From Crossaster papposus (taxonomy: Eukaryota > Echinodermata > Asteroidea > Velatida > Solasteridae): a stretch of 64,000 bases of DNA. The position numbers were made by a program, and so were the translations under genes. Below are positions 1 through 64,000 of this stretch, one piece after another. How positions within the stretch are numbered: the stretch's first letter is position 1; every line of letters starts with the position of its first letter. The DNA lies in the NCBI GenBank assembly GCA_037893245.1, contig JBAIAA010000259.1, positions 502,001 through 566,000 on the forward strand. Direction: 5' to 3'. The notes beneath the pieces were generated by a model that worked only from the letters and a program-made list of their open reading frames with translations, ran no database searches and was not told where the DNA came from.

Positions 1-660
1 AAGTTGAAGGATGCTGGATTAGACACTGAAGAGCTCCTCACGGTATACAAAGGCTATATTCGCCCAGTTCTCGAATACGCAGCCCCTGTCTGGAATGCTG
101 GCCTTACCCATAAGCAGGTGAACCACCTCGAGAAGATCCAGAAGCGTGTATGTCACATTCTCTCTAAGGACTATAAAACATATCATGATGCTCTGTCTAA
201 TCTTCAACTGGACTCCCTCCAGTCTCGAAGAATTAAACTCTGCCATCAATTTGCGGAGAAGGCAAGCGCTTCTGTGAGATTTTCAAGGTGGTTCCCTGCT
301 CCCGTAAACAACTCATCCATGCAATTGCGCCAACGAGCCAAGTTTGGTTTGTTTCACTGCAAAACCAACAGATTTCAAAATAGCCCTTTGCCCTACCTCA
401 CCAAGCTCCTGAACTCGTAAAACCATTTCAATATATTGCAAATTTTTCTGGTCTTAAATGTGTATAAATGTAGTCAAACTGTTTGTGCATTTCTGGCAGA
501 TCCTTGTTTTTGTGATTATTTTTTATCAAATGTTCACTATATATTTTCTACTGTAAAGCTTTTTAATAATTGTAATATTTTTAATGATTGTAAATTATGT
601 CGCAATTCAGCGGTATGCTGCGATGGCATTTTTTAAATAAATAAACCATAAACCATTTTT
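1..660 (+). mobile_element. 3' end of a CR1/L2-like non-LTR retrotransposon (RT C-terminus plus 3' UTR)
   Basis: The reading frame is already open at base 1 and stops at 418-420, giving about 139 residues. It shows the usual end of a LINE reverse transcriptase: the YIRPVLEYAAPVW segment, then a basic helix (LEKIQKRVCHIL) and a tail ending PYLTKLLNS. The catalytic RT core lies to the left of the window. The following AT-rich 240 bases end in short AAATAAACC-type repeats, as in CR1/L2-type 3' ends. The C-terminus looks uninterrupted, so this may be a fairly young copy. Clade is not resolvable here. Confidence 0.8.
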
Positions 661-1010
661 TTTTAATGCATCGAAGGGATTTGCAGGATTGATGGCGATT
701 GTTTTTTTTGTTGCCAGTGGAGGATGATGCAGGATCCAGGTCATGATTTTGCAGGATTGAGGTTAATTGGGTATTTATCCAAATAAGGATTGTGGAGGAT
801 TGAGGTTATTTTTTACTTTGTACTTTCACACTGCTCATGTTCTATGCACATTCTCCATAGAGCTTTAGTCAAGGTGTAAGTTATGTGTCAAGGATAGGAA
901 ACGTTTGCATACCAAGGATCATGTGTGCAGACCCTTGTTGTAATAGGGCACTTAGCAGCTGTTTGTTTTATGTTTGGCTGTTTGTTCAACTCAATGGTAA
1001 ACCAACCGAG
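661..1010 (+). repeat. Interspersed repeat 'GCAGGATTGAGG', copy 1 (empty site for the 9919 MITE)
   Basis: Degenerate short motifs (GCAGGATTGAGG and similar) are followed by a unique-looking 200-base stretch ending near 1000. The same stretch recurs at about 9550-10320. In this copy the TTA at 952-954 is uninterrupted, whereas the second copy carries a 221-bp insertion at exactly that TTA. Family unknown. Confidence 0.7.
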
Positions 1011-1934
1011 CCGAATTCCCTTTAATAAATACCTTTATATTTAGGAAATAAACAGTGAATTTGCTTCCATTTTTTTAAAGCTGGGGCCATTACTGCAAAA
1101 TAACGCCCTCCACGTGATTGAGTCTCGACCAATCAAAAGCTATTAACTCTCCTAGGTATTTAATAATGTAACTTCTGATGATCTTTTTGGTTGGGGTTTT
1201 ATCATGAGAACATTTTAGAATACAACCATGTTGAAAATGTCTCAAAAGTTTGTCTGTGTGTGTGGTTTTATTTAGGTAGCACACTCCGGCGGCAGAAACT
1301 TGACCCTCGACTGGGAGCGAGTGAGAATGTTTGACCGCGATGTCGACAAATGTTTATGAACATGATCAAAGGACAAAAGGATGCAAAGTGAGATCTCAAA
1401 TGAGTTCTTAAATAGGTCGTCTTGGCTAACTCACATAATCGCTTGAAAATTTTCAAGCAGAATTGTGTCGCATTTGGTTCTGGCAGCATAAGACGGAACT
1501 AGGCAGAGGTTGCAATGAGGATTCCCAGGTATTAGAAAGGAGGATACAATTCTCCTTACAATGCTGTTTGTTGCACTTCAATCGGATATTCCATTAACAA
1601 GTTATGGCTGTTTCAAGTTCACATTTATCGCAAATGTCGCAAAGATACAATTTATAGAAAAAGGCCTTGAAAGTTTTGAGTTTTGTACATGTGATATACA
1701 AAAATGTGAATTGTTTTCCCGTTTAACTACTTCCATATTATTTCTTTACAAAATATATTCTTTACAAATTATTCATTATTTTGCAGTTTTCTTCACTATG
1801 CCCTGTGCCCAGTTCCGCCTCAAAAAAATGTCTTATTTTCATAATCGTGTCGTTTGTTTTAGTGTTTTTGGTTTTGTTTTTTATGCTAATGTGAATTTCC
1901 ATATTCATAAGCAGAACTCTTTGTTATTTCAAAG
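1011..1934. other. Upstream intron sequence of TOP3B, no gene seen
   Basis: I see no convincing exon here. Positions 1085-1165 (around CCACGTGATTGAGT) resemble 8981-9045, so this is another interspersed repeat. The open frame from 1561 into the exon at 1935 is intronic up to the splice acceptor. Confidence 0.5.
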
Positions 1935-2135
1935 GGTGACGTCTGTAACGCAGAAAGAAAAGGTCAAGCAGCGCCCCCTAGCTTTGAATACCGTGGAGCT
2001 GATGCGCGTCGCGAGTGCGTCGCTGGGCATGAGCCCCCATCACGCGATGCAGATTGCTGAGCGGTTATACACACAGGGATACATCAGTTACCCAAGAACT
2101 GAGACAACCAATTATCCGGAGAACTTTGATCTCAA
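1935..2135 (+). CDS. TOP3B: TOP3B exon with the active-site tyrosine
   Basis: The exon enters in phase 2 (acceptor AG at 1933-1934) and leaves with two bases of a codon before GTAAGT at 2136. It encodes RVTSVTQKEK through NYPENFDL, including LNTVELMRVASASLGM and GYISYPRTETTNYP. The tyrosine of SYPRTET is the nucleophile in type IA enzymes. Length is 201 bases. Confidence 0.95.
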
Positions 2136-5100
2136 GTAAGTCTTTTATTTTAGCCTGGTTCCCTGACCTGACAGGAGCGCCGTGGCCTCGTGGCCTCGTG
2201 GCCTCGTGGTCTGTAGCATTGAATTTGTAACCTGTAGGCTAAAGCTGCAGGTTGTGGGTTTGAGTCCGGCCTGGGACTTTGGTGCGTGTGCCCTTGGGCA
2301 AGGCACTTTGTCAATCATTGCTTCTCTCCACCCAGGAGTAAATGGGTACCTGTGAGGGCGGAGATGGTTATTGTGGTTGGTTTAGCTGCTTTGCGCCGAA
2401 ATGGCAGCAATCGAGCTGTATACTCTCCAGGGAGCTGAGATGGTATTTGGAATGTTTCATGGGCCCAATGACCGGGGTAATAATGTTAAGCGCTTTGAGA
2501 CCGTTGGTGATCAAGCGCTGTATAAGCGTACTGCAGACATGGCGTACTGCAGACCTCATACTATTTTTAGACTATACAACATTTCAAAATATAACAGGTT
2601 TTCCCATTGGCTCAAACCCCAACCCCCAAGGGGTATTCTGTGAGCACTCTGCCAAACGCATCAGATTGCATCATTTGTCAAAGTGACTTGGCTGCAGAGT
2701 GCAGCGAAATCCATCAGGTCAGAAACCCTCAAGGTCAAACTGCTTCAGATTCTGCGGTCACCCAACACAGCAGAATCCGTCTCTGGCATTGTTCAATGGG
2801 GATTAGCTCTCGTAGTTTTTTAGACTGGGGTCGTTTATGCACTGATGTTGACAGCTAAATCCATCAAAGTGCACCAGACTTTTTTACCTGTTGCACTGCG
2901 CTGCGTCTGGCAGTGTTAGGGTTAACCAGTTCGCGCCGGATGATGTATATAAACGCAAACATTTCCCAAAATTAAAAACGGATGACGCATAAACACGCCA
3001 AGTTCAAGTTCAGAAATGTATGTCAGCAGCGCGCAAGGCCGTAAATGCGTGGGTGTGATTCCCAGCACTATCAGCCTGAACCCGCTTCTGATCGAGTTTT
3101 GTTAAAAATAATCCCGCCCGTCGGCTCGGCGATGTTAAAATAATCCCGGCGCAAACTGGTTAAATAGAAATTGCCAATGCGAGGTTAGATTTGTTTGCAA
3201 TCCAGAAACTAGAATCTGTATCGTTGGGCATAATTTTGTTATCGTTGTTTATATATGTGCGGCATTCCGTTATATTTTGTTTGCCCTATTTTCCTTCGGT
3301 GCACCGTACTTAGTTTTAACACGGTAATATTGTTGGTCTTCAGTGGTACTCTGAGGCAACTACAGTCCACCCCCTGGGGCAGCGAGATCAGAGATCTCTT
3401 GAATCAAGGAATCAATCGACCAAGGAAAGGCAACGACGCTGGGGACCATCCTCCTATCACACCGATGCGGAGTGCGTCTGAGAGCGAGTTAGGAGGGGAG
3501 GCCTGGAGATTATACGAGTACATTCTACAACACTTCATTGCTACAGTAAGAACCTAGGCCAAATTTCATGGAGCTGCTAAGCATTTTGCTTAGCACAAAC
3601 ACAACAAGTTTTGCTCAGTTAACACAGGTTACCAGACAAAACTTTGTGTGAAACAATTGTGTATATAAATGATACGCTTTGCTGAACTTCATGTTTATCT
3701 CATAATTAGGTTGTCTGGGTTTTATCACTAAACCCTTTCACCAGGGGAGATAAGGCTGGGGTACATATGTAAATGAAACATCATTTTTTTTTAAGTTAAA
3801 GGGAAATTCCAGGCTCAATAATATTTTACCTAGTATAAAAGAATACTGGTAACATATACTGACTCTGCAGAGATTTTGTTTTGATTTGTTATCGAGAACG
3901 ACACACGCGGTTATTATATTCACGATTTCTTGCCATTCAGGAGTTCAAGGGCGCAGCCATATTGTTCAAATTTCCCGCCTCGCCCGGGAAATTATGACGT
4001 AGTGTCTGCACCTCAATGCACATCGCTTTATTGCCTGTTGTTCGGACTGGTATCCCACCTTGACGCGGCCAACTACATTATGCAGACGTATGTTGTACGG
4101 CACCCAACTATTGCGAGTACATGTATTGCATTTCTGTGCAGAATATCGACTTGACGCGCCACAAACTATCGTTTATTTTTGTATTTTCTGAGAAGAATAG
4201 AAAATCTGTGAGCTAGTAATTATGGCATCAGGTCCTTCTCCGTATGATTTTGAGCCCACTTTCACATGTACATGTACTCTACACATTGTGTATACACTAT
4301 GCCGTACAGAAAAGGGTTCACTTGTATTCCTTGCGCGTGCAGGGCCGCTATCAATCGGGCTTCGCGTACTGATGGTGCAGACACTACGTCACAATATCTC
4401 GGATGTACCGATAAACCAGAACAAAATGGTGGCTCGCATGACGGTAAGCGCAGTGCGAGAAAATCTCTGTTTTATATGATTACCGAAACCGATAAAAATG
4501 AAATAAAAATCAAGTCACAATGGAAATTGACACTCTTTTACATTATGCAATTATAAACTATGGGTGGAGTTTCCCTTTAAGAACCTAAAGAATTTAGAAA
4601 AAAAAACTAAATCTAGAAAACAAAAAATTGTCAACTTTGTCCGGGTTTTGTTGGAGCAGGTCACATTTGATACTACACAAAAATTTGCTTAGCACAAAAA
4701 TAGTTTTGCTTAGTGAAAACAGGTTACCAGGCAAAACTCTATGCGCTTTTCATGCTAAAACAAAAACCAGCTGAATATCAGTCACAAACGATAAACATCA
4801 TTTTATTTGTAACCTTGGTTTTTTTCCCAAGCAATAATTTTCATGCTAAGCAAATTTGTGTGCTTACATGTTTTATGAAATTGTGCCCCTGATCTATTGA
4901 GTGCCCTATTTAAGTTTAAATTATTTACTTATTTACTTATTTTTGTTTAGATCAGCTATGATTGTAAAGTACTTACAGAAGACCGTGAGTTTTGTCATCA
5001 ACGAGGAACGGTTCTCCTGCACGGGTAAAACGATCATCGACCCCGGCTTCACGAAATTCATGAAATGGCAGGCAACCGACAGCATGGAGACACTGCCAAC

Positions 5101-8100
5101 CTTCAACGTTGGTGACGTTTGCACTCTAAATGAGGTAACTAATAATAGAGGGTGTCCCCCCAACCTTCAACGTTGGTGACGTTTGCACTCTGAATGAGGT
5201 AACTAATAATATAGGGTGTCCCCCCAACCTTCAACGTTGGTGACGTTTGCACTCTGAATGAGGTAACTAATAATAGAGGGTGTCCCCCCAACCTTCAACG
5301 TTGGTGACGTTTGCACTCTGAATGAGGTAACTAATAACAGAGGGTGTCCCCCCAACCTTCAACGTTGGTGACGTTTGCACTCTGAATGAGGTAACTAATA
5401 TTAGAGGGTGTCCCCCCAACCTTCAACGTTGGTGACGTTTGCACTCTGAATGAGGTAACTAATAATATAGGGTGTCCCCCCAACCTTCAACGTTGGTGAC
5501 GTTTGCACTCTGAATGAGGTAACTAATAACAGAGGGTGTCCCCCCAACCTTCAACGTTGGTGACGTTTGCACTCTGAATGAGGTAACTAATTATAGAGGG
5601 TGTCCCCCCAACCTTCAACGTTGGTGACGTTTGCACTCTGGTAACCTGTTTACTGAGCATAAGTGTTATTGCTAAGCCCCAGTTATGTCTCATTTTGTCA
5701 GAACGTCTCACGATTCCTATTTCTCGCTTACAGATTAAGCTAGTTGAGAGGCTAACCAGCCCCCCAGATTACCTGACTGAAAGTGAACTCATTACGCTCA
5801 TGGAGAAACACGGCGTAGGAACCGACGCCAGTATACCGGTTCACATCGAGAATATCTGCCAACGCAATTACGTTAAGGTGGAGAGTGGACGTCGACTGGT
5901 GCCCACTAGGCTGGGCATTGTTCTCATCCACGGATATCAGAAGGTATATTAAAGGGCGTCCATTTTTGTCTCGCCGAAACAAAGTTTAGAACGCAATCAC
6001 TGTTTCAGTACCTACCGGTAGTTTGTCTGTCGATTGGTCCGTCCGTCCCCCGTTTGTTCGTCTGTTCGTTTGTTCGTCCATCACTGTGTCTGACCGTCAC
6101 TGTGTCGGTCTCTCCGTACATTCGTCACCGTGTCTGTCAGTCTGTCGGTTCCTTGGTTCCTCGGTTCCCCCGTTCGTCCGTCACTGTATTCATTCGTCCG
6201 TCCGTCACTGTGTTCGCTCGCCCGTCCCTCACTGTGTTCGCTCGCCCGTCCCTCACTGTGTTCGTTCGTCCATTCGTTTAAAACAATTGGTCGTGTATAC
6301 AAATTTGAAGTCTAATTGCGATCAAACTTGGGTCATGGATACAATATTGTAACCTTTATATCATGGTTGTGTAAAGGTCAAGTATGGAGGTCAAAGGTCA
6401 TGTTGAGGTCAAGTTGTAAAAGTGGCTGGAATTGTACAATTGGTCTGATTTGAAAACACGAGTATCAATTGCGATCCAACTTTGGCCATGGATGCAGTAT
6501 GAAAACTTCAATGTGATGGTGATAATAAAGGTCACATATTGGGGTCAAATGTCGCTTGAGGTCAAGTTGTAAAATAGGATGATCGCTATATGTAGGCGAG
6601 ACTCGTGGTTCAAGAACCATCCTGATCGTTAGGTTGTTTTTGAATTTAGCGTAGCGGAAAGAGTGGAACAAACTTGACCCCGGGTGTTAGCGTGTTTATA
6701 TGGTAAAACAACATTGAGCAAGTTAGATCAAGGACTACAGTTAACCATAGTTCAACTAACTCTGATCAAACTCTCACTAGTCGACGATGGTTGGACTAGT
6801 GTAGTCAACTATTGGCGACCAACCTACTGCGGTTGGTCATTTTGGTTAAAATAGAAACATTTACATGGCATAGTGCAGCGGGGATCAACTATCAACAACA
6901 AATGACAGACAACAAAAGTTTGCCATGCAAACGCATATTTTTGGGGGGTGTGGGGGGGGGGGACAAGACAATAGACAAGGGGAAACCAGAGATGACCGTA
7001 GAAACGCTTTTTTTAGGGCATTTTTTGTCTCTCCGACATACTGAACTCCACAGAACCTGCAAGAGATGAGATATACGACATTAGATGTACTACAAGTGAT
7101 GTTACCAATAATGTTATGGGTGGTACCAGAAGAGTGGCCAGAAAAGGAGTCAGACTCCTGTTAGTTAGTGTGTAATTTTGTCATTTTTGTCACCATTGTA
7201 GACGATAAGAACTATTATTCTAAACTACGCAAAAACTATTGCAGTGTAAATAAACAAAAGGAACGTGTTAATTTCCCCGGTGTGAGTACAATATTTCCGC
7301 GTCACAAACGTTTGACCATAGTTAGACTAGAGTCGTTCACACTGCAACTTCATGGCGCGTGCGCTAGTGACGTCACAAACCAACCACGAGAAAACCATTG
7401 GTCCTTGATCGAACTTGCTCCTTATTCCCACCGCTCTGTCTGATCTGGTTTAAGATTGACCCCAATCTGTCGCTACCAACGATGCGTTCTGCCATTGAGC
7501 AGCAGCTGAATCTCATAGCCCAGGGCAAGGTGGATTATCACGTCGTTGCTAGTGACATCACAAACCAACCACTAGTCAACCATTGGTTCTTGATCGAACT
7601 TGGTTCTTATTCCCATCGCTCTGTCTGATCTGGTTTCAGATTGACCCCGATCTGTCGCTACCGACGATGCGTTCTGCCGTTGAGCAGCAGCTGAATCTCA
7701 TAGCCCAGGGCAAGGTGGACTATCACGTGGTCCTGAGACACACCCTGGACATCTTTACCAGGAAATTCCAATACTTTGTAGAGCAGATTCAAGGCATGGA
7801 CGAACTCTTTGAAGTGTCCTTCTCGCCGCTGGCTGCTACTGGCAAACCACTGTCGAGGTAACGAATCAAAACGATGTGATTCAAATAAATTTGGATTGGA
7901 AACTTGCCTCTGGATCCTGCCCCTTAACTCCCCACCAAAGACGCACCACATTACCTCCACCCTCCCCACACTAACGCAAAAAAAACCAATCCCCACCACA
8001 AAAACCTCTAAAATTCCGAATATCCAAAATCCCCAATCTCCAAAATCCCCAAAATCCCCCAAATCCCAAATCGCCCAAATCTCAAATCCCCCAAATCTCA

Positions 8101-11100
8101 AATCCCCCCAAATACCCACAAAACCACAATCCCCCAAATCCACAGTCCCTAAAATCCACAATCCCCCAAAATCCACAAAATCCACAATCCCAAAAATCTG
8201 CACTATACCTAAAATCCACAATCCCCAAAATCCACAATACCTAAAATTCACAATCCGCAATCCGCAAAATCCACAATCCCCAAAATTTCCAATCCCACAA
8301 ATTCCCAATCCCCAATCTCCCAAATCCTCAATCCCCTAAAACCCCTAATTCCCTAAAATCCCCAATCCCCAAAAATTCCTTATTCCTCACACTTTAAACC
8401 AATCTCCCACCCCTTAACCAGTTCGAGCCGGATGACGTATATAAACTCAAAGTTTTCCCCAGAATCAAAACGGATGACACATAATTAAACACGTCACGAG
8501 CAAGGCCGTAAATGTCTGTCATTAGCGGGCAAGGCTGGAAATTCGTGGGTGTGCTTCTCGGTACCATCAGCCTGAACACGCCTCGGATCGAGTTTCATTA
8601 AAAATAATCCCGTGCGTCAGCTCGGTGATGTTAAAATAATCCTGGCGCGAACTGGTTAAAACCCCCAACCCCCATGCCCATGAACACTACCCAATCCCCC
8701 ATTGCCCTGCAAAATGTCACCCAGAAGTGTGTTTTTGTCGTTTTTTGTAAAACAATTGTGTTTAGAAGTAGTACGCTTTTCTGAACTTCAAAGCTGTTTA
8801 TCTCATAATTAGGTTGTCAGGGTTTTATCACTAAATCCTTCCCCCAGGGGAGATAGGGTGGGGGTACATATGTAAATGATACATCATTGTAAAGCTGAAA
8901 ATCTAGAGAATTTGAAAAAAAGCAAAATCTATAAAACAAACATTTCTCACTTTGTCCGAGTTTCGTTGGAGCAGGTCACATAATAAAGCCCGCCCACGTG
9001 ATCAAGTTTTGATTAATCGGTAGCTGTCAATTCTCTAAGGTATTGATGGATTCCCAGTATTTTTCCTGTTTTGTCCCCAGATGCGGTAAGTGCCACCGTT
9101 TCATGAAGTACATCGCGGCCAAGCCCTGCCGTCTACACTGTGCCCAGTGTGAGGAGACCTACACGCTGCCTCAGAATGGAGCTATCAAGCTCTACAAGGA
9201 AATCCGATGCCCGCTGGAGGACTTTGAGCTGGTGCTCTGGTCTTCGGGGCCCAAGGGAAAGGTGATGATGATAATTAAGGCGGCTAATCATCCTTACTCG
9301 CAGCTGGGATGGTGAATTGTGAAGGACGCGGTATCTGTGGTTGAGTCGATGGCACGTAAAGGCGCCTTGTAGCCGGCCATACGACCATGCGTGACCACGG
9401 AGCACAGCTAAAGATAGAAATTGTTGATTTTTGTGGAGGGAGGAAAACCGGAGGGCCCGGAGAAAAACCCTCGTGGCACAGGAGAGAACCAAGGACTAAC
9501 TTTCCTCGCATATGGTTTGCTTCTGAGACGTAATGTAACCATCCCAAAATCCTTCAAATTCCTCTTTGCAAATTGCAGGATTTTGCAGGATTGAGGTCAC
9601 TTGAAAGTTGATGCATCGGAGTATTGCAGGATTGAGGGTGTTTGGGGTTTGTGCCACTGAAGGTTATATGCAGGATCCAGGTCATAAGACCTAAACTAAT
9701 GCTGGATGATTTTGCAGGATTGAGGTTACATGGGTATTTATCCAAATGCAAATTTTTGGAGGATTGAGGTTATTTGTTACTTTGTACTTTCACACTGCTC
9801 ATGCTCTATGCACATTCTCCATAGAGCTTCAGTCAGGGTGTAAGTTATGTGTCAAGGATAGGAAACGTTTGCATACCAAGGGTCATGTGTGCAGACCCTT
9901 GTTGTAATAGGGCACTTAAGCCGCGTTCGCATTGGACTTTTTTTGGTAAAACCTACAGAGAACTTAACCAAATTAAATCCAATGCGGCAGGCGGCGGTAA
10001 CATTGTCAAATTGTCCATTTTACCCTCCGCAACAGTAAGATCTACAGGCCCAAGCTTCTAGCGGAGGATTTAACACCGTGAACTTTGACAATCACGTACC
10101 GTAACATTTGACAATATTAGGTCCAATGCGAACGCGGCTTTAGCAGCTGTTTGTTTCATGTTTGGCTCTTTATATGCTAAACCCACTGCAGGATTTTGCA
10201 GGATTCAGGCAGTGTTCACCATTACAACAAATTTGAAAAATTTTCAGAATTTAGGTTTCATGGAGTTTAAACACTTTAAAATGGCAGGAATTTGCAGGAT
10301 TCAGGTTATATGTAAGACAAATGGGGTAGGGAGTTAGGGTTAAGGCCAAATAAAAAAACAACAATGTTTAGCCTCACCGCCCGCTTCCTTTTTGGAGGCA
10401 GCCTCCTTTTTTCTTTTTCTTTTTGTGAAAAAAAAAAAAGATAATAAAATTCTAAGATCGTATTTTAGACTTGAGCATTACTAGTGTACATGCTGTAGAA
10501 ATATAATTGTTTCTGATGGGAAGGCTAGGGTGTGACGTGTATGGTGCATACATGATCGACCTACATGAATTTTGATTTTTAATCATGGGTGAGCCATGTT
10601 TTAATTTCAAATAGGAAGATAGGGTGTGACATGTTCACTACATGACTCGCATTAAAATGTGTCGAGGGCCATTTTGAAGAAAAAAAGAAAAAAAAAGGGC
10701 TCCTCCTTCCTTTAAAAAAAAGGCATGACCCTAAACATGTTATTTTTTTTATTTGGCCTAATACTTTTTTTTTTGTTTTTTTTCCTCGGTATGTTTTTTT
10801 TTTTGTAGACCTATCCCGTCTGTCCGTACTGCTTCAGTAACCCGCCCTTCCCCGATATGCGTAAGGGGATGGGCTGTAATGAATGCACCCATCCAACCTG
10901 CACCCACTCCATCACCAAGCTAGGCGTGGCCCAGTGCATAGAATGCGATAATGGTGTCATGGTACTAGACCCGACGTCTGCCCCAAAATGGAGACTCGCT
11001 TGCAACAAGTAAGTCAACTTGCACACCTAGTTTTATGACAAAATGTGACCTGCTCTAACGAAAACCCGGTCGAAGTTGAAATGTTATGTTTTTTTTCTTT

Positions 11101-14100
11101 TTGTCAAATATTCTAGGTTCTCAGTTTAAAAATGATTTATTAATTACATATGTACCTTCACCCTATCTTCCCTTGGGGAAGGATTTAGTGATAAAACCTT
11201 GACTGTAGCGTTTAAAACCAGTTCGCGCTGGGATTATTTTAACATCACCGAGCCAAGGGGCGGGAAGCACACCCACACATTTCCGGCCTTCCTCGCTGCT
11301 GACAGACATTTCCGTCCTTGCTCGCTGCTGACAGACATTTCCGGCCTTGCTCAAGGCGTGTTTATGCGTCTTCTGTTTTGAATCTGGAGAAAACTTTGCG
11401 TTTATATACGTCATCCGGCGCAAACTGGTTAAGAGAAGGCTGGATTCTTACTGGAAGGAGGTAAAGATAGACTATGAGGTCACAAAAGGCTATGCCTAAT
11501 TGATTTACCCATCAAATCAGCAATGTTATAAGTGTAAGTGTCTGTCTGCTTGTCTGTTAGCAGTATTTTTTTGGTGGGTAGATACCTTAACCAGTTCGCG
11601 CCGGAGGACGTATATACACGCAAAGTTTTTCCCAGACTAAAAACTGTTGACACGTAAACACGTCACAAGCAAGGCCGGAAATGTCTGTCAGCATCGAGCA
11701 AGGCCAGAAATGCGTGGGTGTGCTATCCGGTACAATCGTCATGCGAACCCGCCTCGGATCGAGTTTCGTTAAAAATAATCCTGGCGCCTCGGCTCGGTGA
11801 TGTTAAAATAATCCCGGCACGAACTGGTTAAGGGTCAAGGATGATTCCATTAAATTTTCAGATTGATCTGGATCAAGATTAGCAATCTGGATCACTTGTT
11901 AATTGTTTAACATTGAGAAACGGCATTTTTGCGGTCGGGCCGAGGTCTGTGCTCTACTGAGTGCCTATTTTTTTACCGGTTTGAGCGTTTTGGAGATACT
12001 GAGATGTGAACGGTGGTTTTGGATATGTAACCCTGAAGAGGAAAATATTCTCCGTGTGTCCACGGGCAGGACAGTTTACTGTAACATTTTCTGACTTTGA
12101 CTTTAGGTGCAATGTGATCATGAGCATCTTTGAAGATGCTCACCGTATTTCCGTCGCGGAGGACCATTGCGAGGAGTGCGAGGCGGCCATCTTGGATGTG
12201 GACTTCAATAAGGTAAGTCAGTCAGTAAGCGACTCCTGGGCTCGGCTCTATCATGGAGCAGAGTTGTGACCTGCTCCAACTAAACCCGGACAAAGTTGAC
12301 CATTTTTGCTATTTTAGATTTTGCTATTTTCAAATTTCGTAGGTTCTCAGCTTAAAAATGATATATCATTTACATATGTACCCCCACCCTAATTCCCCTG
12401 GTAGTCAGGTGGCTTAGCAAATTTAACGTTACCGGCCGGACAAAAGTACCAAATTTGGCATGGAGTTTCTTTTCGACCTATCTATTGATTTTATCCGTGG
12501 AACCCACTTGATCGGTTCTGATTTTCCAAGATGGCGGCCAAAATCCAAGATGGCCGCCAGAAACAAAGGAAATGTCATATGATCTGGCTGTAAAAATCGG
12601 AAAAAGAAAAAAATGAGGTGTCAATTCAGGTGTTTCGGGGTCACTGAAACAGATGCTGGTCATGGCATGTTGCTCGGGTCACCCATTTCCAAGATGGCGG
12701 CCAAATTTAAAAATGGCCGCCCAAAAAAAGGAAATTACGTATATCTGACTTTGAAAATCGGAAATAAACAAATGAGGTGTCAATTCAGGGGTTTCTTGGG
12801 TCACTGAAACAGATGCTGGCCATGGCATTTTGCTCAGGTCGCCCATTTCCAAGATGGCTGCCAAATTTCAAAATGGCTGCCAATACTACATTAAAGATAT
12901 ATGACAGAAATTTGTATATAGAGGTGTAAAATCATTTTTAGATTCAGCACAGCTGAATCTTATAAAGTGGTATGGATATGTTAATGTGATGTAGAATGTG
13001 ACGAATTAACTCCGTCAAAACTGGCGGTCAAAACTGACCTGCTTCAACGAAACTCGGACGAAGTGAGAAATGTTTGTTTTTTAGATTTTGCTTTTTTTCA
13101 AATTCTCTAGATTTTCAGCTTTACAATGATGTATCATTTACATATGTACCCCCACCCTATCTCCCCTGGGGGAAGAATTGAGTGATAACACCCTGACAAC
13201 CTAATTATGAGATAAACAGCTTTGAAGTTCAGTAAAGCGTATTATTTCTATACACAATTGTTTCACAAAATCGACAAAAAAACCACACTTCTGGGTGACG
13301 GATTAAACTCAAATTTGGGGAGATTGTAGATTAATAGTTCATGATTCAGAAATACCCAAAACCTCAAAAATGGTAAAATCCACCCCGAAATGACTTCACG
13401 ATGTACATTGTAATAAAACACATTGTGCAACTTTGTCCGGGTTTCGTTGGAACAGGTCACAGTTGTAACGAGTCACCGATTTTTGTGAGTTCAGTCATTT
13501 GTAAGTGACTTGAGTCGAGTCACTTGGTTAAGATGTGGATACAAGTTGATCTGTGTTATATTACATGATGTACTAATAAAAAGACATTGAGGTGTCTACC
13601 TATATGTGACCAGCTCTACAAAAAAGGGTATTAAGACGCGCTGTGCATTATCCTGTAATTACAATTTTATGTGCAGCGCTCTGTTACTACAAGAGCCGGC
13701 CTTTTTCAAAGCCTGTTTTCTCAGTTGTGTAATTTGAACTTCAAGGAAGTAATCAATAATTCGCAGATTTCTGAGCTTCTAATGGAAACTTTGCTGGTCA
13801 TACGAAACCCTGTTTTTGCCACAGTACATGTATCAACAATGTTAAGGCGAAAACATGGTTGAGTAACATCAGAGTCTGTTTCTGGTGGACCTATTAGTCT
13901 GGGTCTCAGACCAAATACTTCTGACTATTTCTGATGAATTATAAGGCCGGCAGCCGCCAATGACACGTGACCAAAACTGAAATTGTCAAAATGTTTTGGG
14001 TATCATCGTTAATGTTCACGTCGTTAGAGAAAAACAAATAAGTGGCCTGGAATCCACAAATAAAATCACGTGTTGCCCAGCCTCTTTCACATACTTTATG

Positions 14101-14695
14101 AACAACGGCGCCTAAAATATGAAACAAAACCCGAAATACCTTCGAACTGGCGCCGGTCTGAAGCTAGTCTCCGCCCACAGTGTTCAATCATTATTGCATA
14201 TACACTTAAAATGTGTTATTACATAGAGTTAAAATTGTGAAGTTTTACAGTTTAGCAATATTCGTATTTATAATCTACCCCTTGAAATCTTATATATGCC
14301 CAAATTCATGAGCTGAAGTTAGTCGGTACCACGCAATTCAGGAAAAAAGAACATTTTTAGCGATAACCCTATGGTATATTTCTCTCACCGACAGGCGAAA
14401 ACAGGTTTATTTTGTAATATAATATTTATTTACTGTTTTCCTAAACTGGGAATTAAATATTTTTGTTTTTTCGTATTTTCGACAGACGAAAACACCGCTC
14501 GCCAACAATGAGATGCACCACACCGGCTGTATGTTCTGTGATCCCGTCCTGTCACCGTTAATTGAAGCCAAGCACGCGAGCATGCACCGCGGTAGACGGG
14601 GAGGGGGTCGAGGAAGGGGGCGTGGCAGAGGGCGGGGCAGGGGAGGCAAGGTACCCAAGGATAAAATGTCACAGTTGGCCGCCTACTTCGTGTAA
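1935..14695 (+). CDS. TOP3B: DNA topoisomerase 3-beta, 3' nine coding exons (5' part outside window)
   Basis: TOP3B is a type IA topoisomerase that relaxes DNA and RNA by a transient 5'-phosphotyrosyl link; in animals it acts with TDRD3. Nine exons join in phase with GT-AG introns: 1935-2135, 3344-3545, 4951-5134, 5734-5943, 7640-7857, 9081-9261, 10809-11008, 12107-12212 and 14486-14695. The first holds GYISYPRTET, whose second tyrosine is the catalytic one in the family. Later exons carry EKHGVGTDASIP, PTRLGIVLIHGY and SPLAATGKPLSR, then successive zinc ribbons. The last ends in an RGG/RG-rich stretch and KDKMSQLAAYFV. The Toprim domain and roughly the first third of the protein lie upstream of the window. 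The family match is very strong by eye. One exon has an extra base (see the exon at 4951), so the gene is frame-disrupted as sequenced. Introns are 0.6-2.3 kb and full of repeats. Confidence 0.96.
2136..2204. repeat. Short GTGGCCTC tandem run
   Basis: Three to four adjacent copies of an 8-base CGTGGCCT unit lie at about 2178-2208, just before the SINE head. Confidence 0.5.
2205..2545 (+). mobile_element. tRNA-derived SINE, copy 1
   Basis: The 5' part is tRNA-like, with a box-B-like GGTTTGAGTCC at about 2256. It is followed by the conserved body also seen at 46565 and 62771 (CCTTGGGCAAGGCACTT, CTCCACCCAGGAGTA, ATGGGTACCTGTGAGG, GCGCTTTGAGACC). This layout is standard for Pol III SINEs. It sits in the first TOP3B intron of the window. 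Confidence 0.75.
2926..3159 (+). mobile_element. TTAA-type MITE (CCAGTTCGCGCCGG family), copy 1
   Basis: The element is bounded by inverted repeats starting CCAGTTCGCGCCGG and is flanked on both sides by TTAA (2922-2925 and 3160-3163). The 234-bp body has no ORF. Four other copies are at 8418, 11218, 11591 and 63845. Confidence 0.85.
3344..3545 (+). CDS. TOP3B: TOP3B exon
   Basis: The acceptor is CTTCAG at 3338-3343 and the donor GTAAGA at 3546. It encodes GTLRQLQSTPWGSEIR through YILQHFIAT, with the highly conserved RPRKGNDAGDHPPITPM. It enters in phase 2, leaves in phase 0 and is 202 bases long. Confidence 0.95.
3560..3641. repeat. 'TTTGCTTAGCAC' interspersed repeat, copy 1
   Basis: Short motifs (TTTGCTTAGCACAAA, ACAGGTTACCAG) recur at 4675-4890. 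This is an intronic repeat of unknown family. Confidence 0.5.
3642..4665 (-). mobile_element. MITE of the GTGACCTGCTCC family, split by a TTAA element
   Basis: The left half at 3642-3799 (motifs ACATATGTAAATGA and GTTTTATCACTAAA) and the right half at 4581-4665 (ending AGCAGGTCACA) match the continuous copies at 8705 and 13035. The 777-bp element 3800-4576 interrupts it. Confidence 0.7.
3800..4576. mobile_element. TTAA-flanked element with AGGGAAAYTCCA termini
   Basis: The terminal inverted repeats read AGGGAAATTCCA on the left and, inverted, AGGGAAACTCCA on the right. Identical TTAA tetranucleotides flank it at 3796-3799 and 4577-4580, and it splits another MITE at that site. The interior has no recognisable protein. 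TTAA duplications are typical of piggyBac and Kolobok elements. Confidence 0.8.
4675..4950. repeat. 'TTTGCTTAGCAC' interspersed repeat, copy 2
   Basis: It has several AAAATTTGCTTAGCAC-like units and one ACAGGTTACCAG, as at 3560. The AT-rich tail runs to the splice acceptor at 4949-4950. Confidence 0.5.
4951..5134 (+). CDS. TOP3B: TOP3B exon with a one-base frameshift
   Basis: The acceptor is TTTTGTTTAG and the donor GTAACT at 5135. Both junctions are phase 0, yet the exon is 184 bases, one more than a multiple of three. The first five codons (4951-4965) read ISYDC in the family frame. From 4970 the conserved frame is YLQKTVSFV through GDVCTLNE. Four bases, AAAG at 4966-4969, stand where one lysine codon is expected. 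The extra base may be a sequencing or assembly indel next to the A run, or a real inactivating change. The 3' end of this exon seeds the 64-bp array that follows. Confidence 0.9.
5101..5640 (+). repeat. 64-bp tandem array carrying nine exon-end/splice-donor copies
   Basis: Copies start at 5101, 5165, 5229, 5293, 5357, 5421, 5485, 5549 and 5613, exactly 64 bases apart. Each contains the last part of the upstream exon (CTTCAACGTTGGTGACG through GAATGAG), the donor GTAACT and about 25 intronic bases. The first copy is the real exon end and reads CTAAATGAG; the others read CTGAATGAG. The last copy is cut after CTCTG and is followed by GTAACC. Since 64 is not divisible by three, use of a later donor would usually shift the frame. 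Confidence 0.97.
5734..5943 (+). CDS. TOP3B: TOP3B exon
   Basis: The acceptor is CTTACAG and the donor GTATAT at 5944. The 70 codons start IKLVERLTSPPDYLTE and include LMEKHGVGTDASIPVHI, CQRNYVKVESGRRL and PTRLGIVLIHGYQK, hallmark blocks of the type IA core. Both junctions are phase 0. Confidence 0.96.
6020..6290. repeat. Low-complexity GTCC/GTTCG minisatellite
   Basis: Degenerate repeats of CCGTCCGTCACTGTGTTCG-like units include a 24-base unit at about 6208-6262. Open frames on both strands here are a by-product of the repeat. Confidence 0.8.
6291..6689. other. Intron sequence with short GGTCAAGT-type repeats
   Basis: Motifs such as AAGGTCA, GAGGTCAAGTTGTAAAA and GATCAAACTTGG occur twice (about 6310-6430 and 6470-6580), so this is a diverged duplication. 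No gene is seen. Confidence 0.5.
6690..7345. mobile_element. MITE-like repeat 'AGTTAACCATAGTTC', copy 1
   Basis: It shares ordered blocks with 15318-15750: TAGTTAACCATAGTTC, TAGTCGACGATGGTTGG, TGGCATAGTGCAGCGGGG, ATGACAGACAACRAAA and GACTAGAGTCGTTC. The ends are partly complementary (AACCATAGTT against GACCATAGTTAGACTAG). There is no coding capacity. Confidence 0.6.
7366..7735 (+). repeat. 185-bp tandem duplication that copies the 5' half of a TOP3B exon
   Basis: The unit starting AGTGACGTCACAAACCAACCA at 7366 recurs at 7551. Each copy includes intron, an AG acceptor and the start of the exon (ATTGACCCC through GACTATCACGT). The left copy (exon-like part 7455-7545) has TTTAAG instead of TTTCAG, an Asn for Asp and an Ile for Val change, and no donor. 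It is best read as a pseudo-exon. Confidence 0.93.
7640..7857 (+). CDS. TOP3B: TOP3B exon
   Basis: The acceptor is GGTTTCAG and the donor GTAACG at 7858. It encodes IDPDLSLPTMRSAVEQQLN through SFSPLAATGKPLSR, entering in phase 0 and leaving in phase 2 so the last Arg codon is completed by the next exon. It is 218 bases long and is the intact member of the local duplication. Confidence 0.96.
7910..8395. repeat. C/A-rich minisatellite (AAATCCCC / AAATCCACAATCC units)
   Basis: About 400 bases of short degenerate units such as CCCAAAATCCACAATCC. Long open frames exist on both strands only because the repeat lacks stops. Confidence 0.9.
8418..8655 (+). mobile_element. TTAA-type MITE (CCAGTTCGCGCCGG family), copy 2
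   Basis: The 238-bp copy is flanked by TTAA at 8414-8417 and 8656-8659. Its ends read CCAGTTCGAGCCGG and, inverted, CCAGTTCGCGCCAGG. Confidence 0.85.
8705..8984 (-). mobile_element. MITE of the GTGACCTGCTCC family, one end missing
   Basis: It matches 13035-13459 in the opposite orientation, through CACCCAGAAGTGTG, ACAATTGTG, CATAATTAGGTTGTCAG, ACATATGTAAATGA and the end GGAGCAGGTCACA. Confidence 0.75.
9081..9261 (+). CDS. TOP3B: TOP3B exon, first zinc ribbon
   Basis: The acceptor is GTCCCCAG and the donor GTGATG at 9262, which is weak. It encodes CGKCHRFMKYI, then CRLHCAQCEETYTLP, LYKEIRCPLEDFELVLWS and GPKGK. CX2C followed by CX2C gives a four-cysteine zinc ribbon. One base completes the split Arg codon and the exit is phase 0. 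Confidence 0.95.
9262..9549. repeat. Diverged SINE-like intronic sequence
   Basis: The stretch GGAGGAAAACCGGAGGGC with GGAGAAAAACCC near 9437-9470 resembles the body of the SINE at 41643-41923. No gene is seen. Confidence 0.4.
9550..10320 (+). repeat. Interspersed repeat 'GCAGGATTGAGG', copy 2, carrying a MITE
   Basis: It matches 661-1010 from TTTTGCAGGATTGAGG through TAATAGGGCACTTA, then resumes after the insertion with GCAGCTGTTTGTTT at 10143. Further GCAGGATTC motifs follow to about 10320. Confidence 0.8.
9919..10139. mobile_element. Harbinger-type MITE with TTA target-site duplication
   Basis: The inverted termini start AGCCGCGTTCGCATTGGA. TTA flanks it at 9916-9918 and 10140-10142. The matching repeat at 952-954 has a single TTA, so this window contains the empty site. 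A 3-bp TTA duplication is typical of PIF/Harbinger. Confidence 0.9.
10330..10808. other. Intron sequence, low complexity, no gene
   Basis: It is dominated by T and A tracts (10390-10440, 10680-10810). It contains two GATAGGGTGTGACRTG-like stretches near 10520 and 10620. The final T tract and GTAG form the acceptor of the next exon. Confidence 0.6.
10809..11008 (+). CDS. TOP3B: TOP3B exon, second zinc ribbon
   Basis: The acceptor is TTTTGTAG and the donor GTAAGT at 11009. It encodes TYPVCPYCFSNPPFPDM, KGMGCNECTHPTCTH, GVAQCIECDNGVMVLDP and WRLACN, with repeated CX2C pairs. It enters in phase 0 and leaves with AA of a lysine codon. Confidence 0.96.
11041..11205 (+). mobile_element. MITE of the GTGACCTGCTCC family, 5' part
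   Basis: It starts TGTGACCTGCTCTAACGAAA and includes ACATATGTACC and GGATTTAGTGATAAAACC, as in the copy at 13035, but lacks the far end. Confidence 0.75.
11218..11428 (-). mobile_element. TTAA-type MITE (CCAGTTCGCGCCGG family), copy 3, reversed
   Basis: The ends read CCAGTTCGCGCTGGG and CCGGCGCAAACTGG. TTAA follows at 11429-11432; the left flank is TTTAAAA, a slightly altered target. It is inserted next to the end of the preceding MITE. Confidence 0.8.
11591..11827 (+). mobile_element. TTAA-type MITE (CCAGTTCGCGCCGG family), copy 4
   Basis: The 237-bp copy is flanked by TTAA at 11587-11590 and 11828-11831, with ends CCAGTTCGCGCCGG and, inverted, CCAGTTCGTGCCGG. Confidence 0.87.
12107..12212 (+). 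CDS. TOP3B: TOP3B exon, third zinc ribbon
   Basis: The acceptor is GACTTTAG and the donor GTAAGT at 12213. It encodes CNVIMSIFEDAHRISV, CEECEAAILDVDFNK, so the lysine-cysteine boundary is split by the intron. It is 106 bases long and exits in phase 0. Confidence 0.96.
12266..12420 (+). mobile_element. MITE of the GTGACCTGCTCC family, 5' part
   Basis: It starts GTGACCTGCTCCAACTAAA and shows ACATATGTACCCCCACCC, as in the copy at 13035. The far end is missing. Confidence 0.72.
12520..12890. repeat. About 160-bp tandem repeat (AAGATGGCGGCCAA units)
   Basis: TTTCCAAGATGGCGGCCAA recurs at about 12522, 12685 and 12840. Between the copies is GAGGTGTCAATTCAGG with TCACTGAAACAGATGCTGG. Two full units and part of a third are present. 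Confidence 0.85.
13035..13459 (+). mobile_element. MITE of the GTGACCTGCTCC family, complete
   Basis: It is bounded by TGACCTGCTTCAACGAAA and, inverted, TGACCTGTTCCAACGAAA. Its 425 bases define the family whose pieces are at 3642, 8705, 11041 and 12266. It has no ORF. Confidence 0.85.
13460..14485. other. Last TOP3B intron, remainder
   Basis: I see no gene or clear element. It ends with the polypyrimidine tract and CGACAG acceptor of the final exon. Confidence 0.5.
14486..14695 (+). CDS. TOP3B: TOP3B terminal exon with RGG box
   Basis: The acceptor is CGACAG; the stop TAA is at 14693-14695. It encodes TKTPLANNEMHHTGCMFCDPVL, then an RG/RGG-rich run and KDKMSQLAAYFV. In animal TOP3B the RGG box binds RNA, and the C-terminal zinc region contacts TDRD3. 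I see no canonical AATAAA within the first 200 bases downstream. Confidence 0.96.
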   Translation, partial: TKTPLANNEMHHTGCMFCDPVLSPLIEAKHASMHRGRRGGGRGRGRGRGRGRGGKVPKDKMSQLAAYFV

Positions 14696-14737
14696 AGGAC
14701 GCTGCATTTTGTCTTATAAAAGTAGTTGTGACATAAT

Positions 14738-15128
14738 GCGACCTGCTCCCACGAAATCAGAGTAAAGTTGACTTTTTGATATTTTGAGATATTGGTATTT
14801 CCAGATTCCTTGAATTTTTTGTTTTAAAATAATATATAATTCATTGGGTGGGGCATTTAAAAAAATATATAATATTAAGCAAAACCAGCGGTCATTACAC
14901 AGATCAAATTAAGATTAGTTACTGAGAAAACATAAATTTTAGATCAAAAAGTGTCACAAACTCCGGCACGAACGAGGTAAACCAAGCATGTGAGTAAACG
15001 TTCGACGCAGGTTTCCAATCAGCTGGACCCAAACAACGATTCCCTACTGTCAAATCGGCTATTTTCAATCATAACTCAATATAGGATAGTGGGACTTTAC
15101 GCCGTTTTTTTGTGGAAGCAGGTCATAA
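14738..15128. mobile_element. MITE related to the GTGACCTGCTCC family
   Basis: It starts GCGACCTGCTCCCACGAAA and ends, inverted, TGACCTGCTTCCACAAAA. The interior differs from the 13035 family. It lies just after the TOP3B stop. Confidence 0.65.
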
Positions 15129-15317
15129 AATTATAGACTTTCGAGTCTGAACAATAACTAGTCTACATTGTTTCAATATGTATTCAAATCTGCCCTGTGG
15201 TCTGAAGGATTTGAGGATTTGAGAGGGTTGAAGGATTTGAGAGGGTTGGGGTTAAACAATGAAAGAGTTTCCTAACGTGGCGCACTTGGACGGTTCCACC
15301 TTACTTTACTCGTGTAG

Positions 15318-15750
15318 TGAACAAGTTCGATCAATGAGTATAGTTAACCATAGTTCGACTGACTCTGATCGAACTGACTCTGATCGAACTGACGCTAGTC
15401 GACGATGGTTGGACTAGTGTAGTCGAATATTCGGGAACCTAGCAACATTTCCATGGCATAGTGCAGCGGGGACCAACTATCAATCAAAAATGACAGACAA
15501 CGAAACTTTGCCATGAAAAAGTGAATGTTTTTGTCCACATGATTGTGTACTTAAGTTACTTTTGTCACCATTGCACGATAGGAACAGCCGTTATGGAAGA
15601 AATCCTAAACTACGCAATAACTGTTACAGTGTAAATAAACGGAAATGTCTGTTGAAATATTGTTTTGCTGTTGAGTACGATGTTTTCGACGCTACAAAAG
15701 TTTGACTATAGTTCGACTAGAGTCGTTCGCACTTCGACTAGATTAATTAT
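15318..15750. mobile_element. MITE-like repeat 'AGTTAACCATAGTTC', copy 2
   Basis: It shares ordered blocks with 6690-7345. It begins with repeated CTGATCGAACTGAC motifs and ends GACTAGAGTCGTTCGC. Confidence 0.65.
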
Positions 15751-16148
15751 ACAATTCGACTGATGTAAAAGTTGCCTTTTTAATTAAACGCAATGATGAA
15801 AACGGTCAAATAAAACTGAAATTTTGTTTTGTACACTTGGTAGATTGAGAGTATGCTGTTCATCACTGGCATGGTTATTAAAACATGTTTCTAATAAAGA
15901 TGTCGCAATTTTAGTGTTTGTGGTTTGATAATATACCGCGTTAATAATACATGTGTCTTTGTCAATGCCCTGTGTACTTATTAAAGTCACACTGAACTTT
16001 TCTGCCAACGTCAGTTTTGACTGACGATATTTACAATTCTTGTTAAGATGATGAATACATAATTTTACGCTTCTAACAAAAGCTGTAACGGTCAGTGGAA
16101 TTACTCTCTACATTTTTTTATTCGTAAACATTACGTCATACGTACCGT
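15751..16148. other. Intergenic sequence, no gene seen
   Basis: AT-rich sequence; the short minus-strand ORF at 15784-16008 has no family feature I recognise. Confidence 0.4.
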
Positions 16149-16298
16149 ACCCACTGACCTCTACACCTGGACATTTCATTGGCTTACAGAAGTGACGTCG
16201 TGGGTCCGCCATGTTGCACTTCTCGCGCGCGCCCACTTTAAGCAATAGCACGGCGGAAGGGTCGATAATCCGTCCAGGTGTAGAGGTCCGTGGCCACA
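16149..16298. mobile_element. Short MITE with GACCTCTACACCTGGAC inverted ends
   Basis: GACCTCTACACCTGGAC at about 16155 is repeated in inverse orientation at about 16273-16290. The 150-bp body includes a GC-rich centre. Target-site duplication is unclear. Confidence 0.6.
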
Positions 16299-16424
16299 AC
16301 GTCACCTCCCTTGTAGGACACCTAACTGTTTAGCCTACGAGGCCCTTCCTTTACACTGACACGCCTCGGTGATCACCCAGCATTTTCCATGTCCTGTATG
16401 AGGACTCCCAGGGAGTTGCATCCT

Positions 16425-17066
16425 TTATTTATTTATTTATTCCATTTCTTTACCCAGGGTGTGCCCACACAGTTTAAAACTGGTTTGCATTGGGGCCCTG
16501 TATACATCATTAAATAAAATAACAGTACATATAAATACAACAACATTTACAGAAAGTTACTAACGTAATATTTACAGACGTACAAGAATATTTACTGGAA
16601 TCCAAAACATTGGTACTAGTTCTAATTTACGAGATAGGCAAAAACCCGCAAAAAAACTTTGTGGGGGAAAATAAGAAGGGAAAATTCCCATCCGGCTCCA
16701 CATTATAGTGGCAACCAAGTTATAACTCCGTATGATCAGCGCAATTGGCAAAATATCTAACGGATGACTAAAGGTGCTTAATGAGTCCAATGTTCGCAAT
16801 TGTTCGGGCAGATTATACCAATTATTTGCACCACTCACAGTGAAACTTGTGGCGTAGGATTTTTTTGGCGAAAGGAACTTTCAGTGCCGTGTGGTTTGAT
16901 TGCCTTGTTTCGCGAATAACTGTAAGTGGTGTGCAAATATTTGTCATGTACAAAGGAGCCCAATTAAGACGTGCAAACATATCCTCTGAAGGGGTGAGGA
17001 AGGTACATTTGAGGATTATCCGCGCGGCTCTTTTGAGACATTTTGTTTAACATATTATCGTGAGAT
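16425..17066 (-). mobile_element. Minus-strand non-LTR retrotransposon, 3' fragment (right half at 27410)
   Basis: On the minus strand the end of a LINE RT reads KCLKRAARIILKCTFLTP, then NWAPLYMTNICTPLTVIRE, KKSYATSFTVSGANNWYNLP and SLSTFSHPLD. An A/T-rich tail with ATTTATTTATTTATT follows. Frames are shifted, so it is degenerate. The upstream part (LEYCCTVWGG) is at 27410-27540, separated by the retroelement inserted at 17067-27409. Confidence 0.85.
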
Positions 17067-17235
17067 GTGAAATTTCTTTTCGTTTTTTGAACGATACGCT
17101 CCAGCGGCTTTTCGTATGGCGCCACTCGACATGTTATGCAATAAGGAATGTTCATTCATCTCCGCTTAAATAGAGCTGCTTTAGTTCTTTGCATTCACTC
17201 TCGGTCAAGCGACACATCCTGCTACACGAGATACG
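17067..17235 (+). repeat. Split direct repeat A1
   Basis: It begins GTGAAATTTCTTTTCG and ends CACGAGATACG. It is identical to 20383-20551 except for one A/G difference in CGCTCCAGCGG. It contains GCTTAAATAGAGCTGC, a possible TATA-like start region. Confidence 0.95.
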
Positions 17236-17257
17236 TATATCTTTCAGTACGTACGCC

Positions 17258-17927
17258 ATGTTGTCCGACAGCGAGACACAATCGCAGCCTATAGGCGGAA
17301 ATCAGGAGATACTACAAGCTATCCAAGCACTGACTAGCTCTATCGACTCTAGAGTCGAATCTGCTTGTAAAAAGCAAAGACTAGCCGGCACCCCGACGTT
17401 CAAGAGAGAGGGCAACCAACAGCAAATTTCTCATTGCGAGAAAGTGCTGAACCTGGTCGAATCTACCCTACACAACATCGACTCACTCGACGTAGACCAA
17501 GCCAAAATCAACCTTAAAGAGGCAGTAAAGACCATCAAAGAACGCCAGAAGTTAATTCGGCTCGCCGATAGATCGGAGCTTGGCTGGGGCGTCGTTAGAG
17601 AGTACATGTCTGATACTCTGGCCGCAGACTCTAGCGATGAGAAAAGAATCAAAAAAAGCCGAAAAAGCAGCCGCTGCAAAGAAACCGGCACCGAAGAAAC
17701 GACCCAGCAGCAGACCGTATCAAGCCAAGCCAGCGTCGTCCGCAATGCGTACTGTTACTCCTTTTCGTCAGCAGCTTTTTCGCCCTTACCAGTACCGGGG
17801 GCCTTATCCCGACAGCCGCACCTGCTTCCAATGCGGCATCCACGGTCATGTCCGCACAAACTGCCCATCCCTTCAAGCACTACAACAACCAGCACCCCGC
17901 GGACCAAGAGCAGTCGACAAGCTGTAG
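17258..17927 (+). pseudogene. Gag-like ORF of the PAT-like element (frameshifted)
   Basis: ATG at 17258 follows A1. The first part (MLSDSETQSQPIGGN through RIKK) has a helical region (KVLNLVESTLHNIDSLD, KTIKERQKLIRLADRSELGW) typical of DIRS-group Gag. At an A7 run near 17650 the frame moves by one. The continuation (AEKAAAAKKPAPKKRP) is basic and holds a CCHC zinc knuckle, CFQCGIHGHVRTNC (CX2CX4HX4C). The stop is at 17925-17927. Gag packages element RNA. The shift may be a decay event or a homopolymer sequencing error. Confidence 0.8.
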
Positions 17928-17989
17928 AGACTGGTAGCATCAAGATGACGGGAAATCACCAGAAGGAGTTCAAGGTAGATTAAAACGGT

Positions 17990-19810
17990 GCGTTCCTTTT
18001 TGGAGATTTGTGTTGAAAGCAAGCAAGTTTGTTTTAGATGTTTTGGATTCGGGTTACAAGATCCCGTTTATAACCACCCCACCTCCATTTATAGCAAAGA
18101 ATAACGCACCAGTCTCGCCCATCCCAAGTTTGTTGAAAAAGCCATTTCTGAGCTCTTGCTGAAACACTGCATTATCGAAGTAAATGGCCCGCCCCATTGC
18201 TGCAATCCCCTCACTGTCGCCGTAGGAAAGAAATTAAGGTTAGTCCTCGACTTGCGCCACCCCAACCAATTCGTTTTAAAAACCAAGTTCAAATACGAAA
18301 ACCTTAACCACATTTCCCAAGTTCTAGATCGCAACCAATACTACCTCGCATTCGACCTCGAGTCTGGTTATCACCACGTAGATATTTTTGCTCCCCATCA
18401 AAAATTCCTCGGATTTTCTTGGCGTTTTCGAAACTCTTCCAAATTCTACGTTTTTCGCGTCTTGCCTTTCGGTCTTTCTAGCGCATGTTACATCTTCACT
18501 AAGATCACCAGACCACTCATTTATCACTGGCGAGCGCAAGGCATCACATCATTTGCTTACATCGACGACGGCATTATAGTTTCTCCAGATCTGACCACTG
18601 CCCTATACAACAGTCGTATAGTCAAAGAGGCTTTAGTCAATAGCGGCTTCGTACCAAATGAAGCGAAATGCATTTGGCATCCCCAAACTACCATTAAGTT
18701 TCTCGGCATGATTATAGATTCGCGCACACTAACCTTTTCCGTGCCCAATACCAAAATTGCGAAACTTAAAGCTTCAATCGCGACTGCCCTATCGGACCAC
18801 ACGCTATCTAACCCTATCTAAGTTCGATACATCGCTAGCATCGCTGGCCAGATAATATCTATGTCGCCAGCTCTAGGTCCAGTTACGCGCCTCATGACGC
18901 GTGCCACTTATAGATCCATTGAATCTAGGTTATCATGGTCCGACGTCGTGCAATTATCTCGCGACTCTACCTCTGAACTAAAATTCTGGCAAACAAACCT
19001 CGACGCATACAATGGATTTTCCATTAAACATCAGCACACACCATCTCTCGTAATCTATTCAGACGCAAACGACACCGGCTAGGGCGGATACGTCCAAGAT
19101 GCCCCCCAAATGAAACTTAACGGCACGTGGTCGGAAACCGAAAGGTCGCGAAGTTCAACTTGGCGAGAGCTAGCCGCCGTTCTAAGAATACTAGGTGAAT
19201 TAAGCGACCATTGCGCACACGAGAAACTCAGGTGGCACACGGATAACACTAACGTACCCCGAATCATAGCGCACGGTAGCACAAAACCCGACCTACAGTC
19301 GCTAGCAATCTCCATCTTCAACCTGTGTTTGAAACATAATATCGTCCTTATGGCGGAGTGGATACCCAGAAATATTAATGCTATCGCAGATAACATCAGT
19401 AGGGTCACCGACTACGACGACTGGTCCGTTGACGAGATAAGTTTCGCGCTCGTCGACAAACTTTGGGGTCCCCATTCCATAGATCGTTTTGCTTCCCCTA
19501 CTAACTTCAAAGTCCCAACTTTTAATTCCAGATTTTGGTGCAAGGGGTCAAAGGGGGTAGACGCTTTTCTGCCAGAATTGGCTTAACGAGATCAATTATA
19601 CTTGTCCCCCAGTTTCCCTCATAGTTGCCGTTTTGAGCCACTTTGCGAAATGCAGAGCTTATGGCACTCTTATTGTCCCAAAATGGACATCGGCCTATTT
19701 TTGGCCATCTTTATGTTCCGATGGCGTTCATTTAAACAGTTTTGTCCACGACTGACGCCTACTCAGAATTTCCTTTGCCCCACCATTAATCGACCAGGGG
19801 TCAGTTTTTA
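17990..19810 (+). pseudogene. Reverse transcriptase/RNase H of the PAT-like element (two stops, frameshifts)
   Basis: The N-terminal part (FVLDVLDSGYKIPF at 18028) is in one frame and shifts near 18100. RT blocks follow: GKKLRLVLDLRHPN, LAFDLESGYHHVDIF, FRVLPFGLSSACYIFTK and the catalytic SFAYIDDGIIVS at about 18550. RNase H motifs are YSDANDTG, STWRELAAV, WHTDNT and EWIPRNINAIADNISR. In-frame stops occur at 18819-18821 (TAA) and 19080-19082 (TAG, where a conserved Trp codon is expected). Another shift near 19585 leads into the DIRS-typical CPPVSLIVAVLSH and GTLIVPKWTSAYFWPSL. The enzyme is not made as sequenced. Confidence 0.9.
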
Positions 19811-20235
19811 ACAGCTCGCCGACATTTTTGTCTCTGGCGCTAAGAATAGATCACACAATTCCTCCAAGAGAAATTAACGGAGGCTTTTGTTGTTCCGATC
19901 TAGGCTATTGCCAACACTGCTTTACATCTGGTTAAGTTTAAATTATATTACAGCAATTCCATGATTCGTGCCCAATCCACCGAATCGATACCATTCCCGG
20001 TTATCTGATACCGGCGTGAAATCGAACAATTGGCTGCTTTTGCAACCGTCTATCGCCAGATTTGTTGGTTATATCATCACTTTACATTTCCCAACATGAA
20101 CGTTATGGGTATGGTTATTTGACACCATTTCTTTGACACGGCCATTTGGTGCCGTCACACGCACAATAGTTATTCATGTCGGCCAGTCCTCGGCATAAAC
20201 TCCTTACTTCTCTTTACCCTTTCTTTTGCGTTTCT
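19811..20235. other. PAT-like element, sequence between pol and B1
   Basis: All frames have stops and I see no recognisable domain. It could hold a decayed coding region. Confidence 0.4.
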
Positions 20236-20382
20236 CAGCAGGGTCCGCATACGACCAACCCCAATGTGCACAATCGAAAACTTTTGTCAGTTTCATTTAT
20301 TTTATCACTACCGACTCGTAATGAATATGAGGTAAAAAATAGAAAAGAAATGTATTTTCTGACGGAAGAATGTAGGAAGAAA
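20236..20382 (+). repeat. Split direct repeat B1
   Basis: It starts CAGCAGGGTCCGCATACG and ends GTAGGAAGAAA. It equals 27263-27409 except for one C/A difference (GTGCACAATCG against GTGCACCATCG). A2 follows without a gap. Confidence 0.95.
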
Positions 20383-20551
20383 GTGAAATTTCTTTTCGTT
20401 TTTTGAACGATACGCTCCGGCGGCTTTTCGTATGGCGCCACTCGACATGTTATGCAATAAGGAATGTTCATTCATCTCCGCTTAAATAGAGCTGCTTTAG
20501 TTCTTTGCATTCACTCTCGGTCAAGCGACACATCCTGCTACACGAGATACG
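20383..20551 (+). repeat. Split direct repeat A2
   Basis: It is the near-identical copy of A1 (17067-17235). The B1-A2 junction at 20382/20383 represents the joined end-to-end form of the element and is the expected recombinase substrate. Confidence 0.95.
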
Positions 20552-21093
20552 CCCACCTGGCCTCCCATTCCCTATAATCAATAAATCTTTATTATCAATG
20601 TTTAAGCGGTATCGATTTCAGGGGGAGTGCACCTCCGCTAATGCTACGTTTACATTATGTTCCCGGCGGCCACGGCAGCCCCGTTTACCCGAAACGTAGT
20701 GCGCCGTGGGATTTTGGCAATTTTTTCTCTGTATTCAAGTTTTGTTAGGTCTTGCCAAGTTTTCTCACGGTCTTTCACGGTATCCGTGACGGGCCGTGGG
20801 GGAAAGGGGCTGCTGAGTCCCGGAGGCTCAAGGTGCACTACGGTTCGGCCCGCGGTCTACCACGGATGCCAGTACGTTCCCTCCCCTCCCGGCCCGTCAC
20901 GTTCTGATGGGGTCCCTCACGTTTGTGACGTTATGATCAAGGTCTGACACGTTTTTCACGTTCTGTCAAGGCTTTCTGCGGATGAAACGTGGACGCCGGA
21001 AAGCTTTGGAGCACGTTTGTGCCCACGGTATAAAGAGAAGGCCTCCCAAGCAATAGCAATCATTGTATCCTGAGATTTCGACGAGACAACATC

Positions 21094-22612
21094 ATGAATG
21101 CCCAAGATGAAGATGATTTGGTGTTTGCATGTTTGCTGGGTGCATACTGCCAGTCTTTGCGTCAGCAAGAAGAAGGCCAGCAGCAGTTGCAGAGAGGGAA
21201 GGCCAGAGTGCAGCAGTCAGGAAGAAGGCGAAGAAGGCGGATGAGAAGGCCAAGATCCATGTGGGTGCGCGAATGGTTATCGGTAGACAGAAGGCAGCAG
21301 CTGGGCCACTACTCAACATTTCTCACCAGAGAGCTCCGCACCGAAGATGTCAACGCCTTCCAGAACTACCTGAGGATGCCTCCAGAGCTCTTCGACGAGA
21401 TCCTGGAAAGAGTAACACCAGCCATCGAGAGACAAGACACGAAGTTCCGCTCTGCCCTACCACCTGGACTGAAGCTGTCAGTGACGCTGAGACATCTGGC
21501 CACTGGGGACAATTACTCGTCACTCTCCTATGCGTTCCGGTGCAGTAAAGCAGCCATCTGCCATATGGTGCCAGAAGTGTGCAGGGCTATCGTGGAAGCC
21601 TACAAGGATGAAGTGTTCGCCGTTCCTGTGACGCCTGATGAGTGGAGAGCCCTCGCCCAGGAGTTTGAAGACAAGTGGAATGTGCCTCATGCGGTGGGAG
21701 CTCTGGACGGGAAGCATATTGCCATCAGCAAGCCACCCAACACAGGCTCTTTGTACCACAACTACAAAGGGTTTTTCAGTATCCCTCTCCTCGCCTTGGT
21801 GGATGCCCAGTATCGTTTTATATGGATTGAAGTTGGTGGAGTGGGACACATGTCTGATGCCCAAATCTATAATGACTCGGAGCTCAGTGAACTTCTCGAA
21901 GAACACCAGATAGGGTTGCCACCACCATGCCCTCTGCCCAACGATGACCAGAACCAGGACACCCCTTACTTCATCCTGGGAGACGATGCATTTGCCTTAA
22001 GAAGCTACCTGATGAAGCCGTATGGGAGAAGAGCGATGCCAAGAGAAAAACTCATCTTCAATTACCGGATCTCCCGTGGAAGACGTGTGGTGGAGAATGC
22101 GTTCGGGATCCTGGCCAAGCGATTCAGATGCTTCCTTGGAACTTTGGAACAGAGACCAGACACAGGTTATTATCATTATGTTTCTGCACCAGTGTTCTCA
22201 TAAATACTTGTAATAATATTTGTAGTACATTTTTATGATATATGTAAAGAAATAGTTTAATGATGGTTATTTGTAATGTACTGAATACAGATATTTTCTG
22301 CATGTATGATAAATAAATTTCAATTTTATTACAGTGCGAGACATCATTGAGGCTGCTGTCGTGCTCCACAACCTCCTCAGGAAAAGGGTTCCAGTCATCC
22401 CAGTGAACGAGGTGGACCATGAGGATGAGGAACACAATCTGGTCCCTGGCAACTGGAGAGATGAGGTCCACTGGCAGGGTGTGGCCGCACCACCAGAAGC
22501 AAGGAACAGAGACACTCTGGACGCGAAGCAACAACGGGAGTACCTTAAAAGGTACTTCAACTCCCCTGCTGGTGCTGTAGAGTGGCAGGACAGAATGATC
22601 ACTCCCCAGTGA
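21094..22612 (+). CDS. Harbinger transposase (DDE_Tnp_4 / HARBI1-like), two exons
   Basis: Exon 1 is 21094-22165 and exon 2 is 22335-22612, with donor GTTATT and acceptor TTATTACAG. Splicing gives 449 residues with no stop. An Arg/Gln-rich N-terminus is followed by a helix-turn-helix region (about 115-170: [21 protein letters not shown]) and the DDE nuclease: GALDGKHI (D205), [16 protein letters not shown] (D255) and [17 protein letters not shown] (E334). Exon 2 adds [15 protein letters not shown], the standard C-terminal helix. The enzyme cuts and pastes the element, acting in the nucleus with the second ORF protein. All three acidic residues are present, so activity is plausible. Confidence 0.93.
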
Positions 22613-23418
22613 AAGACACTTCACACCCCAAAACACAGGTCCTAACGGGACCACCACTTTCTCCCAAAGTTTAAATGTTTGTGCATATGCAATTGTGATG
22701 TATCATGCACGCAGCAAATTCTCCATCCACTTCAATCATGCGTAATCATCAAAGACCAGAGTCTGAGAAAGCTTTTGTTAAGATACCGCTTTATTGACAG
22801 AACGATGATAAACAAAAACCAACATAAAACAAAAGGAACAATAATAAATCTCTTGTCTATTTTCTGCTATGCAAATCATGTAAAAGTACTGGTTACTTAA
22901 TGCTGTACTTTGTTATCAATAAATGAACCTTTGATTTTCTGATCTAAATAATTCTTTGTCTTCCTATTCATTCTTTCGTAATACATAAATGATTGTCAGC
23001 TATCATATATCAGGGCTGACTGCATAAATTAAACCTGCTTTACTCATAATGAAGTCCTAATAACTCACTGAAACCTAACTGAATGTCCATTTTGTGGCTT
23101 AAATCTCAAACTTCTTTTCCTACATAAATCATGTATATTCTAGGCAATTCTGGCCTATGATCATAAGAAAAATACACAAATAAGTTTGCATTTATTTTCT
23201 AAGAGATGAAAACAAAACTTCACTGGTCTGGTTTGGTCTGGTCGTCGTCCAGCTGTGGCTTCTCCTTGGCTAAAGTGCTAGTGCTGCTGGTCCTCTCTTG
23301 GTTGGGGCTTGTCAGGTTGCTGGGAGTCGGAGGCGAGCATCTGGCTGTACGAGATGTCTTGCATTTCGGCAGCTGACGTCGATGGCGGCTGCGTTGACGA
23401 CTGTGGCTGTGGCTGTGG
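22613..23418. other. Harbinger interior between the convergent ORFs
   Basis: It is AT-rich and non-coding. It contains AATAAA at about 22919 on the plus strand, a likely polyadenylation signal for the transposase. From about 23225 on, CTG/GGCTGTGG-rich sequence may be 3' UTR or C-terminal remnant of the minus-strand ORF. Confidence 0.5.
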
Positions 23419-24167
23419 CTAGTTTCCAGTGATGGGCGGTGAACAGGTGATGTTTATCTCAGGAAACTGCTCCTGCACCCACGGTCGATCCATCGAGTGC
23501 CAGAGATCGGGCGGGTTGGTCACCCCAGCAGGCCATTGGTAGGGGGGTGGCTGCCAGTGCCGGACCGGAGGCTCCCTTGGACAACGGGCTGTACGCTGGG
23601 CTGGAGGCTCTCCGTAACAAGTCCGGGGTCGCTGTCCATCAGCTTGGGCCGACTGCTGTGGTTGTACCGGCCGGAACTGCTGTCGGTCCGCTTCGTTGTG
23701 GCACTCGTGCAACACCCCTATTATTCTGGCTTCTGCTGTACGTCGGATGGCTGGTGGGAGGCTTCGCAGACTTACGTAGACGTAGGAACCAAAAGCGGTG
23801 GCTGGGTGCGCCTGACTCTGCCGCTTGGTCAGGAAGGTCTCCAAGAGGCCCATCGGGAGATCTGGGTTGGCGCCGGCTGTAGACGACGTGTGTGTAGAGG
23901 CTGGAGTGCCGGCAGGTAGAGCAGGTGAAGCGTCTTCTGGAGCCTCAGTAGCAGGTGCAGCAGGGGGAGCTCCAGCAGCAGCAGCAGGTTGGAGTCGGGC
24001 AGTGAAGCAGCACGCTCCTCTTCATCTGGCGGCGGTGAACGGCGAGGATCTTCAGGCTGCTCCTGCTCCTCTACTGGTGGTGGTGGTGGTGGTGGTGGTG
24101 TTGCACGACAGGGGGCCTTCGTACGTCTTGGCTTCTTCGGTGGCATAGCTTGGCCTTCTTTCTTCAA
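23419..24167 (-). pseudogene. Harbinger second ORF: BESS-motif protein lacking its DNA-binding domain, frameshifted
   Basis: The minus strand starts MPPKKPRRTK with a Pro run and an acidic stretch (24167 down to about 24000). The reading then has to change frame within a CTG/CAG-rich Ala/Pro linker. The second frame (ATG at 23853) has TAFGSYVYVSLRSLPP and ARIIGVLHECHNEAD, which fits a BESS protein-interaction motif. It then has a Pro/Gln-rich tail to 23419. In Harbinger elements the partner protein has a Myb/SANT or MADF domain plus this type of tail and helps nuclear import and DNA binding. No such domain is visible here, so the ORF is probably defective or truncated. Confidence 0.65.
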
Positions 24168-24780
24168 AGCTTGGTCTTCTCTCTTCTTATTGTAGGTGCA
24201 GTAACGTCGATTGCTCAGACTCGAATGAAGCTCCCCTGCCTGTCCCGGCTTTTATATACTCCCTCCCAGACCGCGCGCGCCGTGTCAGACCGTAGTAGAA
24301 CTCAACGCGTCGTAGCGCGCCGGGCCCGTAAACCGTCAAACGCCGGGACACGCCGTGATTGAACGCGACAAAACGGTTACCATACACCCTAGCTTGCCGT
24401 GAGAACCGTGACAAAACGTGGCAAAACGGGACCAAACGCGCAGCAACCGTGAAGCAACCGTGACAAAACGCGCACTACACGCGGCAAAACGTGGCAAAAC
24501 TTGAAAGGAACGTGAGATGCCGGGGAATATACTAATTCCCGTCCCACTACGGACCGCCTCCAAGTTTTGTTACGGCCTTTTACGTACTGTCACGTTTGGT
24601 TGCGTTCACCCCGTTTTACTACGGCCTCATCCGCACCGTGACTGCCGTGGCAGATTTTTTGACAGTTTAAAAATCTTGCCCGGCATCCACGGCAATCACG
24701 GCCTGTCACGTTTGCCCATTCCGTTCCCCCGCGTTGTCTCACGTCCATCCCGTTTTGTCCACGGTGGCCTGAAACGGGGC
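24168..24780. promoter_or_regulatory. Harbinger right subterminal region rich in CCGTGR/CACGG motifs
   Basis: It contains many copies of CGTGACAAAACG and CCGTGGC-like motifs in both orientations between 24290 and 24780. Similar motifs occupy 20690-20990 at the left end. Such subterminal arrays are often transposase-binding sites; that role is inference. Confidence 0.55.
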
Positions 24781-24820
24781 TGCCGTGGCCGCCGGGAACA
24801 TAATGTAAACGTAGCATTAA

Positions 24821-25195
24821 GGGTCCGGGTTGCACCCACGTTTCCCCCACAGGGGGTTTTTCGTGGCCACCGAGTAGCAGCACTAAACATGCTGCGCAGA
24901 CACTCAGCGCGAAATCGATACCAGTCTAAATAATAACCATCATAAACAGTATAAGACTAACAAACCCGTATTATTCTATAGCAGGTCGCAGCACGATTCC
25001 AAATACTTACCCAACAAGCTCTTTGAATGGAAACGTTAGAGAAAAAATGCGCATAGGCATCGGCTAAAATAGGAACACATGTACAAGTGTTGGTTGTTGA
25101 CGGTCAATGATCTTTGAAGGGACCAGTGTATTTTAACACAGTACAGGCGTATTTGTTCGTCTGACGCGTACCGTATTGTTGGCTTCTTTTTTACT
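24821..25195. other. PAT-like element sequence right of the Harbinger insertion
   Basis: GAAATCGATACC at 24911-24922 is the inverse of GGTATCGATTTC at 20609-20620. The Harbinger may therefore sit inside a small inverted-repeat element. No gene is seen up to the recombinase. Confidence 0.4.
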
Positions 25196-25816
25196 TGCCT
25201 CCCAACAGACATAGGGAACAACCAAGCGTCCTCCCTCCGCGACCCATCCCTCCGAGCACTAGCGGGCACCACGTTGCCGTCTCTCTTGATGTCGGCCAAG
25301 GCTGATTCTACAACGACCAAATACAAGGCTGCTTGGACCAAGTGGGAGAACTGGGCCTCATCAAAAGCGGACATCACAACTTTCCCGGTCAGCCTGTTTC
25401 ACTTCGCATTGTACATATCCCATCTGTCAACCACCGGACCCAAGTCCTCCGCTGAACTTGCCGCATCGTCAATCAAGTGGGTGCACAGTTTGGCCGGTCT
25501 GCCTTCACCAACAGATAGCAGTATGGCTAAGATGGCTTTGCAAGCCAGTGCTCGTGGCCGAACGTTATTTCACAACATTAGGCGATTCCGATGATTCACC
25601 CTTACCCGTTCTTCGCAGGCTTGTTGCCACCAAGAAAGGCCTTAGACCATCCAACCATCCTCTTAGCTATTCACGCACGCGTGAAATAGTTCTAGACGCT
25701 CTCCGAACTATCGTTCCCAACGTTGCCACTTATGGCCTTCATAGTTTGAGATCAGGCGGGGCATCTGCTGCCTTTAACGCTAATGTGCCCCCATTCCTTA
25801 TTTCTAAATTAAATTA
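25196..25816 (+). pseudogene. Tyrosine recombinase of the PAT-like element, internally deleted and truncated
   Basis: The N-terminal core-binding part is MSAKADSTTTKYKAAWTKWE through SLAGLPSPTDSS. After about 25590 the frame changes. The sequence resumes with NHPLSYSRTREIVLDALR and the catalytic box HSLRSGGASAAFNANVPP. The segment with the first catalytic arginine is missing, and the frame ends after FLISK, before the nucleophilic tyrosine. In DIRS-group elements this enzyme replaces integrase. A pyrimidine tract and CCCAACAG just before 25209 could be a splice acceptor. Confidence 0.82.
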
Positions 25817-25998
25817 AATTAAACTAAACAAAGAGTGTTGGACAGAGTTTAACATACAAGTTACCTTATATTTGAGGCGTTACGAGAACTTAATAAAATT
25901 CCACGGAAACGTATATTTAAATCATAAGGCCAAATTAATAGGCCGTATTGTTCCAACGAAATTTAAGATTAATTCGAGATATGATATCGTATTATTAA
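25817..25998. other. PAT-like element, AT-rich tail after the recombinase
   Basis: It starts with an AAATT-type simple repeat at 25805-25825 and has no recognisable coding. It ends at the TTAA target of the next insertion. Confidence 0.4.
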
Positions 25999-27257
25999 AG
26001 ATGGACTACAACGGAATAATGATAAAGGCTTTGTTGCCTTTTTTTGTTCGAGAAATGTATAATGATTACTAATATATCATTAGTATTCAATAAATCTTGT
26101 TCCTTCATGCAAAAAAAAACAAAAATTGATCGGCGTTCTACGACCCAGAAAAACTCAGTTTCAGCAAAAGCCCTTAACTCATGAATAATTCATACGTTGT
26201 GTGTTACGTACTACCCATGACGATTTACTCGGGTCGATCGTGTGCGTGCATTTTTACCGTACAATGCAATGCGGAATAACAGCGGACAAGCTAGGCTATA
26301 TTTTGGTACAACTATTTTCGACCGAAAAACAGCGAAAAATGTCCGATAGCAGCGAGTATTGGGAAGACCACAGTATAGATGAGGAAGAGGCATTCCGTGG
26401 AGGTACTTCTGAGGACAGTGATGGCAGCTCTAGCGATGAGGGGAGCTCACCAGACTTTAAGAGCCCTTGCGACTCAGCACCTGCTGATGACTCTGCGGCC
26501 ACAGCAGACCCGGCGGTTGCCGATGACTCGGCCGACGTAGAAGCAGTAGGCCTGGTGGTAGTAGTACGAATTCTCTCGATGTTTGGCGCTTTCAATGTGG
26601 GGATCGATCCAGGCTTCAAACGAAACTTTGTTGTCAATCCCAGTGATTTTTTCAAAGCACTTGAAGGTTCAACACAGTCCTCTGAAAAATGTGCTGAACA
26701 AATCAAAGGCCTACTTCTTGCCGAGAAGGTGAACCTTTCGTGTAATATTTACGAACTTCACCCATTTCTTTAATAACGCAGGATCCCGCGGAAATTGCAC
26801 AAAATGAATCTCTGGATTCTTCGAACAATTTCTCGTGCATCCACCAACAACACATGAAGTTGGCATTATTGTAGCTGATAGTGATACACTATACAAAAAA
26901 AATTCGTAAAAACTTCATGCCTCTGCATGAAAACGCATACATAATACACACGGAATAACATGGCGTCTTTTGTTTACTCTCGGTTGCTCATGGGTAGTAC
27001 GTCATCACTTTTCGCTGGTTTACAAGTCCGCTGGTACTATATCGTGGATTTCATTGTGGTTTTCAGTGGATCTTTGCCGGGAACCAGTACAGGGCGGGAA
27101 ATTTCAAAATCGAAGAATCGAGGTCTAATTTTTCGGTCAAATTGCAACAAAATTATTTAGAGAAAAGCATCACCGTAACAATAAAGTGTTACCTGAACAC
27201 AACATAAACAAGGTCCGATAATAAATTTAATGTGTGAGTTTTCGTTGTAGTCCATCT
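25999..27257 (-). mobile_element. TTAA-flanked, THAP-encoding Kolobok-like element (non-autonomous)
   Basis: Perfect 15-bp inverted termini AGATGGACTACAACG are flanked by TTAA at 25995-25998 and 27258-27261. The 1259-bp interior holds a minus-strand THAP zinc-finger ORF but no DDE nuclease. TTAA duplications together with a THAP domain are the known signature of Kolobok transposons. A second inner inverted pair, TACTACCCATGA, is at about 26210 and 26988. Confidence 0.78.
26296..26866 (-). pseudogene. THAP-domain protein fragment with a one-base frameshift
   Basis: From the ATG at 26866 the minus strand reads MPTSCVVGGCTRN, then EIHFVQFPRDPALLKKWV, and reaches a stop near 26711. One frame over, it continues LICSAHFSEDCVEPSSA and RLKPGSIPTL. 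Together these are a C2CH THAP zinc finger (CX4C, a distal CX2H in CSAH) and its AVPTYA-like box. A Ser/Ala/acidic tail follows to 26296. It probably bound the element's ends. No catalytic part is present, and the frameshift argues that it is inactive. Confidence 0.85.
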
Positions 27258-27262
27258 TTAAA

Positions 27263-27409
27263 CAGCAGGGTCCGCATACGACCAACCCCAATGTGCACCA
27301 TCGAAAACTTTTGTCAGTTTCATTTATTTTATCACTACCGACTCGTAATGAATATGAGGTAAAAAATAGAAAAGAAATGTATTTTCTGACGGAAGAATGT
27401 AGGAAGAAA
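27263..27409 (+). repeat. Split direct repeat B2, right end of the PAT-like element
   Basis: It matches B1 (20236-20382) with one difference. The split host LINE resumes at 27410. Confidence 0.95.
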
Positions 27410-27700
27410 ATGTACTTTCCTCCCCACACCGTACAACAATACTCTAATGTTGGCATAGCTAAACTTACAAATATTGTGTGTAGGCTGTGTCTAGGAACAC
27501 AATCACGAATTCTGCTTAGTATACCTAATTGAGATACAACACTTCGTACGCTTTACCGCTTCCAGGCTCCAACCCCACTTCGCCGTTGGAATCCCTCAGT
27601 CTCCTGACGACGCAAAGAGCACTCTGTCCGAAACATTGAGTTCCATCCGGTTGTTTTCAAACTCACACAAGATAATTTCCACATGGTGCTTCCGCAAACA
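27410..27700 (-). mobile_element. Minus-strand non-LTR retrotransposon, upstream fragment of the 16425 element
   Basis: The minus strand reads ILSRIRDCVPRHSLHTIF and MPTLEYCCTVWGG, the standard late RT segment. It leads across the inserted retroelement into the segment ending at 17066. Beyond about 27540 the similarity fades, apart from a CCTGACGACGCAAAGAG-like motif. Confidence 0.8.
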
Positions 27701-28089
27701 ACTAATTTTAAATGAATTAGGGGCAGTGTTTAAAAAATAGTCACAATTTTCCAAAATATATTTGTATACATTTTTTTTACAAAGTTACACTTTTTCGCAA
27801 ACCACATCACAACGGATTAATAATCCTGTGCATTATCCACTACAGTACAGCAATGCCTCGCTCAGTTGCATGGTTTTAAAAATTATATAATTGCGTATAA
27901 AGTGCCCTTCCGCACACTTATATAGCTCGTTAGTGGTACGTTAAAAAACGTCGCCAGCAGGCCGAGTGAATACGATTCCAAAGTTTTACAGAACAAATTC
28001 CGTTTTGTTAACGAAAACTCTTTGCTTAATCGGAAATATTAACAAATCCTCCGTTAATATAAGAAAAGAGTGTTGTTCTCGCAGTTTGG
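27701..28089. other. Intergenic sequence, no gene seen
   Basis: AT-rich; nothing recognised. Confidence 0.4.
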
Positions 28090-28389
28090 TTCCTTGACTT
28101 CTTTCAGACGAATTCAATAAATTGGGGCACTGTTTGAAAACAGTCACGCTGTTTTTCTTGCTTTTCTCTGCATTCATGATTGTAGAACAGGTCAGTTAAA
28201 CAATATTTACTATAAAATAGCCCCCCCAAAAAAAAACAAAAAAAAAAAAAACATAATAATAATAATAAATAAATAAATAAATATCCACTCATTCATGAAA
28301 ATTATAGCAATTACTAATAATGTATTCTTCCTTTACATCCACTCATTCATTACAATTAAAGCATTTGCCAATGATGTATCCTACCTTTA
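28090..28389 (-). mobile_element. MITE of the AAGGTAGGATACACC family, minus-strand copy
   Basis: The right end reads, inverted, AAGGTAGGATACATC next to TA. The interior shares ATAGTAAATATTGTTTAACTG (in shorter blocks) and GCAGAGAAAAGCAAG with the copies at 45993 and 50600. It has internal expansions of A and AAT runs at 28220-28280. Confidence 0.65.
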
Positions 28390-28682
28390 ATTGAGTGCAG
28401 CCCAATCCGCTCATTTCTGACAACAGCAAAAGGAAATTGTACCTAACCTTTAAATCATCTACTTTATACATTATTATATAATGTATTATTGCTGTTGCAA
28501 ATGTTATTACGCAGTGCCTGCAAAAAGCCACGCACATAAACGGAACTGATTGCGTTATTTACCCACGACAGCTAACTAGCCTTGACTTACTGTAACTGTA
28601 ATTCTACCTCTCTGTACCTAGCACCTCGGCTTTACGTGAGATTGCACCTGTCACCGGTATTAGTCCAGGAGCTAGCAGACTT

Positions 28683-29110
28683 TTATCGGTATTGTTGAGT
28701 ACGAAAGGTTTGACACCTGAAATGAGTAGGACTATGTGTGGGAACCCCAAAATATGGATTCTTAAGTTTGGCACTCTTGCACTGCCCCCCTCGGGGCACT
28801 CTCAAAATGACCCCCCTAATTTTTGTATCGGTATTGGTGGCGTACGAGGACCATTTCTTTTGCATAAGCCTATGTACTTCAAGAGAGTCTTATTTCAAAA
28901 AGCCAATTCTTAAGTTTTAAACTAATGTACTAAGTCACTTAAGAATGGCCTAATTAACGCTAATTAGCACTTTTAACGGTATTGTCACGTACGAGGACAC
29001 ATTTTGGCTCAAATGTACTCCAAGATATCCTGATTACGAATATCTAATTCTTAAGTTTCAACTCCATGTACTAATCCACTTAAGAATGGGTCAAAGATCG
29101 ATAATTGACC
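28683..29110. repeat. Diverged tandem units with TCTTAAGTTT and ACTTAAGAATGG
   Basis: Motifs ATCGGTATTG, GTACGAGGAC, AATTCTTAAGTTT and CACTTAAGAATGG recur in order at about 28690, 28820, 28975 and, weakly, 29550. Confidence 0.55.
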
Positions 29111-29139
29111 TAATTACGTTTTCGGGAACGATGGAATAA

Positions 29140-29390
29140 TGTGACCCGCTCCATCGAAATCAGGAATAAGTCTCAAATAAGTTAGGGTCTTATGAAGATG
29201 CCGGTGTATATTTATTTGCCGAATCCACATTCCGAGAAAAACAGCTCTGAAATAAACAAAATTGACAAAAATCATACGGACAGCACAAACAAATACTTGG
29301 TCACGATTTTCACCCATGCATTCACTTCAACGGCCGATTGCGTTAAACGGCCTCAGCGACTTATTCCTGATTACGATGGAGCGGGTCACA
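29140..29390. mobile_element. MITE with TGTGACCCGCTCCATCG inverted ends
   Basis: TGTGACCCGCTCCATCGAAA at the left is mirrored at the right end, and the stems continue through GGAATAAGTC. It is 251 bp with no ORF. The terminal bases resemble the GTGACCTGCTCC family. Confidence 0.8.
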
Positions 29391-30100
29391 TATGCCATTT
29401 CTCCGGAACCACATGGGATAGAGGATTGAAATAAGGTCTAAACATCATGGACAAGGACCAGTTGTTAGAGTAGTATTTTGTCGGTGTCTTCATGGCTTAA
29501 ACATGCAATTAGGCCCAAAAGTGTACCCTATTGACCAACCACGTGTTTATAATTGTATCGGTATGATCGAGTACGTCCACAAAACTTATGTCAACATGTT
29601 CATCTGGCAACCCAGAATACGAAAAACTGTCCATCTGATGCACAAATCCACTTAAGAATAAGAAATCGGTCAACTTATGAAAGCATGTTTAAGCTATTAT
29701 TGAGTTATTCCTCATGAAAAGAAGGCCTTCTTCAGAAGTTTAATTTACCAAGAGCTTTTCGGAGTTTTCATGTGTATTTTAAGAATTGCTCGCATCCAAT
29801 TATTAAACTGGATAGTACAGTAACCATGTGTCTGTGTCTAGGACAATAAGACTATATATATGCCCTATTGTTCATTGTACCGTATAAAATAAGCACGAGC
29901 TCTCGTGACAGACGAGGGCACTTGACAGAAGCTATTGATTGAAATAAACTTTAATTAAAAATCAAATCAAAATTACGTGTAACACTTAATATGTATTATA
30001 GTCATGTTCTCAGTTTGCGATTTGTTACAAATTATGGATCATTCAATTCCCGGCTGGTATATTTCCACCTTGTTTCAAATTGAATCACTCAGCTGTTAAC
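29391..30100. other. Intergenic sequence, no gene seen
   Basis: AT-rich; some repeat motifs shared with 28683-29110. No support for a gene. Confidence 0.4.
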
Positions 30101-30261
30101 TTAGTTCTCTTCGGAAAGTCCTTCATCTTCATCAGATGATGCAACCTCTTGCCTTTCCTCACTCCCGTCAGTCTTCATTTCATCTTCTTCTACCAGGGTT
30201 TTGCGGTAGTTGATGTCCTTCAAGTTCAAACCAGATTGGAGTGTATATCCATACCCTGACA

Positions 30262-30562
30262 TAAGGCTGCCGACAAGAAGATCGGCACAAAGCTCAAGAG
30301 CTACAAACGTCTCACAAACATTCCACAATTGGAATGCACACGCGTTAACCCTGAGGTGTGGGCTTCCATCAAGCCCAAAACGCGATCAACAGACATCAAG
30401 TTCCAAAAGGTACAACAGGCTCTTCTTAATGCCTCAGTGCCCATAGTGTCTTGCATTGAATCTCTAACGAGCACTAGACAGACTGATGCCAAAGCACGCA
30501 TCACACAACTACTTGATTCGGTCGCCATAATTGGCCATGCAAATTATGAATTCAATCTGTGA
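30262..30562 (+). pseudogene. Gag-like fragment of the DIRS/Ngaro-like element
   Basis: It reads KKIGTKLKSYKRLTNIPQ, then VNPEVWASIKPKTRSTDIKF, KVQQALLNASVPIVSCIES and a helical tail to a TGA at 30560-30562. This block is characteristic of ORF1 in Ngaro/DIRS elements upstream of the RT. Confidence 0.7.
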
Positions 30563-31062
30563 CGCAGAGAACTAATAAAGCCAGATGTCAACCAACAATT
30601 TGGAAGCCTTTGCTCGGCACAAGTGCCAGTTACGGACATGCTCTTCGGGGACAACTTGCCACGACAGTGCAAGAATATCCAAGAGACTAACAAACTTGGC
30701 CACAAGGTCAGTTATCGTTTCATCAGCCCGTGGCACAGCTCGGGGCAAAAGGACGATAAGTTTCGGGGGCATGAAATATGCCAGAACTATCGTGGCAGGG
30801 GTTTAAACTACCAACGCCACAATTGGCAAAGGTTAAAAAAAACCGAAACAAAAGACCACAGCAAACGCGTCCAAACGGACAAAATAGGACCACCAGTAAG
30901 TTCGCACAAATGTGTTGATAATCTTATCATATCAGCAGGTAGACTCGCACACTTTGTTGCCAAATGGCGCGAGATAACTAATGATAGCTGGATTCTTAAT
31001 ACAATCGAAAATTATCATATTGAATTTGAAAAATGGCCCAATATGCATTCCTCGTGAGAATC

Positions 31063-32760
31063 AATATTCATTTTCCGAGGCAGCCATTATTTCGCTAGAA
31101 ATTGAAAAAATGCTTCAAAAGGAGCCATTGTAGAGACATGCCACAGTAAGGGCGAATTTATTTCTAACATTTTTTCTCAGACCCCCCAAAAGACGGGTCA
31201 TTCCGCCCCATTATTAATCTCAGAGGGCTGAATGCGTTTGTACAATACACGCATTTCAAAATGGAGACCATTCAATTATTATTACAGCTAATCCGCTCTA
31301 ACTGGTACATGGCATTAATCGATTTGAAGGACGCATATTTTTCAGTGCCAGAACATAGAAAATTCCTGCGTTTTGTCTGGCGTACAAAAGTGTATGAGTT
31401 TACATGCCTCCCTTTTTGGCTGTCATGTGCCCCCCGTGTATTTACTAAGGTTTTGAAACCTTTAGTTGCGTCATTGAGACGCATGGAGCACGAGTCTTGT
31501 GATTACATAGACGACTCGTTACTAATCGGCACAACTTTACAATAATGCTTAGATAATGTACAAGCAAGAATTACGCTTACCGAAGCGCTTGGGTTTTATT
31601 CAATGCCGATAAATTGGTAACTAAACCCTCCAATGAGATAACCTTTCTTGGGTTTGTATTGAATTCTATTCACATGGCCATTTCTATACCGCCTACCAAG
31701 GCAACTCATGTAGTTAACATAACAAAACTACTTGCAGCAACTCGCTTTAAAGTCCGGGAAGTTGCGCAAGTGATTGGTATCTTAGTCTCATGTGAATTAG
31801 CAGTACCATATGACACGCTCTTCAGGGGAGCCATAGAGAATGATAAGACTCAAGCTCTAGCCAAAATCAATGGCGACTTTGATTCCACGATGGCCTTGTC
31901 AGATTTAGCTAAGTCAGATTTAGACTGGTGGAAAACCAATATACCACATGCATCCGCCCCTATACATCGTGAGTTGCCCAGGGACCTTATTCACGAAGCA
32001 TCCGCTATTACCGGGTCCGTAACAGCCTTTGCGGATGGCCTAACGGATACGTTAGAATTGCGCTACGCCGTAATCACGAAAGGTTCCGTTGTGCTACAGT
32101 CACACGGTCAAATACGTATGCTGCGGATTTTTTATATTTTTTATCCGCAGAAAATCACTTAAAAACTGCGCAGAAAAGTTAAATTAGCCATGAAATACGG
32201 ATAATTGCGGATGAATTACGGATAAATACCGACATTTACGCCTAAATGAAAAACAATTGCGGCAGGTGACATCTAATTTTTACGGATGCTGCGGATAGTT
32301 ACGGATGACTTTCGGATGACTTACGGAGACTTGCAGAGACTTACGGGGAGATACGGAGACTTACGGAAAGATGCGGTTTACTTTCGCGTCCGCATTCTCC
32401 AATTTTCATCAGCAGCGGACGCGACGCCATTTCAGTCGCATTTTTGATGCCAAGAGGACAAGTTCTGCTTTATTTTTCACAAATATATATAGATTGTGTA
32501 GGACTGTCTACAAGATGTCTGCGGAAGAAATACGGATAGTTTACGGAGAGTTACGTATATTACGGATAATTACAGATGCATTGCGGATTTTTATCCGCGG
32601 GAAATTTAAAAAATATTTTGAGATTGTTAAAATCCATTACGGATAGATACGGATTCTGCGGATTTGTTACGGACAAAAATCCGCAGCGTCCGCAAGATCC
32701 GTATATGACCGTGTGACTGTAGCATTAGGTATCGGTAAAATTGCGGAGCTTCGCTAATAA
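31063..32760 (+). pseudogene. Reverse transcriptase/RNase H of the DIRS/Ngaro-like element
   Basis: Blocks in order are GEFISNIFS, then one frame over DPPKDGSFRPIINLRGLN, FKMETIQLLLQLIRSNWYMA, LIDLKDAYFSVPEH, YEFTCLPFWLSCAPRVFTK and the catalytic CDYIDDSLLIG (about 31500). The thumb follows (EITFLGFVLNS, FKVREVAQVIGIL), and then ITGSVTAFADGLTD as the start of RNase H. A stop at 31543-31545 and frame changes disable it. A TA-flanked MITE (32097-32719) interrupts RNase H; the frame continues in register on the other side to a stop at 32754-32756. Confidence 0.85.
32097..32719. mobile_element. TA-flanked MITE (Tc1/mariner-like termini)
   Basis: The inverted ends CAGTCACACGGTCA are flanked by TA (32095-32096 and 32720-32721). 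Excising the element with one TA rejoins the host RT/RNase H frame. The interior is a mosaic of TTACGGA and TGCGGAT motifs without an ORF. Confidence 0.88.
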
Positions 32761-34789
32761 TGGGGGTGTCGTTCAACGAGCTGTTCGGGTGAATGAAGCG
32801 CATTTGTGAATATGTAACAATAATTTATAAGAGCGTAAAATAGAAATGTAGTCGAATTGTTATGAATCCAAAATACATATGGTAGCTGATTGCGGTCTAT
32901 ATTTCAAATTCTTGGCAAAAAAAGATGAATTTCCACAGTGCACTGATTATTTTCTAAAACTAAGGAACGATTTCGTGAACTTCTTCTGTGAAAGGCATCA
33001 TACCAATCTATTCTCTTTTTGGTTAAAAACATGTGAAATTAAGAAGTTGACTTAAATCACCAAAAACATAATCTGATAATAAACAGCATTTTACGGGAAG
33101 GGCGGTATAATGAACTGCAACAAATTATATTTAGCAAAACCACATCAATTAATTTCTTGCCAACGCGGAGCAACCTAGACTGTATAATTATATACCATGG
33201 CCTATTGTCAAACAGACTGATTTCAAAGGCAGATTTCGAGGGTGGTGTACATCTTACACTATCGGAAACAGTCTTCGATTAACACAATCCGGCATCCAAA
33301 CAAATTTACAGTCAAATTTACAAATTTGAGTAATAGCAACGACAACAAAAATCAGGAGAAGACCGATATTATCACTTTCGGGGATTTTTAAAAAGCCTAT
33401 AAAGTTTTAACTAACGATTTATGAAGAAGAAATAAATCGACCGGCAACATATTTTTTTGTGTACAATGCCATATCTCGAAATGGCATTTGCCTACTTCCG
33501 CCTGGTTTTGGCCTGGTGGGTCACATATACATACACTTGTAGGCCTTCTTCTGACACCGTAAACACATACCTTCGCTATGCAGGCACTGCCACCTCATTT
33601 CCTCATCTGCCAAATTGAAAAGTTCCCTCGATGTTCTGGTGTTAGCAGCCATGTCAAAGGGGGTACGCAGAATCGCCTACTAATGTGATCATCGTTTGCA
33701 AGACCATTGGCTAGTTGGTGGTTGCTCTTTTGCAGACGTGTTCTGCGGATGCGCTATTATGCGGATACTTATGCGGATACAAACTCGATACGTAACGGAT
33801 GCGTTAAAGCGTGCGGATGCATTGTGAATAAGGTCCCAGATTTCAATCAAATGTGGCATGTGTAATCGTGCCAAAGGTGAGGTGTTGAAGTCAAAAGTAA
33901 TTTAAGGTCAGTGGTAAAAAAAGGTTTAAATTGTAACAATGGTCTTATTTGGGTTTTATCGCTTTCACCTGGGTAATACTGTATATAAATATGGGTAACT
34001 AAGGGTGAAAACGACGGTTTATAGAAGGGATACCAGAAAAAAAAGAGACAAAGCAGAAAACGGAGGGGAAAACTAAGAACACAAAATGGCATTGCATGGC
34101 AACATACGGCTCGGGCTAGAGAGAGATGAACAATTAATGAAGAGGCTTTTCTCCAGCTGTGGAGCGAAATAGAAATAATGGGAGTTTGCATGCGAGGGTG
34201 GTTTTAATATGTGCAAGTACGGTTCTTTTGGCTTAATTGAAAAGGGATCCAGGTGCGTTGTTGGCGAACCCCTTGGCAAGTGCTCCATATCTCCGGTCAG
34301 ACCTCGGGACTCCAAGCAAATAGTCTGAGTATGTCAACAAGTCCAGCAACACTCTAACTAGCATGGGTTTAAACAACTGTAATTGTTTTGCACCCTTAAG
34401 ATCCTTCCCCAGGAAAAGGTTTTTCACCTCGCAATATGTTAAGCGCGGAGGGTTTGTTTTGTACCATCTGAAATTCTCCTCTTCGATTTGGGGGGCTAAA
34501 GAGTGAGTTACGGCTCGTAGATGTTGGTAGCGTTATTGGTTTGAGTTTTAGCGCCTTGAGCAGCGTGTGCCTGTAACTTAGGCGGATGGCAGCCTCGCGG
34601 CACGTTTCTTAGTGCTGGCAGGCTTATGAGTGCAGTCATTTGAACGCATTTACGCACAGAAATGATGCGCATTGTTGTTTAGCATCAGGTTCATCAGTCG
34701 GAGGACAGCTACTCCCAGTTACACGTTCGTGGCTCTTTTTGGTGGCGCGTATAATGCAGAAAGGCGTGACCGACTTCTGTCTGTCGAGT
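32761..34789. other. Intergenic sequence, no gene seen
   Basis: The longest minus-strand ORF (33847-34191) has no recognisable family. GCGGATAC-like motifs occur at 33745-33820. Confidence 0.4.
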
Positions 34790-35910
34790 TGTAAAATGCA
34801 CAATTTTACTCTTGACTAGCGTGGTTAAGATCAGAGGACGGGCCTCTACATAAGAGAGAACAATGGATGGGCCCTGTGTGTTCAATTGCAACCTAACATG
34901 GTTAAGATAATAAGTTTTGCAGTGGACGGGCCCTGCGTTTTGGTTTTTAATCTAATGTAGTTAAGATCAGAGGATGAGAGATAGTTATAAGTTACGCAGC
35001 GGACGCGCCCTGTGTACTGAATTTAAATCTAACATTGTTAAGATCAGACGATAAGAGATAAGTAACGCAGTGAACAGGCCCTGTGTGTTGAATTTAAATC
35101 TAGCAAAGATCAAAGGATAAGAGAGAATAGAAGTAACGCAGTGGATGGGCCATGCGTGTTGAATTTAAATCTAACATTGTTAAGATTATAGAATAAGAGG
35201 AATTAGAAGTTGCGCAGTGGATGATCCCTGCGTGTTGAATTTAAATCTAACATTGTTAAGATTATAGAATAAGAGGAATTATAAGTTGCGCAGTGGATCC
35301 GGTCCCTGCGTGTGGAATTTAAATCTAACATTGTTAAGACTATAGAATAAGAGGAATTAGAAGTTCCGCAGTGGATGGGCCTAGCGTGTTGAATTTAAAT
35401 CTAACATTGTTAATATTATATAATAAGAGGAATTCGAAATTGCGCAGTGTATGGGCCCTGTGTGTTAAATTTAAATCTAACATTGTTAAGATTATAGAAT
35501 AAGAGGAAATATAAGTTGCGCAGTGGATGGGCCCTGCGTGTTGAATTTAAATCTAACATTGTTAAGATCAGAGGTTAAGAGGGAATAGGAGTTACGCAGT
35601 GGACAGGCCCTGTGTGTTGAATTTGTAATCTAACATGTTTATTATTAGATCAGAGGTGCGTGGGGCCTCCGCGTGAGAGACAATATAAGTTCCGCGTGGA
35701 CGGGCCCTGCGTGTTAAATTTGGATGTAACTGATTAAGATCAGAGGACGGGCCTCTGCATTTGAGACAAAAGGAGTTTCGCAGTGGATAGGCCCTGCGTG
35801 TTAAATTTAGAATTTAACTGATTAAGATCAGAGGACGGGCCTCTGCATGAGAGACAAATAGAAGTTCCGTAGTGGATAGGCCCTGCGTGTTAAATTTGAA
35901 TTTAACTGAT
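34790..35910. repeat. About 76-bp satellite (TGAATTTAAATCTAACATTG units)
   Basis: CTAACATTGTTAAG recurs at 35171, 35247, 35325, 35401, 35477 and 35552, a 75-78 base period. More diverged units extend to both sides (GATCAGAGGACGGGCCTC type). Roughly fourteen units are present. Confidence 0.88.
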
Positions 35911-36585
35911 TAACCATAACCCCCTAGGTCCTACTTTGGGCTAAAGAACTGCTGCAAAACTGCCGTTTTCAACGTATAGATGAATCCATTCAAACATACA
36001 TGGGCATTGTGGGCCAGTAGCCCTGTATCCCTATAGTAAATTAACGTCACATGGTCTTCCTGAGAATGAAACAACCTTTTCTTTGTATTGTTATATGTAT
36101 GTGTGTGAAAAAGTGCCTGAGTAAAGTGGTAATGGCAATAATTACAATAAATTAGACTGTACAAAAATTAGACTGTACACAAATATATTAACTGTACACA
36201 GTTACAGTAGGCTTTGACCCACAGGAGGAAATCTGAGGAAACGGGGCGCTTTATGTATGGAACTCGGCGTCGAGAAAAGTCCCACACGCAGCATTTATCT
36301 TTTTTGTTTTTGTTCTGCGCGTATTTGCGAACTTGTGAAGCTCATCTGCAAAATTAATTTATCAACTAAATGAACATCGTTCAAGGTATGGGGCGGTCTT
36401 GTAGGTTCATTCAGGACGCATTTCCCAGTTCCGCGCTATTTTGCTTCCCGGGCTCGTTTGGCGTCTGCAAGTCTATCGAGATGTTCCCGAAGGCGAGGGC
36501 GGAGTTCTAAGCGAGGAGTGACGACACGAGACCCCAACATAATATACCCGTCATTGACGCTCCTTGGCACCGTGGAGTATGGAAA
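35911..36585. other. Intergenic sequence with a possible short minus-strand coding block
   Basis: On the minus strand about 36600-36437 is open and reads GYIMLGSRVVTPRLELRP and LREHLDRLADAKRAREAK before a stop. The composition is protein-like, but no family or splice site is recognisable. It could be a terminal exon of an unknown gene. Confidence 0.3.
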
Positions 36586-36989
36586 ATGTACATGTATGTT
36601 CAAGATATCTTGAAGGTCGCAATTGCGCCGGATGGTTCGAACTGCCGCTCATTAGGTAGTATTCCGCGCCCTAATAACTATCGGCTTTTGATGCCTCGGT
36701 ATGTAGGGCTATCCGCCCTCTGCCCACCTACAGTGTCAAACTGCAACGCGCTACTCGCAAATGTCGGATATTCAAACTCGGGGGCTGGTCCTTCAGAACC
36801 TGCCTCCGCCGATCTGGTTAGCATCGATAGTCTGAATGGCTTCGCCGCCCCCGTCGACAAGGGGCGACTTTCAAATACAAGTTGGTTTTCATTGCACGCA
36901 TTTCCACCGCGTCTGTCAAATAATACGTCAGCGTTTACGGCAAAACGCCATCAGATAGGCGGGGAGTTCTCCGCTTTACCGGATGGATG

Positions 36990-37315
36990 GTGGCGTCGTG
37001 CGTGTGGCGATGTGCGTGTGGCGTTGTGCGTGTGTATATGTGCGGGTGGCGTCGCGCGGGTGGCGTCGCGCGGGTGGTGTCGTGCGGGTGGCGTCGCGCG
37101 GGTGGCGTCGCGCGGGTGGCGTCGCGCGGGTGGCGTCGTGCGAGTGGCGTTGTGCCATGCCGACGGCGTCATGCGGGCGGCGTCGTGCGTGTGTCGCGTT
37201 GCGTCGCGGGGCGACGCGGTACGGGCGACGCGGTACGGGCGATGCGGTACGGGCGACGCGGTACGGGAGACGCGGTACGGGCGACGCGGTACGGGCGACG
37301 CGGTACGGGTGAGGT
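36990..37315. repeat. GC-rich 14-bp minisatellite, two unit types
   Basis: The left part is built from GGCGTCGCGCGGGT units and the right part from GCGGTACGGGCGAC units, both 14 bases, with variants. It gives long Arg/Gly or Ala/Arg/Thr frames on both strands. The 317-codon plus-strand frame 36586-37539 runs through it and is probably fortuitous. Confidence 0.88.
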
Positions 37316-37387
37316 ATGGGTGGTATTTGGGGCGAGATAGTGTGGGAATGGGTGAGGCTTTGTGGTCCTGGTTCGGAGCGAAGAATC

Positions 37388-37795
37388 TCCCCATATCTAA
37401 AATTCTAGTATATATTCTGGGGCCCGAACAAAGCAGCAGTGAAAATAAAGTACTATTTGCACTGCGGCGAGTGAGGGCGCAAGATAATATACTGTCAGTG
37501 TTAAGTCTGGTTGGCGCAAGGATGAACGGTAATTTGTAGCCGGTAGGTACAAGTGAAACTTTATGTGTACTTCAATAAATCTGGGCCCAGACTGGAGTGG
37601 ACAGCAGCTGTTACTTACACTTTTTCTTTCTTTTTTTCCTTTTCTCTCCCCTTCCTTTACCACCCTACCGCCTTACCACCCTATGTTGGTTTGTTCGGGC
37701 TCCGGTTTCTTCTCTCGAATCTTCCCATATCTAAAATTCTAGTATAGATTCTGGGGCCCGAACAAAGCAGCTGTGCAAATAGAGTACTATCATCA
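37388..37795. repeat. Direct repeat pair around TCTAAAATTCTAGTAT
   Basis: About 75 bases at 37388-37462 (CCATATCTAAAATTCTAG, then TTCTGGGGCCCGAACAAAGC) recur at 37724-37792. The 250 bases between them include a pyrimidine-rich stretch. Confidence 0.8.
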
Positions 37796-38079
37796 GTTTG
37801 TGTAGCTGGATGCCCCTTGGAAAAAATGAGGTAAATGATTACCAATCTGGAGCAACTAAATTGGCCAGGGGGCGACTTAATTGATATAATTCCAGCTCGG
37901 ACCAGATAGACATTTTCTTTATTGTCTTTGTCTAATGATCCCCCCTAAGTATTCGAATTATGCATTATCACGTGAGGGATATAATGCAGTGATCATCCAC
38001 TATTGAAAATACGAAGTGGAGAAATTAACTGAGAAAAGGAAAACGTTTAGATAAATTCCAAAGTATAGTAAACAAATGT
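37796..38079. other. Intergenic sequence, nothing recognised
   Basis: No gene or repeat identified. Confidence 0.4.
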
Positions 38080-38128
38080 CACCTTCGTAATACCGGACCG
38101 GCGCTCTACCAACTGAGCTATCTTGCCC
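38080..38128 (-). repeat. tRNA-like 5' half (minus strand)
   Basis: The minus strand reads GGCAAGATAGCTCAGTTGG and GTAGAGCGCCGGTCCGG, a tRNA D-arm and anticodon arm. The 3' half is missing at this site. It is likely tRNA-derived repeat material. Confidence 0.6.
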
Positions 38129-38368
38129 TATGTTGGCGGTCTCCCAAATTGTCAGTATCTTTGTTTGAGCTAGGCGCTAGTCAGAAGTCATAAACACCAG
38201 AATGCCGCGTGGGGATCACGCCCAATTTTACGATATAACCTGGGAAGCGACATTGTATGATCACTTAATGAGGATACGACTTTGTATCTTATATTGCACA
38301 AACAAAAAACACAAGGGAAACTAACAAGGTAAATTTGCATAAATTTCAAAGTGACTTGGCAAAGAAAC

Positions 38369-38424
38369 TGACAAGGCGGGATTCGAACCAGCGACCTCCG
38401 GAACACCGGACCGGAGACCACCAA
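38369..38424 (-). repeat. tRNA-like 3' half (minus strand)
   Basis: The minus strand ends GGTTCGAATCCCGCCTTGTC, a T-arm and acceptor 3' side, immediately next to and opposed to the plus-strand copy at 38429. Confidence 0.6.
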
Positions 38425-38428
38425 CATC

Positions 38429-38499
38429 GGATAGCTCAGTTGGTAGAGTGCCGGTCTGGTATTCCGGAGAACGTAGGTTCGAATCCCGCCTTGCCAATT
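38429..38499 (+). tRNA. tRNA-like sequence, probable pseudo-tRNA/SINE head (GGT anticodon)
   Basis: It has box A ATAGCTCAGTTGGTAGAG and box B GGTTCGAATCC. The anticodon loop CTGGTAT gives GGT (Thr). The 5' acceptor strand does not pair well with the 3' side (CTTGCCA), and the T-stem is imperfect. With the half-copies nearby this argues for repeat-derived pseudo-tRNA rather than a functional gene. Confidence 0.5.
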
Positions 38500-38749
38500 T
38501 CTTTGTTCACTTTGAGAAACCTTGCGAGATTTATCGACGAATCGCGGCAACTCTATTAATGTGCCACTGGACATGTCTTGTGTCGCTATCAAAGACCATA
38601 GAGCGCCGCGCAGCGGCGCAAGACAGTTTACTGTGTACTAAACGCCCATTGGCTGATGGTAGTACGTCATGGAGCCGATCGGCCGCCCTTTTGGGAAGCG
38701 AACTTGTGTGTGACACATCGCCCCACGTGTAGTTTGCGTTTGGTTTTAA

Positions 38750-40128
38750 CTAGCAGGATGCCGCGCTTCACGCGGCACCTGCTAGCTGGGTGAAATCGTA
38801 ACTTATAGATACACCTTGTTGACGTCTTAAAAACATAATGGATTGTATGACAAACAAATCGCGAAACTTAGCGAGTAGAGTACCAGCTAGAAAGTATTTC
38901 GAGCGCACGAAATTTTTTCGAGCTCACGAACAGGTTTTGTCGAGCGCACGAAGTCATTTCGTGGCCACGAAAACATTTCGAGCTCACGAAATAAGTTATT
39001 TTGAGTGCACGAAAAAACACCAAATTATTTCGTAACGGTGATTTGTATTCGTCATATGTTCCTTTAGGGGCTCCGTAGAATACCATTGACTCTGAATGAA
39101 AACAATCTTTGTAAAAATACTCCCGACTTCCGAACTAATAATACTCAATAGGCAGTCCGTCTTCGCTTCGGGATTTCTGATTTACATCATCGTGAAAATC
39201 ATGATTAAAAAACACACCAGACCGGCCCTCTGACAGTGCGCCCTCAACTGACGTAATGCAGTCACGTTTCTAAATTGCATATTCATATCCACGATTGACA
39301 TACAATTTCGCGACATTTTTGCACGATGAACGTTAACATTTGCGCAATAGCGATATGTTTCGGAGTGTTTTTACAGAGATAATGTTGTAATATTTAAGTA
39401 TTGACAATGTGAAAGAGAGAAATCTGTCCAAAAGGCAACACGAAAGAAATTAATCATTGTTTTTAAGTTCCCAAACTGTGACTGAAAGTGGTCGGCAGGC
39501 TTGGATTCGAAGCCGAAAACGAAGCTGGCGCTCAAACTCCGCAATATTAACCAAGGGAGTACACACTAAAATAACTCGGGATGCGCCGCCCAATCGCGAA
39601 TAACAAACTCGGCAACAACTCGGCCACCGAGCGAGCAAGGCGGATATACAATTAATTTGCGAAGGCTTCGTGTAGCGCAATAGCTGCCCCTTAATCGCGA
39701 ACAGCCAAGAATTCGGCAACCGAGTTACGGTATACGATTTCGGGAAGGCTTCGGTCGACGGAACTCCGGCAAGGACAATGCAAAAACAATGCAATAGTTT
39801 ACGCAAAAATGCCCACACACATCAACATGCAATCGAAAAGCGACTGCACGTTTATCAGTAACGTCTGTTTCTCCTAAATCTCACCACGGACGAATACGAG
39901 GTTTTTTTAAAAATCTTATTCCCCGGGGGATTCGTCGTCGCGAACGATCTGGCACCCCGCCGCACCGACGCCGGCGGCACAAACGCGCGGCGACGAGTCG
40001 CCCGACCAAAAGCGCCGCGTCATTCCAACATGGCAAGGCCCTGTGTTTCCAAGATGGCGCGGCCCTGTGTTCCAAGATGGCGGCGCCCAGGGACAAGATG
40101 GCGAATTTAACATCTTTTATAGTATAGA
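38750..40128 (-). mobile_element. Non-autonomous Helitron, tandem copy 1
   Basis: Read on the minus strand it starts TCTATACTATAAAAGATG (from 40128) and ends with a GCCGCG/CGCGGC hairpin, a short spacer and CTAG at 38750. The host base after CTAG is T, as expected for insertion between A and T. It is 1379 bp with no Rep/helicase ORF. TC start, CTAG end and a 3' hairpin are the defining Helitron features. Confidence 0.88.
38890..39030. repeat. Cluster of 14-bp palindromic motifs in the Helitron
   Basis: Six to seven near-palindromes of the form TTCGNNNNNNCGAA occur about every 20 bases, including the perfect TTCGTGGCCACGAA. The block recurs in the other two copies (about 40285-40405 and 42020-42145). 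Confidence 0.8.
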
Positions 40129-40133
40129 TAAGA

Positions 40134-41583
40134 CTAGCAGGATGCCGCGCTTCGCGCGGCACCTGCTAGCTGGGTGAAATCGTAACTTAATATAGATACA
40201 CCTTGTTGACGTCTTAAAAACATAATGGATTGTATGACAAACAAATCGCGAAACTTAGCGAGTAGAGTACCAGCTAGAAATTATTTCGAGCGCACGAAAT
40301 TATTTCGAGTTCACGAACAGATATTCTTGGAGCGCAAGAAGTCATTTCGTGGCCACGACAACATTTCGAGCTCACGAAATAAGTTATTTTGAGTGCACGA
40401 AATAAAATACTCAAATTATTTCGTAACGGTGATTTTTATTCGTCATATGTCCCTTTAGGGGCTCCGTAGAAGACCATCGACTCTGAATAACAAACAATCT
40501 TTGTAAAAATACTTCTTGACTTCCGAACTAATAATACTCAATAGGCAGTCCATCTTCGCTTACATGCTGCCTGCGTCTCGTGATTTTTTAACAGGAATCG
40601 TACGGGAAACAATACGAACCACTTCGGGATTTCTGATTTACATCATCGTGAAAATCCTGATTAAAAAACCCAACAGGCCGGCCATCTGACAGTGCGCCCT
40701 CAACTGACGTAATGCAGTCACGTTTCTAAATTTGCATATTCATATCCACCATCGCCATACAATTTCGCGACATTTTTGCGCGATCAAAGTTGAAATTGAG
40801 GCAATAGCGATATGTTTCGGAGTGTTTCGAGACAGATAATGTTGTAATATTTGAGTATCGACGATGTGAAGCAAAGACATTTGCCCAAAAGGCAACACGA
40901 ACGGAATAAATCATTTGTTAACGTTCCCAACCTGTGACTGAAACGTGGTAGACGCGCACGAATTCGAACCCGAAAACGAAGCCGGAGCTCAACTGGTACT
41001 ATGTTTACTCCGCAGTAAACCAAGGAAGTATAAATCGGGGCACCAGCTCAAATAACACGTGACGGGGCCGCCCAATGGCGAATAACAAACTCGGCACCAA
41101 CTCGGCCACCGCGCAAGCAAGGCGGATACAATTAATTTGCGAAGGCTTCGCGTAACGCATGTAGCCGCCGCTTAATCGCAAACAGCCAACAATTTGGCAA
41201 CCGAGTTACGGTAGTACGATTTCGGGAAGGCTTCGGCCCGAACTCCGGGCAAGGACAATGCAAAAATAACGCAATAGTTCACGCAAAAAGGCCCACAGAC
41301 ATCAACAGGCAATCGAAAAGCGATTACGCGTTTATCGGTAACGTCCGTTTCTTTTAAATCTCACTTCGGACGAATACGATTTTTTTTTAAATCTTATTCC
41401 CCGGGGGATTCCCCGTCGCGAACGATCCGGAACCCCGCCGCACCGACGCCGGCGGCACACACGCGCGGCGACGAGTCGCCCGACCAAAAGCCAACATGGC
41501 GCCAACCATGCGCCAAGATGGCGCGGCCCTGTGTTCCAAGATGGCGGCGCCCAGGGACAATTTAACATCTTTTATAGTATAGA
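40134..41583 (-). mobile_element. Non-autonomous Helitron, tandem copy 2
   Basis: Same termini and hairpin (GCCGCGCTTCGCGCGGC). It is separated from copy 1 by five bases (40129-40133) and abuts copy 3 directly. It is 1450 bp. Confidence 0.88.
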
Positions 41584-43344
41584 CTAGCAGGATGCCGCGC
41601 TTCGCGCGGCACCTGCTAGCTGGGTGAAATCGTAACTTATAGAGTGAGTGAGTTTTTAGGGTTTAACGCCGTACCAGCATCAATGGCCATATTCACGGCG
41701 GGAACAAATTTCATTCAACAATTTTTTATTTCATTCAACAATTAATGTGAAGAAGTTACAGTTTTAGAGGTGGGAGGAAAACCCCAGAAGAATATCCTGA
41801 GGAAAAACCCACGGAGTCAGGCAGGGACTGAAAACCCAATCCACATATTGGCCCAGGCCGGATTCGAACCCGGGTCATAGTGGTGGAAGGCGAGGAAAGA
41901 ACCGCTACACCAACCTGACTCCCCGTAACTTATAGATACACCTTGTTGACGTCTTAAAAACATAATGGATTGTACGACAAACAAATCGCGAAACTTAGCG
42001 AGTAGAGTACCAGCTAGAAAGTATTTCGAGCGCACGAAATTATTTCGAGCTCACGAACAGATATTCTTGGAGCGCAAGAAGTCATTTCGTGGCCACGACA
42101 ACATTTCGAGCTCACGAAATAAGTTATTTTGAGTGCACGAAATAAAATACTCAAATTATTTCGTAACGGTGATTTTTATTCGTCATATGTCCCTTTAGGG
42201 GCTCCGTAGAATACCATCGACTCTGAATAACAAACAATCTTTGTAAAAATACTTCCCGACTTCCGAACTAATAATACTCAATAGGCAGTCCATCTTCGCT
42301 TGCATGCTGCCTGCGTCTCGTGATTTTTTAACAGGAATCGTACGGGAACCAATACGAACCACTTCGGGATTTCTGATTTACATCATCGTGAAAATCGTGA
42401 TTAAAAAACCCAACAGGCCGGCCACCTGACAGTGCGCCCTCAACTGACGTAATGCAGTCACGTTTCGAAATTTGCATATTCATATCCACCATCGCCTTAC
42501 AATTTCGCGACATTTTTGCGCGATCAAAGTTGAAATTGAGGCAATAGCGATATGTTTCGGAGTGTTTTGAGACAGATAATGTTGTAATATTTAAGTATCG
42601 ACGATGTGAAGCAAAGACATTTGCCCAAAAAGCAACACGAAAGGAATAAATCATTTTTTAACGTTCCCAAGCTGTGACTGAAACGTGGTAGACGCGCAGG
42701 AATTCGAACCCGAAAACGAAGCCGGAGCTCAACTGGTACTATGTTTACTCCGCAGTAAACCAAGGAAGTATAAATCGGGGCACCAGCTCAAATAACACGT
42801 GACGGGGCCGCCCAATGGCGAATAACAAACTCGGCACCAACTCGGCCACCGCGCGAGCAAGGCGGATACAATTAATTTGCGAAGGCTTCGCGTAACGCAT
42901 GTAGCCGCCGCTTAATCGCAAACAGCCAACAATTTGGTAACCGAGTTACGGTAGTACGATTTCGGGAAGGCTTCGGCCCGAACTCCGGGCAAGGACGATG
43001 CAAAAATAACGCAATAGTTCACGCAAAAAGGCCCACAGACATCGACAGGCAATCGAAAAGCGATTACGCGTTTATCGGTAACGTCCGTTTCTTTTAAATC
43101 TCACTTCGGACGAATACGATTTTTTTTTAAATCTTATTCCCCGGGGGATTCCCCGGGGATTCCCCGTCGCGAACGATCCGGCACCCCAATGCACCGACGC
43201 CGGCGGCACACACGCGCGGCGACGAGTCGCCCGACCAAAAGCCAAGATGGCGCGGCCCTGTGTTCCAAGATGGCGCGGCCCTGCGTTCCAAGATGGCGGC
43301 GCCCAGGGACAAGATGGCGCATTTGTCATCTTTTATAGTATAGA
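41584..43344 (-). mobile_element. Non-autonomous Helitron, tandem copy 3 with SINE insertion
   Basis: The junction with copy 2 is a direct CTAG-to-TC fusion when read on the minus strand. Without the SINE and one duplication it is about 1468 bp. The host base before its TC end is A. Near the 5' end it has repeated AAGATGGCGCGGCC units that vary in number between copies. Confidence 0.88.
41643..41923 (-). mobile_element. tRNA-derived SINE with 12-bp target-site duplication
   Basis: CGTAACTTATAG occurs at 41631-41642 and 41924-41935 but only once in the other Helitron copies. The minus strand starts GGGAGTCAGGTTGGTGTAGC (box A) and has GGTTCGAATCCGG (box B), and the element ends in ACTC repeats. 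It has all the marks of LINE-driven retroposition. Confidence 0.93.
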
Positions 43345-43999
43345 TAGGTATAGATACCAGGAAGTAAACAACTTGACACGTCTCTGTGAAAAAAAGTAAA
43401 CAAATCAGATGAGCGGTATTCATAATGACGTGAAGCATATTTGGTAAGTATATGCAGGTATGCATTTTGTTTAGGTGTATGAAAATGTGTTTCTTTAGGT
43501 AAAATATTTTGGGTGAATTTAGAAACGGAATTATATAAACCAGACAAGCAGGCGACGTCCTTTTCAGACTTTAGTAACGTCTTTCCGACTTTTCTCAAAT
43601 GTAAACGGTATAGGCCTAGGCTACTTTACTACTAGTACTAGTTCTACCATTTCTTACTGACTTTTGGATAGACTTCCAATTAATTCAGTTAAAATTGTTG
43701 ACCATGTTAAATGTATACATGTAGGCCCTACAATTTTTGAATCAAACTCGATTGCTGGTGTCCGGAAATTGGGCAGAAACGGGCAGTAGGGTGAATCGGC
43801 AGTAGCTAGACTTCAGTAGCAATGTCATGTTGCACTAAAATTGGCAATTATAAATATTAACCAAGGCACTATTTATAGACTTAGACATTTTTAACATAAT
43901 GATTTATGGCTACCTTCATTTTCATTGTGACTTTGCATTCATGAGATGGGCATCAGCCTTTTTTTATAGCTCAAACCAAGTGCAATAAAATAATTAATC
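43345..43999. other. Intergenic sequence, nothing recognised
   Basis: AT-rich; no supported gene. Confidence 0.4.
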
Positions 44000-44125
44000 C
44001 TCTAGATCTAGTCCGAGTTACTGGACTCTAGTTATCGCTTTTTTTTAACATTTGGACATTATCTGGCGATGTCCAAATATTAAAGAAGCGATATTAGTCC
44101 AGTAACTCGGACTACTCCAGATCAA
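44000..44125. repeat. Long imperfect hairpin (AGTCCGAGTTACTGGACT arms)
   Basis: AGTCCGAGTTACTGGACT at about 44009 is mirrored at about 44095. The stems continue through ATCGCTT and TTTGGACAT, giving arms of about 50 bases with a small loop. Confidence 0.85.
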
Positions 44126-45992
44126 TGAATCTTACTAGAAGAAAATACAATAATCTGCAAATAGCGTCACGTTGTGATTTGAACCGAGGGCCATTGCTCA
44201 CAAGCTAGAAATGTTTAATCTAGTATAGGCTATGGGCTGGTTCGAAGGAGTGGTCATAAATGTATGTAGGGCCTAGTTGAGGAGGCATCAAGCACACATG
44301 AATTGCAATTATAATTTCATATGGACAGTGAAGTTGTAATAAAGTCAAAACACAACATCCAGTCGATCATAATTTTGGTCATTTAGTCAAATTATAAAGA
44401 ATTATGACCAAGGAATGCCAATTGTAATGATTCATTTAAATAGGCAAATATGAACCTGATGATGAGTTACAAGACCGGATAAACTTCTTATTGACTTGAT
44501 GTGATGAATTAATTATTACTAAAACAATATTTGTATAACAAGAATTACATCTTAAATTGAAACTAGAAATATTGCAGCCAGGAAGAACTGACAGTGAGGA
44601 TTGGGCGTAGAATCAACGACCAGGATGTGACGAAGAGATGTGGGCTAGGTCGGAGTGAAGAACTTATGACCACAGTAGGATATTAAGAGATTGACATCCA
44701 TGGTAGAATTGATGACCATCTTGGACTTCAAGGTACATTGTAATATGCAGTGTCCAATCAAACTGGACCATATTGATACAAATTATTCAATTTGTCATTT
44801 CAACTAAATGGGTCACAGGTCATTCCGCATAACTAACGCACGCTTTATTAATGGTCGCACATCTTAAATTCAATCATCTTAAATTCAATCAGAATGGGCA
44901 GTTTGCTTAGCATCGCGTGACATTACATCAGCAATTTTATCCTGAATAACCTTTGACCTGGACTATTTCATTGAGATACTAAACTGGCTTATTGAGTCCC
45001 ACTTTCTAGGGATGTTTCGAATATTCAAATATCAACCAAATATTCAAATACTATTTTGCTAGTTTGAATATTCGTTAACACATTTGTTTCTTCTTTTTCT
45101 TACCATGCCCATTCCTTTGTTAGACATGTACAGTGACAAAGATGCCGTGTGCCGGTGTACTACACATCACATATTGCCTTGTACTTATAGAGGTGAGCTA
45201 TTTGGTCGCAGAGCTTGACAAATCCCGGGCCCAGACGGCGCCACGACAACCATGCCAGGGCTCTAGGCAACCAAAGTTTCCCGTGTTATACCAACTGTAT
45301 TGCACATGTTTTTTTTCAGAGAATCAAACACAATAATCATGTACCAGAAAGTTACACAAATCAGCAGGTACAAGCAACAATATTCACCCACAAATAAAGT
45401 TTAATATCATCGCCCAGTAACTTATACCTTTCAAAAACGTTTTTCTTTTTAAACCCAATTTTGGAATATTTGACAATTCGGTCATAACTCATAACGCAGT
45501 TTCGAATATCGAATACTAAATAATTCGAAAATAAACAGCCTACCACTTCCTTCAGATCTTTGCACTGTGGCATTCATGTAAATTTCTATTTTTCAACTTG
45601 AATAGATTTTGACCTAAACTCAAAACAAATGTACCAGTAATTCTCCTTTAGTACAAAATCAAGCCATGCATGTTTTGATTGAGAAGCTGTGAAATGTGTT
45701 TGCTGCCATACGATTAATTGCAAGTACATGTAGGCTGGTGTGTTCAGGAAGGTCAGTGTAATGGGGGCAGAAATACCTTTTTGAACATTGTTAAATTTGT
45801 ACTTGCATTTTTTTTGCAGGTACAGACGAGATTCAACTTTTCAAAGACTGCCAGGATAGATCAGTTGGATTCAACTACATATTTTTATTTTTGTTTAATT
45901 ACTTAAATACACCAGTAGTAAACAGCTTTAATTGTCTTACTCTTAGGCCATCTTAACTTATTTGATTTAAATTTATTTTAGTATCATTACTT
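44126..45992. other. Intergenic sequence, nothing recognised
   Basis: AT-rich with scattered short ORFs of no recognisable family. Confidence 0.4.
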
Positions 45993-46260
45993 AAAGGTAG
46001 GATACACCATTGGTAATTGTTTGAATTATCATGAATGGGTAGATTTGGGGGGTTGTATCTTATAGTAAATATCGTTTAACTGACCTGTCCGAAGTTTTAC
46101 AATCACGGATGCCGAGAAAAGCACAAAAAACAGCGTTTGTTTTATCTTCTTTTTTTTGCGAGATGCCTAGAATCATTATTTACTTTCAAATAAGTAAGAT
46201 ATTTCTTAATAATTCGGTAGTAAATATTTTCGATATCTGCAAATGGTGTATCCTACCTAT
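45993..46260 (+). mobile_element. MITE of the AAGGTAGGATACACC family, complete copy
   Basis: It starts AAGGTAGGATACACCATT next to TA and ends AAATGGTGTATCCTACCT. It defines both ends of the family used to interpret 50600-61501. Confidence 0.85.
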
Positions 46261-46564
46261 AAATTTAAACCAAGAAAACTTAACGAAAGTAATTTTCTTT
46301 TTGACAGATGTAAATGGTTTATTTAATGCTTCATTTGTACTTTTATCGACATCTCTTTCATAATTTGTTATTTTATTTTGTGAAAACAAGATGTTAATAA
46401 TATTTTGCAACTAAAGATTATAAAAAAAAATGTGCAAATGAGTTTTAATTCTTTGTGTGGAATACAATTATACAATTATACAATTATACAATGATGTATA
46501 AAACGTCATATCGTAACATTGCTATCGCTCCTGACGTTAGCCCTTGGGTCTAGACTAGTAGTAA

Positions 46565-46860
46565 TGTCATGGCCCAGTGGTTACGGTGTTCGACTCATGT
46601 ACGATGGTGCTTGGGTTCAAACGCGACCAGGAACATGGTGTTTGTGCCCTTGGGCAAGACACTTAACTACAATTGCCTCTCTCCACCCAGGAGTATAAAT
46701 GGGTACCTGTGAGGGTCGAGGCCGATTGAGCGCATATAAACGGCTGCCGCGTGGTCCAGGGCCTGATGAACGGGGTAATAATTGTAAAGCGCTTTGAGAT
46801 CGTTGATACAATGTAAAGCGCTATATAAGCACGAACATTATTATTATTATTATTATTAGA
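46565..46860 (+). mobile_element. tRNA-derived SINE, copy 2 (near complete)
   Basis: It has box A GGCCCAGTGGTTACGG and box B GGGTTCAAACG, the body CTTGGGCAAGACACTT, CTCCACCCAGGAGTATAAA and GTAAAGCGCTTTGAGAT, and an ATT-repeat tail at 46838-46858. Confidence 0.85.
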
Positions 46861-46979
46861 CTAACTTTACAGTCATTAGTCATACTTATTTTATAAATAA
46901 ATTAGGCAAACATTTTGCTATAGTGATAAAATCACAAACACAAACAAAGAAATCGATAAATCAAACGCTAAACCTTGCT

Positions 46980-47075
46980 GCAGAGGAAGGTCGAGCCAAC
47001 TCGACCGTCGAGCCAAGTAGAGCCAACTCGACCGTCGAGCCAAGTCGAGCCAACTCGACCGTCGAGCCAACTCAA
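46980..47075. repeat. Short 30-bp tandem repeat (GAGCCAACTCGACCGTC)
   Basis: GAGCCAACTCGACCGTCGAG is repeated three times with a partial copy. No other feature is seen in 46861-47570. Confidence 0.8.
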
Positions 47076-47574
47076 CCATGATGTGTAGCGCCCTGCCAAA
47101 ACACAGCAGTTCGCGGCCGCAATGACGCGAACCGTGCGCAGTCGAGTTGTCTTATCCGTCGAGTTGTCTGCGCGCGCTCCGGTCGACGCATCAACAATTT
47201 TTGGTCGGGTCGACAAATGGATAATTTACGTGTCAAATACCAACAATTTGATTAAAAACCAACTTTATTCAGTGCACTGAGCTTTGCTTGTTCTTTATGA
47301 TCTGGAAGATTGACACTTCTGGCGGTTTAAGCCTCCGAACTTGTGGTCCGAAGACGGCGATGATTTACATGTAAACAAACGGCACATCCGGGAGTTTTTT
47401 CATGTTTTGCTTATTAAAATGGCGCCCAAAACGCTCCATGTCGTACCTCCATTTTGGAGGTGAAGTAATCCAGCTTGCGCCTACGGCGCTCTACGATCTT
47501 TGATGCATATGTAGTGGCTCTACAGGCAAGTATTCGTTCGTAGACCCCTACCACACTACTGTGGGGGGGGGGGG

Positions 47575-48110
47575 GATTTTGTCTGTTCATATTTCTTAGG
47601 TTTTTTTCTATTATCCGATCACATTTTCATACTATTCTTGTTTACAACACAATGGCCAAGCCCGTCTTACGTAGCTTTGTCTGTTCATATTTCTTAGGTT
47701 TTTTTCTTTCTATTATCAGATCACATTTTCATACAATTCTTGTTTACAACACATTGGCCAAGCCCGTCTAACGTAGTTTGGTCTGTTCATATTTCTTACG
47801 TTTTTGTCTTTATATTATCATATCACATTTTCATACAATTCTTGTTTACAACACATTGGACAAGCCTGTCATCACATTTTCATACTATTCTTGTTTTACA
47901 ACACATTGGCCAAGCCCGTCTAACGTAGTTTGGTCTGTTCATATTTCTTAGGTTTTTGTCTTTCTGTTATCATATCACATTTTCATACAATTCTTGTTGA
48001 CAACACATTGGCCAAGCCTGTCTAACGTAGTTTGTTCTGTTCATATTTCTTACAATTTTTTCCTATTTTCGGATCACATTTGCATACTATTCTAATTTAC
48101 CTCACATTGA
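47575..48110. repeat. About 98-bp tandem array (TCTGTTCATATTTCTTA units)
   Basis: TCTGTTCATATTTCTTA occurs at about 47581, 47681, 47781, 47933 and 48036. Each is followed by TCACATTTTCATAC, TTCTTGTTTACAACACA and GGCCAAGCC. One unit near 47870 is truncated. Confidence 0.88.
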
Positions 48111-48498
48111 TTAACTCCTGTATCCGGTCATAGATAGTGTGTATGTAATGATTCACCGCAATACGCTACTGCAGGTTTCGCACATCGCATTCATGTGATG
48201 CACGTGTGTATAGTTGTCTAAGGGTCGTGGCTAACTCACAAACGAAGATAGGTCAATTGCTCATGGTCTAAAACATAAATCTACCAAAATTAAGGGTAGG
48301 ATAAGGGAAAATTGGGGTTAGGGGTCAGGAAAGTTTGTTTTGTGTGCACAAATGAACAGGAATGTCTCCCAAGGGTACCATTATTGGTAATTGTTATTAT
48401 TAACTCTTTCAGTGCCAAGGTCGTACATTTTTGATGCTATTTTATCTTCTCCAAAAGTGCCATTAATCCTACATGTTCTGGTTATCGTGAGAGAGCAC

Positions 48499-50201
48499 CA
48501 GAGTTGTATGACTCGAGTCCAGGACTCGGACTCGAGTCCGTCTCGAGTCACAATTTTGGTGACTCGGACTTGACTCGAGTCACGTCGGCAAAAGACTCGG
48601 ACTCGGACTCGGACTTGACTACCATGACTCGGACTTGACCTCGAGGACTCGTGACTCGAGTCACGTATTTTCACCAACAATACCTTATTTAATTTTTTGT
48701 AAATATTAAAAACAATTTTAATGATCCGATCGTCATGCACATGGAAGAATATTAACGTTTAGCACACGAAATAAGCAGTTACACTGATGTTGCAAGTAAT
48801 AGTGTTCGTGATTACTGTGTTGCTATGACCATGTAGTGTACAGCGCACATGTGTATGTTCAATACGCATAATAACACTGGGATATATTTCTGTAAAGCAT
48901 TATTGTGCACGACACCAATACTAACGCTGGTATTCTGTCAACCTTAACACCATAGCCACTGCTTGATGCATATTACCAGGGAAATAGGAATTCGTCTCCG
49001 GTGTGGCGGTCTCACTTCTCCGGCGTGCTAGCTTCTCCGGGCAGATTGAGCGGATAAGTCAGCACGTTACAATCACATACTCATTTCTCCGCTGTGCTCA
49101 CTTCTCCTGATGCCGAGCTACCAAAAGAGGGCGCTATCACCATATTTTTCATCGCAAAATGTGGCTGATTTCAAGACCAATTTTCGATAACTATATAGGG
49201 AAAAGACGACCGAATTGGGCAACAGGATCAACAAAGATTGGAAAATATCTTATTTTGAAGATTGTAGCAAGTTGTTTTCATCAGATAGGAATGATTGACT
49301 GAACCGAGGGGAATTTTTAATTATATCTCTGAGCACTCACATCCATGAGGCATAAATCTTTTTGATGGAGGCGTACCACCGCATTACGTATATTCGTTAT
49401 TATTACATGTATTGTAAATAAATGCAACTGGCAACTACACTTTTTAAACACATTTTATTTGACCCTATTTCAGTCATCATGAATAAGTATAATAAATATA
49501 CAATCCAATCGATATGTTGGTTTGAGTACAGCAGTAGTTGTACGATGCCTTGTACAATTTTGCCGCACGGCCCCGTCGCCGCGGAAATTCTGAATTCTAC
49601 TGGTACCCTAGCTGTATGTAACGTAGACATCATCCTACAATCTTACGTGCACGCGCACCAGTACATTACCAAAGAACTCAGCACACAGAATAAAGTCGGC
49701 GAAAATGTAAGCCACTGCGCACTTTTGCGCATGCGTATTGAAGCGAAATTTCCCTTTCGGAGAAGTGAGCACCCCGGAGAAGTGAGACCGCCACACCGGA
49801 GTTCGAATGACGGCTTTAGCAGGCTGCGGCTATATCGCTACCTCTTTTTAATGTTAAAACATAGGCGGCTTACGCGCTGATCTAGCCATAGACGCAACCG
49901 AAGCTGACCATAGTCTGGCATGTCCGGTACCTGTAAAAACACCTCCTGTATATTGCACTGAGTCTGAGATGGCTGTGTGTTGTTTGCGATCAATAGTGAT
50001 CCAGTCATCTAAGTGAATTGGTTGAAGTATTTTAACTATTCAATTATTTAAACAAGTGACCCGTGACTCGGACTCGGACTCGAACCAAGTGACTCGTAAC
50101 TCGGACTCGGACCAAGTGACTCGGGACTCGGACTCGGACTCGGACCAAGTGACTCGGGACTCGGACTCGGACTCGACATAGGTGACTCGACTACAACACT
50201 G
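48499..50201. mobile_element. Non-autonomous hAT element with perfect 8-bp duplication
   Basis: GAGAGCAC flanks it at 48491-48498 and 50202-50209. The termini CAGAGTTGTA and, inverted, CAGTGTTGTAG are hAT-like. Subterminal arrays of GACTCGGACTCG occupy 48510-48665 and 50060-50185. The interior has no hAT transposase and contains another inverted-repeat element. Confidence 0.9.
48996..49801. mobile_element. Nested inverted-repeat element inside the hAT element
   Basis: It begins CTCCGGTGTGGCGGTCTCAC and ends with the same sequence inverted. CACTTCTCCGG-like motifs recur near both ends. TTCG lies just outside each end. A 152-codon ORF (49422-49880) crosses its right border and is not a recognised protein. 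Confidence 0.75.
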
Positions 50202-50401
50202 GAGAGCACAAATTGCTCTAACATTACTATTTATTACATGTACAGCCTTTTTTTGTCTTAGTTGGTTCTAGGCATGGGCACTTAAAGAGTTAAGATTTGT
50301 TTGTCTCACTTTGAATGCTGTTAAAATTTGATTCTGCTTAAGACATAGAAAAACCAATGATTTCATGTTTTGTTTTTTTCTTTGCTCGTTGCCGTCATCA
50401 G

Positions 50402-50553
50402 CCTAAACAGCTGAGCCGAGAGCTACAGCAGGAGTTACACGACGAAGCCCAGGAGATGTTGGGCCGCTACCTCGTCGTCCGCATGGCTCACCGTAAAAAC
50501 TACCAGAGGCTCTCCTAGCATCGCTGGAGACTGACGCCGATATGCTCAGTGGT
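50402..50553 (+). other. Possible orphan exon
   Basis: A pyrimidine tract and CGTCATCAG precede a frame reading PKQLSRELQQELHDEAQEML and GRYLVVRMAHRKNYQRLS, then TAG at 50516-50518. A GTAAGC follows at 50552. The composition is protein-like and unlike its AT-rich surroundings, but I do not recognise the family. It may be a terminal exon, a pseudo-exon or chance. Confidence 0.35.
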
Positions 50554-50929
50554 AAGCAAGGAGGGGGAACCAAAACATGGGTGCGATGAGACACATTTAA
50601 AGGTAGTATACACCATTGGTCATTGCTTGAATTATCATGAATAAGTAGATGTGGGGGATTGTATTTTATAGTAAATATCGTTTAACTGAGCTGTCCGAAG
50701 TTTTACAATCATGGATGCCGAGAAAAGCACGAAAAACAGTATTTTTTCAACCGGCGTCGAGCAGTTATTCTGGAGCAATTGCAGAATACCCCGCCACGCG
50801 AAAGCAACCCCCTAAATACAGCGGATACCGGATACGGGGTGGATCGTAAGCGAAGAGCCAAGGAGAAGAGTGATCACGAGAGGTCGCAGTTTTCCCCCAA
50901 CATCTGGCTTGTGCCAAGCACGGACTTTT

Positions 50930-53900
50930 AGAGGCGGATACTCGGTGGGCCCGGGTGGGCCAAGCACGCACGCAGCGCAAATGGATAGGGGATCTCGTAA
51001 AAACGACTAAGTCCAAAGGAGTTCCCCCATACGCGGATACGCGGATACTCGGTGGGCCGGGGGGGGGGGGGGGGGGGGGGGGGTGGAACAGCCAGGCACG
51101 CACGCAACGCAAATGAATAGGGGATTTCGTAAAAACGACTAAGTCCAAAGGAGTTCCCCCGAGGCGGATACGCGGATACGCGGATACTCGGTGGGCCCGG
51201 GTGGGCCAAGCACGCACGCAACGCAAATGGATAGGGGATCTCGTAGAAACGACTAAGTCCAAATGAGTTCCCCCCGAAGCGGATACGCGGATACGCGGAT
51301 ACTCGGTGGTCCGGTGGGGGGGGGGGGGGGGGGGGGGGGGGGTTGGAACAGCCAGGCACGCACGCAACGCAAATGAATAGGGGATTTCGTAAAAACGACT
51401 CAGTCCAAAGGAGTTCCCCCCGAAGCGGATACGCGGATACTCGGTGGGCCAGGGGGGGGGGGGGGGGGGGGGGGGAACAGCCAGGCACGCACGCAACGCA
51501 AATGAATAGGGGATTTCGTAAAAACGACTCAGTCCAAAGGAGTTCCCCCCGAAGCGGATACGCGGATACTCGGTGGGCCGGGGGGGGGGGGGGGAGGGGT
51601 GGAACAGCCAGACACGCACGCAACGCAAATGAATAGGGGATCTCGTAAAAACGACTAAGTCCAAAGGAGTTCCCCCGAGGCGGATACGCGGATACGCGGA
51701 TACGCGGATACTCGGTGGGCCCGGGTGGGCCAAGCACGCACGCAACGCAAATGGATAGGGGATCTCGTAGAAACGACTAAGTCCAAATGAGTTCCCCCCG
51801 AAGCGGATAAGCGGATACGCGGATACGCGGATACTCGGTGGGCCGGGGGGGGGGGGGGGGGGTGGAACAGCCAGGAACGCACGCAACGCAAATGAATAGG
51901 GGATCTCGTAAAAACGACTAAGTCCAAAGGAGTTCCCCCGAGGCGGATGCGCGGATACGCGGATACGCGGATACTCGGTGGGCCCGGGTGGGCCAAGCAC
52001 GCACGCAACGCAAATGGATAGGGGATCTCGTAGAAACGACTAAGTCCAAATGAGTTCCCCCCGAAGCGGATAAGCGGATACGCGGATACGCGGATACTCG
52101 GTGGGCCGGGGGGGGGGGGGGGGGGGGGGCGGGTGGAACAGCCAGGCAGGCACGCAACGCAAATGAATAGGGGATCTCGTAAAAACGATAGGCGGATAGG
52201 CGGATACGCGGATACGCGGATATGCGGATACTCGGTGGGCCCGGGTGTGCCAAGCACGCACGCAACGCAAATGTATAGGGGATCTCGTAAAAACGACCAA
52301 GTCCAAATGAGTTCCCCCCGAAGCGGATACGCGGATACGCGGATACTCGGTGGGCCGGGGGGGAGGGGGGGGGGGGGGGGGGGGCGGGTGGAACAGCCAG
52401 GCAGGCACGCAACGCAAATGAATAGGGGATCTCGTAAAAACGACTAAGTCCAAAGGAGTTCCCCCCTACACGGATACGCGGATACTAGGTGGGCCGGGGG
52501 GGGGGGGGGGGGGGAGGGTGGAACAGCCAGGAACGCACGCAACGCAAATGAATAGGGGATCTCGTAAAAACGACTAAGTCCAAATGAGTTCCCCCGAAGC
52601 GGATAAGCGGATACGCGGATACGCGGATACGCGGATACTCGGTGGGCCGGGGGGGGGGGGGGGGGGGGGGGGCGGGTGGAACAGCCAGGCAGGCACGCAA
52701 CGCAAATGAATAGGGGATCTCGTAAAAACGATAGGCGGATAGGCGGATACGCGGATACGCGGATACGCGGATACTCGGTGGGCCCGGGTGTGCCAAGCAC
52801 GCACGCAACGCAAATGTATAGGGGATCTCGTAGAAACGACCAAGTCCAAATGAGTTCCCCCCGAAGCGGATACGCGGATACGCGGTGGGCCGGGGGGGGG
52901 GGGGAGGGTGGAACAGCCAGGAACGCACGCAACGCAAATGAATAGGGGATCTCGTAAAAACGACTAAGTCCAAAGGAGTTCCCCCGAGGCGGATACGCGG
53001 ATACGCGGATACTCGGTGGGCCCGGGTGGGCCAAGCACGCACGCAACGCAAATGGATAGGGGATCTCGTAGAAACGACTAAGTCCAAATGAGTTCCCCCC
53101 GAAGCGAATACGCGGATACGCGGATACTCGGTGGGCCGGGGGGGAGGGGGGGGGGGGGGGGGGGGGCGGGTGGAACAGCCAGGCAGGCACGCAACGCAAA
53201 TGAATAGGGGATCTCGTAAAAACGACTAAGTCCAAAGGAGTTCCCCCCTACACGGATACGCGGATACTCGGTGGGCCGGGGGGGGGGGGGGGGAGGGTGG
53301 AACAGCCAGGAACGCACGCAACGCAAATGAATAGGGGATCTCGTAAAAACGACTAAGTCCAAATGAGTTCCCCCGAAGCGGATAAGCGGATACGCGGATA
53401 CGCGGATACGCGGATACGCGGATACTCGGTGCGCCGGGGGGGGGGGGGGGGGGGCGGGTGGAACAGCCAGGCAGGCACGCAACGCAAATGAATAGGGGAT
53501 CTCGTAAAAACGATAGGCGGATAGGCGGATACGCGGATACGCGGATACGCGGATACTCGGTGGGCCCGGGTGTGCCAAGCACGCACGCAACGCAAATGTA
53601 TAGGGGATCTCGTAGAAACGACCAAGTCCAAATGAGTTCCCCCCGAAGCGGATACGCGGATACGCGGTGGGCCGGGGGGGGGGGGGAGGGTGGAACAGCC
53701 AGGAACGCACGCAACGCAAATGAATAGGGGATCTCGTAAAAACGACTAAGTCCAAAGGAGTTCCCCCGAGGCGGATACGCGGATACGCGGATACTCGGTG
53801 GGCCCGGGTGGGCCAAGCACGCACGCAACGCAAATGGATAGGGGATCTCGTAGAAACGACTAAGTCCAAATGAGTTCCCCCCGAAGCGGATACGCGGATA

Positions 53901-54692
53901 CTCGGTGGGCCGGGGGGGGGGGGGGAGGGTGGAACAGCCAGGAACGCACGCAACGCAAATGAATAGGGGATCTCGTAAAAACGACTAAGTCCAAAGGAGT
54001 TCCCCCGAGGCGGATACGCGGATACGCGGATACTCGGTGGGCCCGGGTGGGCCAAGCACGCACGCAACGCAAATGGATAGGGGATCTCGTAGAAACGACT
54101 AAGTCCAAATGAGTTCCCCCCGAAGCGGATACGCGGATACGCGGATACTCGGTGGTCCGGTGGGGGGGGGGGGGGGGGGGGGGGGGTGGAACAGCCAGGC
54201 ACGCACGCAACGCAAATGAATAGGGGATTTCGTAAAAACGACTCAGTCCAAAGGAGTTCCCCCCGAAGCGGATACGCGGATACTCGGTGGGCCAGGGGGG
54301 GGGGGGGGGGGGGGGGGAACAGCCAGGCACGCACGCAACGCAAATGAATAGGGGATTTCGTAAAAACGACTCAGTCCAAAGGAGTTCCCCCCGAAGCGGA
54401 TACGCGGATACTCGGTGGGCCGGGGGGGGGGGGGGGGGGGGGAGGGGTGGAACAGCCAGACACGCACGCAACGCAAATGAATAGGGGATCTCGTAGAAAC
54501 GACTAAGTCCAAATGAGTTTCCCCCGAAGCGGATACGCGGATACGCGGATACTCGGGGGGCCAGGGGGGGGGGGGGGGGGGGTGGAACAGCCAGGCACGC
54601 ACGCAACGCAAATGAATAGGGGATCTCGTAAAAACGACTAAGTCCAAATGAGTTCCCCCCGAAGCGGATACGCGGATACTCGGTGGTCCGGT

Positions 54693-54726
<34 letters not shown>

Positions 54727-56189
54727 GGAACAGCCAGGAACGCACGCAACGCAAATGAATAGGGGATCTCGTAAAAACGACTAAGTCCAAAGGAGTTCCC
54801 CCGAGGCGGATACGCGGATACGCGGATACGCGGATACTCGGTGGGCCCGGGTGGGCCAAGCACGCACGCAACGCAAATGGATAGGGGATCTCGTAGAAAC
54901 GACTAAGTCCAAATGAGTTTCCCCCGAAGCGGATACGCGAATACGCGGATACGCGGATACTCGGTGGGCCGGGGGGGGGGGGGGGCGGGGGGGGGGGGCG
55001 GGGGGGGGGGGGCGGGTGGAACAGCCAGGCAGGCACGCAACGCAAATGAATAGGGGATCTCGTAAAAACGATAGGCGGATAGGCGGATACGCGGATACGC
55101 GGATACGCGGATACTCGGTGGGCCCGGGTGTGCCAAGCACGCACGCAACGCAAATGTATAGGGGATCTCGTAGAAACGACCAAGTCCAAATGAGTTCCCC
55201 CCGAAGCGGATACGCGGATACGCGGATACTCGGTGGGCCGGGGGGGAGGGGTGGGGGGGGGGGGGGGGGGGGGGGGGTGGAACAGCCAGGCAGGCACGCA
55301 ACGCAAATGAATAGGGGATCTCGTAAAAACGACTAAGTCCAAAGGAGTTCCCCCCTACACGGATACGCGGATACTCGGTGGGCCGGGGGGGGGGGGGGGG
55401 GGGGGGAGGGTGGAACAGCCAGGAACGCACGCAACGCAAATGAATAGGGGATCTCGTAAAAACGACTAAGTCCAAAGGAGTTCCCCCGAGGCGGATACGC
55501 GGATACGCGGATACTCGGTGGGCCCGGGTGGGCCAAGCACGCACGCAACGCAAATGGATAGGGGATCTCGTAGAAACGACTAAGTCCAAATGAGTTCCCC
55601 CCGAAGCGGATACGCGGATACGCGGATACTCGGTGGTCCGGTGGGGGGGGGGGGGGGGGTGGGGGGGGGGGGGGGGGGGTGGAACAGCCAGGCACGCACG
55701 CAACGCAAATGAATAGGGGATTTCGTAAAAACGACTCAGTCCAAAGGAGTTCCCCCCGAAGCGGATACGCGGATACTCGGTGGGCCAGGGGGGGGGGGGG
55801 GGGGGGGGGGGGAACAGCCAGGCACGCACGCAACGCAAATGAATAGGGGATTTCGTAAAAACGACTCAGTCCAAAGGAGTTCCCCCCGAAGCGGATACGC
55901 GGATACTCGGTGGGCCGGGGGGGGGGGGGGGGGGGGGGGGGGAGGGGTGGAACAGCCAGACACGCACGCAACGCAAATGAATAGGGGATCTCGTAGAAAC
56001 GACTAAGTCCAAATGAGTTCCCCCCGAAGCGGATACGCGGATACGCGGATACTCGGGGGGCCAGGGGGGGGGGGGGGGGTGGAACAGCCAGGCACGCACG
56101 CAACGCAAATGAATAGGGGATCTCGTAAAAACGACTAAGTCCAAATGAGTTCCCCCCGAAGCGGATACGCGGATACTCGGTGGTCCGGT

Positions 56190-56220
<31 letters not shown>

Positions 56221-57030
56221 GGAACAGCCAGGAACGCACGCAACGCAAATGAATAGGGGATCTCGTAAAAACGACTAAGTCCAAAGGAGTTCCCCCGAGG
56301 CGGATACGCGGATACGCGGATACGCGGATACTCGGTGGGCCCGGGTGGGCCAAGCACGCACGCAACGCAAATGGATAGGGGATCTCGTAGAAACGACTAA
56401 GTCCAAATGAGTTTCCCCCGAAGCGGATACGCGGATACGCGGATACGCGGATACTCGGTGGGCCGGGGGGGGGGGGGGGGGGGCGGGGGGGGGGGGGGGG
56501 GGGGGGGGGGCGGGTGGAACAGCCAGGCAGGCACGCAACGCAAATGAATAGGGGATATCGTAAAAACGACTAAGTCCAAAGGAGTTCCCCCGAGGCGGAT
56601 AGGCGGATAGGCGGATACGCGGATACTCGGTGGGCCCGGGTGGGCCAAGCACGCACGCAACGCAAATGTATAGGGGATCTCGTAAAAACGACCAAGTCCA
56701 AATGAGTTCCCCCCGAAGCGGATACGCGGATACGCGGATACTCGGTGGGCCGGGGGGAGGGGGGGGGGGGGGGGGGAGGGGGGGGGGGGGGGGGGGGGCG
56801 GGTGGAACAGCCAGGCAGGCACGCAACGCAAATGAATAGGGGATCTCGTAAAAACGACTAAGTCCAAAGGAGTTCCCCCCTACGCGGATACGCGGATACT
56901 CGGTGGGCCGGGGGGGGGGGGGGAGGGTGGAACAGCCAGGCACGCACGCAACGCAAATGAATAGGGGATTTCGTAAAACGACTAAGTCCAAAGGAGTTCC
57001 CCCGAGGCGGATACGCGGATACTCATTGGG
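50930..57030. repeat. 6-kb poly(G)-rich satellite with GGATACGC octamers
   Basis: Roughly 140-bp monomers repeat about forty times. Each has a CACGCACGCAACGCAAATG block, AATAGGGGATCTCGTA, ACGACTAAGTCCAAA, two to five GGATACGC octamers, CTCGGTGGGCC and, in most monomers, a G run of about 12 to 40. Two monomer types alternate (GGGCCCGGGTG against the G-run type). A block at 52676 recurs 782 bp later, and one ending near 54863 recurs about 1494 bp later. The minus strand is open in several frames over hundreds of codons; this is a repeat artefact, not a gene family. Confidence 0.95.
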
Positions 57031-57443
57031 GAGATATTATTTAGGTTCATAATTAACCAATAACAATTGATACAGTCCCTAGTTAATTGTATACAGTCCA
57101 TAGTTTTCCGTATACACGACTTTTATACCTTTTTCTATAAAACCCTATCTAGATGATATTATTTAGGTGCATAATTAACCAATAAAAATGGATACAGTCC
57201 CTAGTTAATTGGATACAGTCCCTAGTATTTCGTATACAGGACTTTTATACCTTTTTCTATAAAACCCTATCTAGATGATATTATTTAGGTGCATAATTAA
57301 CCAATAAAAATGGATACAGTCCCTAGTTAATTGGATACAGTCCCTAGTTTTTCGTATACACGACTTTTATACATTTTTTCTATAAGACCCTATCTAGATG
57401 ATATTATTTAGGTGCATATTTAACCAATAAAAATGGTACAGTC
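57031..57443. repeat. 123-bp satellite (GATACAGTCCCTAGTTAATT), left part
   Basis: Units of 122-123 bases contain TTATTTAGGTGCATAATTAA, GATACAGTCCCTAGTTAATT and CTATAAAACCCTATCTAG. AGGTGCATA recurs at 57165, 57287 and 57410. It resumes at 58503 after an insertion. Confidence 0.92.
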
Positions 57444-58502
57444 TCGTTTACGGGTAGTACGGTATCCGGGTACCCTATTCCCGTCACGGTCGGGTACCCG
57501 GGTATCCGTGACTATTATTAGAATCATAACAAAAACCCGGAAGTATACACCGCGTCGGCATGTGCATGTACATCCCCGCTCACTCCACTAGCAAGCTGCA
57601 GCGCGACTGCCGCGCTGGCATGGCGCGCTTACTTCCCCTGCATTCCGCAACTAAACAAATGCACGGGCCTACTTTGCAACTCAGGGTTCGACGCAAACAA
57701 ATTCTAGTCACTCAAAACAGCGGCGGTCTAGTCAAAACCCTTTTCTACTAGTCCGGCGGTCCAGTGAAAAAAAAAAAAAAATAAGTTAAGTGCGCGGTTT
57801 TCAGAGCCAGATTGTCAACACCGATCCCGTATTGTGTAGAGTTTACTCTCAGCTTAATAAATGTTTGTAAATTAATTGACTTGCCGCTCCCCATAATTGC
57901 ACGTCTACAGTGGCACGTCTTTTTCCAAAATAAATAAGGTTCAATGAACTAAATCCTTTGAGTGAGCGGACACGAAATGTAGCAAAAAAGCCGACCGCAG
58001 TTCCTGGCTGGCCGCAGAGTTGATACAATAGAACCGAATACCTCTCCTGCAGTATCAGGTTTCAAAACCACATTCCAGGTACGGGTCCGTGGGATCGTGA
58101 ATTAATTCAGCACATTTTCCAAAAAGTAAACCTCGGAAAAACTTACTCAAAGGACAACTGTTACAAAACACTGATACAATGTCAGCCGCAAGTTATAGCA
58201 GCTGTCAGAATTGTCGGTAAATAGACTTCAGAGGCATTTTTTATCACAATGACTACAAAGAAAGCACAATCATCCGTTAGGCTGCTATCTAGACATCGGG
58301 AAATTGTCGGTAAAGACGTTTTACTCAGATGTTTTCTAACAGTTTATCGGAACGCAATGAACATAAAAGACGCTTGCCTTTCTGAAATAATGTGTCAATA
58401 TTTACAAAGGCAGTTTCGGGTAATAAAATCGATAAATTGGAGCCGGGTACCCGCAATCAGCGGTCGGGTTACGGGTACCCGGGTACCCGGCACGGCCTAA
58501 AT
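57444..58502. mobile_element. hAT-like insertion in the 123-bp satellite
   Basis: TACAGTC is present on both sides (57437-57443 and 58503-58509). Both ends are rich in CGGGTACCCGGGTA palindromes and loosely inverted. The ORF at 58249-58500 is not a recognised protein. Confidence 0.6.
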
Positions 58503-58880
58503 TACAGTCCCTAGTTAATTGGATACAGTCCCTAGTTAATTGGATACAGTCCCTAGTTTTTCGTATACACGACGTTTATACATTTTTTCTATAAGACCCT
58601 ATCTAGATGATATTATTTAGGTGCATATTTAACCAATAAAAATGGATACAGTCCCTAGTTAATTGGATACAGTCCCTAGTTTTTCGTATACACGACTTTT
58701 ATACATTTTTTCTATAAGACCCTATCTAGATGATATTATTTAGGTGCATAATTAACCAATACAAATGGATACAGTCCCTAGTTAATTGTATACAGTCCCT
58801 AGTGTTTCGTATACACGACTGTTATACCTTTTTCTATAAGACCCTATCTAAATGTGATTATTTAGGTGCATAATAAACCA
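58503..58880. repeat. 123-bp satellite, right part
   Basis: Three further units continue from TACAGTCCCTAG, with AGGTGCATA at 58619, 58741 and 58863. Confidence 0.92.
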
Positions 58881-59639
58881 ATAATTTTGGTTATCAACCG
58901 TGTAGTACGTGTATTGACCAGTATTGTTTAAGATATAACAAGTGTCGCTGTTGTATTTTTTGACCAGACAAACTGTAAGTACTATGGCCAAATTCGCGTA
59001 AAGCGTAAATAATGAATTACATGTACCTATAAACTGATGTATGATTGATTAACGTAGTTAGTGTTCAGCAACTCCAAAAAAATATCTGACATGACCAACT
59101 ACTATCTTCACGAATGCGTTGATTTAGGGGTGTGTGTACATGTACGTGTAGTAGTAAATGTCGTTTAACTTAAAATGCGGGTTCGAAAACGCCCTATGCT
59201 GTATAGCGCAAATGGTTGGCCATGATTTCGAAAAAGCCCTATGCTCTATAGCGCATTAGGGGTGTACAGCCGCAACAAACCCACGATTTTAACTATGCCC
59301 TACGCTCTAAATACAGCGCATGGCCGGTTGTTTATTGAGCAGGTGTACTGTGTGAAGCTAGTATAAGATAGCGTTCAAACTCCCCTGTGAATCCCCGCGA
59401 CACGGGCGACGGGCGACAGTGGGGAGTTTTCGCGATGCGAAATCGCAAAAGTTGAACACATTTCAACTTGGGCGAAGGTTCGCAGCAAATGCTTTGTGAC
59501 ATCAAATCCGTATCACATTCGCTTTCGTGTGAAGTATGAACCGGCCTTTATAGTTGACCGGGTGTTAACTCGCAACAAACCCCTGATTTTGACAAAGCCC
59601 TATGCTCTAACCATGGAGACTACCTCCATGCTCTAACCA
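58881..59639. repeat. Diverged repeats with AAGCCCTATGCTCTA
   Basis: AAAGCCCTATGCTCTATAGCGC-like blocks (in pieces of under 20 bases) occur at about 59190, 59240, 59290 and 59597. GACCGGGTGTTAACTCGC and AACAAACCCCTGAT near 59570 match the tandem repeat at 61140-61420. The MULE-like element is inserted in this sequence. Confidence 0.65.
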
Positions 59640-61077
59640 TAGAGAAAGGACCACAGAAGGAGTTTGAACTTACCGGGCTTCAAAGCGCCTCACGTTCGTC
59701 GCCGCGCTGATAAAGATCTGCGGTTTTACGACCGCAATTAGGCTAGTGTAAACATTGTCGGTCACTCAGCGAGTGCTGCACTCTGACCTTCACTTTCGCT
59801 TGGTCAGCTTTATGGGTACTGCGCATGCTTAATTATTACAACTCTCTCGCGTCCTCGATAATTTGATAATTAGTTTGATAGCAAATTGCAATAAAAACAA
59901 CAGGCCTAATAATAAATGTAATTATTAAATAAATCAAACAATAAGTACAATTATACTTTCAATGCAGTATATTGATTTCTTGATTGTTTTGCCCTTTCTC
60001 TATGGTTTTACTAGCGCCATGCTTTTAGTTTACAAAATGATCATACCATAGAATTCGCTAAAAATTATTAACACACTGCTAGTGCTGGCTCAGGACGACG
60101 AGATTTAATTCTTCAGATTACAATAAGTTATATAATTATTGTTGATTGATCAAACAAAATTATTGCAAGACTTTGAAATTGAGCATTTTACAACAGTCCA
60201 TGTGTATCAAAAATGTTATTTTGTAATCCATCAAGGGATCAAATTAAACGTAACTTTTTGTTCCATCAATAGATTGTCCTTTAACATGTTTAAGTTAACA
60301 ATACTATAGTAAATACGTTAAAATTTTAATTTGAATTAAAATTTCCATACCTCTTGGAAATCGCAACAAATTATACTATTTTCGACATGGACAAAATCAT
60401 TTCAAAGTTGCTTTGTATACAGTAGGAATGGTCATGCTGATTTGTGCCTTGTTTACAAAAAAAATCGTTAAAACTTAAAATATTCTCGATTTTCAAGTTT
60501 TTTGTTTACAGTTGGGTAACACTGGGGAACGTAATGGCATACATCACAAGAAAGCCCATTTCATGACAAAGAACATGCACTATTTCGTTAGCATGCAGGG
60601 TCATGCATTTTCATGAAAATATCATATTTAATAACCTATCCCCTATGATTGATTTTTTTCATAAACGGACCATTATTTACTGAAAACTTGGCCGATTTTC
60701 GCCGAACAAACGTTGAAATATACTGCTTCGAATATAGAAACTGCACATCGGTACTTCACGTGGTATGAGTCACCAATAAACACTGTGCATGCGTTAAAGC
60801 TTCGCTTGTTCACATTTTTTCTCTCCAGAAAGTGGGAAATCGCTGCAGTGAAGTGACGTCAGCGTTGAGTTTTTCACCGTACAACGCATAGGAGGTTACC
60901 GATTACCAGCTAAAATGTCGGCGACGAACGTATCGCGTCAAAGGAGGCTTGCGGTCAGTGGTCCAGCTTGCGGTCGTAGTGCTTTAGCAATGGGCATACA
61001 AAGGGGGTCTGATAACAGTAATTGGCTTAGATTTTATCGCCCGGAAAGTTCAAACTCCTTCTGTGGTCCTTTCTCTA
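59640..61077. mobile_element. MULE-like element with 11-bp duplication
   Basis: The inverted ends start TAGAGAAAGGACCACAGAAG and are about 40 bases with one mismatch. TGCTCTAACCA flanks it at 59629-59639 and 61078-61088. Long inverted termini and a 9-11 bp duplication suggest a Mutator-like element. There is no transposase ORF in its 1438 bp. A caveat is that the flanking sequence already repeats the TGCTCTAACC motif. Confidence 0.8.
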
Positions 61078-61129
61078 TGCTCTAACCAACGTACGTCAAC
61101 AACCTTTTCAGGTGTTTGTACGTTTCCGA

Positions 61130-61430
61130 AACAGAAACAGAAGCATTATGGTTGACCGGGTGTTCACCGCAACAAACCCCTGATTTCGACAAAGCCATAT
61201 ACTATAGCGCGTAGTTGGCCGGGTGTTTATTGAGCTCAATGAACCGTGACAGCGTATCGGCGTATCCGGATACGGAGTGCATGGACGGGCATTATGGTTG
61301 ACCGGGTGTTCAGCCGCAACAAACCCCTGATTTCGACAAAGCCCTATACTATAGCGCGTAGTTTGCCGGGTGTTTATTGAGAGCAATAAACCGTGACCGC
61401 GTATCCGTGTATCCGGATACGGAGTGCATA
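61130..61430. repeat. About 145-bp tandem duplication
   Basis: GCATTATGGTTGACCGGGTG at 61143 recurs at 61289. Each unit ends with GTATCCGGATACGGAGTGCAT, here quoted only in part as ATCCGGATACGGAGTGCAT. Confidence 0.88.
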
Positions 61431-61503
61431 GAAGTGTGGCGGGGTATTCTGCAATTGTGCCGTAAATATTTTTGCTATCTGCAAATAGTGTATCCTATCT
61501 TTA

Positions 61504-61940
61504 AGAAGGGGTAGTGTTAAAATCAGGTTCATTAGTAATCAGGAGAAATTGTGAAAAGAGTTGCCAATTTTCCAGTTGTGGGAAAACAAATAATTTGGAG
61601 AAATCGGGAAAAAGCTTGTACTTGTGAAAAGTTTCAATTTCTCACGGATTTTGGGAGATTTATCAGGGGAATGAATAGCAGAGAAAACTGGAGAAATTTT
61701 GGTTTTCATAAAGTGTTCGGAACCCTGTTTAACATATCACTATAATAAATTAGTTTCTTGTCCTTGCACGCATCCTTTTTTTTTTTTTTTGAAATGATGA
61801 AAATCTGAGTCATTTTCACATCGGCACATTACTCCCAATCGTGGTTTTAGTCAAATACAGAGCATAGTATGCAGGACCAGTACTGGAGTCTAATTATCAT
61901 CATATGACGCGACTCTATATAATGTTGTGATAAGTCTATA
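61504..61940. other. Intergenic sequence, no gene seen
   Basis: Nothing recognised apart from short T runs. Confidence 0.4.
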
Positions 61941-62271
61941 CCATAGAACTATATTAAATTACTAGAGTGCTAGCTCGATGTACAAAGTGATGCCTGTGGA
62001 AAACTTGAAACTTTGTATGGCCATTTGCATGGTCTGCGTTTGTATTTTATACAGTGCATTACCAAAGCCAATACGCCTAACGTTGTTTGCGTCTTTTCTA
62101 CTTGCTCGCAGACTGCATTTAGAGTACACTGTCAAAATTCAATTCATCTACTTTTATTATGTTCCACAACACGCACATGAATTCAAGATGTCTGCGCACA
62201 GGATTGATTCAAAGTATCCCGCACGTAAAAATGAGAAGTTAGCGCTCTAGTAATGTAACATAGCTCTATGG
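61941..62271. mobile_element. MITE with CCATAGA inverted ends and TCTATA duplication
   Basis: It begins CCATAGAACTATATTAAATT and ends with the imperfect inverse (AATGTAACATAGCTCTATGG). Stems of about 35 bases have a few mismatches. TCTATA flanks both ends (61935-61940, 62272-62277). Confidence 0.8.
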
Positions 62272-62439
62272 TCTATACAAATACGTCAAGCTAAACAAAA
62301 AAAAGTGCCTACATCCTTCTTGAAACAAACAAGAAACTAATATTTTTGTCTTACTTGGCCTTACGACTGTATGTTTTAAAAGCTTATATCACACAACAAA
62401 TGCCAACTGTTTATTTTTGTAATTTGTCCGATCTTCTTA

Positions 62440-62670
62440 GACGCGCCCAAGCTGTGTGACCTGACGGATCGCGACAGACACAAGTTCACCAGTCACTCGG
62501 CCCCGATCGCCGCCATCACAAGGAGCAGATGTTGATGCTGCGTCAGCCGTGGTGGAAGAAACTGAATGCGGAAGAGAGAACCGATGAAGAAGTTGAGCGA
62601 GATTACGACTACAACATCTTATGATGGCGACAATGAGGAAACAAATTTTAGGGCCAAATTTGGGAAGGAC
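62440..62670 (+). other. Possible orphan exon or gene fragment
   Basis: After GATCTTCTTAG one frame reads DAPKLCDLTDRDRHKFTSHS to a stop. A neighbouring frame reads PDRRHHKEQMLMLRQPWW and KKLNAEERTDEEVERDYDYN, ending at TGA near 62625. The two could be one coding sequence with a frameshift. I do not recognise it; GC content and amino-acid use differ from the flanks. Confidence 0.35.
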
Positions 62671-62770
62671 CACTGAGAGAGATATTAGAACGCATTGTTG
62701 ACGACGCCTGATGCTCACCCAAAGACACTACGGCTGGGTGCGCATTCATAATAAAATAACTTGTGCATAC

Positions 62771-62990
62771 TTTGGGAGGCACTGTGGTCTAATGGTTATC
62801 GTGTTCGACTCGTGTGCGACTGGCACACGGGTTTCAAATCTTGACGGGAACAAGGTGCTTGTGTTCTTTGGCAAGGCACTTTACTGCAATTTCCTCTCTT
62901 CACCCAGGGGTACCTGTGCAGGTAGAGACAAAAATGCACTGATCTCGAGCTGCTTCAGAAAGGGTCTTGTTCCTAATGAATAAGGATAAT
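62771..62990 (+). mobile_element. tRNA-derived SINE, copy 3 (3' truncated)
   Basis: It has box A GTGGTCTAATGGTTATCG, the box-B-like GGGTTTCAAATC, then TTTGGCAAGGCACTT and TTCACCCAGGGGTACCTG, as in the copies at 2205 and 46565. Confidence 0.8.
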
Positions 62991-63229
62991 GAGGTGTAAG
63001 CCAAATTCGATCGATTTTTGGCTGTGCTTCGTAGTCAGATATGACGGCTGTCTACATGCCATCGACTCAGCCGCGTCCTTTGCAATTCAGCTTCTCAGCT
63101 GCCAGTAAGGAAGGTTAGCCCCCCATTATTATTTGCACTATGAACACACAAACCCACACGTATGAACATTTCTATCTTAATTGTGTGGACTTGGTAACAA
63201 CAGATGTCAACACTTTACACAAACCTGAA
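62991..63229. other. Intergenic sequence, nothing recognised
   Basis: No supported gene or element. TTGTGTGGACTTGG at 63180 anticipates the palindrome arm at 63230. Confidence 0.4.
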
Positions 63230-63263
63230 ACCTTGTGTGGACTTGGCCAAGTCCACACAAGGT
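63230..63263. repeat. 34-bp perfect palindrome
   Basis: The arm ACCTTGTGTGGACTTGG is followed without spacer by its exact inverse. Half-sites GTGGACTTGG (63185) and GTCCACACA (63589) lie nearby. Confidence 0.95.
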
Positions 63264-63844
63264 GTCCTCTTGGATAAAGAACGCTGGAGGTAAAACCGGC
63301 TAGGTTTACGTATATAACAACATAACCCCATCCCCCAGCTCTCTAATCCTCTTGAATAATTCAGTTTTGCTATTCACACTTATTGTTTCTGTTATATTGA
63401 AAGTATTGTTACTTTATACATGCAACGATTTCATGTACAGCTGTATAACTTTGTCAATGTACTGTTTTTTATTTCTTGGCCGAATAAATAAAGAGGATTA
63501 TCTTATAGGATTATAAAAATCACAATTGTGGATTGAAAAAAACTTCATGGCGTGAGAAAATTAGTATTCGATCGTTCTTAAATACAAAGTCCACACAGTG
63601 ATAGTAAGTAAGGTTCGTCAATACTGATTTAATCGCACTGTGAACAATCTTGTAATCTAAATGGTTAACCTTGTACGAACTTTCTATACACACTGTGGAC
63701 TTGCTCACGTCCACCCCTCTTTGAAAATGGGGTAATGAGATTTAACCGTTTTCTTAACTACATAAATTTTAAGGAAAATCTCTCTAAAAATTTCTTCAAC
63801 ATGTCCATGCCTACGTAAGACTGTGTGTGAAAGTAGTAATACGA
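63264..63844. other. Intergenic sequence, nothing recognised
   Basis: AT-rich with no supported gene. Confidence 0.4.
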
Positions 63845-63907
63845 AACGGGTTCAGGCCGATAGTGCGGAAAACTTTGCGTTTATATATGTCATCCGGCGC
63901 GAGCTGG
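63845..63907 (-). mobile_element. TTAA-type MITE (CCAGTTCGCGCCGG family), truncated copy 5
   Basis: It ends CATCCGGCGCGAGCTGG followed by TTAA (63908-63911). Internal bases CGGGTTCAGGCCGATA join directly to the terminal part, so most of the element is deleted. Confidence 0.8.
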
Positions 63908-64000
63908 TTAAACCATGTTCTCAGCTTATATTTATTCTTGAGTGCAATTATTACATTTACAGAAAATGGTGTTTTGGCGAAAATAAATGTTTACTAAGTA

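Follow-up and report, generated by a model that had tools for sequence, protein, structure and literature searches.

A 10,690-bp element carrying satellites

The window analysed here, a 64,000-nucleotide stretch of the Crossaster papposus genome, contains one transposon of 10,690 bp at positions 50772-61461, the edges of which were set by alignment with 20 other paired copies. Two perfectly matching 22-bp inverted repeats, CAATTGCAGAATACCCCGCCAC, are found at 50776-50797 (+) and 61436-61457 (-), and the 18-mer and 14-mer cores of this sequence have no further occurrence within the window. In the aligned copies these repeats form the inner portion of longer, 26-bp terminal inverted repeats (GGAG.../GGCA..., 24 of 26 positions matched), and the bounds of the element follow from this repeat length. 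The original prediction described a composite of satellites enclosed by inner 22-bp inverted repeats with GGATAC at both inner ends; this composite is real, with changed bounds, and the following features were annotated in and around it.

50600-50771 (+): remnant of the target MITE on the left, with 91% identity between 50600-50747 and 45994-46141 and up to 99% identity to intact genome copies over the full 172 bp
50772-61461 (+): whole element, a complete, non-coding copy of Merlin type (alignment with 20 other paired copies)
50772-50797 (+): left terminal inverted repeat, 26 bp, GGAGCAATTGCAGAATACCCCGCCAC
50821-50835 (+): left subterminal GGATAC motifs; 21 of 22 copies have GGATAC at most 80 bp from their left end
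50934-57024 (+): sat1, comprising 46 anchored units that measure about 108-173 bp; every unit has two to five GGATAC motifs and most have a G-run of up to 33
57033-57443 (+): sat2, a 122-bp repeat, first part
57441-58500 (strand not assigned): putative hAT-like insert inside sat2, with GGGTACCCGGGTA ends and approximate edges
about 58500-58884 (+): sat2, second part, detected as a repeat at 58520-58884
59175-59613 (+): sat3, a degenerate 147-bp repeat, first part
59638-61079 (strand not assigned): putative MULE-like insert, flanked by repeated ATGCTCTAACCA and bearing inverted ends of 41 nt (98%)
61091-61432 (+): sat3, second part, extending into the right end
61401-61420 (-): right subterminal GGATAC motifs, in the same inward orientation as the left ones; 21 of 22 copies have GGATAC at most 80 bp from their right end
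61436-61461 (-): right terminal inverted repeat, 26 bp (24/26 against the left one)
61462-61504 (+): right remnant of the target MITE, 88% identical to 46220-46262 (empty-site alignment)
45994-46262 (+): separate uninterrupted MITE copy, used as comparison

Within the window, GGATAC occurs at 50823 and 50830 on the left and at 61268 and 61415, together with reversed copies, on the right. None of three internal ORFs of the window copy has a Pfam match. The hAT-like and MULE-like pieces, originally counted as parts of the unit, are extra insertions of the window copy and are absent from all 20 other copies.

The inner repeats are not found only here, and they form inverted pairs elsewhere. The 18-mer has 143 exact copies in the genome versus 0 for the reversed control, and a genome search allowing up to three mismatches identified 128 left ends and 63 right ends (0 for controls). 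Among 100 of the 128 left ends listed, 40 of the 63 right ends face a left end within 13 kb, giving pairs of 765-12,113 bp with none in the wrong orientation, and 23 have no partner among the left ends listed (on C481, one left end is paired with two right ends in this count). The left end starts with GGAG or GGAA in all 22 copies examined, the GG start being that of the Merlin superfamily. Perfect 8-bp target duplications (8/8 bases) were found in 15 of these copies, abutting the inner ends; the window copy is not one of the 15, and L009, L018, L021, L025 and L027 are among the seven copies lacking a perfect duplication. Flanking sequence differs among the 20 other paired copies, and in 462 cross pairings a match was seen only between two copies at the same site. 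The palindrome CAATTG was rejected as a target duplication because other copies place it inside the longer end.

Satellites and their origin

The satellites belong to the element as cargo built into the family: of the 20 other copies, 18 contain sat1 and 17 contain sat2. The left (sat1) and right (sat3) types are unrelated to each other, GGATAC aside. The two same-site copies, L011 and L012, have near-identical flanks (392/396 and 395/396) and differ internally: they measure 4493 versus 3855 bp, with 13 versus 15 sat1 cores and 9 versus 0 sat2 cores. The window array is locally homogeneous, in that 97% of 37 window units have their nearest sat1 unit within their own copy; among all 208 units the share is 44%, against an expected 8.7%.

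Classical satellites form large arrays that do not depend on a mobile element. Among the clusters listed, sat1 hardly occurs outside the family, 30 of 33 clusters being near a family end, whereas sat2 is widespread, with 16 of 39 clusters near a family end and 23 having no end within 13 kb. The predicted tie between satellite and inner repeats is therefore close for sat1 and loose for sat2. Arrays of sat1 without a visible end occur on C245 and C1685.

It has only slightly less than an even chance that the satellites are independent genomic satellites captured by the transposon and not its products. For sat2, capture is favoured by 899 first-look candidates in the genome and by the 23 clusters distant from any family end. 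In six of these distant sat2 loci, inspected over 3.6-4.5 kb, no end with up to three mismatches was found, and the three four-mismatch matches, which lie in L043 and L044, appear to be accidental. The flanks of L039, L040 and L043 are similar to one another, which also points to capture. Against capture of sat1 stand the location of its clusters near family ends and its GGATAC core, whose match to both subterminal regions exceeds that of all 500 shuffles. These two observations suggest that sat1 alone is more likely home-grown within the family.

Probable insertion of the window copy into a MITE

The outer ends of the structure match a MITE and are flanked by TA, as predicted, but this MITE was not simply split. 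Compared with four intact copies, 116-138 bp of MITE DNA is absent between the two junctions, and the window copy lacks a target duplication (5/8 bases match). The outer bases ACATTTA of the window are common to the four fetched intact copies, which makes any outer edge assigned to the MITE family provisional. The missing target DNA and the absent duplication suggest either insertion with deletion or recombination between two copies.

We give rather less than an even chance to the second route in its full form, in which the window copy is not a single insertion but a hybrid produced by recombination in the satellites between two copies inserted at different MITE positions. Such a hybrid would explain why part of the target and the duplication are missing and why this sat1 array is the longest. 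No terminal base is lacking at either end of the element, yet its flanks, GTTATTCT and GTAAATAT, are separated by 116-138 bp in intact MITEs, which argues for a hybrid, as do the five copies named above that likewise have no perfect duplication. An aberrant insertion that deleted target DNA would, however, yield the same picture.

It is most improbable that a three-layer unit of MITE ends, inner repeats and satellites is mobile as a whole: MITE ends do flank the structure, but the 20 other paired copies, retrieved through their inner ends, have differing flanks and 8-bp duplications at the inner ends, intact MITE copies exist without any element, and the inner unit is also found with no MITE. 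The MITE serves only as the target, and what stands of the predicted mobile unit is that the inner repeats are the ends of a satellite-carrying unit present in many copies.

Transposase, superfamily and known systems

A 259-aa ORF lies beside the C7 right end, and a 125-aa part of it matches PF12762 (E 1.6e-18). A 393-aa ORF on C25 matches the same domain (E 3.7e-22) and, judged by eye, has plausible D, D and E sites; no left end was found in the C25 stretches inspected. Seven of nine transposase loci (at least 81% identity) are located 1.1-4.2 kb from a family right end in the same orientation, while no listed right end is near the other two (C760 and C192). One transposase-bearing copy, L034, carries sat1, its layout being a perfect duplication, left end, sat1, a transposase frame broken by stops, and right end; a complete coding copy with an intact frame and both ends was not encountered. 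A 500-aa frame in the 8-kb copy L024 was rejected as the family transposase, as it is DDE_Tnp_4 (Harbinger type) in a nested insertion.

On sequence grounds, the ISXO2/IS1595-type transposase (PF12762), the GG ends and the 8-bp duplications together assign the family to the Merlin superfamily, although the window copy itself encodes no transposase. The 26-bp terminal inverted repeats agree with this superfamily too. The hAT, P and MULE superfamilies likewise leave duplications of about 8 bp, which alone do not decide between superfamilies, but the GG ends and the PF12762 transposase beside the right end in seven of nine loci make membership of any of them highly unlikely.

The window element is very probably a non-coding, cut-and-paste copy of the Merlin superfamily with the satellites as family cargo, movable by the transposase of its relatives, that landed in a MITE. 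Against this explanation stand the genome-wide excess of left over right ends (128 versus 63), the 23 right ends that have no partner among the left ends listed, the absent duplication and missing target DNA of the window copy, the seven copies lacking a perfect duplication, the two transposase loci with no listed right end, the failure to see an intact coding copy with both ends, and the sat1 arrays that show no end. Transposase from coding relatives in the same genome, or from their ancestors, would bind the ends and move non-coding copies, and this movement would leave 8-bp target duplications. The sat1 array starts beside the left end and consists of units bearing the GGATAC of both subterminal regions, with sat2 after it. 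The GGATAC motif may be bound by the transposase, and the array could grow where it now lies through unequal exchange or slippage at the G-runs. The window copy would have entered the MITE by insertion with deletion or by recombination between two copies. A more speculative proposal, which we consider unlikely, is that sat1 represents amplified transposase-binding sites, GGATAC end clusters having multiplied into a satellite. Longer arrays might then capture transposase, favouring their own copy, or titrate it, restraining the family, with the G-runs as an unstable hinge letting array length change per insertion. If so, the satellite unit would be selected as transposon control DNA.

The available text of PMC8101967 describes Merlin elements with GG ends, 8-9-bp duplications, a DDE_Tnp_IS1595 transposase and internal tandem repeats, and the idea that Merlin may disseminate proto-satellites has already been put forward there. 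All of these structural features, duplications included, are shared with the family described here. The elements in that text have few repeat units, for example 3-4 of 163 bp, whereas the present family carries two satellites unrelated to each other, with as many as 46 sat1 units that include G-runs, in coding and non-coding copies, and its arrays differ at one insertion site. Tandem repeats inside Merlin are thus already published; the size and build seen here are new. The family itself was undescribed, as predicted, as far as searched, and may still be published: a literature search joining CAATTG, target site duplication, terminal inverted repeats and DNA transposon found nothing, and one on GCGGATAC or GGATACGCGG gave no satellite by title among the matches listed.

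In the text available on Helitron/Helentron satellites, such as Cg170/HindIII of Crassostrea gigas (PMC12628747), arrays similarly occur in elements, standalone, or with part of an element on just one flank. The Tetris foldback transposon of Drosophila virilis, as the accessible part of PMC4079207 presents it, resembles our family in having tandem repeats inside a probably non-autonomous DNA transposon and longer arrays of the same unit as a satellite; its repeats lie in both inverted repeats, whereas ours form internal, one-sided arrays between short inverted repeats. Foldback elements (Tetris, Galileo) have long two-sided inverted repeats built of tandem repeats, and the inverted repeats here are 26 bp. 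The family differs from Helitrons in having such inverted repeats and target duplications, which Helitrons are not known to have.

The family bears on the question of how dispersed satellite arrays begin. Several stages are present in this one family: coding copies with an array, non-coding copies with 0 to 42 sat1 cores, a same-site pair that differs, and a few arrays in which no end is visible. They illustrate how tandem repeats can be moved to other sites and there expand or contract. Because ends, target duplications and transposase can all be recognised, it is possible to tell seeding by transposition apart from subsequent growth in place and to date both.

Same-strand clusters of related ends were also considered as a centromere-like array. 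In the C195 cluster (3.54-3.70 Mb), the three inspected of 17 listed matches all lie beside an 84-bp tandem repeat, which we take to be zinc-finger-like, and a fibrinogen-domain frame adjoins one match on C279. Judged by these neighbours, gene-family duplication appears the likelier origin of the clusters.

Ends and target duplications of the element family

The perfect 22-bp inverted pair in the original prediction was confirmed, as a single occurrence in the window. Far from being found only here, which would have told against a mobile unit, its 18-bp core occurs 143 times without mismatch (66 forward, 77 reverse; none for the reversed control) in the 1.02 Gb genome of 1841 contigs, window included. 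For comparison, 20 loci with two facing copies of this core, 1.1 to 8.1 kb apart, were used. Alignment of these loci and the window copy showed that the unit starts with GGAG and ends with TGCC, and alignment with other copies gave 26-bp terminal inverted repeats with 24 matching bases, which places the window unit at 50772-61461.

The unit is a transposon. Perfect 8-bp target duplications were found in 14 of 21 copies (the 20 loci and the window copy), and in 15 of 22 when the transposase-bearing copy L034 is added. The sole match among 462 cross pairings of flanks was that of L011 with L012, two copies at a common site. Copy L023, left out of the duplication count, would be flanked by an identical 8-bp sequence on either side, assuming loss of the final four bases of the element. 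Genome searches allowing up to 3 mismatches identified 128 left and 63 right ends; the controls gave none. At least 40 of the 63 right ends are faced by one of the 100 listed left ends at a distance of up to 13 kb (two on C481 share one left end; C72/C93, and possibly C693/C1182 too, may each be one site counted twice). The resulting pairs span 765 to 12,113 bp, and among these listed ends no partner lies in the wrong orientation.

Left ends were twice as frequent as right ends at an equal mismatch limit (patterns of 29 and 32 bases). The two right ends on C481 (locus L027) are 1077 bp apart and are followed by identical flank, so right end and flank have been duplicated in tandem. In copy L014, four filler bases in the left subterminal region (element position about 85-95) create TAGCTGGC, the same 8 bases as the target duplication of that copy, which may be chance.

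Transposase and superfamily

A 259-aa frame follows the right end on C7, and a stretch of 125 aa within this frame has a match to DDE_Tnp_IS1595 (PF12762, 1.6e-18). A genome search with these 259 residues gave 22 matches, with at least 81% identity on nine contigs. Seven of the nine (C7, C25, C693, C1182, C356, C597, and C877) have a family right end 1.1-4.2 kb from the transposase match, always in the same relative orientation; none was present for C760 or C192 among the matches listed. The C25 frame is open over 393 aa and matches PF12762 at 3.7e-22. Given the PF12762 transposase, GG ends, and 8-bp duplications, the family belongs to the Merlin superfamily as described in PMC8101967.

L034, on C693, is a complete copy of 3757 bp with the target duplication GAAATATT, arranged as left end, sat1 (a GGATAC-rich tandem array) at 131-1166, a transposase region interrupted by stops, and right end. 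On C25, the transposase has sat2 (a tandem array of a 122-bp repeat) upstream and the right end downstream; ~20 kb separate the sat1 array from the right end, and no left end was found in the stretch read, so we do not claim C25 as a complete copy. Copy L013, which carries both satellites and is flanked by a perfect duplication, aligns with L033 on either side of the transposase, which L013 lacks, making it a deletion derivative. Locus L024 contains a 500-aa DDE_Tnp_4 frame (3738-5240), part of a Harbinger-type element that has inserted into the left end of a different family copy.

Satellite arrays inside and outside the family

Sat1 units contain 2-5 GGATAC motifs within GCGGATAC runs, mostly with a G-run. 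The array in the window comprises 46 anchored units, with 36 G-runs of at least 10 (longest 33), and the left-to-right strand of 22 copies carries 125 G-runs of at least 10 versus 16 C-runs. Of the 20 other copies, 18 have sat1 and 17 have sat2; both are missing from L018 and L020, and L012 lacks sat2. The hAT-like and MULE-like pieces of the window copy were seen in none of these 20 and are therefore insertions of the window copy; their superfamily labels, from the original prediction, are putative, and three frames within them had no match in Pfam. In 21 of 22 copies GGATAC lies no more than 80 bp from the left end, and an equal number of copies carry it that close to the right end; it is oriented inward at both. 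The match of each subterminal stretch to sat1 exceeds 500 of 500 shuffles, yet consists of the octamer itself.

The flanks of L011 and L012 agree at 392/396 and 395/396 bases, yet the copies differ in length (4493 versus 3855 bp), sat1 cores (13 versus 15), and sat2 cores (9 versus 0). Being placed on separate contigs, the two copies represent either two haplotypes or a recent duplication. Across 19 copies, 44% of 208 sat1 units have their nearest relative within their own copy, where 8.7% is expected from array sizes, and in the window copy this holds for 97% of 37 units. Such an excess fits growth of the sat1 array at its present place. Array length would change via slippage at G-runs or unequal exchange.

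The sat1 genome search gave 628 matches, with 30 of 33 listed clusters no more than 13 kb from a listed end. The exceptions are C245 (at least 16 cores, no family end at the left edge of the array), C1685 (a short fragment), and a third cluster on C25 without a listed end nearby. Forty of 899 first-look candidates were scored for sat2, and a family end was near 16 of 39 listed clusters. Among the matches listed, the predicted tie between satellite and inner repeats thus stands for sat1, where 3 clusters of 33 have no listed end nearby, and falls for sat2, where 23 of 39 have none. Six end-free sat2 loci were read and contained no end with up to 3 mismatches; L043 and L044 held three 4-mismatch matches. 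L042, also among the six, carries a sat1-like array too and looks like a decayed family member. Because most listed clusters lack a nearby end, and from the six loci read, sat2 also exists as a dispersed repeat independent of the family, and its capture by the transposon is a fair explanation.

Merlin elements with internal tandem repeats, and the idea of Merlin spreading proto-satellites, are already published (PMC8101967, in excerpt). Tetris (PMC4079207) and Helitrons (PMC12628747) are parallel cases of transposon-borne repeats and element-borne satellites, respectively, in the excerpted texts. None of the excerpts from these three sources describes a Merlin family whose coding and non-coding copies carry two large complex satellites and whose arrays differ at one site.

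Target MITE and other features

On the left side of the element, 172 bp are up to 99% identical to intact MITE copies. Four intact copies read through the site have 116, 137, 137, and 138 bp between GTTATTCT and GTAAATAT, and in the window these two sequences directly adjoin the element ends; target DNA is therefore missing at the window copy. The element ends are whole and there is no target duplication. A deletion-type insertion would do this, as would recombination between two copies, and both account equally for the missing MITE DNA and the absent duplication.

Other features of the window are:
5096-5640, tandem array of a 64-bp unit repeated 8.5 times
21034-22203, 389-aa open frame of DDE_Tnp_4 (Harbinger type; E 4.8e-26)
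34912-35913, tandem array of 76-88-bp units

Open frames at 18105-18821 and 31168-32162 we take to be reverse-transcriptase-like. Frames with a likeness to TOP3B exons are also present in the window and would point to an animal genome.

Elsewhere in the genome (G000), C195:3540503-3697607 has at least 17 same-strand matches to a related core, GAATACCCCGCCAC. The three GAATACCCCGCCAC matches that were read there (L029 covers C195:3583400-3591400) adjoin 84-bp tandem repeats, which look like zinc-finger genes, and the ends start with GGCACAAATTCAG. C279 and C414 have runs of left ends, mostly on a single strand, with no right ends among the matches listed, and one left end in L030 (C279:2567500-2572500) lies near a fibrinogen_C/PAN frame.
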